Source: Firmicutes bacterium ADurb.Bin080
GTDB lineage: Bacteria; Bacillota; Clostridia; Christensenellales; DTU072
Length of the DNA: 52,187 bases
NCBI GenBank assembly: GCA_002070965.1
Contig: MWEH01000084.1
Coordinates: 1-52,187, forward strand
Direction of reading: 5' to 3'
Both the position numbers and the translations under genes were made by a program. This document shows, piece by piece, positions 1 to 52,187 of this stretch. Below the pieces are notes generated by a model, which ran no database searches, was not told the DNA's origin, and was given only the letters and a program-made list of their open reading frames with translations. Positions within the stretch are counted from its first letter, which is position 1. Each line of letters starts with the position of its first letter.

Positions 1-280
1 CACTAAGTATACACAAGTTGAGTGCAACTCATCACTTTTTTTTGCCCCTCCCCTAGGGGAGGCCTGTCCCTTTCTCCTTCTTCCCTCCTCCTAATTACTT
101 CCCTCTCTAACTCCCTTTCCTCTTTATGCAATTGTGTAACAAATGTATTGTAATCCTACACCTCAAGCCCTTGACCCTTGCATTAATCAGGTATTCGCCA
201 ATCCTCTTATAGTCGGGAATCCCACTTTTCCCTTCTTTTTCTTCAAAAACAATCTGAAGATACATGGAAATTCGAATATT
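1..280. other. Gene-free left end with palindrome and pyrimidine-rich tract
   Basis: This stretch downstream of gpmI has no supportable gene. It holds AGTTG/CAACT arms at 16-29, part of the motif shared with the right end; a T-run; a perfect 16-bp palindrome CCTCCCCTAGGGGAGG (47-62); and a strongly pyrimidine-rich plus strand to about 125. The palindrome has no T-run on its far side in either direction, so it is not a normal terminator. Confidence 0.5.
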
Positions 281-1849
281 CTATTTGATGATAGCCTCAT
301 CCCAAGTTGGATCTTTTCCTAATCCCATTATCTGTGTTACTGTCGAAGCGATATTTGAAAGGCCAAAGGTCCCTTCTTTTATAACGCTTTCTTTATTGCC
401 GTATATGATAAACGGGACTTTATTTAAGCTATGTGCAGTTCTAGGTTGCAATTCCCCTTTTTTGTTTGGTTCAAGCATCTCATCAGCATTACCGTGATCT
501 GCAGTAATAAGGAGAGTTAATTCTTTCTCATCAACTGCTTTAATAATTCTTGATAGAGCTAAATCAACTGCCTCAACTGCAATAATAGTTGAAAAAAACG
601 AACCAGTATGACCTACCATATCTCCATTCGGGAAATTGCACCTTATAAAGTCAAATTTATCTGAATTAATTGCGGAAATAACGGCATCAGCAACCTCTGC
701 AGACTTCATCCAAGGTCTTTCATCGAAGGAAACGTTGTCTGAAGGAATTTCTTCAAATGTTTCCAGCCTTTCACTGAACTTGCCAAGTCTGTTTCCATTC
801 CAGAAATATGTAACGTGACCGAATTTTTGAGTCTCTGAAACGGCGTACTGCCTGATCCCTCTATTAACTAAAAATTCACTAAGAGTATTCTTTATTTGAG
901 GGGGAAGGACTAAAAACTTTTCAGGAATTTTCAAATCGCCATCATACTGTAGCATACCAGCAAACTTGATTTTCGGATGGTCTTCTCTCTCAAAAACACA
1001 AAAATTCTCTTCAGCAAGCGCTCTACTAATTTCTATTGCCCTGTCCCCTCGAAAATTTAGTAATATTACGCTGTCATTGTCTTCAATTCTTCCAACAGGA
1101 GTCCCTTTTTCTGCGATTACAAATCCCGGAAGATCCTGGTCAACAATACCTAATTTCTCTTTTCTAAATGTCTCAATTGCATCTTTAGCTGTGGGGAAAA
1201 ATCTACCCTTACCTTTAACATGAATATCATATCCTTCTTTCACCATGTTCCAGTTGGCATTATATCTATCCATTGTTATTTTCATCCTGCCTCCGCCACT
1301 GGCAATCTTTCCATCAAAATTCTTATCATTAAGTTTTGAAAGCTCTTCTTCAAGAGAATCAACGTAACTTAAAGCTGAAGTCGCTGGAACATCTCTTCCA
1401 TCAAGAAGAATATGAATACGAGCACGTCTTATTCCTTCAAGTTTTGATTGTCTTAACAAAGCAAACAGATGGCTAATATTCGAATGGACATTGCCATCAG
1501 AAAGCAGTCCAATAAAATGTATTGTAGAGTTATTAATTCTGCAATTTGATACTAATTCCACCCAGGTTGGGGAGGAAAATATTTGGCCGGATTCAATATT
1601 CTCGTTTACTAGTTTTGCCCCTTGAGAATAAACCTGACCACACCCAATTGCATTATGGCCCACTTCACTGTTACCCATATCATCGTCTGAAGGTAACCCT
1701 ACAGCCTGGCCATGAGCTTTAAGTAATGTATAGGGACAGGAGGAAAACAGCTTGTCTAATAGCGGTGTTTTTGCTTCTTTAACTGCATTGCCAACTACTT
1801 TTTCTGAAAATCCTATTCCATCCATCACCACTAAAACAACTTTTTCCAT
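281..1849 (-). CDS. gpmI: 2,3-bisphosphoglycerate-independent phosphoglycerate mutase
   Basis: Interconverts 3- and 2-phosphoglycerate in lower glycolysis; a cytosolic Mn-dependent enzyme of the alkaline phosphatase superfamily. The 522 residues match the family's usual length of about 510. Visible motifs are the N-terminal metal-site VVMDGIG (D10), the nucleophile motif MGNSEVGH with Ser61, and the C-terminal metal site ADHGNADE. I place the start at the ATG at 1849 because AGGAG lies just upstream of it; an in-frame ATG 30 bp earlier has no ribosome site. It is the last gene of pgk-tpiA-gpmI, 99 bp after tpiA, and the gap holds two hairpins. No terminator with a T-run is obvious after its stop. 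Identification is firm. Confidence 0.97.
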   Translation of the reverse strand: MEKVVLVVMDGIGFSEKVVGNAVKEAKTPLLDKLFSSCPYTLLKAHGQAVGLPSDDDMGNSEVGHNAIGCGQVYSQGAKLVNENIESGQIFSSPTWVELVSNCRINNSTIHFIGLLSDGNVHSNISHLFALLRQSKLEGIRRARIHILLDGRDVPATSALSYVDSLEEELSKLNDKNFDGKIASGGGRMKITMDRYNANWNMVKEGYDIHVKGKGRFFPTAKDAIETFRKEKLGIVDQDLPGFVIAEKGTPVGRIEDNDSVILLNFRGDRAIEISRALAEENFCVFEREDHPKIKFAGMLQYDGDLKIPEKFLVLPPQIKNTLSEFLVNRGIRQYAVSETQKFGHVTYFWNGNRLGKFSERLETFEEIPSDNVSFDERPWMKSAEVADAVISAINSDKFDFIRCNFPNGDMVGHTGSFFSTIIAVEAVDLALSRIIKAVDEKELTLLITADHGNADEMLEPNKKGELQPRTAHSLNKVPFIIYGNKESVIKEGTFGLSNIASTVTQIMGLGKDPTWDEAIIK

Positions 1850-1868
1850 ATTATCTCCTGTATATAAT

Positions 1869-1930
1869 TGAAACCGCAAAACATATGCGCGGTTTCACTT
1901 TAGAAACGCAGGGATGATTACCACCCCTGC
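1869..1930 (-). promoter_or_regulatory. Two stem-loops in the tpiA-gpmI gap
   Basis: Two inverted repeats lie between the tpiA stop and the gpmI start. The first has 9-bp perfect arms at 1869-1877 and 1889-1897 (TGAAACCGC/GCGGTTTCA). The second has 6-bp arms at 1908-1913 and 1925-1930 (GCAGGG/CCCTGC). Neither is followed by a good U-run on the minus transcript, so they look more like mRNA processing or stability elements than terminators. The role is inferred. Confidence 0.5.
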
Positions 1931-1948
1931 AACAATCTTAATATCCTC

Positions 1949-2701
1949 TTATTTGTCGTAATTAACTATTGCACCAAAATCTTCAGCTTTTAGCGACGCC
2001 CCGCCAATCAATCCGCCATCGATTTCCGGCATAGACATTAATTCTTTTGCGTTTTTAGCATTCATGCTTCCACCATATTGAATTCTCAAAGCATTTCCGA
2101 CGGTCTTTCCATACAATCTTCTAACCGCTTTTCTAATTATGGCTATAGTATCATTTGCCTCTTGTGCTGTCGCAGTTTTACCGGTCCCGATTGCCCAAAC
2201 AGGTTCATAAGCTATTACAACTTGTTTTAAATCTGTTTTCTCTAAGCCTTCAAGAGCTTCGTTGGTTTGACGTACTACTACTGCAGCGGTTTTTCCTTCT
2301 TCTCTTTCTGAAAGAGTTTCTCCCACGCAAATAATAGGTTTAATTCCTGCTAGAATCGCTGCTTTTGCACGAGCGTTAACTGATTGATCGGTCTCGCCAA
2401 AATACTGTCTTCTCTCACTATGCCCAACAATAACATATTCAACCTTTAGTTCTTTAAGCATATCTGCACTGATCTCTCCTGTATATGCTCCCTTTGGGGC
2501 CCAATGTACATTTTGAGCGCCTAATTTAATCTTTGTCCCTCTTATGGCTTTTCTAGCCACCTCGATGTTTGTGAAGGGAACGCAAATCACAACTTCACAA
2601 TTAGCATTTGCAACAGCTGGAACTAGAGAAGCAATGAGCTCCTTTGTTTCAGCTTGTGTCTTATTCATTTTCCAATTTCCTGCAATAATATCTCTTTTCA
2701 T
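1949..2701 (-). CDS. tpiA: Triosephosphate isomerase
   Basis: Interconverts dihydroxyacetone phosphate and glyceraldehyde 3-phosphate; a cytosolic TIM barrel, normally a dimer. The 250 residues are full family length. The catalytic set is visible: Lys11 in GNWKMN, His94 in VGHSERR and Glu166 in AYEPVWAIGTG, followed by the phosphate-binding YGGSMN and the late GLIGGASL loop. The start is preceded by GGAGG at good spacing. It lies 12 bp after pgk and before gpmI on the same strand, so the three are almost certainly cotranscribed from the promoter upstream of pgk. Confidence 0.98.
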   Translation of the reverse strand: MKRDIIAGNWKMNKTQAETKELIASLVPAVANANCEVVICVPFTNIEVARKAIRGTKIKLGAQNVHWAPKGAYTGEISADMLKELKVEYVIVGHSERRQYFGETDQSVNARAKAAILAGIKPIICVGETLSEREEGKTAAVVVRQTNEALEGLEKTDLKQVVIAYEPVWAIGTGKTATAQEANDTIAIIRKAVRRLYGKTVGNALRIQYGGSMNAKNAKELMSMPEIDGGLIGGASLKAEDFGAIVNYDK

Positions 2702-2713
2702 TTTTTTCCTCCA

Positions 2714-3913
2714 TTATTTATTATCAAGACATGAAATTCCTGGCAAATCTTTGCCCTCTAAGTACTCAAGTGAGGCTCCCCCGCCAGTTGAAATATGTGT
2801 CATCCTGTTTCCATAGCCCAATTGTGCGACCGCGCTTGCACTATCTCCTCCCCCGATTATAGTAATTGCATCCGACTCGGCCATAGCTTTGGCCACAGCT
2901 TTGGTCCCCCCAGCAAATTTATCGAATTCGAAAACTCCCATTGGGCCATTCCAGATAACCGTTTTTGCTTGTTTTATTTCCTGAGCAAAAAGCTCCCTTG
3001 TATTAAATCCAATATCCATTCCCATCCATCCATCGGGGATACGAGATGCTTCACTTACGATAATTGAAAGTGTCGCAGCATTGTTAGAAAATTCGCTACC
3101 ATATATGTCATCTACTGGCAACAACAGCTTTACCCCACGATCTTTAGCTTTTTTAATTAATTCGAGGGCTAGATCAAACTTATCCCTTTCACAGATAGAA
3201 TTTCCTATTGCATATCCTTGTGCCGCAAGGAATGTGTATGCCATTCCTCCACCTATAATAACAGTGTCAACCTTATCGAGAAGATTATTGATAACAGCAA
3301 TTTTATCCGAAACCTTCGCTCCTCCCAAAATCGCAACAAAAGGCCTCTTGGGATTTTCTAAAGCTCCCCCCATAATGCTAATTTCTTTTCCAATCAAAAA
3401 ACCGGCAACAGCTGTCTTAACAAATCCGTACTGAACAATTCCAGCCGTAGAAGCATGAGCTCTATGCGCTGTTCCAAAAGCATCATTTACATAAACATCG
3501 CAAAAAGATGCAAGTTTCCTACAAAACTCTTTCTCATTTTCCTCTTCTTCTTTGTGAAACCTAAGATTCTCAAGAAGTACTATCTCTCCATTTTTGCAGG
3601 ATGCAACCTTTTCTTCTGCAGATGGGCCTATTACGTCTTCAGCAAAAGCAACTGGTTTACCAAGCATTTCTGCCAATTTTATTGCTACAGGCTTCAAAGT
3701 ATATTTTTTGTTAAACTCACCCTTTGGCCTTCCCATATGTGAACAAAGGATAACTTTAGCTCCCCTTTCACTGAGATACTTAATTGTCGGAATGGCTCCT
3801 TCAATTCTATTTAAATCAGTAATTACCCCATCTTGCATAGGGACATTAAAATCCACTCTTACGAGACATTTAAGCCCGGATACATTGATGTCTTCTATAG
3901 TTTTCTTACTCAT
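2714..3913 (-). CDS. pgk: Phosphoglycerate kinase
   Basis: Makes ATP and 3-phosphoglycerate from 1,3-bisphosphoglycerate and ADP in the cytosol. The 399 residues fit the family. Motifs seen are RVDFNVPM near the N terminus, [19 protein letters not shown], the hinge-region GGAKVSDK, and near the C terminus the nucleotide-binding IIGGGDSA and [12 protein letters not shown] chose the ATG at 3913 because GGAGG sits 6 bp upstream; the in-frame ATG 12 bp earlier overlaps that ribosome site. It is the first gene of pgk-tpiA-gpmI, and a strong promoter ends about 70 bp upstream. Confidence 0.98.
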
Positions 3914-3980
3914 GATATCCTCCAAAATCTTTCAAAATTCTTTTAAATATGTGGGAAAAATCCCTTAATCTGCGCATTTT

Positions 3981-4009
3981 ATTATATCACTTTAAATATG
4001 CGCGCGCAA
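3981..4009 (-). promoter_or_regulatory. Sigma-A-type promoter for pgk-tpiA-gpmI
   Basis: On the minus strand TTGCGC (4004-4009) and TATAAT (3981-3986) are separated by 17 bp. The predicted transcript starts near 3974, about 60 bases before the pgk ATG. The -35 lies in an alternating GC tract (GCGCGCGC-like) that stands out from the AT-rich surroundings. Confidence 0.7.
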
Positions 4010-4174
4010 ACATTATGCCTCATTTTCTATATGCTTTTTCACTATCTAGGATATGTTTTTGCCCAATAAAAGAAATATTTATATCTAATTTTGATCGAGA
4101 TTTGATTTAATCTTTTTTCCGGAATCTTATTGTTTTTTACTCTGGTGACTACAGAGAAATATAGTTAGGAAAAA

Positions 4175-4311
4175 CAGTACTACTATTATTTAAAAAAATC
4201 CCTTTTGTCCAGTGCTACTATTATTTAAATAAATCCCTTTGTACAGTACTGCTATTATTTAATTTAATCCTTCTGTCCAGTACTACTATTATTTAATTTA
4301 ATCCTTTTGTT
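4175..4311. repeat. Four-copy 34-35 bp tandem repeat
   Basis: Four consecutive units start at 4175, 4210, 4244 and 4278, each beginning CAGTRCTRCTATTATTTAA and ending near ATCCYTTTTGT. The first is 35 bp and the others 34. The units differ at a few positions. The last one covers the stop and final codons of the dus gene (minus strand), so the array starts inside coding sequence and extends into the gap before the pgk promoter. The region from 4010 to 4174 shows nothing else. Confidence 0.85.
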
Positions 4312-5243
4312 AAATCCTCAACTTTTCTCAAAACATCCATTACATCCTTTTTCGAACAAGATGCAGTTATCAAATTTTTTAGATTCTTTGATCCTTTATA
4401 CCCCTTCAGGTAGGAAACAAAATGTTTCTTGAAGTTATTTACTGCTACCTGTTCAGGAAGATAGGACAATAATCCCTCAAAATGTTCCTTAATAATCATT
4501 GCTAAGTCTTTCTCAAATGTTTGTCCAGTTAGCTCGGCAAAAATATCTGGTTTTCCTATGGCGGCTCTGGCAATCGCAACACCGTCACATCCTGTCTTTT
4601 CGAACATATCAAATGCCGTATTTTTGTCGTGAACATTTCCATTCCCAATAACTGGTATCCCGACACTATTCTTTACATCTCTTATCGCTGAGAATAAAAT
4701 ATCGCCGCTATAGTATTGTTCACGCACCCTTCCGTGGACTGTAACACAAGATGCTCCTGCTTTTTCTGCTAATTCAGCTATCTTACAGGCATTGATATCT
4801 TCCAAACTGAACCCAGCACGCATCTTAACTGTTACTGGTCTCCCTTGTGCTGCTTCCACAGAGATTTTAATTATCTCGTAAGCTAACTCGGGATTTTTCA
4901 TCAACGCAGACCCTTCTCCGTTTTTTACTATTTTGGGAACTGGACACCCCATATTAATATCAACAATATCGAATTTTTTTAATCTTTCATCTAGAATAGC
5001 CTTTTCGAAAAAATGTGGGTCCCCACCAAAAAGCTGTATAGCTCTTATCCTTTCGTTTTCTCCTGTAATCAACATTAATCCCGAATTATCGCTTCCATAA
5101 ACCAATCCTTTCGCAGAAACCATCTCTGTAAAGCATAACCCTGCCCCATAGCGGTAGCATAATTCTCGCATAGGCATGTCACTAAAGCCTGCGATTGCAG
5201 GTAATATATATGGTGAATTTAACTCATAATTCGCTATTTTCAT
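4293..5243 (-). CDS. dus: tRNA-dihydrouridine synthase (DusB-like)
   Basis: FMN-dependent reduction of uridine to dihydrouridine in tRNA. The 316 residues match the Dus family. Motifs in order are ILPAIAGFSDMPMR at the N terminus, the catalytic Cys100 in NMGCPVPKI, VKMRAGF, the FMN phosphate region HGRVREQYYSG, and VIGNGNV near the end of the barrel. The C-terminal 80 residues form the usual helical tRNA-binding part. The ribosome site is weak (AAAGG about 12 bp upstream), which may suit translation after mazG, 72 bp upstream on the same strand. Its last codons lie in a tandem repeat, so the C terminus KGLN may vary between strains. Confidence 0.93.
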   Translation of the reverse strand: MKIANYELNSPYILPAIAGFSDMPMRELCYRYGAGLCFTEMVSAKGLVYGSDNSGLMLITGENERIRAIQLFGGDPHFFEKAILDERLKKFDIVDINMGCPVPKIVKNGEGSALMKNPELAYEIIKISVEAAQGRPVTVKMRAGFSLEDINACKIAELAEKAGASCVTVHGRVREQYYSGDILFSAIRDVKNSVGIPVIGNGNVHDKNTAFDMFEKTGCDGVAIARAAIGKPDIFAELTGQTFEKDLAMIIKEHFEGLLSYLPEQVAVNNFKKHFVSYLKGYKGSKNLKNLITASCSKKDVMDVLRKVEDLTKGLN

Positions 5244-5315
5244 CTAGAACTGAATACCTTTAAGAAAACAAAAATCAAAAAGTAAAAAGGCTTTTATATG
5301 ACACCATTGTCAAGT

Positions 5316-6368
5316 TCACTTCTCATTTTTATCAAAAGTACCCTTTTCAAATTCTTTGGACTCCTGATAAAACTTCTCCATAAATTCCATATTATCTGCA
5401 GACAGTTCAAAGCCAATCTCTTTTGATTTTTTCTCAACATATAAAAATCTACTGATAAATCTGCTTGTAGTGGCATTTAGGGATGTTTCGGGGTCAATTC
5501 CTAGCATTCTAAGGTAGTTGACGACAGCAAACATCAAATCCCCTCCTTCCCATTCTTTTTCTTTCTCACCTTCGGCCATATCTAGTTCATGCAATTCCTC
5601 TGTGATTTTTTGTTTTGCACTTTCTGGATCCGGGAAATCAAAACCAGTTTTCTTAATAATTTTCTGAACTTTCATTGCCCTCATTAAAGCCCCAAAAGTC
5701 ACTGGGATGCTGGCGATTTTATCATTTAGTTCGTTTTGATTTTTCTCTTTTGACTTGGCTTTTTCCCAACTTTTTAAGGCCTCCGACGCATTAGGAGCTT
5801 TCTGATCCCCAAAAACATGAGTGTGCCTACTTACCAGTTTGTGACAAAGACCATTTATTACATCTGAAGCATCAAACCTATTTGAATCTTCGGCAATACA
5901 TGCATGGAAAAGCCCTTGAAGCATCACATCGCCACTTTCTTCAATTAGTTTCTCAGTATCATCTAAATCAATTGCCTCAGCCAATTCATAGGCCTCTTCT
6001 ATCGCATTATTTTTGATAGAATTATGTGTTTGGGCTCTATCCCATGGACAACCTTCAGGGTCTCTTAATTTTCTAATAATTTCCAGCAAGTCTCCAAATG
6101 AATAGTAATCTCTTGATAAAAATCCTGATGCTTTTATAATTAACCTTTCTTTATAGTCCAACTTACTGGCTTTTATTTCAGTGGCATTTCCCTTTTCGTC
6201 TAATACCGTAATGTCTGCATTATCAGCAAAACATTTAATGATTTTATCCTTCACTGAAGAGAAATCGCCTTCTTTGATCTGGTCAATAATTGTCGGAACA
6301 TTAAAATCAAAACAATTGATTTCCCTTTTTATGAAATCTTCGGCCACATAATAAGAAAATGAATTCAT
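5316..6368 (-). CDS. mazG: MazG-family nucleotide pyrophosphohydrolase (YabN-like, lacking the methylase)
   Basis: MazG enzymes hydrolyse (d)NTPs to NMP and pyrophosphate, a housecleaning role. The 350 residues hold two MazG modules. The first (about 90-190) has PEGCPWDRAQTH, the metal ligands EEAYELAEAID and EESGDVMLQ, and SRHTHVFG. The second (about 225-335) has EELHELD and GGDLMFAVVNYLRMLGIDPE. The first ~85 residues resemble the tail and linker between methylase and MazG domains in Bacillus YabN, but the methylase itself is absent. I place the start at 6368 because GAGAGGG lies upstream and a TATAAT promoter lies just before it, inside a longer open frame. It is followed by dus. Confidence 0.9.
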   Translation of the reverse strand: MNSFSYYVAEDFIKREINCFDFNVPTIIDQIKEGDFSSVKDKIIKCFADNADITVLDEKGNATEIKASKLDYKERLIIKASGFLSRDYYSFGDLLEIIRKLRDPEGCPWDRAQTHNSIKNNAIEEAYELAEAIDLDDTEKLIEESGDVMLQGLFHACIAEDSNRFDASDVINGLCHKLVSRHTHVFGDQKAPNASEALKSWEKAKSKEKNQNELNDKIASIPVTFGALMRAMKVQKIIKKTGFDFPDPESAKQKITEELHELDMAEGEKEKEWEGGDLMFAVVNYLRMLGIDPETSLNATTSRFISRFLYVEKKSKEIGFELSADNMEFMEKFYQESKEFEKGTFDKNEK

Positions 6369-6396
6369 TATTTCCCTCTCTTTATTTGATATTTGA

Positions 6397-6425
6397 ATTA
6401 TACACTTATTGCCCTTTTTCCTCAA
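6397..6425 (-). promoter_or_regulatory. Promoter for mazG-dus
   Basis: On the minus strand TTGAGG (6420-6425), 17 bp, then TATAAT (6397-6402), about 29 bp before the mazG ATG. It lies inside the apparent upstream extension of the mazG frame, which supports the shorter start. Confidence 0.65.
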
Positions 6426-6487
6426 ATGTATGGTCTGAAATTAATCTTCTATTTTTACTTTTCCAAAAAATAGCAAAAATTCTTAAT

Positions 6488-6516
6488 GTTTACATGTAAA
6501 CTCTTTATGTTATAAT
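6488..6516 (+). promoter_or_regulatory. Promoter with operator-like palindrome for the beta-CASP gene
   Basis: TTTACA (6489-6494), 16 bp, then TATAAT (6511-6516), 27 bp before the ATG at 6544. A perfect 14-bp palindrome, GTTTACATGTAAAC (6488-6501), covers the -35 and lies between the divergent promoters of mazG and this gene. A repressor binding there could block RNA polymerase; no regulator gene is visible nearby. Confidence 0.6.
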
Positions 6517-6543
6517 CTGTATAATTAATAACATGGAGCGAGT

Positions 6544-8163
6544 ATGAGATTAACTTTTTTAGGAGCCGCAAGAGAAGTAACTGGGAGTTGTTATTATCTA
6601 GAAGTTAATAGCTCGAAAGTTCTTATTGATTGTGGGATGGAACAAGGGCCTGATCTCTACGATAATCAAGAGTTATCCGTTCCCGCAAATGAAGTTGATG
6701 CGGTGCTATTAACTCATGCTCACATTGATCATTCAGGATTACTCCCTCTTTTATACCGAAATGGTTTCAGGGGAAAAATATATACAACGTATGCCTCAAA
6801 AGACCTTTGTCACATAATGTTACTTGACAGTGCGCATATTCAAGAAATGGAGGCTGAATGGAGAAACAAGAAGATTAATAAAAACTCAGCCTCATATTAC
6901 ACTCCTATGTACTCTGAAGAAGATGTCTTGGGGGTTGAAAAACATTTTGTCTCATGTAATTACAAAGAAAAAATCTCAATATCCGAGAACATTAATGCAA
7001 TTTTCTATGATGCAGGGCATTTATTAGGATCTGCTAGCATTGAAATCGAAGCAATAGAAGATGGGATTTCAAAAAAAATCGTTTTTTCTGGGGATATCGG
7101 AAACAAGAATAAACCCATTATAAAAAATCCGACACTTTTAAAAGAAGCCGACTATGTTGTTATGGAAAGCACGTACGGTAACCAAAAACACCGTGAAACA
7201 AATAATTACAAAGAACAACTCATTCGCATACTAAAAAGAACTTTTGCAAGAAAAGGCAATGTTGTAATCCCTTCCTTTGCAATAGGAAGAATGCAGGAAC
7301 TTCTTTATTTCCTTAGATTAGTAAAATCCGATCCACAGATTTCACCCTTTAAAACATTTAAAGTTTATGTAGATAGTCCTTTGGCAATAGAAGCAACTAC
7401 TATCTTTAAAAACAGCAATAAAGAGTACTTTGATGAAGAAACCCAGAATTTGATTGCAAACCATATTAATCCCTTGGAATTTAAAAACCTAAAAATGAGC
7501 CTTACTTCTGAGGACAGTAAACAAATAATGTCTGATACGGGTCACAAAGTGATTATAGCTGCATCCGGCATGTGCGAAGCCGGAAGAATTCGGCACCACC
7601 TAAAAAGCAACCTTTCAGACCCAAACAACACCATTGTTTTTGTGGGATTCCAGGTTCCAGGAACACTTGGAAGAACAATCCTTGATGGAGCGAAATCAGT
7701 CAAGATATTTAATGAAGAAGTCCTTATTAGAGCAGAGATTTGCGAAATGAAAGGAACAAGTTCACATGCAGACATGGACGACTTATATGAATGGGCAAAC
7801 TCTTTTACCCCAAAGCCTGCTAGAGTATTTGTAACTCATGGGAATGAAGATGTTGCCGAAGAGTTTGCCGAAAACCTCTCCAATAATTTAGATCTAACGG
7901 CCGTTGCCCCATACAATGGTGCCATATGGAATCTCTCCTCAAACGAATGTATATTTGAAGGAAATAAAGGGATTATTCGACGTACTGACCGAAAAAGACC
8001 AAAAGGAATTTTTCGAATCAATGGAGTATACGGAAAACTCCTGGACTCTATAGAAAATCTTAACGAAGTTGTTAGGAAAAATGAAGGGCTGGAAAACCGA
8101 GAGTTGCGCAAATTAATTGATGAAATTGACTTATTAGCAAAAAAATGGGATAGAGACCTATAA
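6544..8163 (+). CDS. Beta-CASP metallo-beta-lactamase-fold ribonuclease (YSH1/CPSF73-like)
   Basis: Predicted zinc-dependent RNA-processing nuclease of the COG1236 type. The 539 residues open with the MBL fold MRLTFLGAAREVTGS and the zinc motif THAHIDHSG (His58, His60, Asp62, His63), followed by DAGHLLGSASIEI, FSGDIGN and ESTYGN. The beta-CASP cap and RNA-specificity region follow with IPSFAIGRMQELL, ASGMCEAGRIRHHL and SHADMDDL, then FVTHG near the end. The last ~80 residues form a charged tail. GGAG lies 7 bp before the ATG. It is transcribed alone and convergent with the acyltransferase gene; substrates cannot be told from sequence. Confidence 0.92.
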   Translation: MRLTFLGAAREVTGSCYYLEVNSSKVLIDCGMEQGPDLYDNQELSVPANEVDAVLLTHAHIDHSGLLPLLYRNGFRGKIYTTYASKDLCHIMLLDSAHIQEMEAEWRNKKINKNSASYYTPMYSEEDVLGVEKHFVSCNYKEKISISENINAIFYDAGHLLGSASIEIEAIEDGISKKIVFSGDIGNKNKPIIKNPTLLKEADYVVMESTYGNQKHRETNNYKEQLIRILKRTFARKGNVVIPSFAIGRMQELLYFLRLVKSDPQISPFKTFKVYVDSPLAIEATTIFKNSNKEYFDEETQNLIANHINPLEFKNLKMSLTSEDSKQIMSDTGHKVIIAASGMCEAGRIRHHLKSNLSDPNNTIVFVGFQVPGTLGRTILDGAKSVKIFNEEVLIRAEICEMKGTSSHADMDDLYEWANSFTPKPARVFVTHGNEDVAEEFAENLSNNLDLTAVAPYNGAIWNLSSNECIFEGNKGIIRRTDRKRPKGIFRINGVYGKLLDSIENLNEVVRKNEGLENRELRKLIDEIDLLAKKWDRDL

Positions 8164-8267
8164 ATCAACTCCCAATCCCCCATCCTTTGTCCCTTTTTTC
8201 TGAAACTTTTTTTAAAAAGCACCAATCTAACAAAAATTATTTCTAAAACCTGGCAAAAATCCAACTT

Positions 8268-8281
8268 ATAAAGGCCTTTAT
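8268..8281. repeat. 14-bp perfect palindrome between convergent genes
   Basis: ATAAAGGCCTTTAT is a perfect palindrome in the 179-bp gap between the two convergent gene ends. There is no T-run after it, so a terminator role is uncertain. T-rich stretches at 8195-8214 are the only other feature in the gap. Confidence 0.4.
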
Positions 8282-8342
8282 CCAGATGAGTTAATAAAAT
8301 GCGTAGGTCAGACACTTTTCTCTAATACATATCACTAATCTA

Positions 8343-9572
8343 TTAGGCCTGTATATTGTTGAGCTTTCTAAAGTTTTCTTCAACTATTAGGTTATATTTG
8401 ACACTGTATTTTTTCTCTTTAAAATAAAATCTATGCACCACATGGTCAATTGTCAAATCTATGCCTTCCTCATTCTTAATAATTATGGTGTACAAATTTT
8501 TCATAGGGCACTTAATTGACACTTCATTGCCTTCTAAATCCTTTCCTTCAAAGCCTATATATTCATGATTTACAAAACAAACTCCTTCGCCTGCAGATTC
8601 ATATTGAGCAGTTTGATAATTTAATATTTTCCACTCTACATCTTTTTTAAGTTCCATTTCTGGATTTAACAATTCTTTTCTAACAGATTCTTTTTCAAAA
8701 TCGTACCATAAATCAACCCTATTGTAAGCGATATCCTTTTCAGAATCAGGTAATATATGCCCATATTCATCGACATTAACTTTATTACCGCAGATTTTAC
8801 ACGTTAGGGACCAACCATCGTTATCCATTTCGTATTCAGCGCCACATTTAGGACATTTATACAGTAAATAATCTAAACCCTTAGCGGGTGATTTTGACCG
8901 ATACCTTAATCCGTTTTCTATTTGGAATAGATTGTCATTAAATGTGAATTTTTCTTTGAGTTTGTCATAAACCTCCTGGCATGATGCATCAGCAAGTTCC
9001 TCTTTTGTAAACAACACCTCACTTTTATAATGAACTTTTCCCTTCTTAAATCCATGATACCATCTTGGTCTTGAACAAAACCCTCCATAGCTATGTGAAA
9101 AAACAATATTAGCACCGAAAAATTTCATTAGTTTTGCAGTGCTCGGAGTTAGATAATGAAGATTTCTTCCGTCTAAAGAAATTTTCCCTTCGGGAAACAG
9201 AGAAATAGAACAACCATCATCGATAGCTTTTTTCATATCTTTGATACTTGTCAGATCCATTTCATACTGATTAATGGGAATCATCCTAAGACCTTTTCTT
9301 AAAAAATCCAACCATTTCCAGCTCAATACATCCCGTCCACAAATAACATTTAAACGACGATTATTTATCGATAAGATGCTGAAGGCTACATCCATCAAAC
9401 AACTATGGGTTCCTATTGCAACAATCGGACCCTTAAGATGTCTGATTTCAGAATCTCTTTCTATTTTCAACTTCAAAAAAATGGGTGCTAATAGCCTTAA
9501 TGCAAACTTAACAAATCCATAAGTAAATAGCTCAGGACTTTTGTACTGTCTCTTTTTGGTAGATTCTTCCAT
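8343..9572 (-). CDS. PlsC-type acyltransferase fused to a zinc ribbon and a C-terminal beta-rich domain
   Basis: Predicted glycerolipid-type acyltransferase. The N-terminal ~210 residues carry the HX4D catalytic motif (His56, Asp61 in HSCLMD) and the phosphate-binding FPEGKIS (126-132) of the PlsC/1-acylglycerol-3-phosphate acyltransferase family. Next comes a four-cysteine zinc ribbon, CPKC (240-243) and CKIC (258-261). The last ~100 residues are beta-rich and look like a PH- or GRAM-like domain; that part is inference. At 409 residues it is much longer than plain PlsC (about 240). There is no clear transmembrane segment. The ribosome site is weak. It follows the aminopeptidase by 63 bp on the same strand. 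Confidence 0.75.
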   Translation of the reverse strand: MEESTKKRQYKSPELFTYGFVKFALRLLAPIFLKLKIERDSEIRHLKGPIVAIGTHSCLMDVAFSILSINNRRLNVICGRDVLSWKWLDFLRKGLRMIPINQYEMDLTSIKDMKKAIDDGCSISLFPEGKISLDGRNLHYLTPSTAKLMKFFGANIVFSHSYGGFCSRPRWYHGFKKGKVHYKSEVLFTKEELADASCQEVYDKLKEKFTFNDNLFQIENGLRYRSKSPAKGLDYLLYKCPKCGAEYEMDNDGWSLTCKICGNKVNVDEYGHILPDSEKDIAYNRVDLWYDFEKESVRKELLNPEMELKKDVEWKILNYQTAQYESAGEGVCFVNHEYIGFEGKDLEGNEVSIKCPMKNLYTIIIKNEEGIDLTIDHVVHRFYFKEKKYSVKYNLIVEENFRKLNNIQA

Positions 9573-9635
9573 CTTTTTACCAAACTCTTGAACAATTTAC
9601 ATTATAAAAGAATTTGCTTTCCCCCTATTGTCTTA

Positions 9636-10751
9636 CTAAACCAAGTTTTCTGGATTTAACCCAAAAAGCTCGGGAAGCACAAACCTTCCATCTTTTCGAA
9701 TCAATACTCCATCAAAATAAATTTCACCCCCACCGTATTCAGGTGTTTGTATTTGGACTAAATCCCAATGAATCGCGCTTTGGTTTCCATTATTACATTC
9801 ATCATAACAAGCTCCTGGCGTGAAGTGAATAGATCCAGCTATCTTTTCATCGAACAGAATGTCACACATAGGTTCTAAGATAAACGGATTTACACCAAAT
9901 GCAAACTCACCCACATATCTTGCCCCATCATCTGTATCCAAAATTTTATTTATTGCTTCGTTATTGTTAGAAGTTGCTTTGATAATTTTCCCATTTTTGA
10001 ATTCAAATCTAACGTTTTTAAACTCTATTCCATTTTCAACTGAAGGAGTATTATATGTAATCACACCATTTACACTCTCTTTAACTGGTGCAGTATATAT
10101 TTCGCCATCAGGTATGTTTCTTAACCCGGAGCATTTTTCACTTCCAATCCCTTTTATGCTGAAAGAAAGATCGGTATCTTTTGCTAAAATCCTCACTTTA
10201 TCGGTTCTTTCAATTAGATCCGCTAAAGGATTCATTGCTCTATCCATTTTCGCATAATCCAAAGTGCACACGTCGAAATAGAACTTTTCAAACGCATCTG
10301 AAGACTTTTTTGCCAAAGCAGCCATCCCTTCATTTGGGTATCTAAGAACGACCCATTTTGTCTTTTTAACTCTAATTTCGTGGTGAACAGGATGAGCATA
10401 AAACTTATCATAAAAATGAGTCTTCTCCGGAGGAACATCGGATAACTCAAAGGCATTGTTCCCCCCCCTTATTCCAATATAAGCATCCATTTTACTCATT
10501 CTATATCCATCAAACTCCGCCATCAATTTTGCTAGTTCTTCTGTCATGCCCATATTGATTGCTCTTGTCACTCTATTCTCATAAACCTGGACAAATGGGA
10601 ATCCACCTGCTTTATACACTTGTTCGACAATTGCTGACACGACCGAATAATCCGCGTTTTTCGCCTCAATCAATATCTTTTCGCCTTTTCCTATCCTACA
10701 TGAGTAATTAACTAAAACATCTGCTAGTCTATCTAGTCTGGAATCTCTCAT
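9636..10751 (-). CDS. M29-family metalloaminopeptidase (AmpS/AmpT-like)
   Basis: Cytosolic aminopeptidase of the thermophilic M29 family, releasing N-terminal residues with a two-metal site. The 371 residues are slightly short of the usual ~410. Recognisable parts are the opening RLDRLADVLVNYSCRIGKGEKILIEA, the metal-region GEFAFGVNP, IAGSIHFTPGACY, and the His-x-Asp pair in SAIHWDLVQI close to the C terminus, ending in the family's IRKDGRFVLPE. GAGGAG precedes the ATG. It lies 76 bp after luxS and 63 bp before the acyltransferase on the same strand, probably in one transcript. Confidence 0.9.
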   Translation of the reverse strand: MRDSRLDRLADVLVNYSCRIGKGEKILIEAKNADYSVVSAIVEQVYKAGGFPFVQVYENRVTRAINMGMTEELAKLMAEFDGYRMSKMDAYIGIRGGNNAFELSDVPPEKTHFYDKFYAHPVHHEIRVKKTKWVVLRYPNEGMAALAKKSSDAFEKFYFDVCTLDYAKMDRAMNPLADLIERTDKVRILAKDTDLSFSIKGIGSEKCSGLRNIPDGEIYTAPVKESVNGVITYNTPSVENGIEFKNVRFEFKNGKIIKATSNNNEAINKILDTDDGARYVGEFAFGVNPFILEPMCDILFDEKIAGSIHFTPGACYDECNNGNQSAIHWDLVQIQTPEYGGGEIYFDGVLIRKDGRFVLPELFGLNPENLV

Positions 10752-10827
10752 TTTTTCTCCTCTTTTGTATCTAAGGATACATTAATACGCCTTTCTCTAT
10801 TAGTAATTATTTTTAGTCCTCATTCTT

Positions 10828-11499
10828 CTATTTGGGTTCTTTCTGGGATTTTTCCTCTCCCGAATTATCGTCTGATATTTCTTTCTTAACACCAGGGTTC
10901 GTCTCAGATTTCTTGTTTTTTAAGGGAGTTGTATCCGTTTTCACAGACTTAGCCCCACTTTTTGAGCCTGTCTTTTTTCCCTTAGTGGAAGTACCCTTTT
11001 TTGCATCCGGGCTCTTTTCTTTTTTTATAGGATATCTTAAGTTTTCCTTTTTTGGATCAATCAATATATTATAATACATAGCAGCATCTGCCTTAGCTGC
11101 CTCAAGATCCATGTCTATAAAGAAACCACATTCCCTTGGGGTCGCTCCAGGGATATCTCCCTGATATTCGGAAACATAATCGAAAGTTCTTTCAAGTAAT
11201 GGCAGTATATCTTCGGGCATTAAATCCCCAAGCATAATTAGATAAAACCCAGTGCGGCAACCCATGGGTCCAAAATATATTATCTTGTGTCCCCACATTT
11301 CATCGTTTCTAAGATAGGTAGCTGCCAAATGTTCAATCGCATGGACTGACCCTGTTTCCATCACCGGTTCGTGGTAAGGTCTCTTCATTCTCAAATCAAA
11401 GGTTGTAAGTATCACATTGCTCAGAGCGTATTTACAGGAAACAAATATGCCCGACTTCATCTTAAGATGGTCCACTGTAAAACTTGGTATCGTATCCAT
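10828..11499 (-). CDS. luxS: S-ribosylhomocysteine lyase with lysine-rich C-terminal tail
   Basis: Cleaves S-ribosylhomocysteine to homocysteine and the AI-2 precursor, recycling the methyl cycle. Residues 1-157 form a complete LuxS: zinc ligands His53 and His57 in HAIEH and Cys124 in RECGF, with Glu56 and Cys81 (GPMGCRTG) as catalytic residues. Residues ~158-223 are an added low-complexity tail rich in Lys, Ser, Thr and Gly, which ordinary LuxS (about 155 residues) lacks. The ribosome site is GAGGTGAT and the promoter is near-consensus. It heads luxS-aminopeptidase-acyltransferase. The enzyme call is firm; the tail's role is unknown. Confidence 0.96.
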   Translation of the reverse strand: MDTIPSFTVDHLKMKSGIFVSCKYALSNVILTTFDLRMKRPYHEPVMETGSVHAIEHLAATYLRNDEMWGHKIIYFGPMGCRTGFYLIMLGDLMPEDILPLLERTFDYVSEYQGDIPGATPRECGFFIDMDLEAAKADAAMYYNILIDPKKENLRYPIKKEKSPDAKKGTSTKGKKTGSKSGAKSVKTDTTPLKNKKSETNPGVKKEISDDNSGEEKSQKEPK

Positions 11500-11522
11500 A
11501 TATCACCTCTTCAATAATCTTT

Positions 11523-11551
11523 ATTATATTAAAGTAGCGTTATATTTTCAA
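11523..11551 (-). promoter_or_regulatory. Promoter for luxS
   Basis: On the minus strand TTGAAA (11546-11551), 17 bp, then TATAAT (11523-11528), 23 bp before the luxS ATG. No riboswitch-like structure fits in so short a leader. Confidence 0.7.
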
Positions 11552-11627
11552 GTCTTTATACCTTGCCCATTTTCAAAAGTCTATCACCTTTATTTTACTC
11601 TTAAATAGAAACTCTTTTTCATGATTC

Positions 11628-11656
11628 AAAAAAAGGCATCCTTTCTCAGGATGCCT
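11628..11656 (-). terminator. Rho-independent terminator of the 890-residue lipoprotein gene
   Basis: Perfect 9-bp arms AGGCATCCT (11634-11642) and AGGATGCCT (11648-11656) enclose a 5-base loop. Read on the minus strand the hairpin is followed by a run of T (11628-11633 is all A on the plus strand). It lies 29 bp past the stop codon at 11685. Confidence 0.88.
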
Positions 11657-11684
11657 CTAAATAATAAATAACTTTTAGTTTGTC

Positions 11685-14357
11685 TTATTGTCCAGGTGCA
11701 ACTTTGTTTATTACTTTGTACCTTGGATAAAGCCTTATATCAAACCTAAACGAATCCTCCGGCTGAACTTCATAAAGAAGAGCTTCATCCACACACCAAG
11801 CATCGAACTCATAATAGCAATAGTCTGAATTAAAATATTGCCTTCCATTGTTTTCACCAGCTGGTTGATATCTTTGAGTCCCGACAAATGAAAGTTGATA
11901 ATTAGGCTTTTGTCCCCCTCCAGTTCCCGTTAAAACAACTGTAGAAATTTCATCACCCGGGTCCACAGTATCTGTTTCATGTGATGCCCATGTTGCTTGT
12001 TTTGTAGGTATTTCTTGTATTTCCGAGCTTAAATATACAACCTCGGGCGTTCCACCCCACTGCTTTTCAATATCGTAATAATCTGTGAAATCCGAAACTT
12101 TTTTAAATTCCACCTCAATTTGGCCACTCATATGTCTAAATACTTTTTCATGTTCATTTAATAATCTTGACAAGGCCCAGTTTAAGTCATATGTCCTCTC
12201 ACACTCCAAGCGTTCACCTAATTCATTATCATACATATGAGTATCAGACCCATCATAAGGGTCATCCTCTCTTCCGCATTCATCATCGGTCCCGCCACAA
12301 TCCCATACTCTTTTGATTAGCTGGTCTTCAAAATATTCATCGACATAGTAGTCTCCTTGGGGGTTATATCTTTCATAATCTATTGAAAGAGTTTGGGCCA
12401 TATTTGATGCAATGCCAGGCCAATCCGCAGCGTTTGCCCGAGTAATCTGTGATTCAATATCGGTTCCAGAATAATTTGCGTTTAGATTAACATACATCGC
12501 CTTAGTCCGTCCCAGATCTTCTATCTTTTCTTCAACAACCCCTTGCTCTTCAATTTCAGGAAATTGGTTTATAAAAGCATCTTTTTCTTCAGTGTAAATA
12601 TACACATGATCAAAATATTGAAAGGCTCTTTGAAGTTTTCTTCTGTTAATAACCTGCTCCTTTTTGTTATCTTGAATAGCTCTAACATAATCTGCGCTAT
12701 ATGATTTGATCTGATATTGTAAAAACTTTATCAAATCAGAGGAGGTTATTGTATCATGCGTAATTGTATAGTGTTGGCTTTCGAGTTGCTCATATTGAAG
12801 CATAACTTCCTTTATTGCATTAATACCTCTTTGTTCTTTTTGTGAATCTGTTAAGCTGTTCCAATCAGTATTTCTTTTGTTGTATTGATTCACGTTATCA
12901 TATACTCCCGTATATTCATAGTTTACATCAGAAATCTTCAAGCTTTCTGCAAATCCAAGGGCAAGGCCATCTATCATTTCATCCGTATACGTGACCTCAC
13001 TATTTGCTGCATAACCTATTCCGGTTAAATATTCAACAGAATCTGTGTATACTTCCCTGTCTCTAGCCTCCTGAAGGGATTGAAACTCGTATTGAGCTGT
13101 GTAATATTTATTGTAGAAAGAAGCTGAATATCTATATGCTTCCCTATAGCTTCTTCTGTCGTACTCGGTAAATCTTACAGCAATATCAACCCCTTTTGAA
13201 CTTGAACCGTCAATTCCATCAGTAAAATAGTCTTTGTGCCCAAGAAATAGGTAGTCTTCATATTCTGTCCTTGAGCCAACCATAACAGAATCATCAAAAA
13301 CTTCGTGTTCTTTTTTCTCATATTGGTAAGTATAACCATATAGAGTCATTGCTTTTTTTCTGTTATTGCTACTTGCCCTCCAATAATTTTCTGAGTTGGT
13401 GGGTAAGGTTAAATCTGCAAAAGCAAGAAAATATGAAAGAGTTCCTATATCAAACAGCTCTTCTCTCATATAGTCTTTAAATTCATCAGTATCTATGAGA
13501 TTATTATCTGGAGTATCGTCTCCTAATGCAAATAATCCTAACGCCACCTGATTCGCCTTGTAAGCAGGGATCATTACCTCGCTTACAACTTGGATTTGAT
13601 GGTTCATGTATTCCATCTGAAATCTTGCAAACATATCAGCTTCATTGTCAAAAATCTGATAAATTTCCGAATTTATTTTACGCTTTTTAAATTTTGCAAG
13701 ATCTTCCCAGAATTCTTCAGTCTGCCCATACGCTTTAGTATTGTCTCCGTCTCCGTCTGTCAACTTATAATCATCGAAATTATCTCTAATATCAGATATT
13801 TCGTCAAGGTTGTCATAGTCTAGTATCGCACTTCCGTCCCCTCTCGTCAGGGGGTATTTATCAAGGTCTCCCTTTTCAAGCTTATCATAATCACTATCAT
13901 CTCTGGTAATGTATTCCACCAGCTCTATCATTCTATCTTCATCTATTCCGGCAAGAGCCATACGTTCAATTATATCTTCTGCCTCTGAATAGCAAAGTAT
14001 TTTCGTAACTGTCGTCGCATCGTCTTCGATCCAATTATCGTCATCGTCAAAATATGGCTTTTCAAAGGCATAATAATTATCGTTTGACCATTCAGAATCA
14101 CCCCTGTAATCATCTCTGGATTCTTGTTGCTTATCGACAATCTTTTGAGTCTGCGTGGCCAACACTGTCGGGGCATAAATTTTCTTAGGCACAGTTAAAT
14201 ATTCCTCCTGTCCACAATCCAGAAGGTCTGGCAAAATAGCAACTATTGCCTGATTATTGTTGTTAGTAGGTGGTGCGGGTGGTTTACAGGCTGCCATACT
14301 AAAAATTACGGCAATTGCTATGATTAAAACTGCGATAGTAATAATTCTCTTTCTCAT
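11685..14357 (-). CDS. Acidic secreted lipoprotein of unknown function
   Basis: I do not recognise a family. The 890 residues start with a lipoprotein signal peptide: basic MRKR, a hydrophobic stretch, then MAAC with Cys24 as the likely lipidated residue, followed by a Pro/Asn linker. The mature protein is rich in Asp, Glu and Tyr. Asp-rich motifs such as DDDDNWIEDD (104-113) and DGDGDN (201-206, like the start of an EF-hand loop) suggest calcium binding; this is inference. The middle (about 250-650) looks alpha-helical, with KKR- and QQE-rich segments. Cysteines cluster near the C terminus. AGGAG precedes the ATG; promoter and terminator are visible. It lies 225 bp after the giant lipoprotein gene on the same strand, so a shared surface role is plausible. 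Confidence 0.8.
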   Translation of the reverse strand: MRKRIITIAVLIIAIAVIFSMAACKPPAPPTNNNNQAIVAILPDLLDCGQEEYLTVPKKIYAPTVLATQTQKIVDKQQESRDDYRGDSEWSNDNYYAFEKPYFDDDDNWIEDDATTVTKILCYSEAEDIIERMALAGIDEDRMIELVEYITRDDSDYDKLEKGDLDKYPLTRGDGSAILDYDNLDEISDIRDNFDDYKLTDGDGDNTKAYGQTEEFWEDLAKFKKRKINSEIYQIFDNEADMFARFQMEYMNHQIQVVSEVMIPAYKANQVALGLFALGDDTPDNNLIDTDEFKDYMREELFDIGTLSYFLAFADLTLPTNSENYWRASSNNRKKAMTLYGYTYQYEKKEHEVFDDSVMVGSRTEYEDYLFLGHKDYFTDGIDGSSSKGVDIAVRFTEYDRRSYREAYRYSASFYNKYYTAQYEFQSLQEARDREVYTDSVEYLTGIGYAANSEVTYTDEMIDGLALGFAESLKISDVNYEYTGVYDNVNQYNKRNTDWNSLTDSQKEQRGINAIKEVMLQYEQLESQHYTITHDTITSSDLIKFLQYQIKSYSADYVRAIQDNKKEQVINRRKLQRAFQYFDHVYIYTEEKDAFINQFPEIEEQGVVEEKIEDLGRTKAMYVNLNANYSGTDIESQITRANAADWPGIASNMAQTLSIDYERYNPQGDYYVDEYFEDQLIKRVWDCGGTDDECGREDDPYDGSDTHMYDNELGERLECERTYDLNWALSRLLNEHEKVFRHMSGQIEVEFKKVSDFTDYYDIEKQWGGTPEVVYLSSEIQEIPTKQATWASHETDTVDPGDEISTVVLTGTGGGQKPNYQLSFVGTQRYQPAGENNGRQYFNSDYCYYEFDAWCVDEALLYEVQPEDSFRFDIRLYPRYKVINKVAPGQ

Positions 14358-14405
14358 TTTGCTCTCCTTATATTTAGCTTTCTTTAAAGAGTTTCCATCA
14401 TATAT

Positions 14406-14434
14406 ATTTTAAATCACATTCATGTGCTTTTCAA
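14406..14434 (-). promoter_or_regulatory. Promoter for the 890-residue lipoprotein gene
   Basis: On the minus strand TTGAAA (14429-14434), 17 bp, then TAAAAT (14406-14411), about 50 bp before the ATG. It gives this gene its own start site even though it follows the giant gene. No terminator is evident between the two, so readthrough is also possible. Confidence 0.55.
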
Positions 14435-14582
14435 TATTGTCTTTCCTAATTGATATTTGTCCAGTAATCCTTATATACCATTACCTGCTAGTATTCTATC
14501 ATATCTTTAAATTTTTATCCTTAGTCTCTAATTTCCCCTATACCGACTTATTGCAACTAACGCCTTACCAAAGAATTGTATA

Positions 14583-17500
14583 TCATGGAGCCACTCGCAA
14601 ATAACTGCGATACGGAGTCCAAAATGAATTGTTAGTATACGAAGTTAGTGCATTCAGATTTGGAACATTTATTGTTGTGATCCCCTGAAGAACATCTCCT
14701 CTTCCTAAACTACAGGGGGTAGGGTTAAGCATAGTTAAAGAAGTAATACCACTTCCATAGAAAGCATTCGTACCAATATGAGTAACATCTAGAGGTACTG
14801 AATACTCACCGTCGGGGGCAATTCCCTTGAAGAATAGCAGTCTAATATTATCATCATTATTGCCAACGATGTAGGCTGTATTGTTTGAAAGCAAATTGAA
14901 CCAAGAAGTGCCTTTAAACGCATCTATTCCAGTTTCCTCAATCCATCCAGTTAGTGTAACGCTCGAAAGGGCAGTGCATCCATTAAAAGCGTTATTTGGT
15001 ATCTGAAGCCAGTTGTTTAAAGCGGAGAAGTCGACCGAAGTAATAGATGTGTTTCCAGTAAATACATTCTTTCCAATGAAATTAATGCCAGCGGGAATTA
15101 TCACTTCAGTATCGCTTGAAATATATGCCAACAACCTTGTGTTGTTTAGAATTATAAACTTTGTGTTCCCGTTGTTGACTGAATAATTAGCGAGCCAAGG
15201 AGTTCCTTCAAAAGCAGATATTGCAAGTTCTTGTAAAGAATTATTCAGTATTACATTCTCCAAAGAAGTACATCCTACAAACTCACCGTTTGCAATCGAA
15301 ACGGTTTGAGTTGCACTAAAGCTTATTGACTGAAGGGAGGTGTTCCCCTTGAAAACGTAACCATATACACCAATCAAATTACTCGGTAGCACTATTGAGG
15401 TAGAAATCCCATTATATGCAAACAACTTGTTGTTGTAATGGGCAAATTCGCCCTTTCCAATCAACCATAAAGTACCCTTGAAGGCATTTTCGCCTATATA
15501 AGCTTTACTTGGCAAGGTAACGCTGTTCAATGAGGTACAGCCACTAAATGAGTTTTCTGGGATTATGAACTCGTTTTGACTTGTTGTATTAAATCTAACG
15601 CTAGAAATTGACTTATTGTTCGTGAATACTCCATATGCCATAGAAGTGATGTTCGACGCTATTTCGATATTTGTATTCCTTCCAATGTACATTAGGAGTT
15701 TATTACCCGCAGAGATGAATAATGAAGGAGAATTATCTATCCAATATGTGTTATAGAAAGCTCTATATTTCACTTCCCGTATCCAATCTGTAAGGTTTAC
15801 TGTTGTAAGGCTTACACTTCCCTTGAAAGCTTTTGATCCGATTGTAATTTCAGAGGTTCTATTTGCAAAAGATAAAGAAGTAATATTCGAATTTTCAAAA
15901 GATAAGTCTGCGATCAAAGATACATTTGACGGGACAGTAATGTCTGAATCAATCCCTTCATAGCCCAACAAAATACCATTAATTACTACATATCCATCGT
16001 TGTCAGAGGCAAGTGCGGAATAATACAATGTATTCCTGAATGTATGGGCACCAAGCGTTTGAATTAACCCTACGTTAATTACCGAGGCTAAGCTTGTACA
16101 GCCATAAAAAGCATAATCCTCTAAAGAAACTGGATTAGCATCAAAAGCCACACTGACTATGGAAGTATTCCCTTCAAATACATAGCGAGGAACAAAACTC
16201 ACAGAGGAAGGAATTATCACATCTGTTTCCAAGTCTTTATACCCAACCAATATTCCGTTTACTATTACAAAATCATCAAGGTTATTATCAAACCAAGGTG
16301 TGCCCAAAAATGCATCTTGTCCAATCGAATTAATCAATGAATTAAAGGTTATGGAGGATAACGAAGTTGCCCCAGAAAAAGCTTCTCTAGGAATAGCTTG
16401 AATCAATGTTTGAGATAAATCAAGAGAAGTAATAGAGGTGTTATTTCTGAAAACATCCCCTGTTAATCCTTTTACCGAAGAAGGTAGCGTTACGGATCCA
16501 CCTAGGCCATTGTATTTGATTAAATAACCATTTCCTGCAAGAACAAATTCAGCAGTTTTTGATGTGAACCATGGCGTTTCTTCAAATGAATTCTCACCCA
16601 TAGTAACATTCGCGCTTAACTCCACTTGAGTAAGTGCAGTACAACCACTGAACACATAGTCCGGAAGGAAAAGCCCTTTATCCAATGTTACTCTTGTTAT
16701 TATCCTGTTGTTTCTGAAAGTCCATTCACCAATTTCAGTTGTTTGAGAGGGAATAGTTACTGTTGTTCTCGTACCTACGTATCTTATTAGCTTGTATTCC
16801 TTCGTATATGAGTCCTCATATACAATGAATCCACCATTTGATCCTGTTTGGACTAAACTTAACCAAGGAGTATTCAGAAACGCCTGAGAGTCTACATAGT
16901 TGACACTTTCTGAGAGTTTCACCGATGCGAGCATAGTGCAATTGGCAAATGTATTAGCTTCGATAGTATCTATTACTGAATACTTATCAAATTCCAACGA
17001 AGTAATTACGTTATTTCCAGCAAAAACATAAGGATAGATTTTTTCAACTTCTTTAGGAATATATACTGATTCAGAAGTGCTCCTGTATGCTACAAGCAAG
17101 CCATTAATTATTACTAACCCTGTTTTGTTTTCCAGCCATAGAGTATTCTTGAAGGCATCCTGTCCAATAGAGTTAACCGATAACGGAATATTAGATATAT
17201 CTTCTAATTTCAAACATCCAGAAAATGCACCCGGAGGAATTTGTGATAATGTTGACCCTGGTCCAAATTCAACGCTTACTATATCCTCGTTTCCTCTAAA
17301 AGCATCTGCACTAATGGAAGTAATTCGGTAATCTATGAATACATTGGGAGATACTCCCTTGTATTTAATAAGTACGCCTGCAGGATTTGCTCCGCCCGGA
17401 GTAACATAATCGTTCTGAACGTCATCAAGCCATTTAGTTCCAGTAAAGGCATCCCTTCCTACAGTTTGCAAGCCGGTAGGCCAAAGAATTTCTTCAACAG

Positions 17501-20500
17501 AGTACCATCCATTAGCATATTCACTTACTATATCGGTTACACCGGTAGTGAAAGCTAAAGTAGTAATATTAGGCAAAATATCATTTCGTCCAATCAGCGT
17601 TTTGATTGGGAGACTACCATCAGAATTAAAGGCAAAAACCGATGGAATGGATAGAAGATTGTACATATCATTAGCTGAAATTGATGCTCCTGACTCTAAG
17701 ATAATTCTCGGTGGGTCAGTAACTGCACCGAGCGTTACGGAATAAACCGATGAATCAATTGTGTAAGGTCCAGATCCGGTATGTTTATAAACGACATATT
17801 TCCCATCCGCCCTTAAAGCCCTGTTAAGATTGAATCCCGTATTTGTAAAGGCATCTTTCCCTATTGAAGAAATGTTGGGCGTGAAAACTGAATATTCGTT
17901 AAGAGGAACACTAGTAAGAAGATCGCATCCATAAAAAGCCTCTTTACCAATATGTTGCAAGATTGACGATGCTCCACCCCAAGTAATAGTATTCAAATTT
18001 TCCAGATCTTTAAAAGCCCCATCGGCGATTATTTTAACATCTGCGGTGAGTTCAATTGTTAATACGTCTGGGTCCCCTAGATACTTGACTACAGTCTTTC
18101 CCTGAGTATAAGTGCCTTCAAGTATCAAAAGGCCGGAGGGATTCATTGTAAATTGAGTCCCGGTAAAGGCACTTTGTGCAACAGTTCTTAAGGAATCGGG
18201 GGCATTAAAGTTATTGAACCCGGTGCATCCATAAAAAGCATTATCCATAATTGTGTGAGCTTTGCTTCCTTGTTCGAATCTTAGGGTTGTAAAAGTAAGA
18301 GAACTTGACCATGTCCATGACCCCGGAGATCCTGAAGCCATACTGAATGCTCCCGTATTTATTATCTGTACATTTGCGGGAACATTTATGGTCGAAGAAG
18401 TGCCCTTGTATTTATACAAAACCTTATCAGCGGCGACAACAAAGTCGCTCCCATAACCAGAAATATAATAATTTTGGAACCATGAAGTATCTTCGAGGGA
18501 GTTTACGCCCAAAGACTCTATGGAAGCAGGAAATGCCACTTGGCTAATATCTGTCCAACCGCTTAACATTTCATCTACTGTCGTTAAAGCTCCATCTATT
18601 ACTTCAATAGATATAATAGATTCCGGACGAAGATTTAAATCTTGCGGTTCCCCAACCAGTACGATTTCAAGAAGATCATCGAGAGTAACTGAACCAAGGT
18701 AGTTGACTTTATATAACCCCGTTTCATTAATTAGTGATGTAATTTCTTTTCCTGAAATCTCCCTATTTAAAATATTCTCTGACTTATTTATCGTCAACTC
18801 TTCTAAATATGCAAGATTTGAGAAAGTATTTGGAGTAACTGAATCGTCTATATTTATCGAAACAGAACTAACCCCTGACATAAACACATTGTTGCCTAAA
18901 GAGATTATTGTGTAATCGTTAATATCATGAGATATCGTATCAGGAATTATAACTTCCGGAGACTCTCTTAAGGATACTTGTGGGTATAGCGAAACAACTA
19001 TTGAGTCTCTGTTATAACTTGGAGTATCGTCTGGGATATCGTAAGTGATATAAGAGTCTCTCAACCAATTTAGAGTTGATTGTGATTTGTCTCCTGCGAG
19101 GGTCGTTATAAGGTAGCTACGCATTCTTACTTCAAGAAGAAGGTTCCCTTCTATGCTTCTCTTAAATGATCTTTGAATCTCTTTAGTAATAAGAGGAACA
19201 TCTGGTTCAATTTTTGGGGCAAATGTTAGCCATCCAGTTATATCAGCTTGATAATCAGATAATCTTTCTCCTTTGACGAAAACCTCTCTTCCATCCCCTA
19301 CAGTGAAACTATTCTGTTCAACAGATGGAATTTGAGAGGAATGAGCCAAAAAGACTTTTGTCAGCCAAGGAGAATCAGCAAAGGCATAAGCCTCTATTGT
19401 TTGAACATTATCGGGGATATAAACGACCTCTATATGTTCGTTGTTTTTGAAAACTCCGTATCCTACCGTTTTAACAGAGGAAGGTAAAGTTAAAACATTG
19501 TTGACACCCTTGTAGTCCACTAGTATGCCATCTAAAACGACGATGAAATCCTGCTCTATCGAGTTCATCCATCCCGTTCCAGTAAAAGCTCTTTCCTTAA
19601 TTGATTGTAACAATATGTTTCTTGCAGAAATTAACGCTGCATCAAGCTCCGACTCAAGAGGTGTTACTATTAATTCATCTCCGGAAATGCTTAGTATATT
19701 GATATTTGTAACGTACTCGCAATCTTCCAAAAATGCAGATTCCACTACTTCCTGTCCAACAAGTATATTTACGGTATTTATGTGCGATGGGAGAATCCTT
19801 GTTCCTAATACATCTTTAATACTGTACCCTGAGGCAGAGGAAATAGAAGTCATACTTGGATTAGACAGAAGTAGCGAGTACAATAAATCATCATCTGTCT
19901 TAACAGAAGCAAAATTCGGGGCAGAAATTGAAAGAGTAGCCAATCTGGTGATTCCCGCAAAAGCAAATGACTCTACAGTGGCGGAGATATTGAGGCTTAA
20001 ATTTGTTGTAGCTCTTGAAAGAGCATTGTCCGATATCTCTGTAACAACACCTTCCAAGTTCTCTGGGACAAAACAATTAATCGAATTACCAAAGAATTTT
20101 ATAAGCTTAATCCCAGCAACTGATCCTTCACTGTATATCCACTTTCTATTTTCGTCAAGTTCATAGCTAATGGACATTCCGGTTTCATAGTTAATTCCGT
20201 ATCCTAGTGAAATAGCCAGATCGTTATAACTTGCCTTCTGAGTTCCATCTAATCCATTATCTACAAAAATCTCAATTCCTGGAACCGATATGCCTCCTAC
20301 AACTCTTCTCAAGGTATTTGTTAGAAAATCAGCCCCCCTTAGAGGAACTTCAGTTGTCCCAAAAATTGCCAAAGTCCCCAACTTGGACGCAGATTCAAAA
20401 GCATAATTCCCAAAACTGATAAATCCATCTGGGACAGCAACAACTTCCAAAGATGAACAGTACCTAAACGCACTCTCTCCGATATATCTTAACGATGAAT

Positions 20501-23500
20501 TCTCTATATCCTCTGGAATTACATGCGTAATTTGAGTGTTTCCATAAAAAGCTCTCGAAAGAATTCTCTTTACGCTTGATGGAATCATAACAACTGGAGA
20601 AAGAGAAGCGTGTTGTTTGAAGGTATACAAAATACCATCTCCAACAATAACTGATCCATAATCTCTGTCTTCCAGCCACTTGGTACCTTGGAAAGCATTT
20701 AGACCTATTGTTGTAATAGTTGAAGGCAATCCTTCCACCATAACCTCAATATCTTCTTCATCCGACACATAAAAATCTTCAAGTTGATAACATCCGCTAA
20801 ACGCATCATTCCCAATAGAATTGAGCGTGTAATATGGGCTAGATTCATTTGTCTTGAAATATATCTCCCTAAGGGATGTACATCCTGAAAATGCATTTTC
20901 CCTAATATCTTGAATGCTGGTATCCATACGAACTATTTCGATTGAAGCACAGTTCAGGAACATATTAGCAACAATATACTCATCTTTTTCAATAATTTCC
21001 ACTTCTTTTATTTTAGATGGGGGATAGCCTTGAAAGATGTCAATGAGGGGTTTTGAAGAAGATACGGAAAACTTATTTAAGTTTGCCCCACCATTATTAT
21101 AAACATATGCTAAATCAAAATTTGATATAGGAACGGTGTTGTTAATGACTCTCAAGGTTATGTTGTTAAGTTGTGTTGCCCCTGAGAAAGCATCCCGTTC
21201 AAATTCAACAGAAGACTCAAAAGTAACTTGAAGGACTCTTGGGTCAAAGATGAAATCTGCCATTCTGGATACATTGTATTCATCGTCAGAAAAATAAGTC
21301 AGGACTGAAGAAGGCACTGTAACAAATTCACTGTTTCCAAGATACTGAACTAATTTAATACTTGTTCCATCAAAAACAAACGACCAGTCTCCATCGACGG
21401 AAACATTTTCTATATCGATAAGTTTTCCTTGATCATACAATTGGTGCCAGTTTTCATTAGCCCAAGAACTTCCGGAAGCATATCTTGAGACATCTGGAAC
21501 ATATACTTTTAGGAAAGAATAGGAACTGTCCTTTCTGAAAAATACATCTTTACCTAAATTAATAGGTGACACTGTATCAAAGTAAACCTGTGCTAATTTA
21601 ACATTATTTGCAAAAGCCCCATCCCCAATGGAAGTAACTGAAGAAGGTATTTGAACGACGGTAAGCGAACTACATCCAAAAAATGCGTTTTTACCTATGG
21701 AAATAACACCCTCGGGAATCGTGATGTTTTCAAGAGAAGTGTTTCCATAAAAAGCAAAGTCCCCTATGCTTTCCATTTCTGTACCAGCTTTATAAGTGAC
21801 ATTGGTAAGGGAAGTACATCCGTTAAAAGCATTCGTAGTGACAGATCTAACGAAAGCGGGTATTTCAACCGAAACTAACGAAGTGCAGTTTTCAAACGCA
21901 TTATTAGCTATTTCTGTTAACGTGTTGGGCAATTCTATTGAAATCAATCCTGCTGCAAGAGTTGGATTAGAATATAAAGCACGGTATCCTATGCCTATTA
22001 CTGGCAAATTATTATAGTAATTGGGAATCCTTACATTCGATAAAGAACTCTCAACATTAGCCATCGATGATACAATGTATCCGGTTCCTAGATCATTTAG
22101 AGTGAATGTTATTCCTGGAGTTGGATTGACTGTCGCACTTTCCCATTTAGCGTACACTGTATAGTCTGATGAAAGAGGCTGATATGCTTTCCCTCCCTGA
22201 GTGTCCCACCTTGTCTCAAATTCTGGTTCGTTATACCACCCTAAAAATACAAATCCAGACCAGGTAGGAGATTGGGGAATTGCCGGAACAGTACCATATT
22301 GCGCTACAAAGTCCGCTGGCTCTCCAAAGACATTCTCAGGGTTTGTTGAAACATTAAATGTGACGGTGTATTGATTAATTAAATATCTAGCAGCAAAATC
22401 GCTGTCTTCTCCAAATACATGCACCATCTGACCTGGCAAAGCAATAGACTTTACGTTAAGTGGCAAATTATTTGCCGCTACATCTATCCACCCTACGCTT
22501 TCATCCATCAGCATGCTACCACACGAGTTCTTCCAGGACTCAGTTCCGAGTCCAGGATTTACTGGAGGATTTTCTCTATAAATCTCATCCTTAAATAAAA
22601 TTAGTTTACCTTCTGTGTAGTAATGTGTACCTGTTTTTGTGGTGTTGTTGTTTGTTATAACCCAATAAGAGACATCGTTTACAATCTTACGCTCAATTGA
22701 ATACCTGGCTGTATTCCAACCAGTAAATGTGTACCCTGTTCTAATAGGATCTAATATATTTCCTCCGCTTCCGAAAGTGTAGTAATCATTAAAACTTTCA
22801 GTAGTAGAAAAGTTCTCTAACTTTTGAGTTTCATCATATCTGTTCGAAACTGTAAGAATGTAACTCTTAATGGAATAAACAGGCTCCAAAGTAATGCTTT
22901 GCGTAATTGGATTCATACTTCCGCCGATCGGAATTACAACCCTCCAACCAGTAAACGAGTATCCTTCTTTTTCTGGGCGTGAAATTCCTAATCCGTTAAA
23001 TATTGTTTCCGCATTTGACCCATATTGTACCGATGGCTCCTCATGAAGCACTTGATTGAAAGCGTCCCTCCAAGTAACCTCAAATGTTTTAAACACAAAC
23101 ACAGCGTTAAAAGTCATATTTGAAGTAACTGGTTGTTCTATCGGAATTTCTGGCTCCCATCTAACAAAAATTTTGCCGACGCCATCAAGGTAATTTTCTA
23201 TATATTCTTGAGAAGGAAGTTCCCTTGCTGAGTTGTATTCAATGTCTGTAGAATAAGTGTACTGAGCATCTACAACATAATCCACCTTGTAAACAAGTTT
23301 TACATATTGAGGTCTAACAAACAAATTTTCCCTGATTTGCGTATTATTCCAGAAGTTCATGCCTGCCTCATCAGTGAATACTCCTCCTTCATATAAAAAC
23401 CATTTAGCTGAATGGCCTAATTTTTCCGGAATAGCCGGCAATGATGTCACTTTACCACCATCCACTATGGAATAAAGGCCCCCTGAAACCAAACTTCCAT

Positions 23501-25430
23501 ACTCATCTTGGAATTGAACTTCCCATATGTTAAGCCAATTTGCGTATAAGTTAATGGAAGTTTCCTGTTTTATTAAATTGGTATCTAAATCCCATTCTGA
23601 GGAAAGTATTTCATCCGAATACCATCCTTCAAACTGATGTCCTTCGTAAGAAGGAATAGGTTGAGACAAAGCAATTAAACTATCATATAAACCGGCCAAA
23701 GAATAGTAGTTTAACCCAGTATCTTCATTAACATAATTACCCCTTGGATATACGTTAATGTTTACCGTTTTGGGTTCATAAAGTGGATAAACTTTTAAAT
23801 TCCCCGAAATAAATGCATAATCTTCCCTCCATCCGACAAAGTTATACCCTGTCTTTAAAGGACTTATTCCCGGATCAGTTGCAGCGTTTCCATAATCAAT
23901 ATTTTGAGTTTGAAGTACAGTCCCGTTTTCCGAACAAAACTCTACAGTATAGTTATCTATTGTAAAAATAGCCACAACTTTCAAATCGCTTATTACCGGA
24001 TTAAAAGCAGCATCATCTATATCCCAGGTGGAAGAATATCCCGTAATCCTGGGAGATTCTGGTTTTGTTATATTTCTGTTTTCTCTGACAGGAAACCTTG
24101 AGTAAACTTTATACTCAACATCCTCCCCACCCTCGTTGTATTCCTTTGTTTCGGTAAGATCGGGGAAATACGAAGAAAAATCTGGATCAATCAAGAAAAA
24201 CACTTGGTACTCTCGAATCCATTTTGCGTATAGTGTAATGTCCTTATCGACTGTTGTAAGAGAAAAGTTCCATTCGACAGTGCACCCTATATCCTTATAC
24301 CAACCATCGAAAGAATACCCTGCTCTAATAGGATCTTCCGCTGGCTCATCTATTACATTCCCATGTATGACATTTTCCAAAGAATAATAAATTGGGGTAG
24401 TGGTTTCATAGTTAACATTAAAGTTAATATCATATTCTTTGCTGATATATACCGCTTGTACAGTCAAATTGCTCACTATATTGTTGTATGATACATTCCA
24501 TGTCCCTGAGTATCTAGTGTTGTTTATAAAGTTTGGAGGATTAATCGAGTTAATTTCCCCTGAATATGCTGGGTCGGTACTCATGTCCGTTCCATAAGGC
24601 ACATTGTTAAAAGAACGTAGTCTCTGAAGAGTAATGCCATCCGTATCCATATAGCAAAAAACAACTTGGAACGTTTTTATTGTGTATACACTTTGAGTTG
24701 TAATGTTTGACTGAACATTTGTAAAAACTAACCTGTCCCAGGCCCCTACCTTGCCCTCTATTTCGGGCACAGATGGGACACTACTTAGTGTCTCTCCCGA
24801 TTTAACATATCGAATAATTGGTGTAAGGTCATCTCCCTCGGTAGGGAAAAAAGTAACTGTATAAAGCTTTGCCCATTTAGCATAGAGAACTGTGTCTGAG
24901 GTTATTTTATCAACACTGAAATTCCATCTGTTATTGAAGGTTCTTTCTTTATACCAACCATCAAAAGCATATCCTGCACGTACTGGGTCCGCGGGCAGAG
25001 TCGCCGTTCCATAGCTGGGAACCTCTTGTTCCTCGATTTCTTGGTTACCTTCCCCAGTGTCAAAAGAGAGGGTATATTTTACCGATGAACTTACAACATC
25101 GCTTACAGAAACAGTAAAAACGGTTTGTTTCCCTTTGTATTCTATTACAACTGAGAGACTTTCCTTAGGCTTATCACTCTTAAAATTCATTACCACTATA
25201 TCTTGGCGAATATCTGTGAGAGCAACTGTAGATTCTACCCCATCGGTTCTTTTTATTATTATTTTTATGCCCGACAAATCTATTTCATCGCCAATATAGT
25301 AAGTAGTTTTATAATCGCTCGAGGGATCAATAGAAATGCTCTCGACACTAACCTCAGAACAAGCGGTTAAAAGAATTATCCCCAAAACCGCGAGTATAAG
25401 TATCAGTGAAACCGAAAGCTTTTTTAACAT
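14583..25430 (-). CDS. Giant surface lipoprotein with InlB-like B-repeats and BspA-type leucine-rich repeats
   Basis: A 3615-residue predicted surface protein. Residues 1-24 are a lipoprotein signal (lipobox LTAC, Cys24). Residues ~28-115 resemble a bacterial Ig-like domain. Residues ~117-1100 hold about 12 modules of the InlB/Listeria-Bacteroides B-repeat type; the clearest have GYxFDGWY and TLYAKW, while several are degenerate, and the eleventh carries an insertion of roughly 80 residues. From ~1105 to the end are LRR_5/BspA-type repeats (pattern I..xAFxGCTSLxxVxIP). From about residue 1580, at least 15 breaks of the form AFxGTxW followed by a GxLxxYKG strand divide the array into units of about 90 residues. 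There is no C-terminal anchor. The ribosome site GGAG and a consensus promoter support the start. Family members act in adhesion or host and protein binding; the exact role here is unknown. Confidence 0.92.
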   Translation of the reverse strand: MLKKLSVSLILILAVLGIILLTACSEVSVESISIDPSSDYKTTYYIGDEIDLSGIKIIIKRTDGVESTVALTDIRQDIVVMNFKSDKPKESLSVVIEYKGKQTVFTVSVSDVVSSSVKYTLSFDTGEGNQEIEEQEVPSYGTATLPADPVRAGYAFDGWYKERTFNNRWNFSVDKITSDTVLYAKWAKLYTVTFFPTEGDDLTPIIRYVKSGETLSSVPSVPEIEGKVGAWDRLVFTNVQSNITTQSVYTIKTFQVVFCYMDTDGITLQRLRSFNNVPYGTDMSTDPAYSGEINSINPPNFINNTRYSGTWNVSYNNIVSNLTVQAVYISKEYDINFNVNYETTTPIYYSLENVIHGNVIDEPAEDPIRAGYSFDGWYKDIGCTVEWNFSLTTVDKDITLYAKWIREYQVFFLIDPDFSSYFPDLTETKEYNEGGEDVEYKVYSRFPVRENRNITKPESPRITGYSSTWDIDDAAFNPVISDLKVVAIFTIDNYTVEFCSENGTVLQTQNIDYGNAATDPGISPLKTGYNFVGWREDYAFISGNLKVYPLYEPKTVNINVYPRGNYVNEDTGLNYYSLAGLYDSLIALSQPIPSYEGHQFEGWYSDEILSSEWDLDTNLIKQETSINLYANWLNIWEVQFQDEYGSLVSGGLYSIVDGGKVTSLPAIPEKLGHSAKWFLYEGGVFTDEAGMNFWNNTQIRENLFVRPQYVKLVYKVDYVVDAQYTYSTDIEYNSARELPSQEYIENYLDGVGKIFVRWEPEIPIEQPVTSNMTFNAVFVFKTFEVTWRDAFNQVLHEEPSVQYGSNAETIFNGLGISRPEKEGYSFTGWRVVIPIGGSMNPITQSITLEPVYSIKSYILTVSNRYDETQKLENFSTTESFNDYYTFGSGGNILDPIRTGYTFTGWNTARYSIERKIVNDVSYWVITNNNTTKTGTHYYTEGKLILFKDEIYRENPPVNPGLGTESWKNSCGSMLMDESVGWIDVAANNLPLNVKSIALPGQMVHVFGEDSDFAARYLINQYTVTFNVSTNPENVFGEPADFVAQYGTVPAIPQSPTWSGFVFLGWYNEPEFETRWDTQGGKAYQPLSSDYTVYAKWESATVNPTPGITFTLNDLGTGYIVSSMANVESSLSNVRIPNYYNNLPVIGIGYRALYSNPTLAAGLISIELPNTLTEIANNAFENCTSLVSVEIPAFVRSVTTNAFNGCTSLTNVTYKAGTEMESIGDFAFYGNTSLENITIPEGVISIGKNAFFGCSSLTVVQIPSSVTSIGDGAFANNVKLAQVYFDTVSPINLGKDVFFRKDSSYSFLKVYVPDVSRYASGSSWANENWHQLYDQGKLIDIENVSVDGDWSFVFDGTSIKLVQYLGNSEFVTVPSSVLTYFSDDEYNVSRMADFIFDPRVLQVTFESSVEFERDAFSGATQLNNITLRVINNTVPISNFDLAYVYNNGGANLNKFSVSSSKPLIDIFQGYPPSKIKEVEIIEKDEYIVANMFLNCASIEIVRMDTSIQDIRENAFSGCTSLREIYFKTNESSPYYTLNSIGNDAFSGCYQLEDFYVSDEEDIEVMVEGLPSTITTIGLNAFQGTKWLEDRDYGSVIVGDGILYTFKQHASLSPVVMIPSSVKRILSRAFYGNTQITHVIPEDIENSSLRYIGESAFRYCSSLEVVAVPDGFISFGNYAFESASKLGTLAIFGTTEVPLRGADFLTNTLRRVVGGISVPGIEIFVDNGLDGTQKASYNDLAISLGYGINYETGMSISYELDENRKWIYSEGSVAGIKLIKFFGNSINCFVPENLEGVVTEISDNALSRATTNLSLNISATVESFAFAGITRLATLSISAPNFASVKTDDDLLYSLLLSNPSMTSISSASGYSIKDVLGTRILPSHINTVNILVGQEVVESAFLEDCEYVTNINILSISGDELIVTPLESELDAALISARNILLQSIKERAFTGTGWMNSIEQDFIVVLDGILVDYKGVNNVLTLPSSVKTVGYGVFKNNEHIEVVYIPDNVQTIEAYAFADSPWLTKVFLAHSSQIPSVEQNSFTVGDGREVFVKGERLSDYQADITGWLTFAPKIEPDVPLITKEIQRSFKRSIEGNLLLEVRMRSYLITTLAGDKSQSTLNWLRDSYITYDIPDDTPSYNRDSIVVSLYPQVSLRESPEVIIPDTISHDINDYTIISLGNNVFMSGVSSVSINIDDSVTPNTFSNLAYLEELTINKSENILNREISGKEITSLINETGLYKVNYLGSVTLDDLLEIVLVGEPQDLNLRPESIISIEVIDGALTTVDEMLSGWTDISQVAFPASIESLGVNSLEDTSWFQNYYISGYGSDFVVAADKVLYKYKGTSSTINVPANVQIINTGAFSMASGSPGSWTWSSSLTFTTLRFEQGSKAHTIMDNAFYGCTGFNNFNAPDSLRTVAQSAFTGTQFTMNPSGLLILEGTYTQGKTVVKYLGDPDVLTIELTADVKIIADGAFKDLENLNTITWGGASSILQHIGKEAFYGCDLLTSVPLNEYSVFTPNISSIGKDAFTNTGFNLNRALRADGKYVVYKHTGSGPYTIDSSVYSVTLGAVTDPPRIILESGASISANDMYNLLSIPSVFAFNSDGSLPIKTLIGRNDILPNITTLAFTTGVTDIVSEYANGWYSVEEILWPTGLQTVGRDAFTGTKWLDDVQNDYVTPGGANPAGVLIKYKGVSPNVFIDYRITSISADAFRGNEDIVSVEFGPGSTLSQIPPGAFSGCLKLEDISNIPLSVNSIGQDAFKNTLWLENKTGLVIINGLLVAYRSTSESVYIPKEVEKIYPYVFAGNNVITSLEFDKYSVIDTIEANTFANCTMLASVKLSESVNYVDSQAFLNTPWLSLVQTGSNGGFIVYEDSYTKEYKLIRYVGTRTTVTIPSQTTEIGEWTFRNNRIITRVTLDKGLFLPDYVFSGCTALTQVELSANVTMGENSFEETPWFTSKTAEFVLAGNGYLIKYNGLGGSVTLPSSVKGLTGDVFRNNTSITSLDLSQTLIQAIPREAFSGATSLSSITFNSLINSIGQDAFLGTPWFDNNLDDFVIVNGILVGYKDLETDVIIPSSVSFVPRYVFEGNTSIVSVAFDANPVSLEDYAFYGCTSLASVINVGLIQTLGAHTFRNTLYYSALASDNDGYVVINGILLGYEGIDSDITVPSNVSLIADLSFENSNITSLSFANRTSEITIGSKAFKGSVSLTTVNLTDWIREVKYRAFYNTYWIDNSPSLFISAGNKLLMYIGRNTNIEIASNITSMAYGVFTNNKSISSVRFNTTSQNEFIIPENSFSGCTSLNSVTLPSKAYIGENAFKGTLWLIGKGEFAHYNNKLFAYNGISTSIVLPSNLIGVYGYVFKGNTSLQSISFSATQTVSIANGEFVGCTSLENVILNNSLQELAISAFEGTPWLANYSVNNGNTKFIILNNTRLLAYISSDTEVIIPAGINFIGKNVFTGNTSITSVDFSALNNWLQIPNNAFNGCTALSSVTLTGWIEETGIDAFKGTSWFNLLSNNTAYIVGNNDDNIRLLFFKGIAPDGEYSVPLDVTHIGTNAFYGSGITSLTMLNPTPCSLGRGDVLQGITTINVPNLNALTSYTNNSFWTPYRSYLRVAP

Positions 25431-25496
25431 GTGGTAAACTCCATTAAAAAGGTCAAAATATATGTATAAGGCGCACGCACCCTTATTAACATAGTA

Positions 25497-25525
25497 ATTA
25501 TATATAATAGAGGCTGAAAAATCAA
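25497..25525 (-). promoter_or_regulatory. Promoter for the giant lipoprotein gene
   Basis: On the minus strand TTGATT (25520-25525), 17 bp, then TATAAT (25497-25502). The leader of about 60 bases contains a small stem, ATAAGG/CCTTAT (25466-25471 and 25481-25486), before the ribosome site. Confidence 0.65.
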
Positions 25526-25587
25526 CATATATTAGAGGCAGAATGAGTGTATACCTGGTGAATTTTAATAAAACACAAAATAATAAA

Positions 25588-25610
25588 TATCATATTTTAC
25601 TTTTATGATA
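25588..25610. repeat. AT-rich inverted repeat in the divergent gap
   Basis: TATCATA (25588-25594) and TATGATA (25604-25610) form a 7-bp inverted repeat in the 403-bp gap between the giant lipoprotein and GNAT genes, followed on the plus strand by a T-run near 25615. It may be a weak structure or regulator site. Apart from the promoters I see nothing else in the gap. Confidence 0.3.
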
Positions 25611-25782
25611 AGACTTTTTTGCTCAATAAGCATCCCTCCATTTTCTTTCCACGCTGAAAAGTACAACACTTCCTACGAGAAACTAACTAAATATCTCAAT
25701 TAATTAGAACTCTGCCAAATAAATTTTTTGGGAAATCGACTCATCGTTTTCAAATTTTTATTCTAAAGCGTTTAATCTCAAG

Positions 25783-25811
25783 TTGTTTTATTTCACCATT
25801 TTTTGTATCAT
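25783..25811 (+). promoter_or_regulatory. Possible promoter for the GNAT-phosphatase cluster
   Basis: TTGTTT (25783-25788), 17 bp, then TATCAT (25806-25811). The predicted transcript would start only about 16 bases before the TTG start at 25834. The hexamers match consensus only in part. Confidence 0.4.
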
Positions 25812-25833
25812 TATAAAAAAGTGGGATAATTGA

Positions 25834-26988
25834 TTGTTACTTAAGAGACCTTCAAAAAAACAGATAGACGAGTTAATAACACTGCATAAAACTTGCTTTA
25901 ATGATGGAGACTTCTACATAGATTTTTTTATGAAGAATAAGCTCAAGAAGGCAGACTGCTTTGTAAAAATTGAAATGGACGGAACAATATCTGGTGCCTT
26001 GTACGCAAGACCAACAAGGTTCAAAAGTTTTAATCAAATTATAAAAATCCCATTTATTACCGGAGTGGCAACTCATCCGCAATTCCGCAACCGGGGCATT
26101 GCCTCCTTTTTACTTAATGAGGCTTGCGATTACTACACAAGGAAAAATTTGCCCTATGTCATGCTGTACCCCTTCAACCATGACTTTTATAGAAAGCAAA
26201 AATTCCAAACTGTAAATTATTTTTATAGACCATTCGATAAATTCTCAAACGAAGAAAATCCTCTTAATTTTGACAATCTAGTGGAGAAATTTAATTGTAT
26301 TTTTCCTAAAAATTTTACGGCAGAAAAACTAAGTATTACGGATTTCTATGCTTGTAAAAAAATTTATGATCGTTCTTTAAAAACCGAACCGTTTTTCCAA
26401 ATTCGGACAAAATCATACTTCAAGATGCTTTTGACGGAACATTTACTAGACGGCGGTTCGGGAATACTTATTAGATACTTTGGGCAACCATACAGCTATT
26501 TATTGTTTTCCGATGAGGGGATTAGGGAGATGCTTTTTCCCCTAAAATTGTCTGATGATATATTCTCTCTATTCTCAGAAATTATACCCTCTCTTGAATG
26601 CCCCATTAACTTCCGTAGCCGCTCAAAGGATGATATTTTTAACCCCGTTATCTCCTCCGATTTAGAGTACTGTATGGCCAGAATCTGCAACATAAATAAA
26701 GCATTTAAAATCGCAAGTTATGACAAAAGTTGCGAAAAAAAATTGTGTTTTAACCTTGATGACACTTTTATAAAAATATTTGTAAGAAACAAAAAAGCAT
26801 TTTCTGTAAAGCTTTTTAAACCAAAGGACCTTCCAAGAGAATTAAGTGATGTTAAGGATAAGAATTTTATTTATATTCCTACCACAAAAGAAGAGTTAGT
26901 CGCAGGTTTGCTTGGCAATGTAAACTTTAATCCGCTTTATAAAAACATATTTTATGTGTATAATATTTTAATGTATGAAAAGTATTAA
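25834..26988 (+). CDS. GNAT acetyltransferase (Eis-like architecture)
   Basis: Predicted acetyl-CoA-dependent N-acetyltransferase of unknown substrate. The 384 residues have the GNAT acetyl-CoA motif at about 75-95: GVATHPQFRNRGIASFLL, with the RxxGIA loop. The length and the second half, which looks like a duplicated fold plus a C-terminal domain, fit the Eis-like group better than small single-domain GNATs. An in-frame TGA directly precedes the TTG at 25834, and no ATG follows until residue 33, so TTG is the likely start; the ribosome site is weak. Its stop codon overlaps the ribosome site of the phosphatase gene, indicating an operon. Confidence 0.75.
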   Translation: MLLKRPSKKQIDELITLHKTCFNDGDFYIDFFMKNKLKKADCFVKIEMDGTISGALYARPTRFKSFNQIIKIPFITGVATHPQFRNRGIASFLLNEACDYYTRKNLPYVMLYPFNHDFYRKQKFQTVNYFYRPFDKFSNEENPLNFDNLVEKFNCIFPKNFTAEKLSITDFYACKKIYDRSLKTEPFFQIRTKSYFKMLLTEHLLDGGSGILIRYFGQPYSYLLFSDEGIREMLFPLKLSDDIFSLFSEIIPSLECPINFRSRSKDDIFNPVISSDLEYCMARICNINKAFKIASYDKSCEKKLCFNLDDTFIKIFVRNKKAFSVKLFKPKDLPRELSDVKDKNFIYIPTTKEELVAGLLGNVNFNPLYKNIFYVYNILMYEKY

Positions 26989-26999
26989 GGAGATTGGGA

Positions 27000-28130
27000 A
27001 TGGCTAGAGAGATTAATTTAAAGCGTGAAAACAAAATTTTATGGATTGTGATTGCATCCATTCTATTGGTTGTTTTATCCTCCAGTTTAATTCTTTTTTC
27101 TGTATATTATTTCGACAACTATAGTAAGAACCCTACAGTATCTTCATCCGCACAAAATATTATCCTACTTATCGGCGATGGGATGGGAGAAAAACATATT
27201 GAAGTTGCAAAACTTTACGAAGGAAAAGAATTAACTATGACCTCAAAGTTTGGCTCATCAGGAGAGCTTATTACTAGGTCTCTTACACCTGGAGCGACGG
27301 ACAGCGCTGCTGCAGCTACTGCTATGGCAACTGGAAAAAAGGTTGGGAACGGAAGAATCGGTTATTATTCTGGTTCAAATTTAAAAAACTTTGCCGAGTA
27401 TTCTCAAGAATTATATAAAAAAACCGGGGTTGTCACCACAAAATCAGTTACAGATGCTACCCCTGCCGCATTCTCTTCACACGTAAAAAAACGTAGTCAA
27501 CAAGAGGAGATCGCCCTTCAACAGATTAGAAATTCAAACCTAGATGTATTATTTGGATTGGGACAGTCTTTTTTCTCACAGTATGAAGAGGAAATTGATA
27601 ATGAAACTAGAGATTATTGTGTGAGTTTCTCCGAACTAGCTCAAACTCAAAAGGAAAAAGTTTTTTGTATACTTCCAGATGACGGGATCAGCACTATTGG
27701 AAACGACAGAACACTTGCTGTACTGACTGATAAAGCATTGGATATTTTAAGCAAAGATAATGATCAAGGTTTTTTCCTAATGGTCGAGGGAGCCAAAATT
27801 GATACTGCTAGCCACGAAAACAATATCCAATCCATGATTAATGAACTTACCGCATTTGATGATGCGGTTGCTGTTGCTCTGAATTTCGCTTCCTCAAACC
27901 CAAACACCACAGTATTAGTGGTTGCTGACCATGAAACAGGTCGCATAAAAATTCCGGCTAACCCCGAAGCCCAGGATATTTCGGATGACTGGTATAGCAC
28001 GAAGAATCACACTATCAGAAATGTACCTTACTATATTTATGGGCCAGGGACAGGTGAGCTTCCCTCAATAATAGATAACAGTGATATATTTGCAGTAATG
28101 TGCCAACTATTTGGAATAAATTCTTTATGA
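27000..28130 (+). CDS. Membrane-anchored alkaline phosphatase
   Basis: Phosphomonoesterase of the alkaline phosphatase family (PF00245 type), probably facing outside the membrane. A basic start is followed by one hydrophobic segment (about 14-35) that anchors or exports it. Metal and catalytic motifs are IGDGMG at the start of the domain, the Ser nucleophile in TDSAAAATAMATG, EGAKIDTASHENN, and VADHETG near the end. The 376 residues are a little short of E. coli PhoA. The ATG at 27000 is preferred over a TTG at 26994 because AAGGAG (26987-26992) would touch the TTG. It is followed after 12 bp by a GNAT-like gene. Confidence 0.9.
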   Translation: MAREINLKRENKILWIVIASILLVVLSSSLILFSVYYFDNYSKNPTVSSSAQNIILLIGDGMGEKHIEVAKLYEGKELTMTSKFGSSGELITRSLTPGATDSAAAATAMATGKKVGNGRIGYYSGSNLKNFAEYSQELYKKTGVVTTKSVTDATPAAFSSHVKKRSQQEEIALQQIRNSNLDVLFGLGQSFFSQYEEEIDNETRDYCVSFSELAQTQKEKVFCILPDDGISTIGNDRTLAVLTDKALDILSKDNDQGFFLMVEGAKIDTASHENNIQSMINELTAFDDAVAVALNFASSNPNTTVLVVADHETGRIKIPANPEAQDISDDWYSTKNHTIRNVPYYIYGPGTGELPSIIDNSDIFAVMCQLFGINSL

Positions 28131-28142
28131 TTGAGGGATAAT

Positions 28143-28964
28143 ATGAAAGATAATTTAATTATTAATGCACAAAAATGGGCTGTAAAACTGGGTTTTTCAG
28201 AAGAATGGTTAGCAAAAATTGCCGAGTTCACACCAGCCGCTGAATTAGTACCTTTTGATCCTAAAAACAAAGTGCTTTTTGAAAAGAAAGACATGATGCT
28301 AAACCTAGTCTGCTATTTAAACTATTGTGATCTCGCTGAGAAATTCTACCAGGAAAAAGGCATATCTGAGAGAATTTTAATTGACACACTATTGGATATT
28401 AGGATATGGGCTTATAGATACAAGGAAATCTTCGGGGGATACGGAGTAAAAGAGATTAACTGGCTACATAATAACATTGAATGCAATTTATTCAGGATAG
28501 GCAGATTGCAGTATAAATTTGGAAAATCTATGCTTTTTTCCTTCAAATACCGAATGAAACTAGCAGAAAACATTTTAGAAATCCATATCCCCAGAGGAGA
28601 TAAACTTCAGTTTAGTGAATGTATAGAATCTTTTAAAGAGGCAAAGATTTTCTTCGCCACTTTCTTTCCAGAATACAAATATAGACATATTACTTGTGGT
28701 TCATGGATGCTGGACAATAAGGTTCTTCCTAAAATATTGTCTCCCGAATCAAATATTATTTCCTTTCAGAATGCTTTTAATGTTCTTGTTACAGTCCCGT
28801 CAAGAGACTGCATTCGATTTGTTTTTGGAGAACACAAAAACAAAAAGAATCTTGATGATTTTGAGCCAAAGAATTCCTTCCAAGCAAAGCTAAAAGAGCA
28901 TATTTGCTCGGGCAAACATAATTACATTGGCTATGGTTTATTAAAGGAAGATTTCAAACATTAA
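28143..28964 (+). CDS. GNAT-like acyltransferase-domain protein (two-domain)
   Basis: Resembles the Firmicutes proteins annotated as acyltransferase domain-containing, with an N-terminal helical domain (NAT_N type) and a GNAT-like C-terminal domain; this call is from memory of the family. The N-terminal half is helical (AQKWAVKLGFSEEWLAKI). The C-terminal half carries LEIHIPRGDKL and a run of beta strands ending CSGKHNYIGYGLL. There is no signal peptide. The ATG at 28143 has GAGGG 7 bp upstream; an in-frame TTG at 28131 directly follows the phosphatase stop and lacks a site. It is the third gene of the GNAT-phosphatase cluster. The substrate is unknown. Confidence 0.6.
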   Translation: MKDNLIINAQKWAVKLGFSEEWLAKIAEFTPAAELVPFDPKNKVLFEKKDMMLNLVCYLNYCDLAEKFYQEKGISERILIDTLLDIRIWAYRYKEIFGGYGVKEINWLHNNIECNLFRIGRLQYKFGKSMLFSFKYRMKLAENILEIHIPRGDKLQFSECIESFKEAKIFFATFFPEYKYRHITCGSWMLDNKVLPKILSPESNIISFQNAFNVLVTVPSRDCIRFVFGEHKNKKNLDDFEPKNSFQAKLKEHICSGKHNYIGYGLLKEDFKH

Positions 28965-29040
28965 TGATTAATATATGTTTTCTATCCCCGACTCATAATA
29001 AAATGGGCCGGTTTCCACATATTATTTTAAGAGAGGTTTT

Positions 29041-30708
29041 ATGAAAGAGTTGTTAAATATTACAATTGGGAAGATGCTTGAACAAGTTGCAAGGAAATAC
29101 CCCACTCGGCCGGCAGTAAAATATATAGAAATGAATTTTTCTCGCACATACTATGAGTTCAACAAGGAAGTTGATGAATATGCAAGAGGTCTTCTAGGTA
29201 TGGGGTTAAAAAAAGGAGACCATGTGGCTGTTTGGGCCACAAACTACCCTGAATGGCTTGTTTTAATGTTCGCTACTGCACGTGTAGGTATTATATTAGT
29301 AACTGTCAATACCAACTATAAGGAGAGTGAGCTTGAATATATTCTATATCAGTCTGACAGCAAAGCTCTTTTCATTTGTGATGGAATAAAAGATATTGAT
29401 TGCGAAAAGATTATTTTTAATCTATGCCCTGAGATTAAAACCTGTGAACTAGGAAAATTAAAATCTCATAAACTTCCCATGTTAAAAATGGTTATTTCAT
29501 TTGATAATTGGTATAAAGGTTTATACAACTGGACACAAATTCCTTCTTACGGAGTGTTAATCGATAATAAGAGCTATAAAGAGTCACAAAAAAAAGTAAA
29601 ACCTGATGATGTAATTAACATGCAGTATACTTCTGGAACCACAGGCTTTCCAAAGGGAGTTATGCTAACCCATTATAACCTTGTAAACAATGGAATGGCT
29701 ATTGGGGATTGCATGAAATTTACATATCGAGATCGACTCTGTATTCCCGTACCCTTCTTTCACTGTTTTGGAATGGTGCTTGCAGTGCTTGCAAGCGTTA
29801 CTCATGGAGCAACAATGATTCCTTTGCTGTGGTATACACCGATGAAAGTTATGCACGCGATTGAATATGAGCGTTGTACCGCTGTGCATGGAGTTCCAAC
29901 AATGTTTATAAAAATCCTTGAGCATCGTGATTTCTCAAAGTATGATTTTTCCTCTCTTAGAACAGGCATAATGGCTGGTTCCCCCTGCCCTCCCGAGATT
30001 ATGCAACGCGTTATTGAGAAAATGAATATGAAAGAGATTACTATCACTTATGGACAAACCGAAGCATCTCCCGCTTGTACAATGACCACCACAGAGGATC
30101 CTTTTGATCTTAAGGTGAACTCCGTTGGAAAACAAATTCCTCACATTGAGACAAAAATTGTCGATCCAGAAACCAATGTTGATCTCCCTAACGGAACCCC
30201 TGGAGAATTACTTGTCCGTGGATATAATATCATGAAAGGATACTATAAAATGCCCGAAGCCACCGCTGCAGCAATTGACAAAGACGGCTGGCTTCATACT
30301 GGAGATCTTGCAGTAAGAGACAACAATGGTTATTACAAGATCACTGGAAGAATAAAAGATATGATAATTAGAGGGGGAGAGAATATATTCCCCAAAGAAA
30401 TCGAGGACTTTCTATATTCTCACCCAGATATCGTAGATTCTCAGGTTGTAGCTGTTCCATCCCAAAAGTATGGGGAGGAGGCATATGCTTTCGTGATTAA
30501 ACGACAGAATTCAAAATTAACCGCGGAAGACATAAAGAAATATATAGCGGACAATATGGCAAGGCACAAAATTCCTTCCTATATTGAATTTATTGATGAG
30601 TTCCCAACTACAGGAAGTGGAAAAATTCAAAAGTTTAAACTTAGAGAGATGGCACGAAAAACCTTGGGAAGAGAAAACGATTCTTTCAAATTTGTGGACA
30701 AGGACTGA
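29041..30708 (+). CDS. AMP-forming fatty acyl-CoA synthetase
   Basis: Activates a carboxylic acid, probably a medium- or long-chain fatty acid, to acyl-CoA through an acyl-adenylate. The 555 residues have the full ANL set: the P-loop-like YTSGTTGFPKGVMLTH (about 197-212), ITYGQTEASPACT (motif with T/S-E), the hinge-region DGWLHTGDLAV, GRIKDMIIRGGENIFPKEIE, and the C-terminal catalytic Lys in TTGSGKIQKFKLRE. GAGAGG precedes the ATG. It lies 76 bp after the acyltransferase-domain gene with no clear terminator between, so it may belong to that cluster; the pairing of an acyl-CoA synthetase with acyltransferases is suggestive. Confidence 0.92.
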   Translation: MKELLNITIGKMLEQVARKYPTRPAVKYIEMNFSRTYYEFNKEVDEYARGLLGMGLKKGDHVAVWATNYPEWLVLMFATARVGIILVTVNTNYKESELEYILYQSDSKALFICDGIKDIDCEKIIFNLCPEIKTCELGKLKSHKLPMLKMVISFDNWYKGLYNWTQIPSYGVLIDNKSYKESQKKVKPDDVINMQYTSGTTGFPKGVMLTHYNLVNNGMAIGDCMKFTYRDRLCIPVPFFHCFGMVLAVLASVTHGATMIPLLWYTPMKVMHAIEYERCTAVHGVPTMFIKILEHRDFSKYDFSSLRTGIMAGSPCPPEIMQRVIEKMNMKEITITYGQTEASPACTMTTTEDPFDLKVNSVGKQIPHIETKIVDPETNVDLPNGTPGELLVRGYNIMKGYYKMPEATAAAIDKDGWLHTGDLAVRDNNGYYKITGRIKDMIIRGGENIFPKEIEDFLYSHPDIVDSQVVAVPSQKYGEEAYAFVIKRQNSKLTAEDIKKYIADNMARHKIPSYIEFIDEFPTTGSGKIQKFKLREMARKTLGRENDSFKFVDKD

Positions 30709-30838
30709 TAATTATCAATAATCCCTTTACTAATTTCAAACAAAACATCTTAACTTTTTCGCTAAACAGTTTTGCATGCAAGAACCCAACTTTATGTGAT
30801 TGCTCACTTATTTCGAAGTAAATAATGGATTAGTCGAT

Positions 30839-32638
30839 TTAGATTGGTTTTTCAATATATACCATTGCAGTATCTTTCGGCAACTCATTTAGTACCCTTC
30901 CATCTATTTCATTCTTCAAATATTTGGGTAAAAATAGAGAGCTTTCAGATAAATTCACAATAGTTTTTAGATTTCCCCTGTCAATATATAGTATCTTTCC
31001 TTCACTACGCATAGATATATCAGAATCAATAAAACAACCCTTATATCTCTTCCTTAAGTCTCCAAGATTTCTGTAGTGTGAAACAATATCAATATCCCCT
31101 CCGGTAGTTGGAAATGTGCCTCTATTCATTGGATCTTCAAAACCTTGCATACCGGTTTCATCGCCATAATACACACTTGGAACCCCAGGTAAAACATATT
31201 GAAGAATTGATGCAATTTTTAAAAGATCTTTACCTCTTTTGTACTCTTCGGGATTCAAACGATAAATACTTCTTGAAAACTTCGTCTTTGGAGGATTATT
31301 TATACCAAGTTCAGTGAGGATACGAATGGTATCGTGTGAACCAAGTAGCGTCATGCATGAATTTAATACACATTTGGGGTAATTTTCACAAATATCATAA
31401 ACTGAGTTGATGAAACTCTCTATATGTTTTTCTTTTAGTAACTCAATTATTGAATTTCTAAATGGATAATTCATAACCCCATCTAATTGGTTCCCTAACA
31501 AATATTTTCTCTTTTCTCCATAACTTTCTTTCGTGCTAGCATCTTCCCACACCTCCCCGATAACTGAGACCTCATCTCCATTATCTTTACAAGACTTACG
31601 TATTTTTTCTACAAATGCCGAGGAAAGTTCGTCAACAACATCTAACCTCCACCCCTTAATTCCCGTTTTTGTCCATTTTTCTATAACCCCTCCCTTGCCT
31701 GCTATCATATCCTGGAACTGATTCGAATTTCTCTTTATGGTTGGGACTACAGTAACCCCCCACCAACATTCATATAGGTCGGGCCATTCATAAAAAGTAT
31801 ACCAATCATAGTATGGACTTTGCTTTGATTGATACGCCCCGATGCTTGTATAATGATTTAACTTGTTAAAATAAATACTATCAGAGCCGGTATGGTTAAA
31901 TACTCCGTCCAAAATAATACCTATGTCATTTCTTTTGCATTGCTCAATGAGTTCCTTGAATTCATCCTCATCCCCAAAAAGAGGATCTATCTTAAAATAA
32001 TCTCCTGTGTCATATCGATGATTGCTTGAGCTCTCAAAAATAGGCGAAAGGTAAATAGAGGTAATCCCTAAAGATTTCAAATAGGCAAGCTTGGAAATAA
32101 TCCCCTTGATATTACCTCCATAAAAGTCATCTGCTCGATAACCACTTTGATCTCCAATGGAGAGATTTTGGTACCATGACTTGAACACTCCCCGGATTGG
32201 CCTTTTATCGTCCTCCTTTCTACAGAAACGATCTGGGAAAATATGGTAAATTATTCCACCTTTAATCCATTCTGGGGTTTTAAAGTCACATTTAAAAACT
32301 GTTAATTGCCATTCAGGAAGCCAGTCTCCAATAAGAGCCTTTCCATCCCTTCCTCTTCCGACAAAAATAGTGCCTTCGTAGGTATATATTTCAAAACGAT
32401 AATAGTATATGCCCGGATTATCTGCGGAAAAAGCACAAACAAATATATTATCTTCTTTGTCTTCTCCTAAAAATTTTAATGGAATAGTCCTTACAATACT
32501 CTCTTTTCTCAGGACTAAGCTCGCTCCAATAATTGATATAGATTTATTGATTGGAAACTTAATGCTTATAAGTTCTCTTTCAGAAACAGCCCCAAAAGGT
32601 TTTTTATATTCTGTTTTTCTAGAATCAAAAGAAAGCAT
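30839..32638 (-). CDS. GH13 alpha-glucan hydrolase (neopullulanase/cyclomaltodextrinase-like)
   Basis: Cytosolic alpha-1,4 or alpha-1,6 glucan hydrolase, likely trimming glycogen or maltodextrins. The 599 residues start with an N-terminal beta-sandwich (about 1-120), as in neopullulanases. The GH13 barrel follows, with DGVFNHTG (region I), GWRLDVVDEL (nucleophile Asp), VIGEVWED (acid/base Glu) and LLGSHDTIR (third Asp). There is no signal peptide. I prefer ATG at 32638, with AAAAGG five bases upstream, over a GTG six bases earlier. It follows glgP by 186 bp on the same strand; that gap holds AT-rich DNA and no convincing promoter or terminator. Confidence 0.9.
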   Translation of the reverse strand: MLSFDSRKTEYKKPFGAVSERELISIKFPINKSISIIGASLVLRKESIVRTIPLKFLGEDKEDNIFVCAFSADNPGIYYYRFEIYTYEGTIFVGRGRDGKALIGDWLPEWQLTVFKCDFKTPEWIKGGIIYHIFPDRFCRKEDDKRPIRGVFKSWYQNLSIGDQSGYRADDFYGGNIKGIISKLAYLKSLGITSIYLSPIFESSSNHRYDTGDYFKIDPLFGDEDEFKELIEQCKRNDIGIILDGVFNHTGSDSIYFNKLNHYTSIGAYQSKQSPYYDWYTFYEWPDLYECWWGVTVVPTIKRNSNQFQDMIAGKGGVIEKWTKTGIKGWRLDVVDELSSAFVEKIRKSCKDNGDEVSVIGEVWEDASTKESYGEKRKYLLGNQLDGVMNYPFRNSIIELLKEKHIESFINSVYDICENYPKCVLNSCMTLLGSHDTIRILTELGINNPPKTKFSRSIYRLNPEEYKRGKDLLKIASILQYVLPGVPSVYYGDETGMQGFEDPMNRGTFPTTGGDIDIVSHYRNLGDLRKRYKGCFIDSDISMRSEGKILYIDRGNLKTIVNLSESSLFLPKYLKNEIDGRVLNELPKDTAMVYIEKPI

Positions 32639-32824
32639 GGTCACCTTTTAGAAATTTTTCGTAAGTAAGATTTATTTATTAGAACCTCGGTATTAACATA
32701 GTGTTTTAGAGATATAACTGGCTTATATGGAAAACAAATTCTATACCATAAGATATATAAATTTTGTTCTTAGTTATATTATTCAAGGTTCTCAAGAAAG
32801 CTTTCAAAAACACACAACAAATAT

Positions 32825-35242
32825 CTATCTATCTTTATCTAATCTCCAGATTTTTGTTGCGTATTCCTCAACACTCCTATCTGCGGCAAAAAATCCCGAT
32901 CTTGCTGTGTTTTTCAGGGACATCCGTTGAAATCTATATTTATCTTTATATGCAATATCAACAGCATCCTGTGCATTTACATAACTGTCAAAGTCAGCTA
33001 GTACGAAATATGGGTCAGCTTGGCCACATTTCCCTAGCGTCATACTATCTGCAATTTCTCCGAATTTAACCCCACATAGACCCTCTCTAAGTAGCGCTAT
33101 GATATTTCTTATCCGCTCATCATGGGAGTAGTATTCTGTTGGATAATATATTGGGCGTAGCTTATCCACCTCATCGGCAAAGAGGCCGAAGATAAATATG
33201 TTTTCATCCCCAACTCTTTCATGAATTTCTACGTTAGCTCCATCCATTGTCCCTATTGTAACTGCTCCATTTATCATGAATTTCATATTTCCAGTTCCTG
33301 AGGCTTCCTTACCTGCTGTAGAAATCTGTTCACTGATTTCAGCGGCTGGCATAATAATTTCGGCTAAACTGACCCTGTAGTTTTCTAGAAATACTACCTT
33401 GATTTTTCCGTTAATCTGAGGGTCATTATTAACCATTTCTCCAATCATGTATATAAGTCGGATAATAAGTTTAGCCATGTAATAAGAACTAGCTGCTTTT
33501 GCTCCAAAAATAAAGGTCCTAGGAGTTATATCCAAGTTTGGATTTTCTTTAAGCCTTAAATACAAGTTTAAAATATTAAAAGCATTTAGTAATTGCCGTT
33601 TGTACTCATGCAATCTTTTTACTTGGACATCAAATATACTACTTGGGTCAACAGTTACGCCATTTGATTTAGATATATATTCAGCAAGCCTCTGTTTGTT
33701 TTTATATTTTATTTCCTTCCATCTATCTAAAACATCGTGATCTCCTTGAAATTTTTCTAATTTCTCCAAATGGCTTGCATCTGTAAGGAATTTGCTCCCA
33801 ATCAATTCAGTTATAAAATCACTGAGTAAGGGATTGGCTTCAGCAAGCCATCTCCGGTGTGTAATTCCGTTTGTAACATTCATAAATTTTTCAGGAGAAA
33901 TCTTGTAATAGTCTGCAAATATGGTTTTTTTCAAAATTTCTGTGTGCAAGGCAGATACTCCATTAACAGTATGAGAAGAAGCCAAACACAAATTTGCCAT
34001 CCTTATTTCACCATCGGACATTATAGCATTACTTGAAATTCTCTCCCAGTCCCCAGGAAAAGCATTCCATAAATTAGTACAACATCTTTGATTAATTTCT
34101 TTTACAATTTGATGAATCCTTGGCAAAAGGGAAGAAAACAAGTTTTCAGGCCATGTCTCAAGAGCTTCTTGCATTACTGTGTGATTAGTATAACTTACTG
34201 TTTCTGTTACTATTTTCCAGGCATCCTCCCATGAATACCCGTAATCGTCCAAAAAAATTCTCATTAACTCAGGGATACAAAGTGTGGGATGGGTATCATT
34301 TATATGAATTGCAACTTTGCTAGAAAAGGAATCTAAGGATCCATTGTATTTTAGATGCTTATTGATGATACTCTGAATACTAGCTGAAACAAAGAAATAC
34401 TGCTGCTTCAATCGAAGGCTTTTGCCTTCATAGTGATTGTCTGCGGGGTATAATACTTTAGATATAGCCTCAGCAATCGCCTTAGCTTCTATTGCTTTAA
34501 GGTATTCTCCCCGAGAAAACAAAGACATATCCAATTGAACTGGGGCCGTTGCACTCCACAATCTCAATACATTTACTGCATCACTATTGTATCCGCTAAC
34601 ATTAACATCATAAGGAACCCCAATAACCTCGGTAGCACCTTTATGTTCAATCTTTAATTTTCCATCTTCCCATTTTTCCTCTATATATCCTCCAAACTTA
34701 ACAGAACAATGCTCACTTCGAGCATTGAACCACACATCCCCTTCCTTAAGCCATTCGTCGGGCATTTCCATTTGCCACCCGTCAATAATCTTTTGACTAA
34801 ATATACCGTAATCGTATCTTAAGCAAAATCCACTGGCAACATAATTCCTTGCCGTTAAGCTGTCCAGGTATGCTGCAGCCAATCTTCCCAAGCCCCCGTT
34901 CCCGAGCCCGGCATCTGGTTCAATGTCCATCAGCTTTTCAATACTGAACCCCATATCAGATACACAATCAGTGGCAAGGTCAAGAATGCCTAAATTGTAT
35001 AAATGATTCTTAAGAGATCTTCCCAAAAGAAACTCCATCGACATGTAATAAACTTGCTTAAGTCCTTTTTTCCTTACTTTAGCCTTAAAATCGACTCTTT
35101 TTTCTGTAAGAATATCTTTTACCACCATGCATAAAGCTCTATACATAATGTTATCTGAAGCCTCTTTGTATTTTAAACCAAAGTTTATCGCGAGCTTATT
35201 TTCCAAAAGCTCTCTAAATTCCATTTTGTTAATTTTAGCCAT
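32825..35242 (-). CDS. glgP: Glycogen/maltodextrin phosphorylase
   Basis: Releases glucose 1-phosphate from alpha-1,4-glucan ends using phosphate; PLP-dependent and cytosolic. The 805 residues are full length. Diagnostic parts are PDAGLGNGGLGRLAA near residue 90, the glucan-binding WNAFPGDWE area, DVQVKRLHEYKRQLLN, and the PLP-lysine region ISTAGKEASGTGNMKFMING with TIGTMDGANVEI. Of two adjacent ATGs, the second (35242) has the better distance from AGGAG. It lies 62 bp after glgA in the glycogen block, which so contains both synthesis and breakdown. Confidence 0.96.
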   Translation of the reverse strand: MAKINKMEFRELLENKLAINFGLKYKEASDNIMYRALCMVVKDILTEKRVDFKAKVRKKGLKQVYYMSMEFLLGRSLKNHLYNLGILDLATDCVSDMGFSIEKLMDIEPDAGLGNGGLGRLAAAYLDSLTARNYVASGFCLRYDYGIFSQKIIDGWQMEMPDEWLKEGDVWFNARSEHCSVKFGGYIEEKWEDGKLKIEHKGATEVIGVPYDVNVSGYNSDAVNVLRLWSATAPVQLDMSLFSRGEYLKAIEAKAIAEAISKVLYPADNHYEGKSLRLKQQYFFVSASIQSIINKHLKYNGSLDSFSSKVAIHINDTHPTLCIPELMRIFLDDYGYSWEDAWKIVTETVSYTNHTVMQEALETWPENLFSSLLPRIHQIVKEINQRCCTNLWNAFPGDWERISSNAIMSDGEIRMANLCLASSHTVNGVSALHTEILKKTIFADYYKISPEKFMNVTNGITHRRWLAEANPLLSDFITELIGSKFLTDASHLEKLEKFQGDHDVLDRWKEIKYKNKQRLAEYISKSNGVTVDPSSIFDVQVKRLHEYKRQLLNAFNILNLYLRLKENPNLDITPRTFIFGAKAASSYYMAKLIIRLIYMIGEMVNNDPQINGKIKVVFLENYRVSLAEIIMPAAEISEQISTAGKEASGTGNMKFMINGAVTIGTMDGANVEIHERVGDENIFIFGLFADEVDKLRPIYYPTEYYSHDERIRNIIALLREGLCGVKFGEIADSMTLGKCGQADPYFVLADFDSYVNAQDAVDIAYKDKYRFQRMSLKNTARSGFFAADRSVEEYATKIWRLDKDR

Positions 35243-35304
35243 CATTACTCCTAGTATGCTCGCATAAATTTATAAGCCGTTTCCATTGCCTATATGCGTT
35301 ATAA

Positions 35305-36726
35305 TTATAATGTTTCGTACATATTTATGTATTGTTTTGCAGATTTTCTCCAAGAAAAATCTTTCCCCATAGCATTTCTTTTAATCGTTTCAAAGCCTTT
35401 CTTATCATTGTAATACAAGGATACTGCTCTATTCACGGCATCTAGCATATCACAAGCATCAAAAGTTTTAAAAGTAAAACCAACTCCTAACCCAGTAGTA
35501 GGATTATATGGTTCGACGGAATCCCTAAGCCCCCCTGTTTCTCTTACAATCGGAATTGATCCATATCTCATTGCTATCATTTGAGACAATCCACAGGGTT
35601 CAAATTTAGAGGGCATCAGGAACAAGTCTGAAGCAGCGTAAATTTTGCTTGCCATATCTGCTGAGAACGATATCGCCGCATTTAGTTTTGTCGGATATTG
35701 CTTCTCCATTTCTTTAATTGCATTTTCATATTTCCAGTCACCTGTACCTAAAATTACAAGTTGTACATCCAAAGATAAAATCTCATGTATAACTCTTAGA
35801 ACTAGATCGATCCCCTTTTGACCGGTCAATCTTCCAACCATCCCAATCATAGGTTTATCGGCATTTTCTGGGAGGCCAATCATCTTTTGCAAAGCAATTT
35901 TGTTTTTTACTTTATTCGCAGGATCTTTACACGAAAAGTTGGTAAAAAGTGCTCTGTCAGTTTCCGGATTATATAATTCTGTATCAATGCCGTTCAGTAT
36001 TCCGATGATTTTATACTGTCTTTCTCTCAAAATAAATTCCAAACCATAAGAAAAATAAGGGTCTAAAATTTCAGCGGCATAGGATGGAGATACTGTAACT
36101 ACCTTGTTTGACGCCTCAATTCCCCCTTTTAGCATGTTAGCATCTCCTCTATATTCAACCAAAGGCGAATTCTTCTCGGGTATCCCAAAAACGTTATCGA
36201 TAACATATTTGTCCATTCTACCCTGGAATTCGATGTTATGAATAGCCTGAACTGTTTTTATTTTTGAATATACTGTTTCATTTCTGTAAAAACTATCCAA
36301 CATTACTGGAATAAGTGAGGTTTGCCAATCGTTACAATGTATTATATCTGGAGTAAATTTCATCAAAGGAATCAACTCTAAAACAGCTTTTGAGAAAAAA
36401 GCAAATCTTTCCCCGTCATCAAAATGTCCGTATAATCCCTTCCTTTTAAAGTAGTATTCGTTGTCTACAAAAAAGAATGAGACTCCTTTTTGAACATACT
36501 GAAAAAGCCCCGCATATTGCCGACGCCAGCCGAGAGGAACTGTAGTTGCCCCCAAGAAGCGCATATGACTTTTGAAGCTATTTGGAATATCTTCATAATA
36601 TGGCAGAACCACCGATACTTCAATTTTCTCTTCTGCAAGTGCTACTGGCAGTGCCGCTGATACATCCCCAAGTCCGCCAGTCCTAATAAAAGGACCTGCC
36701 TCGGAAGTTGCGTATAAAACCTTCAT
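35305..36726 (-). CDS. glgA: Glycogen synthase (ADP-glucose type)
   Basis: Adds glucose from ADP-glucose to the non-reducing end of glycogen; a cytosolic GT5 enzyme. The 473 residues match bacterial GlgA. The C-terminal nucleotide-binding domain shows VGRLTGQKGIDLV, SKFEPCGLSQM and VRETGGLRD. In the N-terminal ADP-glucose motif the usual KTGGL reads RTGGL (about residues 15-19), a conservative change at a residue known to matter in E. coli GlgA. GGAGG precedes the ATG. It lies 85 bp after glgD and before glgP. Confidence 0.95.
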   Translation of the reverse strand: MKVLYATSEAGPFIRTGGLGDVSAALPVALAEEKIEVSVVLPYYEDIPNSFKSHMRFLGATTVPLGWRRQYAGLFQYVQKGVSFFFVDNEYYFKRKGLYGHFDDGERFAFFSKAVLELIPLMKFTPDIIHCNDWQTSLIPVMLDSFYRNETVYSKIKTVQAIHNIEFQGRMDKYVIDNVFGIPEKNSPLVEYRGDANMLKGGIEASNKVVTVSPSYAAEILDPYFSYGLEFILRERQYKIIGILNGIDTELYNPETDRALFTNFSCKDPANKVKNKIALQKMIGLPENADKPMIGMVGRLTGQKGIDLVLRVIHEILSLDVQLVILGTGDWKYENAIKEMEKQYPTKLNAAISFSADMASKIYAASDLFLMPSKFEPCGLSQMIAMRYGSIPIVRETGGLRDSVEPYNPTTGLGVGFTFKTFDACDMLDAVNRAVSLYYNDKKGFETIKRNAMGKDFSWRKSAKQYINMYETL

Positions 36727-36811
36727 TTTTCCTCCTTTGCATAGTTTTTTTAAAACATGCTTTTAGAATGTTAATTAAACTCTATAGTAAAATACTTTTT
36801 TCAAGAAAATA

Positions 36812-37930
36812 TTATACGGTTTTATTCTTTACAACAACTATTGGATAAGTGCTAAAACCCTTTAATTCTCTATTCTCTTTTACAGATACCTTTTTATCTG
36901 CAATAACATACGAAAGTTGGCTTCCATCCATTATGACGCCATCCTCCATGATAATACAGTTTTTAATAATTGCACCTTCTGCAACCTTAACATTTCGAAA
37001 TAGTATGCTATTTTCAACAATTCCATTTATTGTACAACCATCTGCAATTAGTGAATTCTTTACTAGAGCTTTATCTCCATACATTGTTGGGACACTATCC
37101 TTAACCTTGGTAAAAATCTTTCTTGCCCCACCAAAAAGCTGTTCCCTTATTGAGATATCTAGTAGTCTCATGCTTTCAGCGTAATAAGTTTTCACATCAT
37201 CGATAATGGCGGCATAATCCATAATCTCATACGCATTGAGTTTTCCCTCCGGAACTAACTTAAAAAGAATATCCGTTTCAAAGTCAACCAAACCTCTCGC
37301 ATAGGCTTGGTCTATCCATTTCATAATTATTTCCTTGGCAACAACATATATGCTTAAGGAAACCATCTTATAGTCAGAAGAGGGAACCTCAACCGAATAC
37401 ATATCTGTAACAGTCCCTTTTTCGTTTTTTGCAACTATTACCCTTTTGCTCGAGTTAACACATTGCGCCTCATGACATAATATCGTGAGATCTGCCCCAG
37501 ATGAAATATGATTTTCAAGTACTTTACCGTAATCAATATTCGCTGCGACATTTCCATTACTTATAATTACATAATCCTCCGGAGCTTTTTCTATGAAGTC
37601 TAATATGGTGTATAAAGCTTCAATTTTTCCCTTGTAAACCTCCTTGGAAGTATTTAATACAAAAGGTGGAAATACGGCAATACCACTGTTTTTTCTGTTT
37701 AGATCCCAATCGCGTCCCATTCTTATATGGTCCATCAAGGAAGAATAATTATTCCTGGTAATGATTCCTATCCTAGTAACACCCGAGTTTACAAAACTCG
37801 ATAACGAAAAATCTATTAGTCGATACCTTCCACCGAAAGGCATAGATGTGGTAGTTCTATGAATTGTCAAATCATTGAATTTGTTTTCGTTTCCACTTGC
37901 AAACAAAACTGCCATCATTTTATTGTTCAT
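36812..37930 (-). CDS. glgD: GlgD subunit of glucose-1-phosphate adenylyltransferase
   Basis: Partner of GlgC in the ADP-glucose pyrophosphorylase of Firmicutes, thought to be weakly active or regulatory. The 372 residues align in layout with GlgC, including MPFGGRYRLIDFSLSSFVNSG, GRDWDLNR and the C-terminal left-handed beta-helix with hexapeptide-type repeats (about 270-350). The catalytic nucleotide loop GGxGTRL is replaced by SGNENKF, as typical for GlgD. AGGAGG precedes the ATG. It lies 11 bp after glgC. Confidence 0.94.
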   Translation of the reverse strand: MNNKMMAVLFASGNENKFNDLTIHRTTTSMPFGGRYRLIDFSLSSFVNSGVTRIGIITRNNYSSLMDHIRMGRDWDLNRKNSGIAVFPPFVLNTSKEVYKGKIEALYTILDFIEKAPEDYVIISNGNVAANIDYGKVLENHISSGADLTILCHEAQCVNSSKRVIVAKNEKGTVTDMYSVEVPSSDYKMVSLSIYVVAKEIIMKWIDQAYARGLVDFETDILFKLVPEGKLNAYEIMDYAAIIDDVKTYYAESMRLLDISIREQLFGGARKIFTKVKDSVPTMYGDKALVKNSLIADGCTINGIVENSILFRNVKVAEGAIIKNCIIMEDGVIMDGSQLSYVIADKKVSVKENRELKGFSTYPIVVVKNKTV

Positions 37931-37941
37931 TTTCTATCCTC

Positions 37942-39135
37942 CTATTTTCCAACCATTTCGCCGGCGGCAACAATTGTTCCTTTTGATACCTGTGTTCTTG
38001 GACCAACAACGGCAATTTTCCATTCTCCTGCAGTTGCGGAGAGTTGATGCTCCCCAATCTTACAGTTTTCCAAAATCTCTGCTCCCCACCCAATAATCGA
38101 ATGTCTTACCTCTGTACCTGCCCTGATAATGCTATTTGGCATTATAACGCTGTCAAATATTTTGGCACCTTTTTCTATTACGACTCCGGTGGATATAACA
38201 GAATTGTATATCTCCCCATTAATCTCTCCCCCTTCTGAAACAACTGAGTTGAAAAGATGGGAATCAGGTCCGGCATAGTGTGGAGGTTCTGCCGCATTTC
38301 TAGCATAAATAATCCAACTCCTATCGTATAAATTTAATCCACTCTCAGGCTTAAGTAAGTCCATATTAGCTTCCCAAAGGGAAGAAATTGTCCCAACATC
38401 CTTCCAATAGCCACTAAAATCATACGTGTACATTTTTTGCCCATCATTTAACATATTTGGTATGATATTTTTACCAAAATCGTTAAAACTTGTTTTATCT
38501 TCTTCATCTTTAATCAAGTATTCCTTGAGTTTTGCCCAAGTGAAAATATATATTCCCATACTGGCTTTGGTAGATTTAGGCTTTTTAGGTTTTTCCTCAA
38601 ATTCCGTTATCCTTCCGTCTTTATCTGCATTCATAATTCCAAAACGAGAAGCTTCTTCCAAGGGAACATTTAACACGGCTATAGTACAATCAGCACCCTT
38701 TGATATATGTTCTTTTAGCATCTTACTATAATTCATTTTGTAAATATGGTCACCAGATAAAATAAGGACATATTGAGGAGAATATCTATCTAAAAAGTTA
38801 ATATTTTGATAAATTGCATTTGCCGTCCCTTTGTACCATTCTCCCGATTTAGCTGTTTGATAAGGTGGTAAGACAAAAGCACCACCTTCTAAACGGTCAA
38901 AATCCCAAGGTTGACCATTTCCAATATATTGATTTAATTCAAAGGGTTGATACTGTGTAAGTACTCCGATTGTATCAATATCCGAATTTATCGTATTGGA
39001 TAAAGTAAAATCAATGATCCTATACTTCCCTCCAAAAGGAACTGCTGGTTTTGCTACCTCTTTTGTAAGCACTCCCAACCTTGTACCCTGTCCGCCAGCT
39101 AATAACATGGCCACGCATTGTTTGTTACCAGGCAT
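37942..39135 (-). CDS. glgC: Glucose-1-phosphate adenylyltransferase
   Basis: Makes ADP-glucose from ATP and glucose 1-phosphate, the committed step of glycogen synthesis. The 397 residues are full length. Visible are the nucleotide-binding [71 protein letters not shown] and a C-terminal beta-helix. Its ATG lies two bases past the glgB stop; the ribosome site GGAGGG is inside the last glgB codons, so the two are translationally coupled. glgD follows. Confidence 0.97.
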
Positions 39136-39137
39136 AA

Positions 39138-41045
39138 TTACCCTCCTATTTTTATATTATTTTTACTTATTATTTTTTTTAAATAAATTGCAGAATTTCC
39201 CTCAATATCTATTGATAAGCTCTGCTGGAACCCATGCATAGGAATAGCTTTAGTACTATATTCTTTCTGTACCCTTGATTTTCCGCCGTAATCTAGATCA
39301 TTAGAGTTAATAATTACCTCATAATTCCCAGAATCGGGAACTCCAAAGGAATAATTTTCCCTTTTAACATCAGAAAAATGAACTAGTACAATTATTTTCT
39401 CTTTTTGTTTTGACTCTCTATAAAAAACAAAGACATTCTGAATATTATCATCCACAACAATCCATTTAAAGCCCTCATAAGAGGAATCCTGTTCATACAA
39501 AGCTGCGTTTTTTGAATAGGCCATATTCAAATCCCTTACAAACGCTTTTACACCCCTATGTGTTTCATAATCGAGCAAAAACCAATCAATAGGTCTAGTA
39601 AAATCCCATTCAATAAACTGAGCTATTTCATTTCCCATAAAGTTTAATTTTTTCCCTGGATAAGCTATTTGATATGCATATAGCACTTTGAGAGCAGAAA
39701 ATTTATCTTCATAGGATCCGGGAACTTTTCCAATCATGGAACACTTTCCATGAACTACTTCATCATGGGAAAAAGGCAGAATGTAGTTTTCGCTAAAAGC
39801 ATAAGATATCCCAAAAGTAATCTTGTTATGAGAACCTTTTCTAAAAAACGGATCAATAGAAATGTATTCAAGCAGATCATTCATCCAACCCATATCCCAC
39901 TTAAAATTGAACCCTAGGCCCCCTATAGAGGGAGGTAATGTAACCATCGGAAAGGCAGTACTTTCTTCGGCGATAGTGATGGTTCCAGGGTACTTTGTCA
40001 GAAGAGTGTTATTCATAGATCTCAAGAAAGATACAGCATCAAAGTTATATCTACTTCCATCAGGATTAGGAATCCATTCGCCTTCCTTTCTGTCATAATC
40101 TAAATAAAGCATGCTAGCAACAGCATCCATCCTTATTCCATCTATATGGTAATATTCCATCCAAAAACAAGCCGCTGAAATCAAAAAAGACCGTACAGTA
40201 CCCCTACTATAGTCGAAAACTGCAGTTCCCCAACCCTTGTGCTCAGCCTTATATGGATCACTGTATTCAAATAAAGATGTACCATCGAAACGGTATAAGC
40301 CGAACTCATCCTTGGGAAAATGCGAAAATACCAAATCCAATATTACAAAAATACCTTCACTGTGGCATTTATCTACAAAATACATAAAATCGTGAGGAGT
40401 ACCAAACCTTGAAGTCGGGGCGAAAAACCCTGTGCATTGATAACCCCAACTCATTTCCAACGGATGTTCCGTAACCGGTAAAATTTCAATATGAGTGTAT
40501 CCCATTTCTTTTACATATGGAATCAAACTATCCGCAAGGTCTCGATAAGAATAATAGTTCCCATCTGAATGCCTCTTCCATGATCCCAAATGAATTTCAT
40601 AAATGTTTATTGGGGACGAATATGGGTTGTATATCTTTCTTTCCTCTAAAAATTTTGAATCGGTCCATTTGTACCCGTTTATGTCATAAATCTTACTAGC
40701 ATTTCCCGGAGGTGTTTCGGAATGCACAGCAAAAGGGTCTGCCTTATTTACAATTCTTCCATCAGTGAACTCAACACTGAATTTGTAGTTATCATATCTT
40801 TTTAGCCCAGATATAAAGCATTCCCAAATACCCGAGCCAATTAAATTCATTATATTTACTCTACGATCCCATCCATTAAAATCACCTACTAGAGATATGC
40901 TTTTTGCATTAGGAGCATAACATCTAAATCGCCAAGCTTTTACACCCTTTTCGATTACATAACTGGGTTTAAATAATTTATAAAGTTCGCAGTTAGTCCC
41001 TTCTTTAAAAAGGTATATCGGATAATCGATTGATCTAGCAGACAT
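39138..41045 (-). CDS. glgB: 1,4-alpha-glucan branching enzyme
   Basis: Forms alpha-1,6 branches in glycogen; a cytosolic GH13 enzyme. The 635 residues hold a CBM48 N-terminal domain (about 35-130, with [10 protein letters not shown]), then the barrel with the EIHLGSWKR motif, [11 protein letters not shown] (nucleophile), IAEESTAFP (acid/base) and [10 protein letters not shown]. The ATG at 41045 is chosen because GAGGAA lies directly upstream; an in-frame upstream codon 18 bases earlier lacks a site. It lies 34 bp after ispE and abuts glgC. Confidence 0.96.
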
Positions 41046-41079
41046 TTTTCCTCGCAATAACAATAAAAATTTTTTATAC

Positions 41080-41931
41080 TCAGCTCTTCATTTTGCTTAT
41101 TTTTAAACCAGAAGAAATTTTGAATCTGTAGTGTAATAAACCCTTGTTACGAGCTTCATTTTCTACAAGAACAGAAATCCCTTGAAACGCTGTACTATCC
41201 GGAGTGAAACCTAAAAAAGCACTTCCACTCCCTGTCATTACAACCCTTCCATATCCCGAGCGCTCCAAAATCTCCTTAAGAGCATTCGCTTTTGGACAAA
41301 TATCCAATGCAGCCCTTTCCAAAGAATTAAAAGGAATAAGAAATTTCAAAAAGGAATCAATGCTTCCTGCCTCCCCTCCAATTTCATCATATCTTTTAAA
41401 AACTCTTCCGGTATGGAGCACAATACTTCTATCTACAAGCAGACTAACATATAAATCACTAGAAAGCGTTATGGGAGTAATCTTCTCTCCCCTTCCTTGC
41501 ATTCTAGTGTTCCCACCATAGTACATACAGGGGATATCGCTCCCCACGTTTATTAATATAGAATTAGGTATCTCACCAAGGTTAAATAATGACTTTAAAC
41601 CCCTCGCAATTCCTGCTGCATCAGCAGACGAACCTCCCAATCCAGCACCGACTGGAATATGCTTTTCTATTACAATATCTACACCAGGTAAGCCATAAAT
41701 CTCATCGATAAGTCTAACCATCCTCATTGAAACATCATCAGTAAACGATTCCCCGCTTACATAACTCAAATTTTTTTCTGAATCATTTCTTTCGGTTATA
41801 ATGATTCTGTCGTATATTGGTATATTCGCAACAATGCTATCAAGGTTATGAAATCCAATGTCATCTTTATCCTCTACATTTAGACACAAATTTACTTTTG
41901 CTGAAGATAATATCTCTATATCTTTTAACAT
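41080..41931 (-). CDS. ispE: 4-diphosphocytidyl-2-C-methyl-D-erythritol kinase
   Basis: ATP-dependent kinase of the MEP isoprenoid pathway; a cytosolic GHMP kinase. The 283 residues fit. The catalytic Lys lies in the N-terminal SSAKVNLCLNV, the ATP loop is VPVGAGLGGSSADAAG (about 90-105), and the C-terminal glycine motif is MTGSGSAFLG. The usual DGYHEL reads IGFHNL, so the sequence is somewhat divergent. AGGAAGGGG precedes the ATG. It is the first gene of the glycogen block, only 34 bp before glgB; this pairing is unusual, since ispE normally sits with ksgA- or purR-type genes. Confidence 0.93.
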   Translation of the reverse strand: MLKDIEILSSAKVNLCLNVEDKDDIGFHNLDSIVANIPIYDRIIITERNDSEKNLSYVSGESFTDDVSMRMVRLIDEIYGLPGVDIVIEKHIPVGAGLGGSSADAAGIARGLKSLFNLGEIPNSILINVGSDIPCMYYGGNTRMQGRGEKITPITLSSDLYVSLLVDRSIVLHTGRVFKRYDEIGGEAGSIDSFLKFLIPFNSLERAALDICPKANALKEILERSGYGRVVMTGSGSAFLGFTPDSTAFQGISVLVENEARNKGLLHYRFKISSGLKISKMKS

Positions 41932-41973
41932 TTATCCCCTTCCTAATCTTTTCCCCAAAAAAATCATTTTTTC

Positions 41974-42002
41974 ATTATACTAATCTTTATTATTATAAAA
42001 CA
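41974..42002 (-). promoter_or_regulatory. Promoter region for ispE-glg block
   Basis: On the minus strand TATAAT (41974-41979) has a poor -35 (TGTTTT at 41997-42002) 17 bp away. It lies about 42 bp before the ispE ATG. The weak -35 may mean activation by a regulator. Confidence 0.45.
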
Positions 42003-42308
42003 CGCGCGAAAGAAAATCAATATGGCAGAAAACCAATAATATATCCCGTAAAATATTCTTGCCCGGTATTTTACGTATCTATGGATACATATTTTACCAA
42101 AAGTAACTTCAAAAATGATTCCCTGTTTTTAAACGTATGAATAAAAAATTTAGCCCTTATAAAATACTTTAGGTTTAGCGTAACAGCTTACACAAAAAGC
42201 TCTCCATAAATAACATGGGATCGTAGATATCAGCGACTGAACCAATCGCATAAGGAATAAATCAAAATGTCACCGGACTATCAGGCAATTATTTGTCTAA
42301 CGTCAAAT

Positions 42309-42334
42309 AGCCCAGGTACCCTGAACCCTGGGCT
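42309..42334 (-). terminator. Probable terminator of the LURP-one-related gene
   Basis: Perfect 8-bp arms AGCCCAGG (42309-42316) and CCTGGGCT (42327-42334), GC-rich against its surroundings, 22 bp past the stop at 42356. On the minus strand it is followed by ATTTG, a poor T-run, so termination is likely but not certain. The rest of 41932-42308 holds only the ispE promoter. Confidence 0.5.
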
Positions 42335-42355
42335 GAAGTGATTAAAGAGCAACAA

Positions 42356-42856
42356 TCATCTCGACTTATTACTATGATAAAGAGCGTCAATAATTATGCA
42401 GAGGGTCATTATGAAACTTTCTTTCCCAGAATATATGTCTACACTATAGGCATCTCGGACATTGAATATCCTTTTGCTAATCTGAGCGCAAACAACGCCA
42501 CCATCATCTTCGCCCGAATAAACAGTGAAATCCCATGCGACTACACCGCCACGGATGAAAAAGGAACCGTATCTTTCCGATTCAACTCTTATTTTCTTTA
42601 CAAATGCGCTCAGTTTAACTTCTAGTGTTGCTATTTTTTCTTCTTGAGCATCATATATGTCAAATTTTGGGAGAAAGGTAAACAACTTTCTCTTTGCAGT
42701 AAATAACGGAGCACCAGAGGGAGTCTCAAGCCAAAATGTCTTCCTTATCTTCAACAAGCTACCATGGCATAGAAATCTTGGATTCCCTTCAGCATCTTTA
42801 ATCATGAATTTATCTCTGATTGCGAATAAGTTTTGTTTAATAATATATTGGCCCAT
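42356..42856 (-). CDS. LURP-one-related (LOR/YxjI-like) protein
   Basis: Small cytosolic protein of the LURP-one-related family, a tubby-like beta-barrel fold whose bacterial role is unknown. The 166 residues show the family's rhythm of strands: YIIKQNLFAIRDKFMIKDAEGN, LLKIRKTFWLETPSG, LFTFLPKFDIYD, and VYSGEDDGGVVCAQISKR, ending in a hydrophobic helix MTLCIIIDALYH. I prefer the ATG at 42856, with AAGGAG upstream, over one 21 bases earlier. It has its own promoter and a likely terminator, so it is transcribed alone. Confidence 0.75.
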   Translation of the reverse strand: MGQYIIKQNLFAIRDKFMIKDAEGNPRFLCHGSLLKIRKTFWLETPSGAPLFTAKRKLFTFLPKFDIYDAQEEKIATLEVKLSAFVKKIRVESERYGSFFIRGGVVAWDFTVYSGEDDGGVVCAQISKRIFNVRDAYSVDIYSGKESFIMTLCIIIDALYHSNKSR

Positions 42857-42884
42857 TCTTGAATATCTCCTTCGCATTTTTTTT

Positions 42885-42913
42885 ATTATAACATTTGGTT
42901 ATATTTTCCACAA
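42885..42913 (-). promoter_or_regulatory. Promoter for the LURP-one-related gene
   Basis: On the minus strand TTGTGG (42908-42913), 17 bp, then TATAAT (42885-42890), about 28 bp before the preferred ATG at 42856. Confidence 0.6.
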
Positions 42914-43006
42914 GAACAGATAAAGAACTTCGATGAGATTTTTACTCTGCGTTGCTATAGATACATATCATTAGGTATTTGCTTGACAACGTTGGTCATG
43001 GAGGGA

Positions 43007-43035
43007 TTGATTTTTCTCTTTTCTCGTGTTAAAAT
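43007..43035 (+). promoter_or_regulatory. Promoter abutting the CYTH gene start
   Basis: TTGATT (43007-43012), 17 bp, then TAAAAT (43030-43035). The -10 ends six bases before the ATG at 43042, so transcription would begin at or next to the start codon. A separate TTGACA at 42983-42988 lacks a good -10 at proper spacing. Confidence 0.5.
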
Positions 43036-43041
43036 ACAACT

Positions 43042-43548
43042 ATGAATATTATGAATCAGCGTGGCGTTGAAATAGAACGTAAATTTTTAATAAAGCTCCC
43101 AAATATTGAGTTATTGGAAAAGCTCGGTACTAGAACCGAAATTGAGCAAACTTATTTGGAAGGGGAAAATAGTTCCAGAAGAATCCGAAAGGCAACGGAG
43201 AGGGGCATTCCTACTTATTATTATTGTGAGAAAAAAGATATAAATGCAAGGAGACGAACGGAAGAAGAATACTTGATATCAGAAGAAACATATGCCAAGC
43301 TTTTGACTGAGGCCAAGACAGGTACCTTAAAGAAAGTACGTTACAGAGTCCCTTATCTTCAGCTTTCTTTCGAAATAGATGTATATCCTTTTTGGAAGGA
43401 TAAAGCAATAATGGAAGTTGAGCTCTCTTTCGAGGATGAAGATATACAGTTCCCACCCTTTATCGATACTATTGGAGAGGTTACAAATGATTTCGGATAT
43501 CGTAATGTATCTCTCGCGCAATTGTATGTCCCACTAAACAAAGAATAG
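43042..43548 (+). CDS. CYTH-domain protein
   Basis: Member of the CYTH/triphosphate tunnel metalloenzyme superfamily, which acts on triphosphates such as thiamine triphosphate or inorganic tripolyphosphate; the substrate here is unknown. The 168 residues begin with the signature EIERKFLI (ExExK), followed by the basic strand pattern SSRRIRKA and later FEIDVYPFWKDKAIMEVEL, which supplies acidic metal ligands. There is no ribosome site before the first ATG or the second (nine bases later), and the promoter is only a few bases away, so a leaderless transcript is likely. A clear terminator follows. Confidence 0.85.
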   Translation: MNIMNQRGVEIERKFLIKLPNIELLEKLGTRTEIEQTYLEGENSSRRIRKATERGIPTYYYCEKKDINARRRTEEEYLISEETYAKLLTEAKTGTLKKVRYRVPYLQLSFEIDVYPFWKDKAIMEVELSFEDEDIQFPPFIDTIGEVTNDFGYRNVSLAQLYVPLNKE

Positions 43549-43591
43549 TCTTTCATTTTCTTTCTTTATTAACTAACATCCATTTTTCAAT

Positions 43592-43620
43592 ACCGAGTCA
43601 ATACTCGGTTTATTTTTTTA
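43592..43620 (+). terminator. Rho-independent terminator of the CYTH gene
   Basis: Perfect 6-bp arms ACCGAG (43592-43597) and CTCGGT (43604-43609) with a 6-base loop, followed by a T-rich run to 43620. Confidence 0.8.
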
Positions 43621-43657
43621 TTTTTTTCATCACTGCAATGTCTTTTTACTCATTTAA

Positions 43658-43686
43658 TTGACTACTATATGCGTGTGTGATAATAT
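43658..43686 (+). promoter_or_regulatory. Promoter for aspS-gatCAB-glnN
   Basis: TTGACT (43658-43663), 17 bp, then TAATAT (43681-43686). The leader to the aspS ATG is about 65 bases, too short for a T-box, and no T-box sequence is seen. Confidence 0.6.
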
Positions 43687-43757
43687 CTTTAAAACTTATT
43701 AATGCGCGTATGCGTATATATTGCAAAAATTGCGTTATTTTTAACTCGAGGTGTGAC

Positions 43758-45509
43758 ATGAAGAAAGGTAACATTTACAGAACATATAATTCCTCTCAAA
43801 TAGGGGAAAAAAATATTGGAGAGAATATTTTGATCGGAGGATGGATTGATACCATTCGTGATCATGGAGGAATATCCTTCATTGATGTGCGTGATCATTA
43901 TGGAACTGTTCAAGTTGTAGTCGAGAATAAGGAAATAGTGGATACTTTAAAGAAAGAACAGTGTATATCCGCTGAAGGAATTATTCGTTTAAGGGACATA
44001 TCAACCGTAAACCCAAAGATTAATACTGGGACGGTAGAACTACTCGCTAGTAGTGTGACGATCCTCGGCGATATTACCTCCCCATTACCTTTCGACATAT
44101 CCGGAAGCAAGGATATCCGAGAAGATTTAAGATTAAAATATCGTTTTCTAGATTTAAGAAACCCTGATGTTCACAATAAAATTATCCTACGCTCGGAAGT
44201 AGTAAATTACATACGACAAGAAATGAGAAAAATGGGTTTTCTGGAGATTACAACGCCCATTCTTACCGCATCTTCTCCAGAAGGAGCCCGCGATTATCTT
44301 GTCCCCAGCAGAAAACATAAGGGATGTTTTTATGCCCTTCCCCAAGCCCCACAAATATTCAAGCAACTCCTTATGGTCAGCGGGTTTGACAAATACTTCC
44401 AAATTGCTCCATGTTTTAGGGATGAGGATGCAAGAGCAGACCGAGCCCCTGGCGAATTTTATCAACTTGATTTTGAGATGTCTTTTGCCACTCAAGAGGA
44501 TGTATTTGAGACCGCTGAGAAAATTCTTTATGGAGTTTTTTCCACTTTTGGGAAAGGAAAGGTTTCTGCTCCTCCTTTTGAGAGGATCACCTACTCAGAT
44601 TCTATGCTAATGTTTGGATCAGACAAACCCGACCTTAGAAACCCTCTTAGAATAATTGATCTCTCCGAATTTTTCGACAAATGTGACTTTGCACCTTTCA
44701 AGAATAAATGCGTTAGAGGAATTAAAGTACCCAATGGGGCCTCTTTATCAAAAGGTTTTCATGAAAAGATGTTAGCCTATGCAATGGAGATTGGAATGAA
44801 AGGATTGGGTTATGTTACTGTGGAAGAAGACAATTCTTTTAAGGGACCGATAGATAAATTCATTCCATCTGAGCTGAAGAAAACTCTTTCAGACATAGCC
44901 GGGCTCAAGAAAGGTGACCTGTTATTTTTTATCGCTGACACCAAAGATAAAGCCCCTTTATTAGCTGGACAAATCAGAACTGAACTTGGGACCAGACTAG
45001 ATATCATTGAAAAGGACTCCTTTGATTTGTGTTTTGTAACCGATTTCCCGATGTACGAAATAGATGAAGAATCTGGAAACTGGGCCTTTAAACACAACCC
45101 CTTTTCCATGCCACAAGGAGGATATGAAAAATTGGTCAACTCCAACCCGGGAGACATATTGGCTTATCAATACGATATTGTGTGCAACGGAGTGGAACTG
45201 TCCAGTGGAGCAGTCAGAAATCATGAAATAAAAACCATGGAAAAAGCCTTTGAAATTGCAGGATATTCTAGAGAGGATCTTTCTAATAAATTTCCTTCTT
45301 TGTACAACGCATTTCGGTATGGAGCCCCACCTCATGCGGGAATGGCCCCTGGGATAGACAGAATATTAATGCTTTTATCTCAAGAGAGTAATATTAGAGA
45401 AGTAATAGCCTTTCCAATGAACAAGAATGCTCAAGACCTTCTTATGGGCGCTCCTTCAGAAGTAACCGAGAAGCAACTTAGAGAAGTACATATTAAAATA
45501 AGGCAGTAA
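43758..45509 (+). CDS. aspS: Aspartyl-tRNA synthetase, probably non-discriminating
   Basis: Charges tRNA-Asp, and probably tRNA-Asn, with aspartate. The 583 residues follow the bacterial plan: N-terminal anticodon-binding OB fold, class II core with the motif 2 region QIAPCFRDEDARADRAPGEF, an inserted GAD domain (about 280-410), and motif 3 GMAPGIDRILML. In the OB fold, RDHGG carries His36 where discriminating E. coli-type enzymes have Leu; that His is linked to non-discriminating enzymes. GAGGTG precedes the ATG at 43758; a longer frame upstream overlaps the promoter. gatC follows after 20 bp. Confidence 0.95.
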   Translation: MKKGNIYRTYNSSQIGEKNIGENILIGGWIDTIRDHGGISFIDVRDHYGTVQVVVENKEIVDTLKKEQCISAEGIIRLRDISTVNPKINTGTVELLASSVTILGDITSPLPFDISGSKDIREDLRLKYRFLDLRNPDVHNKIILRSEVVNYIRQEMRKMGFLEITTPILTASSPEGARDYLVPSRKHKGCFYALPQAPQIFKQLLMVSGFDKYFQIAPCFRDEDARADRAPGEFYQLDFEMSFATQEDVFETAEKILYGVFSTFGKGKVSAPPFERITYSDSMLMFGSDKPDLRNPLRIIDLSEFFDKCDFAPFKNKCVRGIKVPNGASLSKGFHEKMLAYAMEIGMKGLGYVTVEEDNSFKGPIDKFIPSELKKTLSDIAGLKKGDLLFFIADTKDKAPLLAGQIRTELGTRLDIIEKDSFDLCFVTDFPMYEIDEESGNWAFKHNPFSMPQGGYEKLVNSNPGDILAYQYDIVCNGVELSSGAVRNHEIKTMEKAFEIAGYSREDLSNKFPSLYNAFRYGAPPHAGMAPGIDRILMLLSQESNIREVIAFPMNKNAQDLLMGAPSEVTEKQLREVHIKIRQ

Positions 45510-45529
45510 TTCTGCACCAAGGAGAACAT

Positions 45530-45817
45530 ATGCTTACAAGAGAAGAATTCAATTCAATAGCAGAATATGCCCTAATCTCTTTTTCAGATAAGGAATCTTT
45601 GGAGATGATGAAGGACATGTCTGAAGTCATTAATTTTGCGAATAAAGTTAAAGAAGCTCATACTGATCTTCCTACATACAAAAGTCGATCGATTTCTGCA
45701 GAAGAACTTAGAGATGATATTCCAGGAGAATGTACTCCAGTGGACCTATTACTCTCAAACTCGGGCGGGGGAGAGGATGGCTTTTTTGTTATAAAACGGA
45801 GGGGAAAAAATGAGTAA
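45530..45817 (+). CDS. gatC: Asp-tRNA(Asn)/Glu-tRNA(Gln) amidotransferase subunit C
   Basis: Small belt subunit that holds GatA and GatB together. The 95 residues match the family. The N-terminal half forms the typical helices (IAEYALISFSDKE, MKDMSEVINFANKVKEA). The C-terminal part carries the loop LRDDIPGECTPVDLLLSN, equivalent to the LReD motif. AAGGAG precedes the ATG. The stop overlaps the gatA ATG by 8 bp (ATGAGTAA), so translation is coupled. Confidence 0.92.
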   Translation: MLTREEFNSIAEYALISFSDKESLEMMKDMSEVINFANKVKEAHTDLPTYKSRSISAEELRDDIPGECTPVDLLLSNSGGGEDGFFVIKRRGKNE

Positions 45818-47273
45818 AATCCTATATTATTCCAATCTTTTGAAGACTGGGAAGATTTCCTCTTCCGAATTAACAAAAATTTACTTGGACAGGATTGAAA
45901 AATTAAACCCAAAATTAAATGCATATATTAGAGTTCTTCCTGAATATGCTTTAGCACAAGCTAGTAAGTGTGATGAAATTCTATCAAAAGATAAGAGTTC
46001 TTCTCCCCTTACTGGAGTTCCAATGGCTTTAAAAGACAATTTGTCAGTTGTTGGGCTTCATACAACTTGTTGCTCAAAGATGTTAGAGAATTTTAAATCT
46101 ACTTTTACTGCTTCAGCCGTAAAAAAATTGTTCGACAAAGGAGCAGTGATGCTGGGAAAAACCAACCTGGATGAGTTCGCAATGGGCTCATACTGCAACA
46201 CGGGAATTTTTGGGCCAGCTCGAAACCCTTATGACTTGGAGAAAAGCCCTGGTGGAAGCTCGGGGGGAAATGCAAGTGCGGTATCTGCAGGTATTGCCCC
46301 TTATACTTTAGGTACTGACACTGGGGGTTCGACCAGACAGCCGGCAAGCTATTGTGGTATTGTTGCGTTAAAACCTACTTACGGTTCAGTTTCAAGATAC
46401 GGACTTCTTACTTTAGCTTCATCCTTTGACCAGATTGCCCCAATGACATCCACTGTGACTGACTGCGCTATAGTTTACGATGCTATTTGTGGCCACGATC
46501 CAGATGATATGATGACTTTTAAAAGAAAATATGAACCGACTTATTCTCAATTATCTGGGGAAGTCAAGAGACTACGAATTGGTATTTCTGATGATTTTTT
46601 GTCTTCATCTTCAGAGGAAACAATTGAATCTGTTATGAAGGCTGTTGATTTTTATGTTTCTAAAGGAGCAGAAATAGTAAAGGTTAAACTCCCTCACATA
46701 AAATACGCCCTTCCAATCTATTACATTCTTGGATGCGCCGAAATATCTTCGAATTTCGGGAGATTCGATGGTATTAGGTACGGATACAAGACAAGCCTCC
46801 AATATAAAGATATCGATGATATGATCACTAAAACCCGAACCGAAGGGCTTGGGAAAGACATCAAACGAAGGATTATGCTTGGAATATACTTTTTAAGCAA
46901 ACAAAACTATAAAGAGTATTTCCAAAAAGCATCGATGATGAGAAATGAATTAATCAGAGATTTTTCTAATGCATTCGAAACATGTGATTTAATTCTCTCC
47001 CCTACCTCGCCTACCTCAGCAGTATCTTTAGATTTTACTCCCGAAACAATAGTAGAAAAATATTATGCTGATGCTTGCGTAGCCCCAGCTAACCTATGTG
47101 GGTTACCAGCCCTTGCTCTTCCATGTGGGATCGGCCAAAACGGAATGCCAATTGGTATGCAGCTAATGGGCCCGAATTTCTCAGAGGGGACTTTATTAAA
47201 TGCCGGATATGCTTTCGAAAAGGAATGTAAACCTGAATTGAAACCTTCTATAGGGGTGAATTATGACTTATAA
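45810..47273 (+). CDS. gatA: Asp-tRNA(Asn)/Glu-tRNA(Gln) amidotransferase subunit A
   Basis: Glutaminase subunit that frees ammonia from glutamine for tRNA amidation. The 487 residues are full length. The amidase signature catalytic triad is visible: Lys75 in ALKDNL, Ser150 in PGGSSGGNASA and Ser174 in GTDTGGSTRQPAS, with spacing matching known GatA proteins. It overlaps gatC by 8 bp and gatB by 11 bp. Confidence 0.97.
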   Translation: MSKILYYSNLLKTGKISSSELTKIYLDRIEKLNPKLNAYIRVLPEYALAQASKCDEILSKDKSSSPLTGVPMALKDNLSVVGLHTTCCSKMLENFKSTFTASAVKKLFDKGAVMLGKTNLDEFAMGSYCNTGIFGPARNPYDLEKSPGGSSGGNASAVSAGIAPYTLGTDTGGSTRQPASYCGIVALKPTYGSVSRYGLLTLASSFDQIAPMTSTVTDCAIVYDAICGHDPDDMMTFKRKYEPTYSQLSGEVKRLRIGISDDFLSSSSEETIESVMKAVDFYVSKGAEIVKVKLPHIKYALPIYYILGCAEISSNFGRFDGIRYGYKTSLQYKDIDDMITKTRTEGLGKDIKRRIMLGIYFLSKQNYKEYFQKASMMRNELIRDFSNAFETCDLILSPTSPTSAVSLDFTPETIVEKYYADACVAPANLCGLPALALPCGIGQNGMPIGMQLMGPNFSEGTLLNAGYAFEKECKPELKPSIGVNYDL

Positions 47274-48675
47274 TCTAGTATGTGGATTTGAAACCCATGT
47301 TGAATTATCGACAAAAACGAAAATATTCTGTTCCTGCCCTACCGATTTTGGCGATGAACCTAACTCACACGTTTGTCCAAAATGCATAGCTGAACCAGGA
47401 ACTCTTCCTGTTGTTAATAAACAAACATTTATTTATGCCATTCGAGCAGGCCTCGCAACTAACTGCACAATAAGTAGAATTGTTCACTTTGACAGAAAAA
47501 ATTATACATATCCGGATCTCCCAAAGGCATATCAGCTTACGCAGTTTACAGAACCGATTTGTATTGGTGGACACATAAAACTTGACAGTGGAAAAATTAT
47601 CCGTATTAACAGGATACACCTTGAAGAAGATGCTGGAAAACTTATTCACAGAGGAGAATACACCTTTATCGATTATAACCGTGGGGCAGTGCCTTTGATT
47701 GAAATAGTAACCGAGCCAGACATTAGTTCTATATCAGAGGCAAGGGAATATCTCGAAAAACTCCAGCTAATTTTGCGTCACATTGAAGTATCTGACTGCA
47801 AAATGGAAGAAGGCTCTATGCGATGCGATGTTAATATTTCCGTTAATAAAACCGGAGAAAAACTGGGGACAAGATCTGAGATTAAGAATATGAACTCCCT
47901 TTCTTTCATAGAAAAAGCAATTGCCTATGAGTATTCCCGTCATGTCAGCGCAATCCAAAATGGAGAAATGTTATATCAAGAAACGCGCAGATTCAATGAA
48001 TCCGATGGGTCAACTTCCGCAATGAGAGAAAAAGAAAACGCACAAGACTATAGATATTATGATGACCCAGACATACCCACTATAATAATAGAAGAGAGTT
48101 TCATCGAATCCATCAAAAGAAGTCTTCCGGAACTCCCTATTGATATCAGAAATCGGTACCTCAACATTGGCCTCTCGGTATCAGAAGCAGACCTTTTGAT
48201 AAAATATAAGAAAGTTGCAGACTATTTCTCCGAAGCCATAAAAACTGGGGATCCAAAGATTTTGTCAAACTATATTCTTGGTGAAATTTTCCGCTTACTG
48301 GAAACCGAAGCCAAAAAAGAGATCTTTGACATTTTGGTTTCACCTGTTCAACTTTCCTCCTTATCTAATGCACAAAAATCTGGAAAAATTAATGCACAAC
48401 TTGCAAAAAAGGCCCTCTCTGAAATGCTTAAGTCGGGTAAATCCTGGGAAACATTTATATCAGAATCGGACCTGCAAGAAATATCGGATAATGAACTTAT
48501 CTCCTATTGCAAAGAAGCTATTGAAAATAATTCCAACGCCCTATCTGACTATTTATCTGGAAAAGAGAAAGCACTGAAAGCAATATTGGGATATGTTATG
48601 AAAAAAACAAAAGGAAAGGTTAATCCTGAAAAAACCGAGAAACTATTAATAGAGCTAATAACCAAAAAGGGATAA
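47263..48675 (+). CDS. gatB: Asp-tRNA(Asn)/Glu-tRNA(Gln) amidotransferase subunit B
   Basis: Kinase and transamidase subunit that phosphorylates the mischarged tRNA's carboxylate and transfers ammonia. The 470 residues include the opening CGFETHVELSTKTKIFCSC, a zinc-type cysteine set (CSCP, CPKC), FDRKNYTYPDLPKAYQ, EEDAGKLIH, MEEGSMRCDVN, and a C-terminal YqeY-like helical domain (about 320-470). It overlaps gatA by 11 bp. No terminator separates it from glnN 62 bp later. Confidence 0.97.
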   Translation: MTYNLVCGFETHVELSTKTKIFCSCPTDFGDEPNSHVCPKCIAEPGTLPVVNKQTFIYAIRAGLATNCTISRIVHFDRKNYTYPDLPKAYQLTQFTEPICIGGHIKLDSGKIIRINRIHLEEDAGKLIHRGEYTFIDYNRGAVPLIEIVTEPDISSISEAREYLEKLQLILRHIEVSDCKMEEGSMRCDVNISVNKTGEKLGTRSEIKNMNSLSFIEKAIAYEYSRHVSAIQNGEMLYQETRRFNESDGSTSAMREKENAQDYRYYDDPDIPTIIIEESFIESIKRSLPELPIDIRNRYLNIGLSVSEADLLIKYKKVADYFSEAIKTGDPKILSNYILGEIFRLLETEAKKEIFDILVSPVQLSSLSNAQKSGKINAQLAKKALSEMLKSGKSWETFISESDLQEISDNELISYCKEAIENNSNALSDYLSGKEKALKAILGYVMKKTKGKVNPEKTEKLLIELITKKG

Positions 48676-48737
48676 TTCTTTTATATTTTACCAAATTGAA
48701 AGACTCGTATCCCCCAAAACCTGAAAAGGAGATTAAA

Positions 48738-50831
48738 ATGAAAGACATATCGACAATTTACGGAAGTTTAGTTTTTAGCGATTCTGTAATGAAAGAAAGA
48801 TTATCTTCTGAAGTATACAAGGGAATTAGGCATACAATTGATACCGGTGCAGAACTTAGAGAGGATCTAGCACAACCAATCGCCAACGCAATGAAAGAAT
48901 GGGCTTTAGAAAAAGGAGCGACTCATTATACACATTGGTTTCAACCAATGACTGGCGTAACCGCTGAAAAACATGAGAGCTTTATTAAGCCAGTTGGAGA
49001 GGGTAAGGTAATAATGGACTTTTCTGCAAGCGCTCTTGTAAAAGGCGAGCCCGATGCTTCCAGCCTTCCATCCGGAGGTTTAAGGGCTACTTTTGAGGCA
49101 AGAGGATACACAGCTTGGGACCCCTCATCTTACGCTTTCATTAAAGATAACTCCCTTTGTATCCCTACCGCTTTTTGTTCATATGGAGGAGAAACTCTTG
49201 ATAAAAAATCCCCTCTTTTACGCTCAATGGACGCAATAAATCTTCAAGCAATGAGGGTTTTAAAGCTATTTGGAAATACAACGGCAAAAAGAGTAGTTGC
49301 AAACTGCGGAGCTGAACAGGAATATTTTTTGATTGACAAATCCATGTATGAATCCAGAATGGATTTAATCCACTGTGGAAGAACATTGTTTGGGGCCAGA
49401 CCTCCAAAAGGGCAGGAAATGGGGGACCATTATTTTGGAGTTATCAATCAAAGAGTCAGCGCTTTCATGAAGGATTTGGACGAGGAACTCTGGAAACTTG
49501 GGGTGCCTGCAAAGACAAAACACAACGAATCAGCGCCCGCTCAGCATGAGTTAGCTCCTATTTACTCCACAGTGAATCTTGCGACAGACCAAAATCAACT
49601 TACTATGGAACTTATGAAAAGTATAGCATGCAAGCATAATCTTGCTTGCATTCTCCACGAAAAACCCTTCGAAAAGGTTAATGGGAGTGGAAAACATAAT
49701 AATTGGTCCCTTGCTTCAGATGATGGCATAAACCTGCTTGAACCTGGAGATACTCCCCATGAAAATGCACAATTTTTACTTTTTTTACTTGCTGTAATTA
49801 AAGCAACAGATGAGTATCAGGATTTATTGAGAATCTCCGCAGCCTCAGCGGGAAATGACCTTCGATTAGGAGCACATGAAGCCCCTCCTGCTATTATATC
49901 AATCTCACTTGGAGAAGATCTCACGAATGTATTGGAAGCGATAGAAACCAATAAACCGTACAAGGGGCTAGGAAACAAAAAAATCATCTTGGGTGCCACT
50001 GTGCTTCCCCCAATTCCGAAAGATACCTCTGACAGGAACAGAACCTCTCCCTTCGCTTTTACCGGCAACAAACTCGAATTCAGACTCCTTGGGGCTCCTT
50101 TTTCAATTGCTTGTACAAATTATATTATTAATACCATTGTTGCAAATTCTCTTTCTGACTTCGCAGATGAACTTGAGATTAGTAAAGATTTCAATAAAGA
50201 CTTAACTGCACTAATTGCAAAAACTATTAGAAAACACAAGAGAATTATTTTCAACGGAAACAACTATTCCCTCGAATGGGCAGAAGAAGCTGAAAAACGT
50301 GGTTTAATGAATTTAAAAACTACAGTTGATGCATTTGAGCATTTTACTGACAAAAAGAATGTTGCGCTTTTCGAAAAGCATAAGATTTTGAGTAGAAACG
50401 AGGTTCAATCAAGAAGAGATATCTTGTTAGATAACTATATTAAAATTCTAAATATTGAGGGGCTAACAATGATTGAAATGGTAAAAAAACAAATACTGCC
50501 TGCCGTAATGCTTTATGAAAGAAAATTAGTTAAGTTGGCTCTTAATAAGAAAAAGCTCTCAGAGTCTCTTGATAGATCAGTGGAAACCGACATTATCGAA
50601 AAACTCTCTTCTGGAGGGACCAGAATGTATGAGTTAACAAATCAATTAGAGAATCAATTATCTGATTCCAATGAACTACTAGACATTTTACAAAGAGCAA
50701 AATATTTCAAGAATATAATTCTCTCGACCATGAAAGAGCTAAGACTTGTTGCGGATTCTCTTGAACCATTGGTGGCAAAATACTATTGGCCCTTCCCAAC
50801 TTATGCAGATATTCTTTACAGTGTAAAATAG
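48738..50831 (+). CDS. glnN: Type III glutamine synthetase
   Basis: Makes glutamine from glutamate, ammonia and ATP. The 697 residues are typical of GS III (about 700-730) rather than GS I (about 450). Recognised parts are HWFQPMTG, the FxLPSGGLR-like segment SSLPSGGLRATFEARGY, GAEQEYFLIDKSMY (metal-site Glu), KHNESAPAQHELAP, NGSGKHNNWSL, and DRNRTSPFAFTGNKLEFR. The ATG at 48738 has AAAAGGAG upstream and is preferred over a TTG 42 bases earlier. It ends the aspS-gatCAB transcript, so the amidotransferase and the enzyme making its amide donor are coexpressed. Confidence 0.95.
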   Translation: MKDISTIYGSLVFSDSVMKERLSSEVYKGIRHTIDTGAELREDLAQPIANAMKEWALEKGATHYTHWFQPMTGVTAEKHESFIKPVGEGKVIMDFSASALVKGEPDASSLPSGGLRATFEARGYTAWDPSSYAFIKDNSLCIPTAFCSYGGETLDKKSPLLRSMDAINLQAMRVLKLFGNTTAKRVVANCGAEQEYFLIDKSMYESRMDLIHCGRTLFGARPPKGQEMGDHYFGVINQRVSAFMKDLDEELWKLGVPAKTKHNESAPAQHELAPIYSTVNLATDQNQLTMELMKSIACKHNLACILHEKPFEKVNGSGKHNNWSLASDDGINLLEPGDTPHENAQFLLFLLAVIKATDEYQDLLRISAASAGNDLRLGAHEAPPAIISISLGEDLTNVLEAIETNKPYKGLGNKKIILGATVLPPIPKDTSDRNRTSPFAFTGNKLEFRLLGAPFSIACTNYIINTIVANSLSDFADELEISKDFNKDLTALIAKTIRKHKRIIFNGNNYSLEWAEEAEKRGLMNLKTTVDAFEHFTDKKNVALFEKHKILSRNEVQSRRDILLDNYIKILNIEGLTMIEMVKKQILPAVMLYERKLVKLALNKKKLSESLDRSVETDIIEKLSSGGTRMYELTNQLENQLSDSNELLDILQRAKYFKNIILSTMKELRLVADSLEPLVAKYYWPFPTYADILYSVK

Positions 50832-50851
50832 TTATTAACCTTATAAACCTC

Positions 50852-50880
50852 AACCCGACCAAATTAATGTCGGGTTTTTT
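50852..50880 (+). terminator. Rho-independent terminator of the aspS-gatCAB-glnN operon
   Basis: Perfect 8-bp arms AACCCGAC (50852-50859) and GTCGGGTT (50869-50876) with a 9-base loop, running into TTTTTT to 50880, 20 bp past the glnN stop. Confidence 0.92.
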
Positions 50881-50904
50881 GTTGGCCATTAAAGTTAATT
50901 GTAA

Positions 50905-51663
50905 TTATTTTGGTTTTCTAAAATCGATAATCCCGGGTTTCGAGTTAATAATTTTTGCTTCTGCCTCTGGATATCCCTTAATATATTTCTCAATTTCTTC
51001 AAATCGGCCTATTTTGGTTTTCTTGTGGCCATCAGTATTGGCAATGAGTTTAACATCAGTCATTAAAATTTTCTCAAATACTGAATATGAAAGTTCAACA
51101 TGTTTAGCATTAAGCTCAATCATCGTCCCGTAATCCGCACAACACTTTGCAATCTCAAGAGCATCAACTTTTGTTAGATGATTGATATGGGCAATAATAG
51201 CTATTGGGTATTTTTTTATCATAGAGATATATGCTCTTGTATTTCTTTCAATAACTCTTCTTGAAGGTTTAATCACAAAAGAAAAGTATGAGTTTAAATA
51301 GAGCTCACCAAATGATTTAAGTGTATAGGGTCTTGCTGGAGCATGGAAACCTGCAATAATATAGTCCAGTTGGGAGAAATCTTCCTCTCGTAAATCTATA
51401 TTTCCTTCAATGCCCGTTATATTTGCTTCAATTCCATGATAAATGTTAAGGTCACCAAATTGGTCTCTAAGTGATTCTATTTCTTTTTTTTGTTTTATAA
51501 ACTTTTCCCTTGTCAAACCACCGAAGCTTGGGCTTGCGTATCCATGATCGGTAATTCCAATGCTTTCAAGTCCCTTCTCCCTTGCGGCAGAAAGATTATC
51601 AATAACATTAGTGACCCCATCGCTATATTTAGTATGGGTATGATAGTCCCCGTATATTCTCAT
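50905..51663 (-). CDS. PHP-domain metal-dependent phosphoesterase
   Basis: Predicted cytosolic hydrolase of the PHP family, resembling histidinol-phosphatase or YcdX-type proteins; the substrate cannot be told. The 252 residues open with the metal motif DYHTHTKYSDG, then GITDHGY, a Glu-containing HGIEANITG, IIAGFHAP, IIAHINH, and near the end NTDGHKK, which together provide the trinuclear metal ligands. The ATG at 51663 has AAGG upstream; a longer frame overlaps the promoter. It is convergent with glnN and transcribed alone. Confidence 0.9.
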   Translation of the reverse strand: MRIYGDYHTHTKYSDGVTNVIDNLSAAREKGLESIGITDHGYASPSFGGLTREKFIKQKKEIESLRDQFGDLNIYHGIEANITGIEGNIDLREEDFSQLDYIIAGFHAPARPYTLKSFGELYLNSYFSFVIKPSRRVIERNTRAYISMIKKYPIAIIAHINHLTKVDALEIAKCCADYGTMIELNAKHVELSYSVFEKILMTDVKLIANTDGHKKTKIGRFEEIEKYIKGYPEAEAKIINSKPGIIDFRKPK

Positions 51664-51696
51664 ATTTTCCTTAATTAATTCAATTTGTATTAATGG

Positions 51697-51725
51697 ATTA
51701 TACATTTATCTGTTTTTTTTATCAA
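51697..51725 (-). promoter_or_regulatory. Promoter for the PHP-domain gene
   Basis: On the minus strand TTGATA (51720-51725), 17 bp, then TATAAT (51697-51702), about 34 bp before the ATG. Confidence 0.7.
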
Positions 51726-51844
51726 CAAATCATTAATTAATTGAAGTATTCTATATTTTTATCTTTTAGTTATATTAAATGAAAAATCTAAAGTAATCGA
51801 TTTTTTTCCTACATCTTTAATACTGTTGTTTCACTGTCAGTTCT

Positions 51845-52030
51845 CAAAGTAAGTGCAACAGTAAATCGTGGATTTAGTTACTTAGGGTAAGTGCAACACA
51901 GAGAGATGAAAAAACAATGATACTGTTAATGGAAGGAAGGATAAAAGAGGCAATTTCAGTATTAAAAAGAGCGAAAAAGCGCATGAAAAGGTAACGCCAG
52001 GAAAAGGCGTTTCAAAGTAAGTGCAACTCA
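51845..52030. repeat. Three copies of an AGTAAGTGCAAC motif, IS-remnant-like
   Basis: Copies lie at 51845-51859 and 52013-52027 (both CAAAGTAAGTGCAAC) and, less exact, at 51886-51898. The third continues to AGTGCAACTCA (52020-52030), which recurs exactly at 21-31 at the other window end. A stem AACGCC/GGCGTT (51993-51998 and 52006-52011) lies between. Such repeats look like ends or remnants of an insertion element, but no transposase is seen. I see no convincing gene from 51726 to 52187. Confidence 0.5.
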
Positions 52031-52187
52031 GATTTAGTCTCGATGGCTATGCAAATACCCTAATTTGTTGTAATATTTTGTTAGCAGCAGCCTAGAGACA
52101 AGGAAGAAAGAAATTAGCTAAATGTTGTTTAGAAGTCTGAGTATGGACTTGTTGTTTCTGACGATATCGTAGTCAGGTATCAATCGT

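Follow-up and report, generated by a model that had tools for sequence, protein, structure and literature searches.

A two-gene locus for a giant repeat lipoprotein and a family-restricted partner lipoprotein in a clostridial draft genome

Locus organization

The window, meaning the whole stretch of 52,187 nucleotides that was analysed, is contig C84 of a 2.65-Mb draft genome (G000, 202 contigs) of Firmicutes bacterium ADurb.Bin080. Two lipoprotein genes lie in tandem on its minus strand, a giant one and, directly downstream, a smaller one, hereafter the partner; the positions reported for both open reading frames by the first-pass annotation of this DNA proved exact. The features of the locus are as follows.

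11632..11658, minus strand: intrinsic terminator after the partner gene (11 pairs followed by a T-run; the only strong terminator-like site)
11685..14357, minus strand: partner lipoprotein gene, 890 aa, family-restricted (open reading frame list and homologue searches)
11709..12125, minus strand: probable divergent InlB-type repeat at the partner C-terminus, about residues 745-883 (profile comparisons)
12153..14030, minus strand: novel Tyr-rich core of the partner, residues about 110-735 (invariant residues; no homologue outside the bacterial family)
12201..12299, minus strand: partner C687-x6-C694...H707...C719 cluster, resembling a metal site or disulphide (Cys conservation)
14286..14357, minus strand: partner signal peptide and lipobox, MAA-C24 (N-terminal sequence, homologue alignment)
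14358..14582, minus strand: intergenic gap of 225 nt, terminator-free by terminator scan (median 69 nt in relatives)
14364..14369, minus strand: partner ribosome-binding site AAGGAG (read in the sequence; aligned in two congeners)
14583..25430, minus strand: giant lipoprotein gene, 3615 aa (open reading frame and domain matches; orthologues in relatives)
14727..21947, minus strand: BspA-type LRR region of the giant, about residues 1162-3568 (LRR_5, E 3e-167, 15 stretches)
22068..25076, minus strand: giant stalk of InlB/List_Bact-type repeats, about residues 119-1121 (Flg_new, E 1.2e-58, 6 stretches)
25104..25313, minus strand: Big_3 Ig-like domain of the giant, residues 40-109 (Pfam, E 6.6e-6)
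25359..25430, minus strand: giant signal peptide and lipobox, LTA-C24 (Cys24 invariant in 18 orthologues)

A comparison of two species gave dN/dS values of about 0.06 and 0.08 for the two genes at a dS near 1, indicating that both are real genes under strong purifying selection. The proposed lipidation site at Cys24 of both proteins is in keeping with their N-termini, MRKRIITIAVLIIAIAVIFSMAAC and MLKKLSVSLILILAVLGIILLTAC; each protein combines a signal peptide with a conserved lipobox cysteine, and the genome encodes a single lipoprotein signal peptidase (LspA). Acidity, which had been taken as a distinguishing trait of the partner, does not set it apart, because the calculated pI is 4.38 for the partner and 4.47 for the giant. 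An Rfam search of the window gave no matches, and no tandem repeats were found at the DNA level. Elsewhere in the window, a glycolytic cluster (PGK, TIM, iPGM; 281-3925) and a glycogen/starch cluster (30839-41063) are ordinary.

The first-pass annotation had also seen no terminator between the two genes and a strong one after the second, and both observations held (none in 14358-14582; the strong one at 11658-11632). In 21 relatives, the gaps between giant and partner range from 42 to 1300 nt with a median of 69 nt. Terminator-like hairpins were found in none of 21 gaps (the window and 20 relatives; the longest gap scanned over its initial 400 nt), whereas 12 of the 21 genomes, the window among them, have one in the 150 nt downstream of the partner. 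This contrast is somewhat biased, since the downstream stretch scanned exceeds most of the gaps in length. Against an operon, the 225-nt gap of the window contains a promoter-like site, but the promoter scan is uninformative, as it found about as many sites as chance predicts (49 found, 48.7 expected).

The giant lipoprotein

The giant is a recognisable, already known kind of protein, and its initial description as an InlB-repeat/BspA-LRR protein is borne out by one Big_3 domain, six Flg_new/InlB-type stretches, and 15 LRR_5 stretches. The matches lie well above the model cut-offs, with 548 bits for LRR_5 (Pfam cut-off 27.7), 195.5 bits for Flg_new (cut-off 27), and 104.6 bits for TIGR02543 (cut-off 20.95). 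In the last part of the protein, a unit of ~90-110 residues opens with GT-x-W. Whole-protein models fall far short of their cut-offs on the giant, namely InlA (81 of 1600 bits), InlH/InlC2 (79.1 of 1050 bits), and the HupY/LrrG adhesin (115.9 of 1250 bits). In one relative (G039), the giant is found as two abutting frames of 2145 and 1450 aa (L042:6985-17771), which reflects either a recent frameshift or faulty assembly.

Among known systems, the closest likeness is to BspA-type (TpLRR) proteins such as BspA of Tannerella forsythia, which are exported, as the giant is predicted to be, and share the LRR_5 repeats that occupy most of its length. BspA and the related LrrA, both located at the cell surface, promote co-aggregation, and BspA binds fibronectin and fibrinogen (PMC2843621). 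The giant differs from BspA in its predicted lipid anchor, its size of 3615 aa, its InlB-type stalk, and its fixed operon partner. Proteins with the InlB B-repeat or Listeria-Bacteroides repeat (Flg_new, TIGR02543) form a second point of comparison, since six such stretches occur in the giant and what looks like a divergent copy ends the partner; the lack of a whole-protein model match and the predicted lipid anchor separate the giant from the class 1 internalins of Listeria. Apilactobacillus kunkeei is also reported to encode very large extracellular proteins in consecutive genes, although these belong to a different lineage and the comparison here covers size and gene layout (PMC12863079).

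Two other large frames occur in the same genome. One uninterrupted frame of 11351 residues (C138:35136-69189; L122, L123), which starts with a hydrophobic segment and carries one or more InlB-type repeats, encodes a putative surface protein even larger than the giant. A frame of 4306 residues (C169:15083-28001; L124) contains InlB-type repeats and ends in a membrane segment followed by basic residues, which suggests that it is anchored otherwise than the giant.

The partner lipoprotein

The first-pass annotation recognised no family for the 890-residue protein, which remains correct for its core but not for its C-terminus, where it resembles the InlB-type repeats of the giant. Nothing in Pfam or NCBIfam matched the partner above cut-off, a profile search of the PDB returned no match at E values up to 10, and no relatives were found in IMG/VR or among phage records. 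Tyr accounts for about half of the invariant residues in 28 partner homologues, suggesting a role in structure or ligand contact rather than in catalysis, and enzyme-like invariant residues are absent from the homologue alignment. A rough propensity estimate gives largely helical structure for residues 110-300 and beta structure for the C-terminus; the first part of the core is thus probably largely helical. In the Cys/His cluster, nine partner members from genera g1 and g4 all keep C687, C694, and C719, and the cluster is missing from g2, g3, g10, and g11. An AlphaFold2 model made from two sequences, the partner and a relative (L032) from an uncultured 'Clostridia bacterium' MAG, reached a pLDDT of 28.5 and was unusable.

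The C-terminal pattern Y-x-F-x-G-W-Y-x-D ... YDI-x-LYPGY resembles the second half of the InlB-type repeat of the giant. Profile-profile comparison of the two gave 85-88% with pairwise E values of 3e-6 to 6e-6, compared to 0.2-0.9% for two controls. Independently of this result, the partner family profile also matches the InlB-type repeat of an unrelated Big_2/LRR lipoprotein, and Flg_new is matched by four of the 28 partner members (best E 0.0014), the protein of the window itself being unmatched. Two candidate relatives were rejected: a 562-aa lipoprotein (L093, genome G080) matches the partner in its InlB-type repeat only, and an 856-aa lipoprotein of the same genome as the window (C133), considered as a paralogue, matches in the signal peptide only.

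Profile searches of 396 genomes of the order found the partner core only in the taxonomic family of the window, matches outside the family being confined to profile positions 1-118 (N-terminal) or 675-811 (C-terminal). Searches with the core only in 391 genomes of the class and 398 of the phylum, both sampled broadly, matched only the window's own genome, with no other family member among the matches. As judged from these comparisons, the partner core constitutes a protein family of its own, new and, as far as searched, limited to one bacterial family.

Distribution of the two genes

Of 40 genomes from this uncultured clostridial family, 39 have exactly one copy of the partner, the exception being 68% complete. 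A giant orthologue is found in 27 of the 40 and is absent from the 13 genomes of genera g6 and g9. It was called by an N-terminal profile in 26 genomes (at least 161.9 bits), to which G034, whose giant has its N-terminus off the contig, was added; in g6 and g9, no score exceeds 93.8 bits, and unrelated proteins elsewhere in the order reach up to 115.3 bits. Proteins with InlB-type repeats are common in the order. The giant lies directly upstream of the partner on the same strand in all 24 testable genomes that carry it, contig ends having removed three of the 27 from the count (G006, G009, G032). Co-occurrence, which had been put forward as a check on the pair, held from the side of the giant wherever it could be assessed and failed in part from the side of the partner. 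A partner that usually occurs without a giant had been named as refuting the pair, and a partner without a giant is found in 13 of the 40 genomes, those of g6 and g9. The reverse, a giant without a partner, was seen only in G009, which is 68% complete and in which a contig end falls inside the giant. Dependence thus runs in one direction only, and the partner cannot exist just to serve this giant.

The near-universal, single-copy occurrence of the partner and its presence without a giant in g6 and g9 could also mean that it acts independently as a core surface lipoprotein, with a ligand-binding or envelope task of its own, and that the giant was inserted or kept in the operon and shares expression only. 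The partner tree, which follows the genera, fits such independence in that its midpoint root separates the giant-less g6 and g9 from the rest; with a single split, one gain or one loss of the giant suffices, in either direction. The same holds for g6, in which the partner is still found near LuxS. However, the partner is never separated from the giant where a giant exists, even when both flanks have changed, and the C-terminus of the partner looks like the InlB-type repeats of the giant, so we regard independence as tenable but clearly not the leading explanation. In some g9 genomes (L062, L065, L095), the gene for an ABC exporter is found one or two genes past the partner, and the upstream genes vary, including those for hydrogenase subunits and lysyl-tRNA synthetase.

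Gene neighbourhood

The genes for LuxS, an M29 peptidase, an acyltransferase, a GNAT protein, and an AMP ligase also keep their position in many genera, so that shared descent accounts for part of the linkage between giant and partner, and the 24 paired genomes do not represent 24 independent events. Taken to its end, this would make the adjacency nothing but ancestral gene order preserved in a conserved block, the two genes being functionally unrelated. Such a reading seems improbable, because the pair is intact in g2 and g3, where neither flank matches the genes of the window, and because short terminator-free gaps separate the two genes yet a terminator often follows the partner. The sister genus g7 keeps the older neighbours, indicating that at least one rearrangement spared the pair.

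LRR solenoids are known to bind proteins and glycans, and a Na/Pi-cotransporter gene is located 3′ of the partner in several relatives, but the idea that the giant mainly captures nutrient polysaccharides or proteins for a membrane-proximal receiver, the partner, instead of serving adhesion is very doubtful, as no importer or degradative enzyme was constantly linked to the pair in the neighbourhoods compared and the partner has no enzyme-like invariant residues.

Proposed function and implications

On balance, and with somewhat better than even confidence, we favour an operon of two genes whose products, both surface lipoproteins anchored in the membrane, function jointly. A joint role is suggested by the adjacency in 24 of 24 testable genomes, the short terminator-free gaps, the survival of the pair through flank change, the lipoboxes, purifying selection, and the resemblance of the partner C-terminus to the InlB-type repeats of the giant. 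Both proteins would be held by lipid anchors on the outer side of the cytoplasmic membrane. The giant may form an adhesin-like fibre, in which a lipid anchor, an Ig-like domain, and an InlB-type beta-grasp stalk would carry a very long LRR solenoid of the BspA type; this solenoid could make contact with polymers or with the surfaces of hosts or microbes. The partner would be a core surface protein of the bacterial family, with a novel Tyr-rich domain and an InlB-type repeat at its tip, and most likely acts next to the giant at the membrane, where it might provide a base or help in folding or presentation. Since partners occur without a giant but giants were not found without a partner, the partner is best regarded as a surface protein that the giant depends on or works with. 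The original proposal that the partner assists the giant is thus retained insofar as the two form a conserved unit, but not as a role solely for this giant, given g6 and g9.

A broader possibility, to which we give rather little weight, is that the partner family acts as a new type of lipoprotein factor for folding, anchoring, or presenting giant repeat lipoproteins at the membrane, its InlB-type module engaging their stalks; in g6 and g9, the clients would be other InlB/LRR giants of the same cell.

The limited set of literature searched contained no description of the pair, which is apparently undescribed so far, and to our knowledge accessory factors for such InlB-type giants are not generally known. 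In the favoured joint-function operon, the partner, being single-copy, near-universal in one family, and locked to the giant where the giant is present, is a testable candidate for such an accessory factor, and it may serve as a marker protein for the lineage.
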